From Deltaproteobacteria bacterium (GTDB lineage Bacteria; Myxococcota_A; Polyangia; Polyangiales; Polyangiaceae), in contig JACQWT010000086.1 of NCBI GenBank assembly GCA_016209145.1, positions 1 to 42,672 of the forward strand: a stretch of 42,672 nt of DNA, given 5' to 3'. The position numbers and the translations under genes were made by a program. Below, in pieces: positions 1-42,672 of this stretch (the first letter of the stretch is position 1; the number at the start of each line of letters is the position of its first letter). The notes below the pieces were generated by a model, which worked only from the letters and a program-made list of their open reading frames with translations, did no database searches and was not told where the DNA came from.

Positions 1-1134
1 GCACACCTGTCCGCCCGCGCAAGCGTTGCCGCAGCTCCCGCAGTTGGCGGGGTCGTTTTGCGCGTCGACGCACTTGCTGCCGCACTTGGTGGTGCCGCCG
101 CCGCAGGAGAGCGCACACTGCCCGGCCGCGCATGCCTCGCCGGCTTTGCACGCAGCACCGCAGCTCCCGCAGTTCGTGGGGTCGCTCTGAACGTCGACGC
201 ACTTGTTGCCGCACTTGGTCGTGCCGCCGGCGCACGCGAGCGCGCACTTCTCGGCGGAGCACACTTCGCCCTGGGCGCAGGCCACGCCGCAGCCGCCGCA
301 GTTCTTGGGGTCGTTCTCCGTGTCGGCGCACTTGCTGCCGCACTTGCTCGTGCCCCCGCCGCATTCCAGGGCGCACTGGCCGGTGGAGCACACCTGGCCG
401 GCGCTGCACTGCACGCCGCAAGCGCCGCAGTTGGCCGGATCGAGGTTCGTGTCCACGCAAAGCCCACCGCACTTGGTCGTGCCGCCCACGCACTTCAAGC
501 CGCACGCGCCGGCGGAGCACACTTCGCCGGCGCCGCAGGTATTGTCGCAGGCGCCGCAGTTGGCGGGATCGATCTGGGTGTCAACGCACTTGCCGCTGCA
601 CTTGGTCGTGCCCCCGGCGCAGTCGAGCGCGCACTGGCCCTCGGTACAGACCTTGCCCGCCTCGCAGGGGTTGTTGCAGCTTCCGCAGTGCTTGGTGCTC
701 GTGGTCGTGTCGATGCACGAGGAGCCGCACTGGGTAGTCCCGCCGGCGCAGCTCACGGCGCAGGCGCCGGCGCTGCAGACCTCGCTCACGGCGCAGGCCT
801 GGCCGCAGCCGCCGCAGTTGGCCGGATCGGTCATCGTGTCGATGCAGCCGTCGCCGCACTTGACCGAACCGCCCGCGCACACGACGACGCACTGGCCTGC
901 CTGGCAGCTTTGGCCCGGGGCGCACGCAGCACCGCAACTCCCGCAGTTGGCGGGATCGACCTGGGTGGCCACGCACTTGCCGTTGCACTCCGTCAGCCCG
1001 CCGCACCCGGTCGTGCCGCTGCCGCCGCCGCCCGGCTGCACCGTGATGGGCTCCCCGCCCGAGCACGCGCTCGCCGCGACGGCCCACGCCACCAGGGCGG
1101 CCGCCCGCCATGCAAGATGAAGCTCGTTTCTCAT
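1..1134 (-). CDS. Cys-rich tandem-repeat lipoprotein, C-terminus runs off the left edge (partial)
   Basis: Minus-strand ATG at 1134; MRNELHLAWRAAALVAWAVAASACSGG... (lipobox ASAC), then about 8 repeats of ~43 aa such as 'TTKCGSKCVDAQNDPANCGSCGAACKAGEACAAGQCALSCGGG'. Open for 378 codons to base 1; absent from the ORF track because it has no stop in the window. Confidence 0.88.
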   Translation of the reverse strand, partial: MRNELHLAWRAAALVAWAVAASACSGGEPITVQPGGGGSGTTGCGGLTECNGKCVATQVDPANCGSCGAACAPGQSCQAGQCVVVCAGGSVKCGDGCIDTMTDPANCGGCGQACAVSEVCSAGACAVSCAGGTTQCGSSCIDTTTSTKHCGSCNNPCEAGKVCTEGQCALDCAGGTTKCSGKCVDTQIDPANCGACDNTCGAGEVCSAGACGLKCVGGTTKCGGLCVDTNLDPANCGACGVQCSAGQVCSTGQCALECGGGTSKCGSKCADTENDPKNCGGCGVACAQGEVCSAEKCALACAGGTTKCGNKCVDVQSDPTNCGSCGAACKAGEACAAGQCALSCGGGTTKCGSKCVDAQNDPANCGSCGNACAGGQVC

Positions 1135-1547
1135 GTTGCACCTCTGGCCGCTCGTTGCGGCCTCTCGCGTGTTGCGCGACCCGCATCCAGAACGGGCCCG
1201 GATCCAAAGATAGCAGCATCGGGCTGGCAGCGGGTGGCCAACGCGACGCGCTGGATCGCCGATCGGGTGCAAGCGTAGCAGAGGCAAACCGGTCATGGTC
1301 GGAGCTTGTGGTCGGCCGGTCGTGGTCGGAGGGTCGTGGTTCGATGGTCATCGTCGGCACCGGCCGTGGCGGGCCCGCGCTCCACGACCGGCGGAGGCTC
1401 GACGTGGCGGTCATGGAGAGCGCCGTCCGCCCGCGAAGCTACGGCGTCTTGCAGGCCCCGCCCCCCTCCGTGCCAACAAGGGTGAGACAGTCGCCCCCGC
1501 GAAGTTTACTGTAGCAACAACCGAGCAGGGCGAGACTGGCATGACCC

Positions 1548-1892
1548 ATGCATGACGTGATGAGCTTGGAGGCCGGGAGGCCGGAGACCGAGGTGAACGC
1601 GAAGCCGAGCCGGCGGAGGTACAGCGCCGAGTACAAGAGGCGGATGCTGCGCGAGGCCGCCGCGTGCAAGGAGTCGGGGGCGCTCGGCGCCCTGCTGCGG
1701 CGTGAGGGGCTGTACTCCTCGCACCTGAGCTGGTGGCTGCCGGGGCTGTCGCTGCCCGAGCTGTTGCGCGTGCTGGCGCTCCTGCGGCGGATCGTAGAGC
1801 GGCGGGAGGCAGCGCAGGCCGCTGCCGCCGCCTGGGGCTTGCTGCGCCGGGCGCAACCTGCGGAGCCCCCGCAGGCAGCATGCAGGGAGTAG
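1548..1892 (+). pseudogene. IS3-type transposase OrfA N-terminal remnant
   Basis: 'RRRYSAEYKRRMLREAAACKESGALGALLRREGLYSSHLSWW' resembles the IS3-family OrfA HTH; similarity is lost after SHLSWW and no OrfB follows. Confidence 0.6.
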
Positions 1893-1924
1893 CGGAGGCG
1901 CCCGGCCGTGCTACAATATCCGTC

Positions 1925-2581
1925 GTGAGCCTGGGAACCCACGCCACCGCGCTTGCCCCTGGGCTGCCCTCAAGGGTCGCGCGCCGCGTCTCCGCGCTCC
2001 GCAAGGAGGAGATCGCCGAACGCCTGCGCTATGCGTCGAAGTCCCCGAAGCTGATCGCCGAGTTGCACGACACCGCGAAGCGTGAGATCGATTCCGAGTC
2101 CACTCGCAGGACCAGCCTCGAGTCCAAGGCCGCGTCGCTTCTCACGGCTGTCGGCGTGTCGCTTACGGTCGTGCTCACGATCGGCGGGAAGATGCTGATC
2201 GACTACCAGGCGCACCTGGCTGCCATGAGCTCGACCATGCACTGGTTGCTCGGCTGGTGCGGAACCCTATCGGTGGTCCTGCTGTTGGCTGCTGCCTTCT
2301 TGACCGTCGTGACCCTTCGCGTGACCGACAGCTACCGGCGACCGGCCGAGGACGCGATTTTCAACGAGCAGGAGCTGCGGGAGGCCTGGGATCTACAGGA
2401 GGACGAGCGCGGCGTAGCGGGGTACCAGCGCTTCATCGTGCCCCATCTCTGGATGATCGCGCAGGCGAACTCCGCGGCCAACACGGCGAAGGCCAACTGG
2501 CTTCAGAATGCCCAAAGGTGCTACCTCGGCTTCCTCTGCACCTTGTTGGTAGCCTTCGCTGTCTTGGTGGTCGGCCTGTGA
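1925..2581 (+). CDS. Small two-TM-helix membrane protein of unknown function
   Basis: GTG start in frame with ORF 1733-2581; 'STRRTSLESKAASLLTAVGVSLTVVLTIGG' and 'LLGWCGTLSVVLLLAAAFLTVVTLRV' hydrophobic segments plus a C-terminal hydrophobic stretch. Confidence 0.6.
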   Translation: MSLGTHATALAPGLPSRVARRVSALRKEEIAERLRYASKSPKLIAELHDTAKREIDSESTRRTSLESKAASLLTAVGVSLTVVLTIGGKMLIDYQAHLAAMSSTMHWLLGWCGTLSVVLLLAAAFLTVVTLRVTDSYRRPAEDAIFNEQELREAWDLQEDERGVAGYQRFIVPHLWMIAQANSAANTAKANWLQNAQRCYLGFLCTLLVAFAVLVVGL

Positions 2582-2769
2582 GCGGCGTTGGCGGTGAGTC
2601 CAGCGGGAAGCCGGGCGAGGAGAAGTCTTTGCCGCCGCCGCCGGATCCGGCACCTCCTCCGCCCCCTCCGGCCAAGCCGCCGCCTCCGCCTCCGCCTCCG
2701 CCTGACCCCAAGATCCCGCCAGACCCGGAGCCGGTGAAGCTCAGCTCCCCGCGGTTGAGGAGGGGATGA
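2578..2769 (+). CDS. Very short proline-rich protein, GTGA overlap with upstream gene
   Basis: GTG at 2578 overlaps the TGA of the upstream CDS; VSGVGGESSGKPGEEKSLPPPPDPAPPPPPPAKPPPPPPPPPDPKIPPDPEPVKLSSPRLRRG*. Confidence 0.35.
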   Translation: MSGVGGESSGKPGEEKSLPPPPDPAPPPPPPAKPPPPPPPPPDPKIPPDPEPVKLSSPRLRRG

Positions 2770-3051
2770 GGGCGAAGCAGGCTTGCATCGACGAGAACCC
2801 GCTGCGGTGCGCGCTGCCCGCACGCTCGCCGACCGCGGGCTGCTCGTGCTGCTCGGGGCGACGCGCGGCCGGTGGATGTACTTGACCTGACCGGCTACGG
2901 CGCCCAGCGCTTCGCCCACCAAGCCCACAGCGACCAGACCCCCGCGAGCGCGACGACTTCGGCGACGATGGTGGCCGTGGTGAGGTTCACGAGACACGCC
3001 GTAACATAGTGCGGTGTTGGCACAAAGCGGTGCCGGCTAGCAGTCTTGGGC

Positions 3052-3288
3052 ATGGCGCGCATGCCCGCTGTCGGCCCTGTTCTCCGGGAGGTTGGGCGCC
3101 GAGTCCGGCTCGCGCGGGAGGCCGCCGGGTTGACGCAAGAGGCCGCCGCAGCCGCGGCGGGGATCGACTACAAGCGCTGGCAGCGGATCGAGCAGGGCGC
3201 GGTCAACCCGACCGTGCGCACGCTGGTGCGCGTCGCCGCTGCGCTCGGCACGAACCTCTGGGCGCTGTTGGCGCCGGGCGCACCCTGA
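3052..3288 (+). CDS. XRE-family HTH regulator
   Basis: 'LREVGRRVRLAREAAGLTQEAAAAAAGIDYKRWQRIEQGAVNPTVRTLVRVAAALGTNLWALL' is a canonical XRE HTH. Confidence 0.8.
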   Translation: MARMPAVGPVLREVGRRVRLAREAAGLTQEAAAAAAGIDYKRWQRIEQGAVNPTVRTLVRVAAALGTNLWALLAPGAP

Positions 3289-3560
3289 CCGCCGCCCCGC
3301 TCGGACGACGCTGCGCCGCCCGGCTGCAAGCTCGTGCGCAGCGACGGTGCGTGCTAGGCGAGGCGGGCGGCGCGAAGATCCACGCGGGCCGCTCACTCAA
3401 CCGGCAGCGACTTCGCCCACTGGACCAAGAACGGCAGGAGCCGCTCGAACCGCGGTGGATGCGGGCTCAGCAGTTCGTAGAGGATGTTGGTCGCGAGGTA
3501 GTCGCTGGGCACGGGCTGCACGAGTGCCTGGAGGATCTCGACCGTCCGGATCGAGGCGCG

Positions 3561-4218
3561 ATGAAGGCGCGAACGTACCTCCATCCCGCGGACGTGCTCG
3601 CGCTGGCGAGCTGCGAGGCCATCCCGCTGCGTGATCGCCGCGCCGTCGTGGTGGCCACGTACACCGGACTCCGCGCCGCCGAGCTCCCCGCTCTGTCGTG
3701 GGACGATCTTGATCTCGCGACGGGCGCGCTGTCCGTGCACCACGCGATCGATCTTTCCGGTCGCGAGACGACCACGAAGACCGAGCGCACGCGGCGCTTT
3801 GGTGTCGATCCGACCTTGCTGCCGATGCTGCGCGCGATGCATGCCGAGGCCTGCGGACAAGGCCGCGTGGTGAAGTTGGCCAGCGATCACAACTACGCCA
3901 GTGCGCTCCGAGACATGCTCCGCGCGGCCGGCGTCAAGCGCGCCGAGTTGCTCGCGAACCGGGCCACGCGGAAGCCGATTACGTGGCACGATCTGCGCGC
4001 CACGGCGGGGACGTGGTGGGCGATCCGCGGTGACTCGGCGCCGCAGATCCAAGACCGACTCGGACACGCGAACTACAGCATGACGGAGCGCTACGTGCGC
4101 GAGGCCGCTATCGTACGCGCGGGCTTCGGCGAGACGTTCCCGAAGCTGCCGGCATGCTTGCTCAGGGGGCGCGAATCGTCCCGGGAATCGTCCCGGAATC
4201 CGCCAACGGCGCGGAATC
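3561..4218 (+). pseudogene. Tyrosine recombinase/integrase catalytic domain, N-terminus missing, abuts selC
   Basis: 'ATYTGLRAAELPALSWDDLDL', 'TWHDLRATAGTW', 'LGHANYSMTERYV' supply the R...HxLR...H...Y catalytic residues; no core-binding domain upstream; the frame runs on without a stop through tRNA-Sec. Confidence 0.7.
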
Positions 4219-4316
4219 TGGCGGAAGCGCACAGGAATCGAACCTGCCCGGGACAGCGGAGCTGCCCCACACCGATTTTGAAGACCGGGGGCGGCACCAG
4301 CCAGCCGCGCGCCTCC
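4219..4316 (-). tRNA. selC: tRNA-Sec (anticodon TCA), 3' CCA encoded
   Basis: Minus strand: GGAGGCGCGCGGCTGGCTGGTGCCGCCCCCGGTCTTCAAAATCGGTGTGGGGCAGCTCCGCTGTCCCGGGCAGGTTCGATTCCTGTGCGCTTCCGCCA; 8-bp acceptor stem, long variable arm, TCA anticodon, GGTTCGATTCC T-arm as in E. coli selC. Confidence 0.95.
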
Positions 4317-4365
4317 AGCACCACTCCTACTCGCGTCGGCGCGCCGCTGCCACTACGGTGGCGGC

Positions 4366-6303
4366 GTGCGTCACGTCGTCATCGGCACTGCCGGCCACGT
4401 CGATCACGGCAAGACGGCCCTGGTCTACGCGTTGACCGGCGTCGAGACCGATCGGCTGCCCGAGGAGCAGCGCCGTGGCATCACCATCGAGCTCGGCTTC
4501 GCGCCCTGGCGCCTGGCGGACGACCTCTGCGCCAGCGTGGTCGACGTGCCCGGGCACCGGCGGCTCGTGCACACGATGATTGCCGGGGCATATGGCGTAG
4601 ATCTCGTGCTCCTGGTCGTCGCCGCCGACGAGGGCGTGATGCCGCAGACGCGCGAGCACGTCGCGGCCTGCGAGCTGCTCGGCGTGCGTCGGGCGGTGGT
4701 CGCCGTGACCAAGATCGACCGTGCCGACGAGGAGCTCTGCGCTCTCGCCGGTGAGGAAGCCCTGGAGCTCCTGGCGGCCCACGGCCTCGATGCCGAGCTC
4801 GTACGCTGCTCGGCACGCACCGGCGAGGGCGTGCCGGCCGTGGGCGAGGCGGTGCGTCGCGCGGTCACGGGCATTCGGGCGCGCGACGCGAGCGCCCCGG
4901 CGCGGCTTGGCGTCGACCGGGTCTTCACGGTGCACGGCACGGGCACCGTGGTCACGGGTACGCTCGTGGCGGGCCGGCTCGGCGTGGGCGACGGGCTGCG
5001 GGTGCTCGGCCCGGAGCGCGAGCTTGCGTCGAGCGTGCGCGGGCTGCACGTCCACGGCGAGCCCTGCCAGGAGGCGGCGGCGCCCACGCGGCTGGCGATC
5101 AACTTGGGGGGCGTAGCGCTGGCGCAGATCGAGCGGGGCGACGTGGTCACCACCTGTCCGGACGTGCGCGCGACGCGGCTCTGCGACGTCTGGCTGCACG
5201 ATCTCGGGCGCCGCGGCGCCCCGTCCACCCAACGCCCCATCCGGCGCGGTGCGCAGGCTTCGCTCTTCGTCGGCACGGCGCGCGCCACGGCCCGGATCCT
5301 GCCGGCCCACGAGCCCGAGCTCGCGTCCGGACTCGCGCGGCTGCGCTTGAGCCGGCCGCTGGTGGCCTTCGGCGCCGACCGTTTCGTGCTGCGCGGCGCG
5401 GATCGCGACGGCCCGGCCGGCGCCGTGCTGGGCGGCGGCGTCGTGCTCGACGCCCACCCGCCGCCGCGCTCGCGCGTGGGCAAGCGGCAGTCCCTGCTCA
5501 CGGCCTTGTGGCGCGGCGAGCCGCGCGAGGTGGCGCGCGGTCTGGCTGCCGAGCTCAGCCCACGGCCGATCGAGCGCGCCGCGCTCGGAGCGCGCCTGTC
5601 CGTTCCACGCGCGCAACTCGACAGCGCGGCGGCGGAGCTAGCGCGGGCGGGAGAGCTCGTCGCGCTTCCAAACGTCGGCTGGGTCAGCCGCGCCGGCCTG
5701 GAGGAGATCGAGCGGCGGGCCGGTGCGCTCGTGGCCGAGCATCACCGTGCCGAGCCCCTGGAGCCGGGCCTGCCCCGGCAGACGCTGCGCGAGCGGCTTG
5801 CCGCCGCGGCCGGCGCGCTCGTGGCCGAGTTGGCCATCGCCCGGCTCACCGCCGCCCGGCCGGGCGGTGGCGCGCCGCCGCTCTGCGTCGCGGGCAGCGC
5901 CGTGCGCCTGGCCTCCTTCGCCGGGGCGGCGCAGGACGCGGCGGCGGCGGGGGCCCTGCGGGCCGCGACCGATCTCTTGGGCCAGGCCGCGTTGCAGGGC
6001 GCGAGCGAGCACGCGGTCCAGCAGGCGGCGGGCCTCGACGCCAAGCGCGTCCGTACGCTGCTCGCGCTCATGGTGCGCGATGGTGGAGCGGTGCACGCGG
6101 GCGATCTGTGGTTCGCCGCCGAAGCCGTGCGCGTGCTCGAACGCCAGGTGACTCAACATCTGCAGGCCCAAGGCCGGCTCACCATCCAGCAGCTCAAGGC
6201 CATGACCGGCCTGGGCCGCAAGCAGACGATCCCGCTGCTCGAGCACCTGGATCGCGCGGGCGTGACCAGGCGCGTGGGCGACGACCGGGTGCCGGGGCGC
6301 TAG
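4366..6303 (+). CDS. selB: Selenocysteine-specific translation elongation factor SelB
   Basis: 'VIGTAGHVDHGKTALVYALTGVETDRLPEEQRRGITIELGFA', 'VDVPGHRRLVHTMIAGAYGVD', 'VTKID'; C-terminal winged-helix repeats; divergent from selC. Confidence 0.95.
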   Translation: MRHVVIGTAGHVDHGKTALVYALTGVETDRLPEEQRRGITIELGFAPWRLADDLCASVVDVPGHRRLVHTMIAGAYGVDLVLLVVAADEGVMPQTREHVAACELLGVRRAVVAVTKIDRADEELCALAGEEALELLAAHGLDAELVRCSARTGEGVPAVGEAVRRAVTGIRARDASAPARLGVDRVFTVHGTGTVVTGTLVAGRLGVGDGLRVLGPERELASSVRGLHVHGEPCQEAAAPTRLAINLGGVALAQIERGDVVTTCPDVRATRLCDVWLHDLGRRGAPSTQRPIRRGAQASLFVGTARATARILPAHEPELASGLARLRLSRPLVAFGADRFVLRGADRDGPAGAVLGGGVVLDAHPPPRSRVGKRQSLLTALWRGEPREVARGLAAELSPRPIERAALGARLSVPRAQLDSAAAELARAGELVALPNVGWVSRAGLEEIERRAGALVAEHHRAEPLEPGLPRQTLRERLAAAAGALVAELAIARLTAARPGGGAPPLCVAGSAVRLASFAGAAQDAAAAGALRAATDLLGQAALQGASEHAVQQAAGLDAKRVRTLLALMVRDGGAVHAGDLWFAAEAVRVLERQVTQHLQAQGRLTIQQLKAMTGLGRKQTIPLLEHLDRAGVTRRVGDDRVPGR

Positions 6304-9300
6304 GGGCCTCCCGCCGCGGCGACGACAAAGTCGCCGAAGAGCTGGCGGCGAGCGACCCAGGGCGTCTGTTTGCCGTTCGAGGCGGTCCGGACGCGCTCGG
6401 TGACGTAGTCCACGAGCTCGCCCACCTCCAGCGCTCCGCTGCGGTCGCGATCCGGCGCCTGGCCGCCGAGCGCCTCGAGCAGGGCCGCGGTGAACAGCCC
6501 GTGCCCTCCGGCGCCGAGCGGCGCCGCCGCCACCGGCTGCCCCTCCCAGGCAAGCTCCAGGCCGCGCGCCGTGCGCACGGCGCCTCCCGGGTGGGCCGCG
6601 GGTACCTCGAAGCTGAACTGTGCGCCGCGCGCCGCGGCGAGCACGAGCACGCCGGTGCGCTCGCCCGCGGCCAGGGCCCGGGCGAGCTCCTCGTTGGGCG
6701 CGACGATGTCCGTGGAAAGGTGGCCGGAGTGGCAGGCGTCGAGCAGCAAGAGCACGCGGCCGCGCACGCGGCCCAGGGCCTGCTCGATGCGGTCCCAGCC
6801 CACCCCGCCCTGCCGCGCGCCCTCGCGGCCGGGCGCGGCCGTGCTGGTGAGGTAGACCATCTTGCCGTCGCCGAGCCGGACGCCGTGCCCGGCCAGGAAC
6901 ACGAGCGCGAGGTCGTCCGGCCGCATGGCTGCCAGGGCGGCCAGGGAGGCAACGACGCTCTCCGGGGTCACCTGCTCGTCGACCAGCGTGGTGGCGTGCA
7001 GGCCGGCGAAAGGCCGGCCCGAGCCTGCCTGCGCCGCCATGGCGGTGGCGACGGCGCGCGCGTCGTCATCGGCGAAGTCGAGCTGCAGCTCCGGCGCGAG
7101 CCCCGGGTAGCGGCTCACCCCCAACGCAACGACCCACAAGTCCGGGCGCTCGGCCCGCGGCGCGCGGCAGTCGATGTCCGCGCTCCGGCCGTGGCTTGCC
7201 AGCCCCTCGGCGTCGTAGGCGATGGCCGTCACGCGGTTGCGGCCGGCGTGCAGGGGCACCTGGAGCGCCACCTGCGCTGCGCTCTGGCAGACGAGCTGCT
7301 CGCCGGCCGGCCGGCCGTCGACGAAGACGCGCACGCGCTCGACGCGTTGGGGCGAGGCCACCCGGGCACGCACGCTGATGGTGCGGGCGCTCGTGGTTGC
7401 CGGGGCGGAGCCGGCCGCGAGCTCGATGGTGGGCGGCCGGGCCAGCCGCCCGGCCGGCAGCGCGACGCCCGCCAGACGCTGCGCGACCAACTCCGGCCGG
7501 TCGAAGCGCGCCGCGAACTGCTCGAACGAAAACCCTTCGAGCGGATCGTCGAAGGTCCAGGCCACGCTGCGCGCCCCGTCCAGGCTGGACGCGAACTCGC
7601 CTTCGGGGGTGGCCGTCACGTAGTCGCCCTCCCCGGTGGCGGCGAGCACGGCGATGGGACGGCCTGCCGCCGCCGAGACGACGGTCAGTGCGCCACTCTC
7701 GCCGCCGAAGGCGAAGGTGCGCCCGGCGCCGTCCGCGGCCACGGCCCGCGCCACCGAGTCGGGCGTGGCGACCGGAGCGCGCAGCTCGAGCGACGGCCAG
7801 GCGAGCAGCGCCGGCCTCTTGCCCCCGAGCGCCACGAGATCGCCGTGCGCCACCACCGGGCCGGCGCTCGGCGCCTCGATCGTGCGCAGGGTTGCTCCGC
7901 TGCGGGCGTCGAGCACGATCAATGTGGGCCGGGGACGCACCGGCCCGCTCACGCCCGGCGGGAACTGGTCGCTCGAGAGCAGGATCTGCCGGCCGTCGGC
8001 CGAGAATGCCAGCCAGCGCTCCCGCGGCGCCGCGATCTCGATCTGCCTCCTCCAGCGCACCGCGCCGTTCTTCGTGCTGGCAAGCTCCACCTGCACCTCG
8101 CCGAAGACGCGTCCCTGCGGGGCCACGGTGCGGCTGCCCGCCACGAAGCCCACGGTCCGCAGCTCGTCCCGGGCGGCGACCGCCAGCCAGGCACCGTCGG
8201 GCGAAAGAGCAGCCGTAGCGTCGCGGTAGAGCGCCGCATCGGCCTTTGCTGCCGCGCTCGGAGCGCGCGCCGGTTGGGGAGCGATCTTTGCCCCGCCCAG
8301 GCTTCCCACGCTGGTGCCGGCCGGCCGGCCGAAGTCGGCGAACCGGTTGCTACCGGCCGGCCGCGGTCCGGGCGGCGCCGCGAGATCCCAGCGCATGATC
8401 TCACCCCGGGCATCGAGGCTCACGAGGGCGCGGGTGCCCGGGACGAAGCCGACGAACGCCACCGGGCTGCTCGCGTGCGCGTTCCACTGGCGATCGAGGG
8501 CGCCCGTGGCGGAAGAACGCACGCGTACGTACCAGGACCCGACGGTCTCGGCGACGAGCCCGCCCGAGTCGTCGTAGGAGAGCACCATGCGGCCGTGCCA
8601 CTCTTCGCCGCCGCCCGCGCCCTCCAGCGCCCCGGAGCGCAAGCTCCAGCGCTGGAGCCGCCCGTTGAACGAGCCGGCCGCAAGCTGGGTTGCGTCGGGG
8701 CGCATCGCCAGCGCCCAGGTCGCGTTGGTGCGCCCTTGCAGCGAGCGCAAGAGGCCGAGCGTCGCCCCGTCGCGCACTTGCAGGACGCGCTCGTCGGTTT
8801 CGGAGATGCCGAGCACCAAGGTGCTGGCGTCGGCGCTCGCCGCGATCCGATCGACCTTGAGATCGACGGGGAGCGGTAGCGCCGCGGGCGCTCCTGAGCC
8901 CATGTCCCAGGCCGCCAGGCGGCGCGTCATGTCGGCGGCGAGCAGGCGCGAGCCCAGCACGGACGAGCTCAGGAACGTGCCCGGGATGGTCCGCTCCGGC
9001 GCTCCGGGCGCGACGCCGACCAGGTGCAGCGCGCGCGCCGTGGACGCCGCGAGCGTGTCGTGGGCGAACACGAGCCGCGTGACCAGATCGGCCGGTCCCG
9101 CGAACCACGCCTGCGGCCAGCGCCGGATGACTCGCCACGCCTCGAGGTCGACCAGCGCCAGCTCCCCTTCGAGCGCCACCGCCAAGCGCCGGCCGGGCGG
9201 ATCGAGCGCGAGGGCCCGGACCACGCAGCGTTGCATCATGCAGGGCACGCTCGCCCGGGGGAAGTCGAGCTCACGCACTAGCGCGCCGCTCGAGGCATCG

Positions 9301-9884
9301 TGCTGGCGCAGCGTGCGTAGCCCGACGAACAGGCTGCGGCCGTCGCGCCCGAGCGCGATCGAGCCCGGGTCGGAGATGATCCTGGTCGCGCCGGTGCCCG
9401 CATCCACGATGCCGATGACCTCGCCGCTTCCTTGGTGGGCCCGGTACGCCAGCCGCTCGCCCGCGGCGTCGATGGACACCTCCAGGGTCATGCCTCCGGT
9501 CGCCACGCGGCGCAGCAACAGGCCCGTCGTCGTGTCCCACAGCCGCGCCGTGCCGTCCTGACCTCCGCTCACGAGCCGCCGGCCATCCGGGCTGAGCTCC
9601 GCCGCCATGACCGTGCCCGCGTGCCCGTCTTGCACCACCAGCGTGGCCCTTGCCCTGGCATCCGGCGCCGGAGGCGGGACCGAGTCGCAGCGCGCCGGGG
9701 GCGCTGACGCCCCGGCCGGTGCGGGGCTCGGTACGCCCGCCGCCAGCCGTGCGTCCACGGGCGCACGGGCGCCCGCCGCATCGCTGCGCCCGGTCGGGGC
9801 GATCACCACGGACACAGAAGGCGCGCCACAGGAGACGAGCAGCGCGATGACGAGTGGCCAGATCCTTGTGTCGAGCGTGCTCAC
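6300..9884 (-). CDS. WD40-repeat lipoprotein with C-terminal caspase-like (peptidase C14) domain
   Basis: N-terminal signal 'PLVIALLVSCGAP'; WD40 motifs ('GHAGTVMAAELSPDGRRLVSGGQDGTARLWDTTTG'); C-terminal 'VFLAGHG' and 'LLLLDACHSGHLS' catalytic His/Cys motifs. Confidence 0.88.
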   Translation of the reverse strand: MSTLDTRIWPLVIALLVSCGAPSVSVVIAPTGRSDAAGARAPVDARLAAGVPSPAPAGASAPPARCDSVPPPAPDARARATLVVQDGHAGTVMAAELSPDGRRLVSGGQDGTARLWDTTTGLLLRRVATGGMTLEVSIDAAGERLAYRAHQGSGEVIGIVDAGTGATRIISDPGSIALGRDGRSLFVGLRTLRQHDASSGALVRELDFPRASVPCMMQRCVVRALALDPPGRRLAVALEGELALVDLEAWRVIRRWPQAWFAGPADLVTRLVFAHDTLAASTARALHLVGVAPGAPERTIPGTFLSSSVLGSRLLAADMTRRLAAWDMGSGAPAALPLPVDLKVDRIAASADASTLVLGISETDERVLQVRDGATLGLLRSLQGRTNATWALAMRPDATQLAAGSFNGRLQRWSLRSGALEGAGGGEEWHGRMVLSYDDSGGLVAETVGSWYVRVRSSATGALDRQWNAHASSPVAFVGFVPGTRALVSLDARGEIMRWDLAAPPGPRPAGSNRFADFGRPAGTSVGSLGGAKIAPQPARAPSAAAKADAALYRDATAALSPDGAWLAVAARDELRTVGFVAGSRTVAPQGRVFGEVQVELASTKNGAVRWRRQIEIAAPRERWLAFSADGRQILLSSDQFPPGVSGPVRPRPTLIVLDARSGATLRTIEAPSAGPVVAHGDLVALGGKRPALLAWPSLELRAPVATPDSVARAVAADGAGRTFAFGGESGALTVVSAAAGRPIAVLAATGEGDYVTATPEGEFASSLDGARSVAWTFDDPLEGFSFEQFAARFDRPELVAQRLAGVALPAGRLARPPTIELAAGSAPATTSARTISVRARVASPQRVERVRVFVDGRPAGEQLVCQSAAQVALQVPLHAGRNRVTAIAYDAEGLASHGRSADIDCRAPRAERPDLWVVALGVSRYPGLAPELQLDFADDDARAVATAMAAQAGSGRPFAGLHATTLVDEQVTPESVVASLAALAAMRPDDLALVFLAGHGVRLGDGKMVYLTSTAAPGREGARQGGVGWDRIEQALGRVRGRVLLLLDACHSGHLSTDIVAPNEELARALAAGERTGVLVLAAARGAQFSFEVPAAHPGGAVRTARGLELAWEGQPVAAAPLGAGGHGLFTAALLEALGGQAPDRDRSGALEVGELVDYVTERVRTASNGKQTPWVARRQLFGDFVVAAAGGP

Positions 9885-9973
9885 GGCGGGAACGAGTAGC
9901 CGGCCGCGGCGGCGGCGCCCAGCGAATATGATGGCGGCTCGCTACCGCGCAGACACAGAGCCCGGCCCGCGCT

Positions 9974-11512
9974 ATGACCGCCGGGAGGATGAGAGAGGTT
10001 CTTTCCCGCCACCGCCCCGGCCCGCGGCTCGGCCCCGCCTTGCCCGCGCTGCTCACCCTGCTGGCGCCACTTGCCGCCGCTTCCCCTGCTGCGGCGCAGA
10101 TCGAGGCGCCCGAGCAGGGTCTGGCCGTGGGTGATTGGACGCTGCGGCCCATGCTGGAGCTGCGCTTGCGCGCGGAGTACCGGCACCACCCGGTGGACAC
10201 GGGCGGCGACGAGCTCGTCTCGGCCGCGCTGCTCGAGGACGGCCCGGGCACCTCGACGCCTGCCCGCTCGGGGCGCCTGCCCGCGGTGGGCGATCAGTGG
10301 CTCGTGGCGGAGCGGGCGCGACTGGGCTTGGCCGCGCAGTGGCGCGCGATCACGGCCGTGCTCGTCTTGCAGGACGCGCGCGTGCTGGGCCTGATGCCTT
10401 CGGCCCCGCCGGAAGCGCAGCCGACGCGCCTGAGCACGCTCGCGCCGATCGAGGCGTACGTGGACACGCGCAGCTCGGGCGAGAGCGTGCTCTGGAGCCG
10501 GGTGGGCCGGCAGCGTCTGGTCTGGGGCGACGGCCGGCTCATCGGTGAGAACGAGTGGGCGCCGGCCGGAGGAGCCCTCGACGCGGCCCGCTTCGGTCTG
10601 AAGCGCGGCCCGGTGGACGTGGAGCTTCTGGCCTCGCTCCTCGCGCCGCCCGGGTCGCTGCCTCCCGGAACCACCGGCGCAGCGAAGCAGGAGGACGCCG
10701 ACGCAACCCGGCGGCCCGACGGGACCGCGCCGGCGGGGGGGCCCACCACCGGCGCGCAGCTCTACGGGCTTGACGCGGTCGTGCGTTTCTTGCCGCTTCT
10801 TGGCGCCGAGCTCACCGCGCTCGCGCGCTTTGCGCGACCACCGCTTCCAGCCGAGCTCGTGCCGAGCGACACGTACGTGGTGGACGGCCGGATCTTCGGG
10901 GACTACCGCGGCCTGCGCTACGCGGCAGAGGGAGCGTACGAGGCCGGCCGGGTCGCCGCGATCGGGCGCAACCGCGACCTGTCCGCCTTTGCCTTGGCCT
11001 TGCGGGCGGAGCTGGAGACCGCCCTGCCGGGCCATCTGACCTTCGGGCTCTTCGGCGCCTATGCCTCGGGCGATGACTCGCGCGGCGATGCCACGCAGAT
11101 CCTCACGCGCTTCGATCCCATCCTGCCCGAGGCTCACGAGCGCAGCGGCATGATGGGCCTGTACTGCTGGTCCAACCTGATCGAAGCCGGCGGGAGCGTG
11201 ACCGCCAGGCCCACCGATCGGCTCGATCTCGGCCTGCGCGGGGCGTACGTCGGGCTCGCCCAGCCGACCGACCGCTGGAGCACGGCGACGCTAGTCCCGG
11301 TCGGCGCTGCGCCCGAGGGCGAGTCGCGCGCGCTCGGCCAGGAGATCGATCTGCTGGTCGGGGTCGAGCCCTGGGATCCGCTGCGTCTGGAGACGGGCTA
11401 CGGCCTGTTCGTGCTGGGCGAGGCCGGCCGCGCCGTGCTCGGCGACGCCGGCCGAGGGGAGCACGACATCTTGCACTACGCGTACGCGCAGGCGCGCTTG
11501 CGGGTGCCGTAG
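9974..11512 (+). CDS. Outer-membrane porin-like protein (alginate-export type beta-barrel)
   Basis: Signal peptide ending SPAAAQ; 'WTLRPMLELRLRAEYRHHP', 'LVAERARLGLAAQWRAITAVLVLQDARVLG' resemble alginate_export proteins. Confidence 0.65.
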   Translation: MTAGRMREVLSRHRPGPRLGPALPALLTLLAPLAAASPAAAQIEAPEQGLAVGDWTLRPMLELRLRAEYRHHPVDTGGDELVSAALLEDGPGTSTPARSGRLPAVGDQWLVAERARLGLAAQWRAITAVLVLQDARVLGLMPSAPPEAQPTRLSTLAPIEAYVDTRSSGESVLWSRVGRQRLVWGDGRLIGENEWAPAGGALDAARFGLKRGPVDVELLASLLAPPGSLPPGTTGAAKQEDADATRRPDGTAPAGGPTTGAQLYGLDAVVRFLPLLGAELTALARFARPPLPAELVPSDTYVVDGRIFGDYRGLRYAAEGAYEAGRVAAIGRNRDLSAFALALRAELETALPGHLTFGLFGAYASGDDSRGDATQILTRFDPILPEAHERSGMMGLYCWSNLIEAGGSVTARPTDRLDLGLRGAYVGLAQPTDRWSTATLVPVGAAPEGESRALGQEIDLLVGVEPWDPLRLETGYGLFVLGEAGRAVLGDAGRGEHDILHYAYAQARLRVP

Positions 11513-11522
11513 AGACTGCGCG

Positions 11523-12290
11523 CTACGGCCCGATCGGGCTCACGCACACGCCGTTCTCGCAGATCTGAGCGCCCTCGCAATCCGTGTGCAACTGGCACTT
11601 CTGCGCCGCCTTGGGCGCCGGCGCGGGCACCGGCGCCGCCGTTGCCGCCGGTCCCGGGGGCGCGTGGCGTACGGTGCTGGAGGTGCACGTGCCGCCGACG
11701 CAGGCGAAGCCGCGGGGGCAGTCGACGCTCGTGCCGCACGGCTGCCCGGCCGGCCCGGCGGGCGCGGCCGTCACTACCGGCGCCGGCGCCGCCCCGCCGG
11801 GCGGAGCCGCGGTGCAGCGCCCCTCGGCGCAGTACTGCTGGGGGCCGCAGTCGCTGTCCACGATGCAGCTCGCGCCGCCCACTTCGGCGGCGCCGCCGTA
11901 CACGTCGCGGTTGAGGTCGTCCAGCGTCTCGGTCACCCGCTTATCCTCGTCCGGCGCCAGTGCCCCCCTACTTACCTTGTTGATGGCGGCCGAAACGCCC
12001 AGCCAGTGGCGCGCGTCGGCGCGTTGCCCCAGCCGGTAGTAGCTCATGCCGCGGTAGCAGGCGTACTGGGCCTGCTCGGCGTCCGAGAGCGAGTCGAGAT
12101 CGACCTCGAGCACCTCGAACAGCCGCACGGCGGCGTCGTACTGGTTCGTGTTGTAGTGCTGCATGGCCCGGTCGAGATCCGACCGGTACGTGCTGCACCC
12201 CGCGGCGGCGGCCAAGGCGCCGAGGAGCGCGACCAGCGCGGCAGGCAGGCGGAGGACCATGCCCGCCAGCGTACTGCCCGTGCTCGCCAC
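11523..12290 (-). CDS. TPR-like lipoprotein with Cys-rich C-terminus
   Basis: 'ALAAAAGCSTYRSDLDRAMQHYNTNQYDAAVRLFEVLE' lipobox and TPR; C-terminal 'CIVDSDCGPQQYCAEGRC', 'CHTDCEGAQICENGVC'-type motifs. The true start may be internal (12260). Confidence 0.75.
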   Translation of the reverse strand: MASTGSTLAGMVLRLPAALVALLGALAAAAGCSTYRSDLDRAMQHYNTNQYDAAVRLFEVLEVDLDSLSDAEQAQYACYRGMSYYRLGQRADARHWLGVSAAINKVSRGALAPDEDKRVTETLDDLNRDVYGGAAEVGGASCIVDSDCGPQQYCAEGRCTAAPPGGAAPAPVVTAAPAGPAGQPCGTSVDCPRGFACVGGTCTSSTVRHAPPGPAATAAPVPAPAPKAAQKCQLHTDCEGAQICENGVCVSPIGP

Positions 12291-12559
12291 GGATCAAGCC
12301 CGAGCGCAGCTCCCCCGGGGCCGGCGCACGATGAGAGGCTGGTCGACCCTTCCGGCCAGCGGCTGTCGCCGGGCGCAGGGCCGCGGCGCAACCGAGGGCA
12401 GGGGCGGCCACGGGCGTGCGTGCGGGCTCTGACTGCGCGCCCTAGCGCGAGGCAATCAAGGCCGTCGTCTGTGGGCTATATAGGCGTAATTATGGAGTAA
12501 TTGGCCTGGCTTTTTTTTCCATCTTGACGCCTGGGCCCTGCCAATAGACCGTATCACGG

Positions 12560-15555
12560 CGCGGTCAAGCTCAAGCCGGGACAGAAGGACGCGCCCACCG
12601 TCCTGAGCCTCTCCGGCGGAGCGTACGACCTCGTGAGCCTGGAGGCCTCGAACCGGGCGCGGGTCGAGTGCCAGAGCCCGTGCGAGCTGCGCGTCGTGGA
12701 GAAGCTGGAGCTCGGCAACGATGCCTACCTCGGTCCGGCCGAGGGAAGCGATCTCGGGGCGGGCGATGTGGAGCTCTTCGTCGGCAGCATCAAGCAGGAC
12801 GGCAAGGGCAAGGACAAGGGGGCGCCGGTCAAGGACGCGGTCGTCATCGGCGCCGAGAGCAGCGTTCGCGCGCGTGGTATCCCATCGGTTTGGGCGGCTG
12901 GAGCCTGAGCCCGTATCACGGCTACGATTTGGGCGCGCACACCCTGTACCGCGGCGACGGCCGCCGGGTCAGTGGACAGGGGCCGAGCAGCGGGGGCCAG
13001 CTCGCCGCGGCGATCCGCACCGCAGCCGGTGGCAAGCCGTGCTGCAACCTGGGCGACGGTGGCCCGGCGCTCCAGGCGTATCTAACCCAGCCGCGCGGCC
13101 TGGCGCTCGACGCCGAGGGCAACCTGTACTTCGCCGATGAGCAAGCGCTGCGCGTGCGGCGCATTGACAAGGACGGCATCATCACGACGGTGGCGGGCAG
13201 GGGCGGCTACTCTGGCCCGCTCGGCGACGGCGGGCCGGCCACGGCGGCCAGGCTGCGCGCGCCGTGCGACGTGGCGCTCTACGAGCAGGGCAGCAAGCGC
13301 GGCCTGTACATCGCGGAGTCCGGCGACCAGCGCGTGCGCCACGTGGATCTCACGACCGGCATCATCACGACGGTGGCGGGCACAGGCGTGGCGGGCTTCT
13401 CTGGCGACTGGGGGCCGGCCCCGGCGGCGCGGCTCTACGGGCCGAGCAGCGTGGCGGTCGGCGCCGACGGCAGCCTGTACATCGCCGAGCTGAGCAACCG
13501 CCGGGTTCGTCGGGTCGCCGTCAGTCCGAGCGGCGTCGCCAACGGCGCCATCATGACGGTGGCCGGCGGCGGCGACGAGGGACTGTGGCTGAGCGGCCCG
13601 ACGCCCAAGCCGTCGGCACCGGCCACCAAGGTCTATCTTGCCTACCCGGTGAGCATTGCCGTGGGCGGACCCGATGGCAGCCTGTACATCGCCGACCAAG
13701 GGACAGGCGGCTCCGGGGTACGGATTTACCGGGTGACTCCGAACGGGGTGATGAGCATCTTCGCGGGCTGGGGACCGGCGGGCTACGCGCCTGACGGCAC
13801 GTCGGCCACGGTGCTGGAAGCGAAGCTCAACATGCCCGACGCGCTGGAGGTGACGCTCGACGGCGTGCTCTACTTCGTGGCAACCCTCGACCCGCAGGGC
13901 ACCTACGCCGTGCGTCGCATTGCCGGCGGGGTCATCAACACCGTCGTGGGAAGGCGCAACCCCAACTGCTACCAGGGAGTGTACTGCGGCGAGGGGGGGC
14001 CGCCGCGCGAGGCGCAGCTTGCGGTGCCGAGCGGGCTGGCGGTGCGGCTCGGCCAGGAGATCGACACGCCGTTCGAGAGCGAGGACCTGCTCTACATCGC
14101 CGACCGGGGCAGCCCGAGCCGGATCCTGCGCATTGACGCGCCCCTTCCCGGGGTGAAAATCGGCGAGCTCGCGGTGCCGAGCGAGGACGGCGCCGAGCTG
14201 TATGTCTTTAGCGAGCAGGCGCGGCACCTGCGCACGCTCGACGCCCTGAGCGGCAAGCCGCGCTACCAGTTCGAGCACGACGGCGACGGAAGGCTCCAGC
14301 AGATCACCGACGTGGACGGCCGCAAGACGAGCATCGTCTACGGCCCGGGCGGGGTGCAGAAGATCGTCGGCCCCTTCGGTCACGAGGCGCTGCTTGGGCT
14401 GCATGGGGACGGCTACCTGGCGAGCGTGACCGACCCTTCGGGCGCGAGCGAGAAGTTCGGCTACAACGCGCCGGACCAGGGGCTGATGACGAGCCGCACG
14501 GACGCCCGGGGCAACATCTACAGCTACTCCTACGACCCCAAGGGGCGGCTCACGCACGCCGCCGACCCGCCCGGCGCCAGCGGCGCGAAGAGCCTCGAGC
14601 GCACCGACACGGAGCCGAGCGGCAACGTCTTCCACCAGTACGCCGTCAAGCTCACCACGGCCCTGTGCCGGACGAGCAACTACGAGGTGACCACCAAGAC
14701 CGACCGCACGCGGCTGCTCGCCAACACCTTCCCGGACGGGCTCAAGGCCACATCGACGGTCCAGGCGAGTGGGAACCGGGCGACAACCCTGCCCGACGGC
14801 ACCGAGGTGTCGCCGAGCTACAGCCCCGACCCGCGCTTCAGCACGGCCGCGCCGCTGCCGTCGCTTGCCGTCAAGACGGGCGGCAAGAGCCTGACGGTCA
14901 CGACGCAGCGCGCGGCGGAGCTGCTCGTCCCGGAGAACCCTTTGAGCATCAAGAGCCTGACCGACGCCGTGGCCATCAACGGGCGCTCGTTCACGACGAC
15001 GTACCTGCCGGCCGCGACGAACAACCTGCCCTACGACCAGGTCGTGCGCACGACTCCTGCCGGCCGCAAGAGCATCACCGAGATCGATGCCAAGGGCCGG
15101 CCCATCAAGGTCACGGTGCCGAGCGCGCTTGGGCTGGTGCCGACCGAGTTCTTCTACTACGACCCCCAGCTCGATCCGAGCCAGCCCGGCGGCAAGCTGC
15201 GGGCCATCCGGCAGGTTGCCGGCGTCGAAGAGCGGCTCTACCAGCTCGTCTACGACCCGCAGGGCAACCTCGCGAGCATCGAGGCGCCACTGGGCAAGAG
15301 CGTCGGCTTTCAGTACGATCCTGTCGGCAGGGTGACGGCGAAGGTGATGCCGGACGGGAGCAAGGTGCGCTTTGCGTACGACGCAAGCCGCAACGTGACG
15401 GCGATCGCGGTGCCGGGCACACCGGAGCCGGCGCAGGCCGCCGAGCTCCATCGGCCCGCTGTACGACTCGGCCGGGCGGCTTTCGCACGTGCTCGTGCCG
15501 GGCGGGTCGGTGGACTACGGGTACGGCTGGGCGGGCAAGCTGCCAGGGCACGCCC
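12560..15555 (+). pseudogene. Decayed NHL/YD-repeat (RHS-type) protein fused to a fragment of another surface protein
   Basis: Frame 12633-12908 'YDLVSLEASNRARVECQSPCELRVVEKLELG...VVIGAESSVRARG' shifts near 12880 into an NHL ('GDGGPATAARLRAPCDVA', 'IITTVAGTG') and YD-repeat frame; second shift near 15440 into 'SIGPLYDSAGRLSHVLVPGGSVDYGYGWAGKL', then ends abruptly. Confidence 0.65.
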
Positions 15556-15591
15556 GTCTTGGCCGCCGTCCTGCTCCTGCCGTGGCGGGGC

Positions 15592-15619
15592 TTGACCGCG
15601 AGCGCGAATGAAATATAAT
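15592..15619 (+). promoter_or_regulatory. Sigma70-like promoter of the BzdR-like regulator gene (TTGACC-N16-TATAAT)
   Basis: TTGACC 15592-15597, TATAAT 15614-15619; the ATG at 15627 falls about where transcription would begin. Confidence 0.6.
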
Positions 15620-15626
15620 TCCTATC

Positions 15627-16547
15627 ATGTCGGTGCACGTGGCGCAGCCCGGTTGCGAGCCCTTGCCCGGCCGCCTCGGCCAGCGCGTGAGGGCGGCGCG
15701 GGCGCGGATCGGCATGACGCGGCGCGCTCTGTCGCAGGACGCCCGTGTCTCCGAGCGCTACCTGGCCCAGCTCGAGTCGGGCGCCGCCAACCCTTCGGTC
15801 GCCGTCCTGCGCCGCATCGCCAACGCCATGGCCCTGCCGCTCGTGGAGCTGGTGGCAGAGGAGGACGAGGATCCGGTCGAGCTCAAGCTGGCCGTGGCAG
15901 CGCTGCGCCGGCTTGCGCCGGAGAAGCTCGCCGAGGCGCGCCGCTTCCTCGAATCGACCTTCTCGCCCAAGAGCGGCGACCTGCGCGAGCGGCGTATCTC
16001 GCTGGTCGGCCTGCGCGGCGCCGGGAAGTCGACCCTGGGAGCGGTCGTGGCCCGCCGGCTCGGCGTTCCCTTCGTCGAGCTCGACCGCCTGCTGGAGCAG
16101 GAGCACGGTGCGGCCGTGGGCGAGATCCTGGCGCTCTACGGCCAGCCCGCCCTGCGTCGCTACGAGCGCGCCTGCCTCGAGCGCGTGACCGCCGAAACGC
16201 CCGCCGCCGTCATCGCTACCGGCGGCGGCATTGTCGGCTCGACCGCCTCCCTGGCGCTGCTTCTGGAGCGCACCCACTGCGTCTGGGTGCGCGCCACGCC
16301 CGAGGAGCACATGGCGCGCGTGGTGGCCCAGGGCGACTTCCGCCCCATGGCCCAGAACGCCGCGGCGATGGCCGATCTGCGCGCGATCCTGCACGCCCGT
16401 GAAGGGTTCTACGGCCAGGCCCACGCCGTGCTCGACACGGCCGGCCGGCCGCCCGCCCAGAGCGCGGAGGAGCTGCACCGCATCGCGCTCGGCCTCCTCG
16501 AAGGCCGGGTCAGCGGGATTGACTCGACCGCCGAACATGCACTATAG
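15627..16547 (+). CDS. BzdR/BoxR-like transcriptional regulator: XRE HTH fused to shikimate-kinase-like domain
   Basis: HTH 'LGQRVRAARARIGMTRRALSQDARVSERYLAQLESGAANPSVAVLRRIANAMALPL' followed by 'RRISLVGLRGAGKSTLGAVVARRLGVPFVELDRLLEQEHG...VIATGGGIV'; immediately upstream of a benzoyl-CoA reductase operon. Confidence 0.9.
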   Translation: MSVHVAQPGCEPLPGRLGQRVRAARARIGMTRRALSQDARVSERYLAQLESGAANPSVAVLRRIANAMALPLVELVAEEDEDPVELKLAVAALRRLAPEKLAEARRFLESTFSPKSGDLRERRISLVGLRGAGKSTLGAVVARRLGVPFVELDRLLEQEHGAAVGEILALYGQPALRRYERACLERVTAETPAAVIATGGGIVGSTASLALLLERTHCVWVRATPEEHMARVVAQGDFRPMAQNAAAMADLRAILHAREGFYGQAHAVLDTAGRPPAQSAEELHRIALGLLEGRVSGIDSTAEHAL

Positions 16548-16569
16548 TTCCAGTGTGGAGCGCATGCAC
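16519..16569 (+). promoter_or_regulatory. Putative bam promoter (TTGACT-N18-TATAGT) with two CATGCAC boxes (candidate BzdR-type operators)
   Basis: TTGACT 16519-16524, TATAGT 16543-16548; CATGCAC at 16536-16542 and 16563-16569, placed at the -10 and just before the bamB ATG. Confidence 0.5.
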
Positions 16570-16571
16570 CG

Positions 16572-18578
16572 ATGAGGTACGCAGATACAGGCTTCAACCT
16601 GGAGGTCGATCTCACCCGGGGCAGCGTCGAGCGGGTGCCCACCGATCCCCGGTTGGTCGAGCTCTACCTCGGCGGTCTCGGCACCAACGCCAGGATATCC
16701 TGGGACAGAGTCGCGCCCGAGATCGAGCCCTTCGCGCCGGAGAATCTCCTCATGTTCGGCGCCGGGCTGCTGGCCGGCACGCCTGCCCCCGGCGGCAACC
16801 GCACCGTCGTCTCGACCATCTCCCCCCAGACGCGCCTCTTCGCGTTCTCCATGATGGGCGGCTACTGGGGCCCCGAGCTCAAGCACGCCGGCTACGACAA
16901 GGTGGTCCTGCGCGGCAGGTCTCCCGCACCGGTCTACCTGTGGATCCGCAACGACAAGGTCGAGCTGCGCGACGCCTCTCACCTGCGTGGCCTCGGGACC
17001 CTGGAAACCGCCGAGCTCCTCCGCCAGGAGCTCGACGAGCCCGGAGCCCAGGTGGCCTCCATCGGCCTCGCCGGTGAGAACCGCGTCTACTTCGCCTCCA
17101 TCGAGCAGGGCCGCTCCAGCGCGAGCCGGCTCGGCGTCGGCGCCGTCATGGGTGACAAGAACCTCAAGGCGATCGCCGTGCGCGGCACGAAGGACATCTA
17201 CATCGCCCGGCCGGCCGAGTTCATGGAGCTGTGCCAGGAAGCCCTGCAGTACATCAAGGCCCGCGAGAAGAGCCCGATCCCCGGGGTCATGCCCATTCTC
17301 GCCGGCCTGGGATCGCCGCAGGAGATGGCGGTGCACGACGAGAAGTGGCACACCGAGAACTTCGCCTGGGGCAATGCCCGCACCCGCCGCAAGGACTTCT
17401 GGACCGACGAGGTCCAGTCGCGCTGGACCAACACCATGGAGACGATGCGGCGCCGGCTCCTGAGCTGCCACAACTGTCCCATGAAGTGCGGGGCCGCCAT
17501 TTCGGTCACGGGCCTGTGCACCTACATGATGAAGTGCTTCTCGAAGCTGACCTACACGATGGCGGCCATGTCCGACCTCAACTTCGGCCTGCGCATCGCC
17601 CAGAAGGCCACGGAGCACGGCGTCGACGCGTTCTCCGCCCCGCAGGTCATGGCCTTCGCCATCGAGCTCTACGAAGCGGGGATCCTGACCGACAAGGATA
17701 TGCCGGGAATGCCCTCCGACAGCGAGGGGAGATTCTACTGGCTGCTCGACCGGATCGTGCGGCGCGAAGGCATAGGAGACATCCTGGCCAACGGCACGTA
17801 CTGGGCGGCCGAGCAGATCGGGAAGGGTGCACCGGCGTACGCGCACAACAACATCAAGAAGACCGAGCAGCTCCCGCTCAAGCTGGGCATGCTGAACCCA
17901 ATCTACTTCCTCATGTACTGCACCGGCGAGAAGGCCAACATCACCCAGATCGAGGGCAACTTCCCGCAGGCGCCGTTCACCACGAGGGAGGAGCGCGAGG
18001 CCTTCGTGCGGGGGTGGGTGCAGGTGCCCGACGAAAGGTTCAAGCAGTGGCTCCTGGAGTGGGAGCCGCGCGGCGAGCGCTCGATCCCCTACTACCCGCC
18101 GGTCGACGCCACCTGCGAGATCGTCAACTGGCAGGAGATGCTGCACTACCTCGACGACGCCACGGGGCTGTGCGCCGGGCTGTCGTCATTCCCGTTGAAG
18201 CCGCCGTACCATATCCACAATCTTCCGCGCCTGATCTCGGCCGGGACGGGCCTCGGCCTGGACGAGGCCGGCCTCATGCAGGTCGCCAAGCGCAACCGGA
18301 CGCTCGTCCGGGCGATCAACGTGCGCCGCGGGCTGCGGCGGGGGGACGAGAAGCCTCCGGAGGACCACTGGAGGAAGAGGTTTCCCGAGCTCGAGGCGAA
18401 GCTGCTGGACGAGTACTACAGGTTCAAGGGCTGGAACCGCGACGGTATTCCCACCCGGGAGACGCTGCAGGAGCTGGCCCTCGGCGACGTCGCCGAGGAT
18501 CTGGTGCGCCGTGGCGTCTTGCGCGCCGACGAGGACGCCGCCTCCGGGACCCGCGGCGGCGAAGGAGGCGGGCCGTGA
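16572..18578 (+). CDS. bamB: Benzoyl-CoA reductase class II catalytic subunit BamB (tungsten AOR family)
   Basis: 'MRYADTGFNLEVDLTRGSVERVPTDPRLVELYLGGLGTNARISWDR', 'ASIEQGRSSASRLGVGAVMGDKNLKAIAVRGTKD', 'SCHNCPMKCG', 'AGLSSFPLKPPYHIHN' closely resemble remembered Geobacter BamB. Confidence 0.93.
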   Translation: MRYADTGFNLEVDLTRGSVERVPTDPRLVELYLGGLGTNARISWDRVAPEIEPFAPENLLMFGAGLLAGTPAPGGNRTVVSTISPQTRLFAFSMMGGYWGPELKHAGYDKVVLRGRSPAPVYLWIRNDKVELRDASHLRGLGTLETAELLRQELDEPGAQVASIGLAGENRVYFASIEQGRSSASRLGVGAVMGDKNLKAIAVRGTKDIYIARPAEFMELCQEALQYIKAREKSPIPGVMPILAGLGSPQEMAVHDEKWHTENFAWGNARTRRKDFWTDEVQSRWTNTMETMRRRLLSCHNCPMKCGAAISVTGLCTYMMKCFSKLTYTMAAMSDLNFGLRIAQKATEHGVDAFSAPQVMAFAIELYEAGILTDKDMPGMPSDSEGRFYWLLDRIVRREGIGDILANGTYWAAEQIGKGAPAYAHNNIKKTEQLPLKLGMLNPIYFLMYCTGEKANITQIEGNFPQAPFTTREEREAFVRGWVQVPDERFKQWLLEWEPRGERSIPYYPPVDATCEIVNWQEMLHYLDDATGLCAGLSSFPLKPPYHIHNLPRLISAGTGLGLDEAGLMQVAKRNRTLVRAINVRRGLRRGDEKPPEDHWRKRFPELEAKLLDEYYRFKGWNRDGIPTRETLQELALGDVAEDLVRRGVLRADEDAASGTRGGEGGGP

Positions 18579-19117
18579 GCCAGGCGGGAACCAGAACCGT
18601 GAAGACCATACGGGTCGACGCGGACAAGTGCAACGGCTGCCAGGCCTGTGAGGTGATCTGCTCGGCCTTTCATGCCAGGCCGAAGAACAGCAGCAACAAC
18701 CCGGCCCGGGCGCGCATACGTGTCGTGCGCGATCCCATCGCGGACATCTTCCTGCCGGTGTACGCCGGCGGCTACGCCGCGGCCGAGTGCGCCGGCAGGA
18801 TGCGGTATGCCGTTGACGGCAAGGCCTACGGCGAGTGCGCGCTGTGCCGGGCCTCATGCCCGTCGCGCGACATTTTCAAGGAGCCCGACTCGGGCCTGCC
18901 GCTCAAGTGCGACATGTGCGAGTCGGAGCCGCCGCTTTCCGAGCCGATGTGCGTGCAGTGGTGCCTGAACGGCGCTCTGAGCTACGAGGAGCGACCGGCA
19001 CAGGCCGGCGCGGAGGCGGGGCCGAGCGAGCTCGATGCCGGCCTGCAGGCGATGGCCGACCGGCATGGCTGGGAGAGCGTGCGGGGTGCGGTGGCCCGGA
19101 TGTCTGGGCGGCGCTAG
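18575..19117 (+). CDS. bamC: BamC, multi-[4Fe-4S] electron transfer subunit
   Basis: GTG overlaps the bamB TGA; 'TIRVDADKCNGCQACEVICSAFHARPKNSSNNPARARIRVVRD', 'CALCRASCPSRDIFKEPDSGLPLKCDMCE'. Confidence 0.88.
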   Translation: MSQAGTRTVKTIRVDADKCNGCQACEVICSAFHARPKNSSNNPARARIRVVRDPIADIFLPVYAGGYAAAECAGRMRYAVDGKAYGECALCRASCPSRDIFKEPDSGLPLKCDMCESEPPLSEPMCVQWCLNGALSYEERPAQAGAEAGPSELDAGLQAMADRHGWESVRGAVARMSGRR

Positions 19118-19138
19118 GGGGCAGGGAGACCGCCGGCA

Positions 19139-20290
19139 GTGGAAACCGTAACCCCGTACGAGGAGATCATCGGGCTCGTCAGGGAGGCCGGCGGCGAGGA
19201 CTACAAGCTGTGCTACCAGTGCGGCAAGTGCGACGCCGTCTGCCCCTGGAACAGGGTCCGGGCCTTCAGCATGCGGAAGATAGTGCGGCAGGCGAGCCTC
19301 GGGCTGAGCGAGATAGAGCAGGAGGAGATTTGGCGCTGCACCACGTGCGGCGCCTGCGTCGCGCAGTGCCCGAGGGGGGTGCCGCAGATCAGGATCGGAG
19401 TGTCGCTGCGCCGGATCGCGACGCAGTATGGCGTGTTCCCGGACATGATCCGCGCCGCGGGCACGGCGGCGGCCGCGCTGCGCATCGACCGCAACCCGCT
19501 GGGGGAACCGGCCGGGCGGCGGGCGGACTGGGCGAAGGGGCTGCCGGTCAAGACGTTCACGGAGGGCACCGACCTCCTGTTCTTCGTCGGCTGCTACTAC
19601 AGCTACGATCCACGGCTCAAGAAGGCGGCGGCGGCGACGGCGCGCATTCTCGCCAAGGCGGGCGTGGACTTCGGGATACTCGGGGAGGCGGAGAGCTGCT
19701 GCGGCGAGAGCATGCGCAAGACCGGGGGCGAGGCCGTGTTCCGGGGGCTCGCCCGGGAGAACATCAAGGCCTTCATCGACCGCGGGGTGAGGAGGATCCT
19801 GGTCTGCTCGCCGCACTGCTACGAGACGTTCCGGCGCGACTACGCGGATCTCATGGTGAGCTTCGACGTGGTCCACGTCTCCCAGTACCTGTTGAGGCTC
19901 ATGGACGAGGGGCGGCTCGTGCCCGCCAAGGAGTACCGGCGTCGGGTCGCCTACCACGACCCCTGCTACCTCGGCCGCCACAACGGCATCTACGAGGAGC
20001 CGCGTGAGGTGCTGCGCCGGGTGCCGGGGCTGGAGCTGGTGGAGATGAGCGATCGGCGGCAGGGCAGCCTCTGCTGCGGCGGCGGCGGGGGCGGGATCTG
20101 GACGGAGACCGCGAAGGCCGAAAGGCTCGCGAACCTGCGGCTGGCGCAGGCCCGCGAGGCCGGCGCACAGGTGCTGGCGACGGCGTGCCCCTATTGCATC
20201 GCGAACTTCGAGGACAGCCGGCTGACGCTGGGATACGAGGAGGTCGTGGAGGTGAGAGACATTACGGAGATTGTGGACGAGGTGGTGTAG
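19139..20290 (+). CDS. bamD: BamD, HdrD/GlpC-like Fe-S protein with CCG domains
   Basis: 'CYQCGKCDAVCPW', 'CTTCGACVAQCPRG', 'FFVGCYYSYDPRLKKAAAATARILAKAGVDFGILGEAESCCGES', 'SLCCGGGGGGIW'. GTG start. Confidence 0.88.
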   Translation: METVTPYEEIIGLVREAGGEDYKLCYQCGKCDAVCPWNRVRAFSMRKIVRQASLGLSEIEQEEIWRCTTCGACVAQCPRGVPQIRIGVSLRRIATQYGVFPDMIRAAGTAAAALRIDRNPLGEPAGRRADWAKGLPVKTFTEGTDLLFFVGCYYSYDPRLKKAAAATARILAKAGVDFGILGEAESCCGESMRKTGGEAVFRGLARENIKAFIDRGVRRILVCSPHCYETFRRDYADLMVSFDVVHVSQYLLRLMDEGRLVPAKEYRRRVAYHDPCYLGRHNGIYEEPREVLRRVPGLELVEMSDRRQGSLCCGGGGGGIWTETAKAERLANLRLAQAREAGAQVLATACPYCIANFEDSRLTLGYEEVVEVRDITEIVDEVV

Positions 20291-20329
20291 GGCTATCTGG
20301 TCGACAGCGCGCCTACCATCGGCGGGAAG

Positions 20330-23245
20330 ATGGCGCAGCTCGACAAGACCTTCCCCACCAACGACTGCTCCATGTGCATCGAGTCGCCCAAGTTCATCGA
20401 GTGCGACCGGCACCCCAACATCGAGATCCTCACCTACACGGAAGTCGCCAGCGTGGCCGGGCAGGCAGGCGACTTCCGGGTGACGCTGCGGAGAAAGCCG
20501 CGCTACGTACGCGAGGACCGGTGCACCGGCTGCACGGTCTGTGCGGAGTACTGCCCGGTGGAGGTGCCCGACCGATTCAATCAGGGGCTGTCGGGCGCCA
20601 AGGCCGTGCACATCTACTTCGCGCAGGCCGTGCCGCTGGTTCCATTCGTCGACGAGCGCTGCCTCTACCTGCGGGAAGAGAAGTGCTCGATCTGCGCGGC
20701 GGTATGCAAGAACAACGCCATAGATCTCCACGACCAGGCCACAACCGAGGAGATCCGTGTAGGCGCGATAGTGCTCGCGCCAGGATACTCGGCTTTTGAC
20801 CCGGCGGCGAGAGGCGACCATGGGTACGGCCGGCTTGCCAACGTTGTCACGAGCCTCGACTTCGAGCGGCTCCTTTGCGCCACCGGGCCGCACCAGGGGG
20901 AGATCCTGCGCCCCTCGGACCGGAGGCATCCGCGCAGCATTGCCTGGCTGCACTGCGTTGGCTCCCGACAGGTGCTGGAGGGCGGTAGGAGCTACTGTTC
21001 GTCGGTGTGTTGCTCGTACATCCAGAAGCAGGTGATCCTGGCGAAGGACCACGACGCGGCGACGCGGGTGACGGTGTTCCACAATGACATCCGCTCCTAC
21101 GGGAAGGATTTCGAGCGGTTCTACCGGAGGGCCGAACGGCTGCCGGGAGCAAGATTCCTGCGCAGCTACGTGGCGGTCGCGGGGGAGGAGCCCGGCACCA
21201 AGAACGTCAGGGTCAGATACGCCACGACGGCGGCGGGGGTGAAGGAGGAGGAGTTCGAGATGGTCGTGCTGGGGGTGGGCCTCTGTCCGCCGGAGGGCGC
21301 GGAGGTCCTTGCCCGGCAGTTCGGGATCGAGCTGACGGCGCACGGATTCTGCAAGACGAATCCGATGAATCCGATCGAGACGACGCGTCCCGGCATATTC
21401 GTGTGCGGGGCCTTCCTCGGCCCGATGGATATTCCCGAGTCGGTCATGGCGGCAAGCGGGGCGAGCGCTTTGGTAGGGGCGCTGCTCGGCTACCGGCGGG
21501 GCCGGCTGGCCCGGGAGAGGACTTACCCGCCCGAGAGGGAGGTCGGGGGCGATGAGGCGAGGGTGGGGGTGTTCGCGTGCCATTGCGGCGCCAACATCGG
21601 ACGGGTGGTGGACGTTCCGGGGCTGGTGGAGTACACGAGGACGCTGGAGCACGTGGTACATGCCGAGGAAGGCCTGTTCGTGTGCTCGACGGACGCCGCG
21701 GCGCAGATCGCGAAGACGGTGCGGGAGAAGCGGCTCAATCGCGTGGTGGTGGCCGCGTGCACCCCGCGCACGCACGAGCCGCTGTTCCGCGACACGCTGC
21801 GCGAGGGCGGGATCAACCAGTACTTCTTCGACATGGCCAACATCCGGGAGCACTGCTCCTGGGTGCACTCCCGGGAGAAGGAGGAGGCGTGCCGGAAGTC
21901 CCGGGACATCGTGCGGATGTCGGTCGCGCGCGCGGCGCGCCTGGAGCCGCTCCAGGAGCTCGATCTTCCCGTCCACAAGGCGTGTCTGGTGGTGGGCGGG
22001 GGCGTGGCGGGCATGACGAGCGCGCTGGCGCTGGCGGAGCAGGGCTTCGCGGTTCACCTGGTGGAGCGCAGCGGCGAGCTGGGCGGCATGGCGCGCCGCC
22101 TGCGCTACTCGCTGCAGGGTCTGGACGTGCGGGGGTATCTGCGCGAGTTGGTGGGGCGCGTATATCGGCACCGGCTCATCCAGGTATGCCACGAGGCGAC
22201 GATCGCAGAGGTGTCCGGCTTCGTGGGCAGCTTCGTGACCACGGTACGATCGGAGGGGCGGGCGCAGCAGATCCGGCACGGCGCGGCCATCCTGGCCACG
22301 GGCGCGGCGGAGCATCGCCCCACGGAGTACCTCTACGGGACCGACGACCGGGTGCTGACGCAGCTCGAGCTGGAGGAGCGGATTGGCCGAGGAGACGAGG
22401 CGCTGGCGGGGTGCACGAGCGTGGTGATGATCCAGTGCGTCGGCTGTCGGGAGGAGCAGCGCAGCTACTGTGCCCGGGTGTGCTGTAGCCACGCGATCAA
22501 GAACGCGCTCCGGCTCAAGCGGATTCGTCCTCAGATGGCGGTGTACGTTCTTTTCCGGGACATGAGAACCTACGGCTTCGCCGAGGACTACTACCTCGAG
22601 GCCGCGCGGCGCGAGGTCAGGTTCGTGCGCTGGGAGCCGGAGGGCAGGCCGGAAGTTGAGGCCGTCGAGGAGGGCGGCAGGCGGGTCCTGCGGGTGACGG
22701 TGGCCGACCCGGTTCTGGGCCAGAGGCTGGCGCTCGACGCCGACCTGCTGGTTCTGTCCGCCGCCGTGGTGCCGTCGCCGGGCAGCCTGGATGCCGCCCG
22801 GCTGTTCAAGGTTCCGCTCAGCCCCGACGGCTTCTTCCAGGAGGCGCACGTCAAGCTGCGTCCGGTTGACTTCGCCGCCGACGGGATCTTCCTGTGCGGC
22901 AGCGCGCACTACCCCAAGCACATGGCCGAGGCGATCGCGCAAGCGTACGGCGCCGCCGGGCGCGCGGCGAGCCTGCTCGCGCAGGACTGCGTCAGAGCTT
23001 CGGGCGCCGTATGCGCGGTGGCAGAGGCCGATTGCGTGGCGTGCGGCGCCTGCGTCACGGCCTGCGCGTACGGCGCGATCGAGCTGCGGGAGACGCCCGC
23101 CGGCAAGAAGGCGAGAGTCAATGCCGCGCTGTGCAAGGGGGACGGCGTGTGCAACGCCTGGTGCCCGACGCGGGCCATTGTGCTGCGGCACTTCACCGAC
23201 GCGCAAATCTGTGGTCAAATCGACGCGGCCCTGTCGGGGCCGTGA
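20330..23245 (+). CDS. bamE: BamE, tandem HdrA-like flavin/Fe-S electron bifurcation subunit (first HdrA unit truncated at N-terminus)
   Basis: 'MAQLDKTFPTNDCSMCIESPKFIECDRHPNIEILTYTEV' (HdrA), ferredoxin 'DRCTGCTVCAEYCPVEVP', second HdrA unit 'VGVFACHCGANIGRVVDVPGLVEY ... CLVVGGGVAGMTSALALAEQG'. Confidence 0.87.
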   Translation: MAQLDKTFPTNDCSMCIESPKFIECDRHPNIEILTYTEVASVAGQAGDFRVTLRRKPRYVREDRCTGCTVCAEYCPVEVPDRFNQGLSGAKAVHIYFAQAVPLVPFVDERCLYLREEKCSICAAVCKNNAIDLHDQATTEEIRVGAIVLAPGYSAFDPAARGDHGYGRLANVVTSLDFERLLCATGPHQGEILRPSDRRHPRSIAWLHCVGSRQVLEGGRSYCSSVCCSYIQKQVILAKDHDAATRVTVFHNDIRSYGKDFERFYRRAERLPGARFLRSYVAVAGEEPGTKNVRVRYATTAAGVKEEEFEMVVLGVGLCPPEGAEVLARQFGIELTAHGFCKTNPMNPIETTRPGIFVCGAFLGPMDIPESVMAASGASALVGALLGYRRGRLARERTYPPEREVGGDEARVGVFACHCGANIGRVVDVPGLVEYTRTLEHVVHAEEGLFVCSTDAAAQIAKTVREKRLNRVVVAACTPRTHEPLFRDTLREGGINQYFFDMANIREHCSWVHSREKEEACRKSRDIVRMSVARAARLEPLQELDLPVHKACLVVGGGVAGMTSALALAEQGFAVHLVERSGELGGMARRLRYSLQGLDVRGYLRELVGRVYRHRLIQVCHEATIAEVSGFVGSFVTTVRSEGRAQQIRHGAAILATGAAEHRPTEYLYGTDDRVLTQLELEERIGRGDEALAGCTSVVMIQCVGCREEQRSYCARVCCSHAIKNALRLKRIRPQMAVYVLFRDMRTYGFAEDYYLEAARREVRFVRWEPEGRPEVEAVEEGGRRVLRVTVADPVLGQRLALDADLLVLSAAVVPSPGSLDAARLFKVPLSPDGFFQEAHVKLRPVDFAADGIFLCGSAHYPKHMAEAIAQAYGAAGRAASLLAQDCVRASGAVCAVAEADCVACGACVTACAYGAIELRETPAGKKARVNAALCKGDGVCNAWCPTRAIVLRHFTDAQICGQIDAALSGP

Positions 23246-23276
23246 CTGCCGAGCAATGAGCCAGAAGGAGGACAAG

Positions 23277-24071
23277 ATGTCTACCGGACTCGCGTTCCAG
23301 CCGAGAGTCGTGGCGTTCTTGTGCCACTGGTGAGCGTACTCCGCTTCGGACCTGGCTGGAGTTTCCAGACAACAGTATTCACCGGCAACGAGAATAATCC
23401 GGCTCATGTGCACCGGCCGGGTAGATCTGGCCTTCGTGCTGCGGGCCTTTGCCAAAGGAGCAGACGGCGTTCTGATAGGTGGCTGCTGGCCGGGCGAGTG
23501 CCACTACGTGACGGAGGGAAACTACGACGCCCTGGCCAACACACATCTGTGTCGCAAGCTGCTGGGCCACATCGGCGTGAGCCCGGAGAGGCTCAGGCTC
23601 GAGTGGATCTCGGCGGCGCAGGGGAGCCGCTTCGCCGAAGTGACGTCGGAGCTCGCGCAGGCGCTGCAGGCGCTGGGGCCGCTGGGAAGTGGCGTCGGGT
23701 CGGACGGGAAGAGGCTGGCGCGCCGGCTCGAGGCGCTGGGGCGGCTGGTGCCGTACCTGAAGCTCGTGGCGCGAGCCAGGCTGCGCCCGCCGGTGAGATC
23801 GGAGCAGGCGTACAACGCGTTCTTCGGGGGCGCGCAGTTCGGCCGGGTGTTCGACGAGCTCATCGCCGACCGAGTGGCGGCGAGCCAGATCGTGGTGCTG
23901 CTCGCACAGGGGCGGCGCACGAGCGCGGAGATCGCCGCGGACTTGGGACTGAGCGCGTCGGAGGTGGCGAGGCACATGAACGGCCTGTCGCGCGCGGGGG
24001 TGGTGGCATATGAGGCGGCTCGCAGGTGCTATGCCCTGCGGGCGCACGAGGCGGAGAGCAGTGGGTTGTAA
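23277..24071 (+). CDS. bamF: BamF, MvhD-like selenoprotein (UGA=Sec at codon 19) with C-terminal winged-helix domain
   Basis: RBS AGAAGGAGG before ATG 23277; MSTGLAFQPRVVAFLCHW-U(TGA 23331-23333)-AYSASDLAGVSRQQYSPATRIIRLMCTGRVDLAFVLRAFAKGADGVLIGGCWPGECHY... in one frame to TAA 24071; MvhD family has 'C-x-W-C/U-x-Y..ADLAG..R'. Confidence 0.92.
23331..23368 (+). promoter_or_regulatory. Candidate bacterial SECIS: UGA followed by CTGGA-GTT-TCCAG hairpin
   Basis: TGA 23331-23333; perfect 5-bp stem 23356-23360/23364-23368 with loop G-T-T at 23361-23363, 27 nt between UGA and loop. Confidence 0.65.
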
Positions 24072-24314
24072 CCGTTCACGCATTTCGGCGCCAGCAACGA
24101 CGGCTCGCCAGGCGGCCGTGATCGCGGCTTTCGTCCTCGGCCCGGCTCCTCACGTACAGAAGTACGCTCCGGGCCGGGCCTCCGGGCGCGCTCGCGCTGG
24201 CCGTCCCTGCGGGACGGGGTTCGGGTCCCGACGCGCGCTGTGCGCGCGTCACCCGTGCCCCGGCCGCCTGACGAGCCGGCTGGGAGAATGCGTGAACGGT
24301 TACAGTGGGTTGTA
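24059..24314 (+). mobile_element. MITE-like element (~232 bp) with terminal inverted repeats and ~12-bp target duplication, inserted at the bamF stop codon
   Basis: GTAACCGTTCACGCATT (24068-24084) / AATGCGTGAACGGTTAC (24287-24303) perfect 17-bp inverted repeat; CAGTGGGTTGTA at 24059-24070 and 24303-24314. Confidence 0.82.
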
Positions 24315-24320
24315 GTGGCC

Positions 24321-24773
24321 ATGGATATCGAGCGGGTTGACGAGATCGTGGCGCGCCACGGCGCCGAGCCGAGCTCTCTCGTCCAGGTGCTACTGGACAT
24401 CCAGAGGGAGAACCGCTGGCTGCCGCGCGAGGCGCTGCGCCGGGTGAGCGGAAGGCTAGGGGTGCCGCTGGCGCGGATAATGCACATCGCCACCTTCTAC
24501 AAGGCGTTCAGCCTCGTGCCCAAGGGACGGCACGAAGTCCACGTCTGCATGGGCACGGCGTGCCACGTGCGGGGGGCGGCGCGGGTGCTCGACAAGGTGC
24601 AGGACCTGACGGGGATCCGACCGGGAGACACGGACCTCGGGCTGAACTTCAGCTTGGAGACGGTGAACTGCCTGGGCTGCTGCGCGCTGGGGCCCGTCAT
24701 GGAGATCGACGGCCGGACCCACGGCAAGCTGTCGCCGGCGCGCACGGCCGAGGTGCTGAAGGGCTATGCGTAG
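24321..24773 (+). CDS. bamG: BamG, NuoE-like [2Fe-2S] subunit
   Basis: 'MHIATFYKAFSLVPKGRHEVHVCMGTACHVRGAARVLDKVQDLTG', 'FSLETVNCLGCCALGPVMEIDG'. Confidence 0.88.
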   Translation: MDIERVDEIVARHGAEPSSLVQVLLDIQRENRWLPREALRRVSGRLGVPLARIMHIATFYKAFSLVPKGRHEVHVCMGTACHVRGAARVLDKVQDLTGIRPGDTDLGLNFSLETVNCLGCCALGPVMEIDGRTHGKLSPARTAEVLKGYA

Positions 24774-24782
24774 GAGCAGGCG

Positions 24783-26723
24783 ATGGCGCGGATAGGCTCG
24801 CCCCAAGAGCTGGCAAAGTACCGGGAGCAGGTGCTGGCGGCCCGGCGCGCAGATGCGCCGCGCATTTCCGTCTGCGCGGGGACGGGGTGTCTCGCCTCCG
24901 GGGCGGCGGAGGTGGTGGGGACGGTGAAGACCGAGCTCGTTCGGGCGGGCCTCGCGGGGAGCGTCGGCTGTAGGGGAACCGGCTGCCACGGCTTCTGCGA
25001 GAGGGGCCCCCTCATCGTGGTCGAGCCCGAGGAGATCTGCTACGTGCAGGTGAAGCCGGATGACGTCCCGGAGATCGTGGCCCGGACCGTACAGGGCAAG
25101 GAGGTAGTGGAACGGCTCCTGTACGTGGATCCGGCGACGGGCGAGCGGGTGCGCTGCGAATCGGACATCCCGTTCTACCGGAATCAAGAGCGGCGGGTGT
25201 TCGGGGCGAATCGGAGGATAGATCCGCGCAGCATCGAGGACTACGTCGGCATCGGCGGATATCGGGCGCTGGCGAAGGCGCTGTGCGAGATGACGCCGGC
25301 GCAAGTGATTGCGGAGGTCAAGGAGTCGAAGCTTCGGGGCCGGGGCGGGGCGGGGTTCCCGACGGGGCTCAAGTGGGAGGCTACGCGACGCGCCGCCGGG
25401 CAGCCCAAGTACGTCGTGGTCAATTGTGACGAAGGGGACCCCGGCGCGTACATGGACCGATCGCTGATGGAAGGGAACCCGTTCGCGGTGCTCGAGGGCC
25501 TCGTGATTGGCGCGTACGCGATCGGGGCGCACGAGGGCTACGTCTATGTGCGCCAGGAGTATCCGCTGGCGGTGGAGAACCTGGCCATTGCCATCGCCCA
25601 GGCCGAGGGCCACGGCCTGCTCGGCGCGAACGTGCTCGGCTCGGGGTTCGACTTCCACGTCAGGGTACACCGCGGGGCGGGGGCATTCGTATGCGGGGAG
25701 GAGACGGCGCTGCTCCTGTCTCTGGAGGGAAACGCGGGGCAGCCACGGCCGCGGCCCCCGTATCCGGCCGTGAGCGGGCTCTGGGGCAAGCCGACCAACA
25801 TCAACAACGTGGAGACGTGGGCCACGGTTCCCTCGATCATCAACGAGGGCGCCGTGGCCTTTGCCTCGATAGGCACCGAGGGGAGCAAGGGGACGAAGAT
25901 CTTCTCGCTCGTGGGGAAGATAGTCAACACGGGACTGGTCGAGGTGCCCATGGGGATCACCCTGCGGGACATCGTCTACAAGATCGGCGGTGGCGTACCT
26001 GGCGGGAAGAAGCTCAAGGCCGTGCAGACCGGCGGACCGTCCGGCGGATGCATCCCGGAGGCAGGGCTTGACGCACGGGTGGACTTCGACGAGCTCACGC
26101 GGGCCGGCTCGATGATGGGGTCGGGCGGCATGATCGTCATGGACGAGGATACCTGCATGGTCGATGTCGCCCGGTACTTCGTCCGCTTCCTCACCGACGA
26201 GTCATGCGGGAAGTGTGCGCCGTGCCGCGAGGGCTTGCGGCAGATGCACCGGCTTCTGACGCAGATCACCGAGGGCAGGGGGAAGGAGGGCGATCTCGAG
26301 GTCTTGCAGGAGCTGGCCGATCTCGCCCAGGATGCGTCGCTGTGCGGGCTCGGGAAGACGGCGGCGAACCCGTTCCTGAGCACCTTCCGGTACTTCCGGG
26401 AGGAATACGAGGCGCACATCAAGGAGAAGAGGTGCCCGGCCCTGTCGTGCAAGGCGCTCACCGCCTACTGGATCGACCCCGCGAAGTGCCAAGCCTGCCT
26501 GATCTGCCTGCGCGCTTGCCTGGAGGGGGCGATCGACGGCGGGAAGAAGAGGATCCACGTGATCGACCAGGATAGGTGCACGAATTGCGGAACGTGCTTC
26601 GAGGTGTGCCCTTCCCGTTTCGGGGCGGTGATGAAGATCTCGGGCGTGCCCGTGCCGGCGCCTATCGCCGAGCAGGAAAGAGCCATCGCGAGGGGTCGCA
26701 GGCAAGCGAGGACGCTACCGTGA
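24783..26723 (+). CDS. bamH: BamH, NuoF-like NADH-binding FMN/Fe-S subunit
   Basis: 'LRGRGGAGFPTGLKWEATRRAAGQPKYVVVNCDEGDPGAYMDRSLMEGNP', 'GAGAFVCGEETALLLSLEGNAGQPRPRPPYPAVSGLWGKPTNINNVET', 'ESCGKCAPCREG', C-terminal 2x[4Fe-4S]. Confidence 0.92.
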   Translation: MARIGSPQELAKYREQVLAARRADAPRISVCAGTGCLASGAAEVVGTVKTELVRAGLAGSVGCRGTGCHGFCERGPLIVVEPEEICYVQVKPDDVPEIVARTVQGKEVVERLLYVDPATGERVRCESDIPFYRNQERRVFGANRRIDPRSIEDYVGIGGYRALAKALCEMTPAQVIAEVKESKLRGRGGAGFPTGLKWEATRRAAGQPKYVVVNCDEGDPGAYMDRSLMEGNPFAVLEGLVIGAYAIGAHEGYVYVRQEYPLAVENLAIAIAQAEGHGLLGANVLGSGFDFHVRVHRGAGAFVCGEETALLLSLEGNAGQPRPRPPYPAVSGLWGKPTNINNVETWATVPSIINEGAVAFASIGTEGSKGTKIFSLVGKIVNTGLVEVPMGITLRDIVYKIGGGVPGGKKLKAVQTGGPSGGCIPEAGLDARVDFDELTRAGSMMGSGGMIVMDEDTCMVDVARYFVRFLTDESCGKCAPCREGLRQMHRLLTQITEGRGKEGDLEVLQELADLAQDASLCGLGKTAANPFLSTFRYFREEYEAHIKEKRCPALSCKALTAYWIDPAKCQACLICLRACLEGAIDGGKKRIHVIDQDRCTNCGTCFEVCPSRFGAVMKISGVPVPAPIAEQERAIARGRRQARTLP

Positions 26724-27313
26724 GCGAATTCGTCGTCGAGCTCGATGGCAGGCGGGTCACGGTACGGGAGGGAACGACCGTCCTGGGGGCGGCGCGCCAG
26801 GCGGGCGTGTTCATACCAACACTATGTCGCCGCGAGGAGTTGGCGCCCTATGGGGGGTGCCGGCTCTGCCTCGTGGAGTCCGAGGGCCGCGGCGGGAGGA
26901 AGCTCGTCGCCTCGTGCGTGCATCCGGTAGAGGAGGATCTGGTAGTCAGAACCAGATCGGGGAAGATCGATAGGCTGCGGAAATTGCTGCTGGAGCTCTT
27001 CCTGGCTCACGCGCCGGAGGCGGCGGTATTGCGGGAGCTCGGTCGGGAGTATGGGGCAGACGCGACACGTTTCGTGGGCGAGGGGTCGTTCTGCGTGCAT
27101 TGCGGCTTGTGTGTGAGGTACTGTGCGCAGGTGGAGAAGAAGGACGCGGTTGGGTTCGTCGAGAGAGGAACGAAGAAGGAGATCGCTTTCGTTCCCGAGA
27201 TTGCGTCTCGTGAGTGCGCCGCCTGCAAGCGGTGCTTCCCGCTGTGCCCGACGTCGTATCTTCAGGCCGCGTACGTGTTGATCCAGGGACTGGCGTTTCC
27301 GGCGGGTTGCTGA
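26720..27313 (+). CDS. bamI: BamI, NuoG-like (short) Fe-S subunit
   Basis: GTG overlaps the bamH TGA (GTGA); 'TTVLGAARQAGVFIPTLCRREELAPYGGCRLCLVE', 'SFCVHCGLCVRYCAQV', 'CAACKRCFPLCPT'. Confidence 0.87.
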   Translation: MSEFVVELDGRRVTVREGTTVLGAARQAGVFIPTLCRREELAPYGGCRLCLVESEGRGGRKLVASCVHPVEEDLVVRTRSGKIDRLRKLLLELFLAHAPEAAVLRELGREYGADATRFVGEGSFCVHCGLCVRYCAQVEKKDAVGFVERGTKKEIAFVPEIASRECAACKRCFPLCPTSYLQAAYVLIQGLAFPAGC

Positions 27314-27317
27314 AGGA

Positions 27318-29070
27318 CTACCGCGCGGGCGGCGCGGCGCCAGGGCCCAGCGCCAGGCCGCCCTGGCGGGTGTCGGCGTGGCCCCAGGGCGTGCCGGTGG
27401 CAAGGTCGACGAGAATACAGTTGGCGCCGCCGAGCGAGCCGGAGCGGGCGATCTTGTGACCCATGCGCCGCAACTCGGCGAGCACCGGGGGCGGGGGGCT
27501 GCGGTCCTTCTCCAGGCGCAGCTCGTCGGGCCGCCACTGGTGGTGGACGCGGCCTTGCTCGACGGCATGGTCGATGGTCATGTGGTGATCGACGAGGTTG
27601 CGCAGGACCTGGGCTACGGTGCCGGGGATGGTGTCGCCACCGGGCGAGCCGAGCACGGCGGCGAGCCGGCCTTGCTGCACGACGATGGCGGGCGTCATCG
27701 AGCTGGCCATACGCTTGCCCGGCGCAATGGCATTGATGCCGGCGGGGGAGAAGCCGCCCAGCGCGTTGCTGGGGATGACGCCGGTCTCGGGGATCATGAC
27801 GTGGGCCCCGAAGGCCGCCGAGAGGGTCGTGGTGCAGGCGACGGCGCCGCCCTGCGCGTCGACGACGGAGAAGTGGGTCGTGTCATGCGACTCGGCCGGC
27901 AGCTCCGTCGGCTTGGCAATCGGCGTGACGGCGGACGACGGCGTGACCTTGGTCGCGTCTATGCGCGGCTGGCGCGCCGCGTGGTAGGCCGGGTCGAGCA
28001 GCCGGGCGAGCAGCGGACCGAGGAGCGCGCCATCGGCGAAGCCCGGATCGGCGGCCACGGCCCGGCGATCCGCGTAGGCGCGGCGCGCAGCCTCGGCGAA
28101 CAGGTGCACGCCGTGCGCCGTGAAGGGCGGCGGCAGGCCGGCGCCGGCGAGCTCCAGATCGAGCATGATGCTCGCCAGGGCGACGCCGCCCATGGATGGC
28201 GGAGGCATGGTGTAGACGTCCAGGCCACGGTAGCGGAAGTGAAGCGGCTCGCGGACGAGCGCACGGTAGGCCGCCAGGTCCTCCGCCCGGACGTAGCCGC
28301 CCCGCTGGCGCATGGCCTGGTCGATGAGGCCGGCGACCTCGCCGGCGTAGAAGCCCGCGCTGCCGCGCTGCGCCACGGCCTCCAGGGTGCGGGCGAGGCT
28401 GCGCTGCACGAGCCGGCCACCGGGGCCGAGCGGCTTGCCGCCGCGGCCCAGCACGGCGCGCAGGGTCGGATCGCGGGACCGGCGCCGAGCCGTAGCCGTG
28501 CCCGCCTTTCTTCAGCATCACCTCGTTGGTCTTGGCGCTGGCTTTTTTGGGAGCGGCCTCGCGGTAGTCGATCGCATGCACCGCGCCGCTTGGCAGCCGC
28601 ACCAGCATGAACCCGCCGCCGCCCAGGCCGCCGGCGTTGGGGTGGGTGACCGAGAGCGCGTAGCCCACGGCCACCGCGGCATCGACGGCGTTCCCGCCGC
28701 GCTCGAGCACCTGCACGCCGACCCGCGTCGCGTTCGCCTCGACGGACGCGACCATGCCGAAGCGGCCCTCGGCCGCAAGCTTCCCGCCCGGCGCCAGCGC
28801 CACGGCCGGCGCTGCGGTGGCGGCGGCCGCCGGGCCGGCCGGGGCCGATCCGCCGGCGGAAGCTGGCGCCGGGGCATGCGCCCGGGACGCCGCCGGCGGC
28901 GGTGCCGGTGCGCTGCCTCGCGCGGCGGGCACGACGCTCGGCGCCGGCGCCGCGCTGGCGGATGGCGCCGCCGGCGCCCGCGCACCTGGGGGCGGTCGAA
29001 TCGGGCCGTCACAGGCGGCCAGACCGAGCAGCGTCGCGAGCAGAGCCAGGTGGCTGCGGGGCAGGGCCAT
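27318..29070 (-). pseudogene. Gamma-glutamyltranspeptidase lipoprotein, internal deletion plus frameshift
   Basis: N-terminal half (ATG 29070, 'LGLAACDG' lipobox; '[36 protein letters not shown]') in one frame to ~28485; C-terminal half ('[48 protein letters not shown]') in another frame from ~28480 down to 27318. Confidence 0.78.
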
Positions 29071-29213
29071 GGGGCGGGGCGGAAGGGGGCCGCTAGCCTC
29101 TGTAGCACCGACCGGCACCGCGGGCACGGCGCCGCTCGCGCGGTCCGACTGGGGGCCCACCGCCACCGTCCCTTTGGCAGCGGCCCGGAGCTGCGCTATC
29201 ATCAAGTACTCCC

Positions 29214-29723
29214 GTGGATCGCCTCACCCGCTGCCTCACCGGCCTTGCCCTCACCGCTCTACCCGGCTGCGCCTGGCTCATCGGCATCGACAAGTACCAG
29301 GACGGGGACGCCGGGGCCGACGGAGGTGGCAGCAGCAGCAGCTCGACCAGCAGCAGCGGCTCGACCAGCAGCAGCGGCGGCGGGGGCACGGTCGGCACCG
29401 ACGGTAGCACGGGGTGCGGTAGCGGTGACGGGGACGGGGGAGGAACGAGCAGTTGCTCGGTGGGGCCCGAAGTGACTTGTGGGAACTGCCTCGCGAGCTG
29501 CTGCGACGAGCAGGTGAAGTGCTGCAAGGCCGATCCGTCGAAGGGCTGCCAGAAGTGCCTCGACTGCGTCGAGACGGCTGCGGGCAAGTGCGCACAGGAC
29601 TGCCCCCTGACGAACGACCAAGTCGCGGCGCTGGGCAATTGCGGCTTCAAGAACTGCGGCGAGAATTGCGCCGCCTGGAAGGCAGAAGCCGGGATCAGCG
29701 ACGGGACCGGAGGCGGCCCCTAG
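29214..29723 (+). CDS. Cys-rich lipoprotein with Ser/Gly linker
   Basis: '[32 protein letters not shown]', '[22 protein letters not shown]', then [30 protein letters not shown]. Confidence 0.7.
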
Positions 29724-29782
29724 CACGTCATCTCGGACGTCCCGGGGAAAATTGGCTCGCGCCACCTCTTTCGCGCAAGGCA

Positions 29783-29948
29783 GAACTAGCAACCAGGAAC
29801 AGGAGCGAGAACGTAGAACACGGAACGCAACGCCAGCGCAAGGGCGACGACATCGCCGACCGACTCCTCGATCTCGCAGCAGCGCTGGCCAAGGTGCTTC
29901 CCGCGCTCGGCAATTCGCATTGTGCGTTGGCGTTCTTGTTGCTAGTTC
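29783..29948. repeat. Inverted-repeat-flanked intergenic unit, possible four-helix-bundle (23S IVP-like) protein remnant inside
   Basis: GAACTAGCAACCAGGAAC (29783-29800) vs reverse complement of GTTCTTGTTGCTAGTTC (29932-29948); internal peptide 'GDDIADRLLDLAAALAKVLPALG'. Confidence 0.4.
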
Positions 29949-29982
29949 CTAGTTGTCCGGCAGTGGTGCCAGCCCGCCCGCC

Positions 29983-30996
29983 TCACAGCGTCCTGCCCAC
30001 CGCCGCCACGACGGGCGCGAGCCCGCGCACCAGCGCCTCGAACTCGGCCGGCGTGAGCGCCTGCTCGCCGTCGGACAGGGCCTGGTCGGGATCGGGGTGT
30101 ACCTCCACCATGATCCCGTCTGCCCCGCACGCGGCCGCGGCGCGCGCCATCGGCGCGACGAGCTCGCGGCGCCCGGTGCCGTGCGACGGATCGACGAGCA
30201 CCGGCAGGTGGCTGCGACTCTTGAGCCAGGGTACGGCGCAAAGGTCGAGCGTGTTGCGCGTGGCCGTCTCGAAGGTGCGTATGCCGCTCTCGCACAGCAC
30301 GATTTCCTCGTTGCCTGCGAGCGCCAGGCGCTCGGCGGCGAGCAGCAGATCCTCGACGCTGGCCGCCATACCGCGTTTGAGCACCACGGGCCGGCCGCAC
30401 CGACCCAGGGCAGCGAGGAGGCGCGCGTTGTACATGTTGCGCGCCCCCACCTGCAGCGCGTCGGCCCGGGCGGCTACCGCCCCGACGTCGGCAACCTCGA
30501 CCACCTCGGTCAGCGTCGGAAGCCCGATCTCGTCGCCCACCTGGCGCAGGATCGCCAGCCCGTCCCGCCCCAGGCCCGGAAAGCTGTAGGGGCTGGTGCG
30601 CGACTTGAACGCGCCGCCGCGCAGCACGTGGGCGCCCGCGCGGCGCACGGCCTGGGCGCTGTGGCGCATCTGCTCCAGGCTCTCGACGGCGCACGGCCCG
30701 GCGACGAGCAGAAAGCGCTCGCCGCCCACGCCGGCCGTGCCGATGCGCACGACGCTGCCCTCGGGCCGGCGCGCGCGGCTCACGAGCGGGCACGCAAGGG
30801 CGTCCGTGGCCACGCTGCGGATGCACGGATCGCCGCGCAGGCCGAGGCGCGCCGCAACCAACTCGTCGTCGTTCGTGCCGACCACCACGCGCTGCGTTCC
30901 AGGCTCGTGGGCCGGTGAGAGGCCGACGCGACGGAAGCGCCGGAGCAGCTCCTCGATCTGCTCGGCCGACGCGGTGGGATCGAGGGTGATGATCAC
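29983..30996 (-). CDS. aroF: 3-deoxy-7-phosphoheptulonate (DAHP) synthase, AroF/PheA-fused ACT type
   Basis: 'FLLVAGPCAVESLEQM', 'HVLRGGAFKSRTSPYSFPGLG', 'QVGARNMYNARLLAALG', 'PVLVDPSHGTGRRELVAPMARAAAACGADGIMVEVHPDPDQALSDGEQALTPAEF'. Confidence 0.92.
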   Translation of the reverse strand: MIITLDPTASAEQIEELLRRFRRVGLSPAHEPGTQRVVVGTNDDELVAARLGLRGDPCIRSVATDALACPLVSRARRPEGSVVRIGTAGVGGERFLLVAGPCAVESLEQMRHSAQAVRRAGAHVLRGGAFKSRTSPYSFPGLGRDGLAILRQVGDEIGLPTLTEVVEVADVGAVAARADALQVGARNMYNARLLAALGRCGRPVVLKRGMAASVEDLLLAAERLALAGNEEIVLCESGIRTFETATRNTLDLCAVPWLKSRSHLPVLVDPSHGTGRRELVAPMARAAAACGADGIMVEVHPDPDQALSDGEQALTPAEFEALVRGLAPVVAAVGRTL

Positions 30997-31061
30997 GGCC
31001 GCCCTCGCGGGCTTGCGGATCTGCCAGTCCCGGCGGCGATGTCCAGGGGGCCCAGCGCCGG

Positions 31062-31230
31062 TACGCGTTCACGCCTTCTCCCAGTCGGCTCGTCAGGCGG
31101 CCGCGAGCGCGAGCGCGCCCGGAGGCCCGGGCCGCAGCGTACTCCTGTACGTGAGGACCCGGGCCGAGGACGTAAGTCCGTCCCTTCGGGACGGGGTTGG
31201 GGTCCCGACGCGCCCTTCGGGCGCGGCCGC
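31062..31230 (-). repeat. Rearranged relative of the 24-kb MITE-like element, fused to the aroC reading frame
   Basis: Shares 'TTCACGC.TTCTCCCAG.CGGCTCGTCAGGCGGCCG', 'CGAGCGCGCCCGGAGGCCCGG', 'GTACT.CTGTACGTGAGGA.CCGGGCCGAGGACG' and 'GTCCC..CGGGACGGGGTT.GGGTCCCGACGCG' blocks with 24071-24302. Confidence 0.75.
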
Positions 31231-32413
31231 CGCGCCGCTTGGCGCCCGCCCCGCCGGTCGCGAGCGCGGCCTGCACCGCGGCGCGCCGATGCACTGCCCG
31301 CAACAGCTCGGCGTCGCAGAAGTCGAGCTCTGCCCGAAGCTCGGCCTCGCTCGACGCCGCGGCGCAGATGGCCTGCTGCCGGAGGAAGGCGTCGCAGAGC
31401 ACGAGGGCCAGCATCGCCTCGGCCACGGGCACGAGCCGAGGGCAAATGCACGGATCGTGGCGACCGCGGAGCTCGATGCGGCGCGGCCGGCCGGCCGTGT
31501 CTACGGTTCTCTGCGCGCGGGCAATCGAGGGGGTGGGCTTGACCGCCAGCCGCACTACTACCGGCTGGCCGGTCGTGATTCCGCCGAGCACCCCGCCCAT
31601 GCGGTTGGTCAGGGGCCCGGACGGCCCCAGCGGGTCGTTGCTCTGGCTGCCTCGCAACCGGCTCAGGGCGAAGCCGTCACCCAGCTCGACGCCCTTGACG
31701 GCGCCGATCGACATCATCGCCGCGGCGATCTGCGCGTCGAGCTTCTGGAACACGGGATCGCCCCAGCCCGGCGGCACGCCGCGGGCGACGACCTCGACCA
31801 CGCCCCCCAACGAGTCGCCGCGGCGCCGGGCGCTCTCGATGGCCCGGAGCATGCGACGCGCGGCCATCGGGTCGGCACAGTGCACGGGGTTGCGCTCGAT
31901 CGCGGCGGGATCGAAGCGCTGGCCGTCGATGTTCCCGACGCGCAGCACCTGTCCCACGATGCGCACGCCCTGCTCGCCGAGGATCTGGCGCGCCAGCGCG
32001 CCGGCGGCCACGCGGGCCACGGTTTCACGCCCGGAGCTGCGGCCGCCGCCGCGCCAGTCGCGAATGCCGAACTTGCGCCACCAGGTGAAGTCGGCGTGGC
32101 CAGGGCGGAAGATCTCGCGCTCTGGCGCGTAGTCCTCGGGCCGGGCGTCGCGATTGCGAACGAGCAGAGCGATCGGCGCCCCTGTGGTCCTGCCCTCGAA
32201 GACGCCCGCAAGCACCTCGACGCGGTCCGCCTCCCGGCGCGGGCTCGATGCCGCGCTCACACCGGGACGGCGCCGATCGAGATCGTGCTGGATCGCGGCC
32301 ACATCCACCGGGACACCGGGCCTTAGGCCGTCGATCACGACGCCGAGCGCCGGCCCGTGGCTCTCGCCGAAGCTCGTGATGCGGAAGTTGTCGCCGAAGC
32401 TGTTGGATGACAC
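31230..32413 (-). CDS. aroC: Chorismate synthase (conserved part; ORF has no stop here and continues to 29942)
   Basis: 'MSSNSFGDNFRITSFGESHGPALGVVIDGLRPGVPVD', 'RPGHADFTWWRKFGIRDWRGGGRSSGRETVARVAAGALA', 'RGRHDPCICPRLVPVAEAMLALVLCDAFL'. Confidence 0.9.
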
Positions 32414-32505
32414 TGCAGCAGCTATTAGCCGTTAGCTGTTGGCTCGGAAACCCCTCGTCTCGCCCTCCGGGGCCAACTGCCAACCGCTGGCTGCCAACGG
32501 CCGTG

Positions 32506-33297
32506 TCAGCCCGTTCCCCGCTGCCGTCGCGGCAGCACGCGATCGAACCTCTCTGGCCCGCGCGCGGCGGCCTGGGAGCGCGAGCCAGGCGCGCCGGCGG
32601 GCGCCGTACCCAGGCCACAGAGCAGCCATTGCAGCCCGTCGCGGCCGAGTTGCTCGATCTCGGCGACGGCTGCTCCCGGTGGTCCTTCGAGCTGGCCGTT
32701 GATCGCCAGCGTGGCGAGCCCGTGGAGCTGCGCCCAGAGCACCGTGGCGATCCTCACGATCTCGACCCGGCCGAGCCGCTCGCCGCGCGGCGTGAGCGCC
32801 AGGGCCGTGGCCAGCTCCTGCGGCGCCACGCTGGTGGCCTCCGGCAGGATCCGACCGCTGCCCAGCTCGTCGCTCATGCCGAACATGATCCGGTACAGAT
32901 CCGGGTGGCTCGTGGCGAAGTGCAGGTACGCCTGGGCCACGGCGCCGGGCCCGCCGCGTAGCCCTGAGCCTTCGTCGTCGCTGATCTCCGGCGGCGGGCG
33001 CGACGAGCGGCCGCCGTGGCGCATCTGGAGCGCGAGCTCGCGGAAGCCCTGCCTCGCCACCGCCTCGAGTATGGCTGACTTGTCGCGGAAGTGGCGGTAC
33101 GGCGCGGCGTGGCTTACGCCGACGCGCGCCGCGACCTCGCGCAGCGTGAGCGCTTCAAGCCCGCGCTCGTCGAGCAACGCTGCCGCGGCCGAGACCAGCG
33201 TCGCCGGAAGGTTGCCGTGGTGGTAGTGCGGGCGGGCGTGCCGCCACTCCAACTGCTCGCCCCGCGCCGAATCGTCGTCTGAGCTATGGCCGTTCAA
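32506..33297 (-). CDS. TetR/AcrR-family transcriptional regulator
   Basis: 'NLPATLVSAAAALLDERGLEALTLREVAARVGVSHAAPYRHFRDKSAILEAVARQGF' HTH; C-terminal WHG-type domain. Confidence 0.88.
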   Translation of the reverse strand: MNGHSSDDDSARGEQLEWRHARPHYHHGNLPATLVSAAAALLDERGLEALTLREVAARVGVSHAAPYRHFRDKSAILEAVARQGFRELALQMRHGGRSSRPPPEISDDEGSGLRGGPGAVAQAYLHFATSHPDLYRIMFGMSDELGSGRILPEATSVAPQELATALALTPRGERLGRVEIVRIATVLWAQLHGLATLAINGQLEGPPGAAVAEIEQLGRDGLQWLLCGLGTAPAGAPGSRSQAAARGPERFDRVLPRRQRGTG

Positions 33298-33535
33298 GTA
33301 TCCCCCAAGCTAGCTGCCTGCAAACAAGCCCCTGCCCTACCGTCCGCGGCGCCGGCCGGCACGCAAGCGAGCCGGACCCTCGCCCCGGCGTACCGTGTCG
33401 CCATGACCAGGCAACCACTGAAGCAACTTCCGTTCCGGCTCGGAGGCACTTGTCGGGCCGCGGAACTTCCAACACATCGCGCGCTCGCGGCCGCGGCCCG
33501 CTGCGCAAAAGTGTGCTGGCATATGAAAAGTTTTG

Positions 33536-34756
33536 TCAGGTCGCCGCAGTGGCGGCGCGCACGCGTTCCAGCACCATCCAGAAGTCGGGAAACGACTTGG
33601 CAACGCACTCGGGCTCGGCGACGCGCAGGCCGGCGAGGCGCAGCGTGAGCAGGCCGAAGGCCATGGCCATGCGGTGATCGCCGTCGGGCTCCAGGGTGAC
33701 ATCCGCCCGAACGGCGCTCCCCAGCGGCGCGATCTCTAGACCGTCGTCGTGCACGCCGACCCGGGCGCCGAGCTTGCCGAGCTCGCGGGCGAGCACGCCG
33801 ATGCGGTCGCTTTCCTTGATGCGGGCGTGAGCCACGCCCGCGATGCGGCTCGGCCCGGCGGCGAACAGGCAGGCAGCGCACAGCGGCGCGATGAGATCGG
33901 GCGTCCCGCCGAGGTCGAGCTCGTGCGCGCCGGGCCGGCCGAGCTCGCGCAGCATGGCGGCAAATGCGGCGTCGCCCTGCAGGGAGCGCTCCGGCGGCAG
34001 CAGATCCGGGACGAGCACGTCGAGCCCGGTCAGCCACCCGGCCGCCAGCAGGAAGGCGGCCGCCGACCAGTCCGGTTCGATAGCGATCTCGCGCCCGGTG
34101 CCGCACGCGCGGTAGCCGCCCGGCTCGACCTGTACGCTTCCATCGCCGAGCCAGCGCAGCCGGGCCCCCGCCGCTTCCATCATGCGCGTGGTCATGCGCA
34201 CGTAGGGGCGCGAGACGGCCGCCCCGCCGAGCTCCAGGCGCAACCCGCGCGGCAGCCGCGGCGCCACGAGCAAGAGGCCGCTCGCGAACTGGCTCGAGAC
34301 GGAGGCGTCGATCCGCACCGCCGCCTGGGCCGGCTGGTCTCGCACGAGCTCCACCGGCGGGCAGCCGGGCCGGCCGAGGTAACGGGAGCGCACGCCGAGC
34401 GCGCCGAGCGCGTCGCAAAGCGGTCCGATGGGGCGCTCGCAGAGGCGTGCGCCGCCGTCGATGACGAGGGGCCCGTCGCGCAGCAGGGCGAACGGCGCGA
34501 GGAAGCGCGCGGCCGTGCCCGCGAGGCCGCAGTCGAGCCTTTGGGGACCGGCCCGGAGCGGCCCGGGCACCACCTCGGCAGCTTCTGTGCTCCACTGGGC
34601 GGCGCAGCCGAGCTGGCGCAGAGCCGCCACGAGATGGCGCGAGTCGTCGCAGTCCAGAGGGCGCGCGATGCGGGTGGGCCCGTCGGCCAGCGCCGCGATG
34701 ACGAGCGCCCGCTGCGTCATGCTCTTGCTGCCGGGGGCGGGCAGGCTCAAAGGCAT
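33536..34756 (-). CDS. aroA: 3-phosphoshikimate 1-carboxyvinyltransferase (EPSP synthase)
   Basis: 'PAPGSKSMTQRALVIAALADGPTRIARPL', 'GLAGTAARFLAPFA', 'IKESDRIGVLARELGKLGARV', 'DGDHRMAMAFGLL'. Confidence 0.92.
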   Translation of the reverse strand: MPLSLPAPGSKSMTQRALVIAALADGPTRIARPLDCDDSRHLVAALRQLGCAAQWSTEAAEVVPGPLRAGPQRLDCGLAGTAARFLAPFALLRDGPLVIDGGARLCERPIGPLCDALGALGVRSRYLGRPGCPPVELVRDQPAQAAVRIDASVSSQFASGLLLVAPRLPRGLRLELGGAAVSRPYVRMTTRMMEAAGARLRWLGDGSVQVEPGGYRACGTGREIAIEPDWSAAAFLLAAGWLTGLDVLVPDLLPPERSLQGDAAFAAMLRELGRPGAHELDLGGTPDLIAPLCAACLFAAGPSRIAGVAHARIKESDRIGVLARELGKLGARVGVHDDGLEIAPLGSAVRADVTLEPDGDHRMAMAFGLLTLRLAGLRVAEPECVAKSFPDFWMVLERVRAATAAT

Positions 34757-36270
34757 GCGGCGAGCTCCCGCAGCGAGTCAGGATCGATCTCCCGCCCGAG
34801 GATCCAGCCAATCTGCCGTGCTCCCTGGCACAGCCACATCTCCAGCGCCCCCAACGCGACGGCCCCCTCGTGCTCGGCCTGCGCGCAGAGCTGCGAGCGC
34901 CCGCGCGCGAGGCTGCCGGGCGCGGGCGTGTCCGGCGCACCGGGCCGCGCGGCGGGCGGCATGGCGAGATCGAACACGATCCGCTTGCCCAAGCTTCGGC
35001 CCGCGGGCCAGGGGCTCTGTGCGCCACCGATGGGTGTGGCGTTGACCAGCACGTCGCAGGGGGCATCGGCGCGCTCGTCCCACGGCACGACCAGCCGCCC
35101 GCGCGCCGCCAGCTCCTCGGCCGCCTCCCGCCGCCGCGCGCTCAGGCACACGGCAAGGCCGATCTGCTCGCAGGCGAGGGCGGCCGCAGCGGCGGCGCCG
35201 CCGGCGCCCAGCACAAGCGCGCGCGCCCCGACCGCACCGGCGCCCGTGCCCAGACCGGCCGCCAGAAGCGCCCGCGCGAGCGGGGCCCGGACGCCCCAGA
35301 CGTCGGTGTTGGTTCCCTCCCAGCGGCCGGAGCGCCGGCGAAGCGAGTTGACCGCGCCTACGAGACGCGCGAGATCGTCCGGCGCGCACAGACGGAGGGC
35401 TTCGCGCTTCAGGGGCATGGTCACGCTGGCGCCGCGCGCACCCAGCCGCTCGAGCAGTGCCAGGGTGTCACCCAGCTTGCGCGTGAGCACGGCGACGTAG
35501 GTGAGCTCGCTCGCGTGCCGGCGCAGCCAGCGGTTGTAGATCGCGGGGCCCGGCGAGCGCATCACGTTCTCGCCGCCCACGAGAGCGCACAGGGGCCCGC
35601 TGCTCGTCGCGGGCATGCCGTGCACCAGAGCCCGGTCGAGATCGAGCTGGCCCTCGGCCGTGGCCACTGCGGTGCTCGCCGCCACGTACGTCCAGGCCGA
35701 GCCGAAGCTGCGGTAGTGCGTGCGCGAGAGCAGCCCGGCCTCGCCCACGCCCACCAGCACCTTGGGAATGTCGATGGCCCGTCCGGCCTCCAGCAGCGCC
35801 GCGAGCTCGGCCGCGTCGTCCACGGGCACCGCGAGCTTGACGGCGTCGGGGCCCCGCGCGGCCATGGCGCAAAGCCGCTCGGCAAGATCCGCCGGCCGCG
35901 CGGCCTTCTCGTGCCAGGACAAGAGGGGCCGAGAGCCGCCCGCTTGGCTCATGGCGCAGAGATCGCCGTCCTCCACGTCCGCCTCCACGTCCACGTAGGC
36001 CACCCCGAGCCGCCCGACGCGGGCGAGCAGGGCAAGCCGCTCGCGCTCGTCGCCGTCGTAGCCGCCGTCCTGGCGGGCGGGGCGGCAGCAGACCACGACG
36101 ACGGCGCGATGTTTGGCCACGAGGTCGAACACCGCCTCGTCCACCCGCTCCAGCAAGTCCAGGCGTACTTCCTGGAGAAACGGCTCGCCGCTGCCAAGCC
36201 GGGCCGCCACCGCCGCGAGGCGGGCGCATAGCTCTGCCGCGCCCCGCTCGCCGCCGGTCACGCAGAGCAT
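34747..36270 (-). CDS. aroDE: Bifunctional type I 3-dehydroquinate dehydratase / shikimate dehydrogenase
   Basis: AroD part 'LLERVDEAVFDLVAKHRAVVVVCCRPARQDGGYDGDE ... LLSWHEK'; AroE part 'SVTMPLKREALRLC', 'GAVNSLRRRSGRWEGTNTDVWGV', 'ALVLGAGGAAAAAALACEQ', 'VNATPIGG'. Confidence 0.9.
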   Translation of the reverse strand: MLCVTGGERGAAELCARLAAVAARLGSGEPFLQEVRLDLLERVDEAVFDLVAKHRAVVVVCCRPARQDGGYDGDERERLALLARVGRLGVAYVDVEADVEDGDLCAMSQAGGSRPLLSWHEKAARPADLAERLCAMAARGPDAVKLAVPVDDAAELAALLEAGRAIDIPKVLVGVGEAGLLSRTHYRSFGSAWTYVAASTAVATAEGQLDLDRALVHGMPATSSGPLCALVGGENVMRSPGPAIYNRWLRRHASELTYVAVLTRKLGDTLALLERLGARGASVTMPLKREALRLCAPDDLARLVGAVNSLRRRSGRWEGTNTDVWGVRAPLARALLAAGLGTGAGAVGARALVLGAGGAAAAAALACEQIGLAVCLSARRREAAEELAARGRLVVPWDERADAPCDVLVNATPIGGAQSPWPAGRSLGKRIVFDLAMPPAARPGAPDTPAPGSLARGRSQLCAQAEHEGAVALGALEMWLCQGARQIGWILGREIDPDSLRELAACL

Positions 36271-36333
36271 AGCCGCTCGCCGTTGGCTATTGGCCGTTGG
36301 CCGAGGTCCTGAAGCCCCTCGAAACTCCTCATC

Positions 36334-37056
36334 CTACGACGACTTCTGGAACTGCTTCTCACGGTACTTCGAGAAGTAGTAGAGAACTGCCCGCTCGGCG
36401 ACGTCGGCCATGACTCTGACCATCTCGTCGACCGACCACTGCTTCGGCCGGAAGTAGAAGCTGCCTCGATTGAACTTGCCTCCTTGTTCGCTGTGGAGAT
36501 ATGTCTTGTTCAACTGTCCGAACATCGCCATCGTGGAGACACGATCAAGGATCGACGAGTCAGTCTCGAAGTCGCAGCCGTAGCCAAAGCAGACGAACGG
36601 GAAAATGCTCTCGCGCATCAGCGCGGCGCGCAGGCCAATGACGTTCTTCCCCAGCCGTTCGATCGCGTTTCCCCTTGCCTGCTTGGGAAGACCTTCCTCA
36701 GCGCGAAGGTCATTCGTCCCTTGGTTCTTGACCTCCGCGATCAGCACTGGATACATGAACTTATCCCCGGCCCGCGCCCGAATATGGAGAATGCCTCCAT
36801 CCGGCCGAATGGAGCTGCTATCGAAGTGGTAGTGAAACTCCGTGTCCGGGTAACTGCGGCGCAGCTCGGCGACGATGTCCTTCAGGTGCCACTGCCTCTC
36901 GTGGGCCAAGGAAATCCTCTTCCCAAACTTGCGATCCAAGATCTCGACTACCTGTTCCAGAGCCCTAATAATGTCGGATTCCTGCTTCTTGGAGGTGACG
37001 TTGATCACGGTGCCCGCGCGCTGTTCTCGTAGCTGGTGCTTGCGGGCCATCGCCAC
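36334..37056 (-). CDS. EcoRI-like type II restriction endonuclease
   Basis: 'SSSIRPDGGILHIRARAGDKFMYPVLIAEVKNQGTNDLRAEEGLPKQARGNAIERLGKNVIGLRAALMRESIFPFVCF' aligns by eye with EcoRI 'SSIKPDGGIVEV..VVLVAEAKHQGKD...GNAIERSHKNISE...SESHFPYVLF'. Confidence 0.85.
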   Translation of the reverse strand: MAMARKHQLREQRAGTVINVTSKKQESDIIRALEQVVEILDRKFGKRISLAHERQWHLKDIVAELRRSYPDTEFHYHFDSSSIRPDGGILHIRARAGDKFMYPVLIAEVKNQGTNDLRAEEGLPKQARGNAIERLGKNVIGLRAALMRESIFPFVCFGYGCDFETDSSILDRVSTMAMFGQLNKTYLHSEQGGKFNRGSFYFRPKQWSVDEMVRVMADVAERAVLYYFSKYREKQFQKSS

Positions 37057-38193
37057 CTACCTCCGCTCGACCAAGAAGAGCTGTTCCGTTACGTGAATCG
37101 CCCTATTATTAAGGTTCCGGCTTCCACGGAATGCGTTGTACGGCGTCTCCACAACATCGAGGGCACCCATCGTGTCAAGCAGTGAACGCATCTCGTGGGG
37201 TGAGATGAAGCCTTCGTTGTTGAACGAAATCAGAAGGAACGGGCGCCAGTCGGTCGGTATCCCCGAGACGCGACTGATGTGCTGCGGGCGGTCGTACCGG
37301 ACCAAAAGGTTGAGCATGAAGTAGTTCGAGCCATAGGGATGCTGGTTGTACGGAGGATCGATGTAGGCCAAGTCAAGTCCTCTCAGCCGCCGGGCCACCG
37401 CATTTGCGTCTTCGTGGAGAACTTCATGCTCGCACTCGAAGTTGCTCAGAACGGGCACCTCCAGCCTGATCTCGCCGAGAATGCGAAACAACGCATCGGA
37501 ACCGCTGCCGCCGAACTGACCGAGCCCCGTCTCGCGGTTTCTGTAGAAGCCCTTGAATACGCCAGCGGTGTTCGCATGGATGGACGCCGCGCTCAGAAGT
37601 GGACCCAAGAGGAGGTCCTTCATCTCGCGAGGGGCAGTGTCGATAAGTCGCCGGAAGCTGTCGAGACGGCGAGCGTTCGTCTTGGTGTAGAAGACGCGGT
37701 CCTCTCGGGTGATCCGGTTTTCGTCCCGGGGGGCGTAGAGCTCCTCGATGAAGCCGGGAGGCATTGGTTCCGTCGTGACCCTGGCGTTGAGATCGGCGAC
37801 GACGCGGGAAATGGCAGGCAGGTCGATGGTGCTTCTGTTGCGCAGGTAGCAACGACCGGTGACGGCGGCGTAGTCCTCTAGGTCATTGCTGATCAGCAGG
37901 GAGGAGTGGGCATTCAGGAAGCGCGACACTACTCCCGAACCGCTAAACGCATCGAATACCCGAAGCCGCACCTTGCCGAGTCGTCGCTTGACTCGCTCAA
38001 CCGCGCGACCGATGTGACCAAGAAGGGCGCGCTTGTTTCCGATGTACGTGAGCAGTTGGCGCGACAGATAGTCAGGGTCCTCGGCCACGGGGTCGTCCGC
38101 CCAGAGGGCGAGCTGACTCCCTTCCCTGACGGTGACCGGCGGCTGTTCAGGTTGGGTCACGTGGTTCTCGGCGTGCTTGATCCTGGCGTCCAA
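37057..38193 (-). CDS. D12-class DNA adenine (N6) methyltransferase of the R-M pair
   Basis: 'LLTYIGNKRALLGHIGRAVERVKRRLGKVRLRVFDAFSGSGVVSRFL' and 'LDLAYIDPPYNQHPYGSNYFMLNLL' (DPPY motif); abuts the restriction gene. Confidence 0.88.
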   Translation of the reverse strand: MDARIKHAENHVTQPEQPPVTVREGSQLALWADDPVAEDPDYLSRQLLTYIGNKRALLGHIGRAVERVKRRLGKVRLRVFDAFSGSGVVSRFLNAHSSLLISNDLEDYAAVTGRCYLRNRSTIDLPAISRVVADLNARVTTEPMPPGFIEELYAPRDENRITREDRVFYTKTNARRLDSFRRLIDTAPREMKDLLLGPLLSAASIHANTAGVFKGFYRNRETGLGQFGGSGSDALFRILGEIRLEVPVLSNFECEHEVLHEDANAVARRLRGLDLAYIDPPYNQHPYGSNYFMLNLLVRYDRPQHISRVSGIPTDWRPFLLISFNNEGFISPHEMRSLLDTMGALDVVETPYNAFRGSRNLNNRAIHVTEQLFLVERR

Positions 38194-38507
38194 CTAGCAA
38201 CTACGCGGACCCCGCAATTCCTTTCAGCTTCGCGGGCCTCGGCACGGTAGCGCCGGGTGGGGTGGAGTGCAAGTGTCAAGAGAAGGCTGCAAGCTCGAAC
38301 CGGAGGAGGTGGGGAATGATGCACACGCGGAATCCGGGTAGCACTACTGCATCAAGTTTTCGTAACGACCTGAAATCATGGACCCAGAAGCAAGGGCCGT
38401 TGATGGCGCATTTCCGAATCAAGCAGCCGCAAGTGACCGATTTCGGGATGGTTCTCGACCACAGTCCCTTCCCGCCAAAACGCCGGAACCTGAACTTGAT
38501 GCAGTGG

Positions 38508-38632
38508 TGCTAGGAGTCTGTCGGAGAAAAAACTAAGTGCGCGGAATTGTTCGGTTCCAGCGTCAGAGTAAAGTGAGCGATTTCGATAACTTGGACCATT
38601 TCGAGCACGCTTTCTCCGACACGCTCCTAGCA
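38508..38632. mobile_element. Short MITE with IS-end-like inverted repeats
   Basis: TGCTAGGAGTCTGTCGGAGAAA (38508) / reverse complement of TTTCTCCGACACGCTCCTAGCA (to 38632): 22-bp inverted repeats with 2 mismatches, ~80-bp non-coding centre. Confidence 0.7.
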
Positions 38633-38634
38633 GC

Positions 38635-39732
38635 TCAACGGCCAACTGCCAATGGCTTCTCCTCCCAGGCCGCACGCAGAGCGTCGAGCGACACCTCTCG
38701 CGTGAAGCTCCCGTCGCCGGGCACGCTCGTGCCGATGCGGCGCGGAATGGCGCAGCGCACGCCGGCCCCTCGCCGCTTCTTGTCCGAGGCCAGGAACGGC
38801 TGCGCGGCGGCGAAGTCGCAGGGCGCCGCCGTGGGCAGCCCCAGGCGCCCCAGCAGGGCGGCGAGTCGGCGAAGGTCGCGCTCAGGGAAGGTTCCCTCGG
38901 CCGCGGCCACGCGCGCCTCGATCGCCATGCCGATGGCCACGGCCGGGCCGTGCGCCGTGCGATGCACGGTGGCGTGCTCGATGGCGTGGCCCACGCTGTG
39001 GCCGAAGTTGAGGATGTGGCGCAGCCCTTGGTCGCGGTCGTCGCGCGCGACCACGCCGGCCTTCACCCTTGCGCACCGGACGATGATCTCGTCGGGAAGC
39101 CGAAGGCTGCCGCCCTTCGACCATGCCTCGATGCGCGCGAAAAGCCGCGCGTCGGCCACGGCCGCATGCTTCACCGCCTCGGCGAGCCCGGCCCTGAGCT
39201 CGCTCGCCGGCAGGCTCGACAGCGCGCCCGCGTCGAGCAGCACGGCGCGCGGATGGTGGAACGCGCCCACGAGGTTCTTGCCGCGGGGTGTGTTGACCCC
39301 GGTCTTGCCGCCCAACGCGGCGTCAACCTGGGCGAGCAGCGTGGTCGCGACGTTGACGTGCGCCACGGCGCGCAAGAACGTGGCGGCGACGAAGCCGGCC
39401 ACGTCCAGGACGACGCCTCCGCCCACCGCCACGATGCAGGCGCGCCGGTCGATGCCGGCGGCGAGCATGGCGTCCTCCAGGCGCGCCTTCGTCTGCCGTG
39501 TCTTGTGCCGCTCGCCCGCGGGGAAGCTCAAGCGCAACAGGCGCTGCACGCGGCCCGCCAGCGCTTGCGCGAGCGGATCGGCGAAGAGCCGGCTCGTGTT
39601 CTCGTCGCCGATGATCACCGCCTGCTCCCAGGCCGGCTGCCACAGCCGCGCCAGCGCCGGAGCGGGATCTTCGCCGCACAGCACGGGGTAGGGTGATGCG
39701 TGCGGCGGCTGGACGTCGAAGACGTGGCGCAT
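38635..39732 (-). CDS. aroB: 3-dehydroquinate synthase
   Basis: 'IVAVGGGVVLDVAGFVAATFLRAVAHVNVATTLLAQVDAALGGKTGVNTPRGKNLVGAFHHPRAVLLD', 'LRHILNFGHSVGHAIEHAT'. Confidence 0.93.
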   Translation of the reverse strand: MRHVFDVQPPHASPYPVLCGEDPAPALARLWQPAWEQAVIIGDENTSRLFADPLAQALAGRVQRLLRLSFPAGERHKTRQTKARLEDAMLAAGIDRRACIVAVGGGVVLDVAGFVAATFLRAVAHVNVATTLLAQVDAALGGKTGVNTPRGKNLVGAFHHPRAVLLDAGALSSLPASELRAGLAEAVKHAAVADARLFARIEAWSKGGSLRLPDEIIVRCARVKAGVVARDDRDQGLRHILNFGHSVGHAIEHATVHRTAHGPAVAIGMAIEARVAAAEGTFPERDLRRLAALLGRLGLPTAAPCDFAAAQPFLASDKKRRGAGVRCAIPRRIGTSVPGDGSFTREVSLDALRAAWEEKPLAVGR

Positions 39733-39749
39733 GGTGGTCGGCCGCAGCG

Positions 39750-41135
39750 CTACTCGTCCTTCTCCGGCAGGAAGTTGCTGCACGAGTCCTTGGCCGGGTT
39801 CGTGCCCTCCTCGCAGCTCGACGCCGCCGGCTCGGGCGTTTCCCGGACGCTGCCGAGGAGCGCGGGATCGGCCTCGGCTCCCATCACGAAGGAGATGGCA
39901 TCGCACGGGTCGGTGGGCTTGCCGAGCTGCGAGCGGATGTCGATGTGGCCGCAGACGAAGTCCTTGAAGATGGAGTAGAACTTGTCGTCGGTGCACAGGG
40001 CATGGCCGGTCGTGCCGAGGGTCTCCAACGTGCCGAAGATGTCCTCGGCGCGCCAGCGGCCCGTCACCAGCCCCTCGCGCAGGGCGTAGGTGGGCGGCTG
40101 GTCGGGCTGCTGCTGCTTCTCGATGCGCGCGCTGATGAAGGCGGCGGCGAGCTTGATGGAGAGATACGTCTCCGAGCCGACGATGATGAACTTGGACTCC
40201 GGCACCGAGGCGACGAGCCGCCAGTCGGCTACGTAGGCGTAGTGGTCGACGTAGACGGGATCGTTGATGTCGTAGAGCTGGTCGAGCGACCCCTTGCCGG
40301 GGCAGGCGCCGCCTCCACCACCGCTTCCGCCCGCGCCGCCTGCATCGCCAGAGCCGCCCGCACCGCCCGCGCCGCCTGAGCCCCCGGCGCCGCCGTCCGG
40401 CCCGCCCTTGAGCTTCACCGAGGACTCGTCGATCGGCCAGCGGTCGGTGCCGTCCCACTTGGGGAAGTCGGGGTTGCAGGGATCGTCGCGGAAGCCCGGG
40501 GTAGTGTACACGGCGAGGTCAACCTGCCCGTCGTTGGCCGTGCCGTTGTAGTGTCGCACGCGCAGCAGCAGCGACCAGAAGCCCTCCTGGACGCGCTGGC
40601 TCTGGAACTCCGAGTCGATCTCGGGCGAGAATATGGCGGCCACCTGGAAGAGCTTCACCGAAGCCTGATCGCGGCCCGCGGGACCGTCGCAGTGGTTCGC
40701 CTCGGCGTACTGCGGGACGAGGCAACTGTCGCCCTCGCCCTGGCAAGTGCACATCCGATCGAGGTCGTAGCCGATCTCGTCCGGCGACATGCCCCCGTCG
40801 GGCAGCGGTCCCGCGTCCGCCGGATCCTCCCCGAGGAAGATCCGCCGCACGGCGACGACGAAGTCCACGTCGTCGGGGCCCGCGCCCGCATCCTGGGGCG
40901 GCTCGGGCCAGACGGCGTGCTGGCACACGGCAGCGTCGCCGGCGCCGGCTCCGCCAGCCCCGGCTCCGGCCGCGCCCCCGGCGTTGCCGCCGCCGGTGGC
41001 GGCGGCATCGCTCTCGTCCACGAGCTCGAAGCCGGCGACGAAGCAGCTCCCGGCCACCGCGAGCAGGCCGCAGGTGGCGAGCGCGGCCGCCAGCACGAGC
41101 GCAACGCGCCGAGCGCCGCGGCGGCGACGGCCCAT
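39750..41135 (-). CDS. Secreted/lipoprotein of unknown function with Gly/Ala-rich linkers
   Basis: ATG 41135 overlaps the upstream TGA; 'CGLLAVAGSCFVAGFELVDESDAAATGGGNAGGAAGAG'; 'GGAGGSGGAGGAGGSGDAGGAGGSGGGGG' linker. Confidence 0.7.
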   Translation of the reverse strand: MGRRRRGARRVALVLAAALATCGLLAVAGSCFVAGFELVDESDAAATGGGNAGGAAGAGAGGAGAGDAAVCQHAVWPEPPQDAGAGPDDVDFVVAVRRIFLGEDPADAGPLPDGGMSPDEIGYDLDRMCTCQGEGDSCLVPQYAEANHCDGPAGRDQASVKLFQVAAIFSPEIDSEFQSQRVQEGFWSLLLRVRHYNGTANDGQVDLAVYTTPGFRDDPCNPDFPKWDGTDRWPIDESSVKLKGGPDGGAGGSGGAGGAGGSGDAGGAGGSGGGGGACPGKGSLDQLYDINDPVYVDHYAYVADWRLVASVPESKFIIVGSETYLSIKLAAAFISARIEKQQQPDQPPTYALREGLVTGRWRAEDIFGTLETLGTTGHALCTDDKFYSIFKDFVCGHIDIRSQLGKPTDPCDAISFVMGAEADPALLGSVRETPEPAASSCEEGTNPAKDSCSNFLPEKDE

Positions 41136-42157
41136 CAGAAGCGCCCTCCAATGCTGCCGCCGGCCGGGCCGAGGCGCAGGGCCACGCCCGCGTCGCCGCC
41201 CGCCTCGGGCAGCGGGTGGAGGAGCACCAGGGCGGCACCTCCGGCCAGCACCGCGGCGCCGGCGATGCAGCTCGCCGTCGAGAACGTGCGCGTGGCATTG
41301 AAGGCGAGCACATCGTCCTCGTAGGCGTGCGAGCACCGCCGATCCGGGCAGTTCGCGAGCAGGTCGTCCTCCTCGGTCAGGACGAGCAGGCCGGCGATGA
41401 TGCCGGCATCGAGCGCCGCGCCACCGAGCCCGATCGCCACCCAGCCTACCGTGCGCCACGGCGAAGCGCGCGCCGCGGGCGCCGCGGCGGCCGTCGCCAG
41501 CGCCACCGGCCGCAGCACCACGAGCTTGCGCTCCGAGCGCTTGAGCGTGACCTCCTGGCGGGCGACCAGCTTGCCGTGGCGAGCCGAGGCGCTGTGCCTC
41601 CCGGGATCGAGGCTGACGGGCTGGCCGAGCCGGTCGGCCGCGAGCGGCTCTCCGTCGAGCTCCATCTCGGTCTGCTCGGGCTTGGCGCCGTGCAGCGTGA
41701 CCACGAGCACGGGAGTCTGCTCGATCACGCGCGTGAGCTCGGCCACGGCCTCGTCGCGGGCCCTGCGGTGCACCTCGGGCGCATCGGGCGCAAGCTCCAT
41801 GGCAATGACCTGGCGGTACGCCTCGGCCGCCTCGCGCAGCCGCGCGAGCCTGTCGAGGCAGCGGGCCACGCGGAGCTTGAGGGTCGGAGCCGGGACCAGC
41901 TCGTCGGCCTTCTTGAAGCGCTCCAGCGCCGCGCCGTAGTCGCCGGCCGTGAACAGATCGAGCCCCTCGCCGCCGAGCCGCAGCGCGTCGTTGCGCTTCT
42001 GCTCGAGCTCCGCCGCTGCCTTCTCGGCGGCAGCCTTCTGGGCCGCGGTCTCGGGCGGCTTGGCGGCGGCGGCGTTGCCGGAGCCGAAGGCAACCGCGAG
42101 CACGGCCAGCAGTCTCGTTGCCGTGCGCAGAGCCGATGTGCGCCTCGCGCGTTTCAT
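41135..42157 (-). CDS. TPR/PEGA-like periplasmic protein with C-terminal TM region
   Basis: MKRARRTSALRTATRLLAVLAVAFGSGNAAAAKPPE signal; 'GLDLFTAGDYGAALERFKKADELVPAPTLKLRVARCLDRLARLREAAEAYRQVIAMEL' TPR; 'MELDGEPLAADRLGQPVSLDPGRHSASARHG' PEGA-like. Confidence 0.7.
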   Translation of the reverse strand: MKRARRTSALRTATRLLAVLAVAFGSGNAAAAKPPETAAQKAAAEKAAAELEQKRNDALRLGGEGLDLFTAGDYGAALERFKKADELVPAPTLKLRVARCLDRLARLREAAEAYRQVIAMELAPDAPEVHRRARDEAVAELTRVIEQTPVLVVTLHGAKPEQTEMELDGEPLAADRLGQPVSLDPGRHSASARHGKLVARQEVTLKRSERKLVVLRPVALATAAAAPAARASPWRTVGWVAIGLGGAALDAGIIAGLLVLTEEDDLLANCPDRRCSHAYEDDVLAFNATRTFSTASCIAGAAVLAGGAALVLLHPLPEAGGDAGVALRLGPAGGSIGGRF

Positions 42158-42416
42158 GGCAAGCTCTTGGACGATAGCGCCAACCTGGCGTAGCCGGAAC
42201 CAAGCAGGTGGGCAAGGGGCAAGGGGCAGGGCCACAGGGCCGGCTCATCTTCCTTGGCCCAACTTCTGCGCACCTGCGCGCATGGACCGGCGTGGACCGG
42301 ACGGGCGCGCCGCTCGCCGCGCCCGGTGCCCCACGGCGTCCAGCGCCTGGCGCCCCACGGCGCCGGCCGCCCGACCGCACCCGCCGCCCGCGCCGTCCGC
42401 CTACCCCCATCCCCGC

Positions 42417-42497
42417 CTCAATTCCCGGAAAGCGGGAATAGAGGGGCAGATAGCGAGGTCATCGCCTCCTCAATTCCCGCTTTTCGAGAATTGAGGG
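42417..42497. terminator. Two tandem hairpins, possible terminator or palindromic repeat
   Basis: CTCAATTCCCGGAAAGCGGGAATAGAG and CCTCAATTCCCGCTTTTCGAGAATTGAGG. Confidence 0.4.
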
Positions 42498-42672
42498 CCA
42501 GATGGTTCGCGCAGGGGACTGGCAACGGCGCTGCCGTGGGCGGCCCGCGGCCGTGGGCCGACGGCCGCCATCTCCGATGGGACGACGCAGTCGCCCGCGC
42601 GCCCCGTGCGCTGCATGGCGGCGATGTAGGATGATGCGCCGGCCCGTGCGCCAGGCAAGCCTGGTCGAGGAG

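Follow-up and report, generated by a model that had tools for sequence, protein, structure and literature searches.

The published regulators of benzoyl-CoA reductase genes are BzdR for the bzd operon, and BamVW and BgeR for bam (PMC6678401, PMC4424350). In Azoarcus/Aromatoleum sp. CIB, BzdR has a helix-turn-helix (HTH)–linker–shikimate-kinase-like architecture, its gene lies directly upstream of the class I bzd operon, and it acts at three operator regions, with TGCA operator sequences on the −10/start region and operator OR1 covering the −10 region (PMC6678401). BoxR, the regulator of the aerobic box pathway, belongs to the same family, and the BoxR/BzdR operator consensus in Betaproteobacteria is ATGCACTATAGTGCAT (Suvorova and Gelfand 2019, PMC6449761). 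The switching-on of class II (tungsten, ATP-independent) reductase genes is known only from Geobacter, where BamVW is a two-component system and BgeR is another repressor, neither of them described as an HTH–shikimate-kinase protein (PMC4424350, PMC6678401).

Here we describe a BzdR/BoxR-type regulator gene 24 bp upstream of a class II bamBCDEFGHI operon in a myxobacterium-like genome of 7.93 Mb (92% complete, 8% contamination). The two lie on contig C547, whose 42,672 nucleotides constitute the window analysed (Table 1). We consider it probable that the product of this gene is a repressor of the BzdR/BoxR family that acts mainly on the adjacent bam operon and has benzoyl-CoA, or a close aroyl-CoA, as its inducer. 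The locus resembles that of BzdR in protein architecture, in gene position and in its predicted TGCA-type operator on the −10/start region, but differs from it in the class of the operon and in the host, and has one 16 bp site and one half-site rather than three operator regions. It shares family and operator consensus with BoxR, and most retrieved relatives are box-associated, but the adjacent operon is anaerobic and the genome has no boxB match. With the Geobacter systems the candidate would have in common the control of bam genes encoding a class II reductase. The regulator family is thus already known, and its partner operon is new. The first-pass annotation had pointed to such a regulator immediately upstream of bam, noting that bam is controlled differently in Geobacter (by BamVW/BgeR, in agreement with PMC6678401), and had called the pairing potentially undescribed. 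The assignment is supported by architecture, family score, a lost Mg-binding Asp, position and a genome-unique operator. As for novelty, no description of a BzdR/BoxR regulator paired with a class II reductase was found in the open-access literature, the scope of our search, and priority is likely but not certain; the pairing is nevertheless not unique, a similar one being present in a Rhodocyclaceae genome described below.

Table 1. Features of the regulator–bam region of the window.
Feature	Coordinates	Strand	Evidence or remarks
Sigma-70-like promoter of regulator gene, TTGACC-16-TATAAT	15592..15619	+	11/12 consensus bases; shuffles mean 0.0
BzdR/BoxR-type regulator, 306 aa	15627..16547	+	residues 16-81 XRE HTH, then a linker; residues 122-283 shikimate-kinase-like
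TGCA half-site just past predicted regulator transcript start	15634..15637	+	weak inference
Sigma-70-like bamB promoter, TTGACT-18-TATAGT	16519..16548	+	overlaps regulator gene 3′ end; not produced by shuffles
Predicted operator ATGCACTATAGTTCCA	16537..16552	+	covers −10 box of bamB promoter
Second TGCA half-site	16565..16568	+	between predicted transcription start and bamB ATG
bamB, catalytic subunit, tungsten-type class II benzoyl-CoA reductase	16572..18578	+	PDB 4z3w match
bamC, Fe-S protein	18575..19117	+	61-67% to relatives' bamC
bamD, HdrB-like (CCG domains)	19139..20290	+	domain/profile matches
bamE, HdrA-like; N terminus with GxGxxG missing	20330..23245	+	profile match, comparison with relatives
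bamF, MvhD/FlpD-like; in-frame TGA 23331-23333 (probable selenocysteine)	23256..24071	+	domains, relatives
bamG, NuoE-like	24240..24773	+	
bamH, NuoF-like	24783..26723	+	domain/profile matches
bamI, NuoG N-terminal-like Fe-S subunit	26720..27313	+	domain match, relatives

The regulator and its shikimate-kinase-like domain

The regulator reading frame is intact from its ATG to a TAG stop codon at 16545–16547. The interval given earlier, 15627–16571, has the correct start but runs beyond the gene, 16571 being the base preceding the bamB ATG. The fusion of an HTH with a shikimate kinase domain that had been noted there is recovered by Pfam (HTH_3, residues 21–75, 3e-10; SKI, residues 130–283, 4.9e-35), and the HTH invariant residues S42, R44, E50 and N55 are all present. 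The NCBIfam profile NF006015, ‘anaerobic benzoate catabolism transcriptional regulator’, scores 355.1 bits against a cut-off of 204. This is the only match above the cut-off in the genome, and there is none in any of 14 control genomes.

Could the protein instead be a true shikimate kinase that has gained an HTH and forms part of the aromatic amino-acid (aro) gene set of the same contig? Its SKI domain retains Walker A, the second Asp of the DxD motif, GGG, the lid Arg and the Arg136-equivalent, and no aroK was recognised among the aroF, aroC, aroA, aroDE and aroB genes at 29.9–40.5 kb. However, there are several reasons to regard this as very improbable. First, the Mg-binding Asp of shikimate kinases (the first D of DxD) is replaced by Glu (Glu151), as it is in all 105 relatives. 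Second, a distinct shikimate kinase with an intact DxD is encoded on another contig (C318) of the same genome. Third, the aro genes are oppositely oriented and more than 13 kb away. Fourth, no shikimate kinase model scores above 94 bits, against 355 for the regulator profile. Finally, CBzdR was without shikimate kinase activity when measured in the laboratory, and binds benzoyl-CoA (Durante-Rodriguez et al., PMC3602430). The Glu substitution, together with the separate kinase gene, therefore suggests that the regulator is not an AroK, and we propose that its shikimate-kinase pocket is catalytically dead.

The −10 box of the regulator's own predicted promoter lies only about 8 bp before the ATG, which points to a possible leaderless mRNA or to a translation start further in. 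The TGCA half-site just past the predicted start of this transcript hints weakly at possible autoregulation. Just before the regulator lies an RHS/NHL-repeat protein gene (12668–15618) with a seemingly frameshifted, probably broken 3′ end.

The bam operon and the predicted operator

As had been supposed from the sequence, the operon downstream of the regulator is of class II and not class I. BamB matches Geobacter BamB (PDB 4z3w) over its full length at 1132 bits, whereas the best other aldehyde oxidoreductase scores 215 bits, and BamC to BamI are all found, in order and on the regulator's strand. Two of the genes are unusual. First, bamE lacks some 34 residues at its N terminus, among them the GxGxxG FAD motif, which most readable relatives retain. 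The gap (20288–20330) abuts the bamD stop codon and may reflect either a true deletion or an error of assembly, so that the operon may be in decay or wrongly assembled, although this bears on whether the enzyme works and less on the regulator. Second, the in-frame TGA of bamF falls within a CxWxxY motif; TGA is found there in eight further bam loci from the phylum and Cys codons in others, and the TGA probably encodes selenocysteine. Of the pathway genes elsewhere, a BamA/Oah hydrolase is encoded on contig C414 (508 bits, above cut-off), together with a dienoyl-CoA-hydratase-like gene whose score of 191 bits is below its cut-off of 292.

The most informative feature lies at the junction of regulator and operon. 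The 16 bp sequence ATGCACTATAGTTCCA, which covers the −10 box of the predicted bamB promoter, agrees with ATGCACTATAGTGCAT at 13 of 16 bases, the leading 12 being identical, the consensus being betaproteobacterial and the host myxobacterium-like. Its right half is imperfect (TTCC for TGCA), and a box-associated relative (L070) carries nearly the same imperfect form, ATGCACTATAGTTCCG. When the genome (7.9 Mb) was scanned for ATGCACTATAGTGCAT with up to three mismatches, this was the only site; shuffled windows yielded none. The reversed control pattern has two chance sites genome-wide, so it is not surprising that some site occurs somewhere; what is surprising is that the sole site falls on the bamB promoter, the chance of which we estimate at about one in tens of thousands. 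The match is an independent test, because the consensus was derived from other genomes and the expected position from earlier footprints. This predicted operator, of the family's type, unique in the genome and placed on the bamB promoter, is the strongest support for reading the gene as a BzdR/BoxR-type repressor of bam.

The same observations bear on the possibility that the protein is a BoxR acting mainly on an aerobic box pathway, or on a ligase elsewhere, its position beside bam being due to chance. Most of its relatives adjoin boxC/boxB, and BoxR and BzdR cross-regulate in Azoarcus (PMC6449761). We nonetheless judge this improbable, given that no second operator exists in the genome at up to three mismatches and that a myxobacterial BoxB query matches nothing in the genome (at 92% completeness, absence is not proven). 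There are no box genes within the window, and it is the class II bam operon, not a class I bzd operon, that adjoins the regulator.

Returning to a repressor of bam, and by analogy with characterised BzdR, from which repression, dimer binding, the benzoyl-CoA inducer and release are carried over, its action may be pictured as follows. In the absence of inducer, the repressor would occupy the predicted operator, and perhaps also the TGCA at 16565, so that RNA polymerase would be blocked at the bamB −10 box; binding would depend on the sequence ATGCACTATAGT (inside 16480–16600). Accumulating benzoyl-CoA, or a close aroyl-CoA, would then occupy the dead shikimate-kinase pocket, the change would be relayed via the linker, and the repressor would leave the DNA, allowing bamBCDEFGHI to be transcribed. 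There is no operator site, even at up to four mismatches, at the bamA locus on contig C414, and the rest of the pathway would thus escape the regulator's control.

It is also conceivable, though unlikely, that the protein does bind at the bamB promoter but responds to a different arylcarboxyl-CoA, or that it is an activator. Effector specificity is not readable from sequence, BamB-type enzymes are diverse, and residue 176 of the regulator is Leu where 104 of the 105 relatives have Tyr or Phe. Against this, the full-length closeness of BamB to the Geobacter enzyme and the presence of BamA fit benzoyl-CoA, and an operator overlapping the −10 box fits repression, both BzdR and BoxR being repressors. 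A benzoyl-CoA-responsive repressor remains our preferred reading. With sensor, operator and operon so close together, the switching-on of a class II operon becomes testable in vitro using one protein and 100 bp of DNA.

Distribution and history of the pairing

The operator motif is not peculiar to this locus. Among 80 loci of regulator relatives there are 30 sites (up to three mismatches) in the 69 kb beside the regulators and three in the 905 kb further off; the sites adjoin 26 of the 80 regulator genes, in several phyla, compared with an average of 0.1 loci and a maximum of two for shuffled palindromes. The betaproteobacterial BoxR motif stands beside the regulator in box loci from SAR324, Acidobacteriota, Myxococcota and Planctomycetota (L055, L061, L063, L065, L067 and L074), so that sensor and site are conserved across phyla. 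Nearly all of the relatives' loci with sufficient flank adjoin box genes, and no bam genes are present in the flanks (up to 10 kb) of the 80 loci, which are from GTDB genomes. On plasmids no BamB was found, and regulator relatives were limited to Mycetohabitans and one Methylobacterium.

The converse comparison begins from bam. Of 318 genomes from the host's class, 15 encode a BamB (E ≤ 1e-150), the window's genome counted, as do 10 of 250 Rhodocyclaceae genomes. None of 16 other myxobacterial bam genomes has a BzdR/BoxR-type regulator beside bam; three of them (G527, G528 and G088) have a BoxR away from bam, in each case adjoining boxC/boxB. Nine of the ten Rhodocyclaceae bamB genomes encode a BzdR/BoxR somewhere, and only one, G713, has it beside bam. 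In four of the bam loci scanned (L101, L185, L186 and L193) the upstream neighbour of bamB is instead a TetR_C_24 regulator (compare MbdR), a single regulator directly upstream as in the window, where a BzdR-type protein takes the TetR's place. These TetR_C_24 genes, in Myxococcota and Rhodocyclaceae, are candidate uncharacterised bam regulators.

The locus in G713 is a second candidate pairing, with weaker geometry, and the pairing is thus rare but not unique. There, a second BzdR-type gene (386 bits) adjoins a class II bam cluster (L196/L197), as in the window, and a palindromic ATGCAATATGATGCAT lies about 300 bp ahead of bamD, with bamA further on but close by. Among the bam loci of other genomes, a site at up to three mismatches occurs only here (L189). 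The arrangement differs from that in the window in that the cluster is rearranged and has the regulator at its far end, and in that a BoxR accompanied by box genes is encoded in the genome as well.

The phylogeny with BzdR/BoxR that had been put forward as a check places the protein with them. In a tree of 60 sequences (none labelled as Azoarcus CIB BzdR) the regulator falls within the proteobacterial-type BzdR/BoxR set with support of 100/100, its exact sister not being resolved, and away from the native Myxococcota and Planctomycetota regulators, which form a separate set (100/100). The closest protein by identity (55%) is from Rhodocyclaceae (L215). BamB of the window, in contrast, groups (100/100) with myxobacterial BamB from genomes of its own family and phylum; named loci within these clades indicate that the phylum is Myxococcota. 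The two genes therefore have different histories, and the simplest account of these trees is transfer of the regulator: an ancestor with a bam operon of myxobacterial type would have acquired it from a BzdR/BoxR lineage of proteobacterial type. Mis-binning of the contig was considered and is argued against by the nearest relatives of BamB and of the flanking AroA, both in same-family genomes.

The regulator gene, with its family's predicted operator on the bamB promoter, suggests that a widespread benzoyl-CoA sensor has been redirected to an enzyme of another class. We give about even chances to a broader proposal, that BzdR/BoxR is a portable sensor recruited independently at least twice (in a myxobacterium and in Rhodocyclaceae) to class II bam, where it replaced other regulators and carried its operator along. 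If this is true, a single sensor family would serve each of the three routes of benzoyl-CoA dearomatisation (class I, class II and box) across phyla. Two Rhodocyclaceae BzdR/BoxR-type genes (L215 and L218) adjoin benzoate-CoA-ligase clusters with no neighbouring box or bam genes.

Several other features of the window were recorded. A selB gene for the selenocysteine-specific elongation factor (4366–6303; TIGR00475, 300 bits, cut-off 242) lies on the same contig as the probable selenoprotein gene bamF, 17 kb upstream of it. It is followed by a gene for a 1194 aa protein with WD40 repeats and a caspase domain (Peptidase_C14), at 6300–9884 on the minus strand. The aro genes (aroF, aroC, aroA, aroDE and aroB) share the region 29942–40458, minus strand, with a TetR gene, and an EcoRI-type restriction enzyme and a D12 methyltransferase (36334–38193), of lower GC3, are located between aroDE and aroB.
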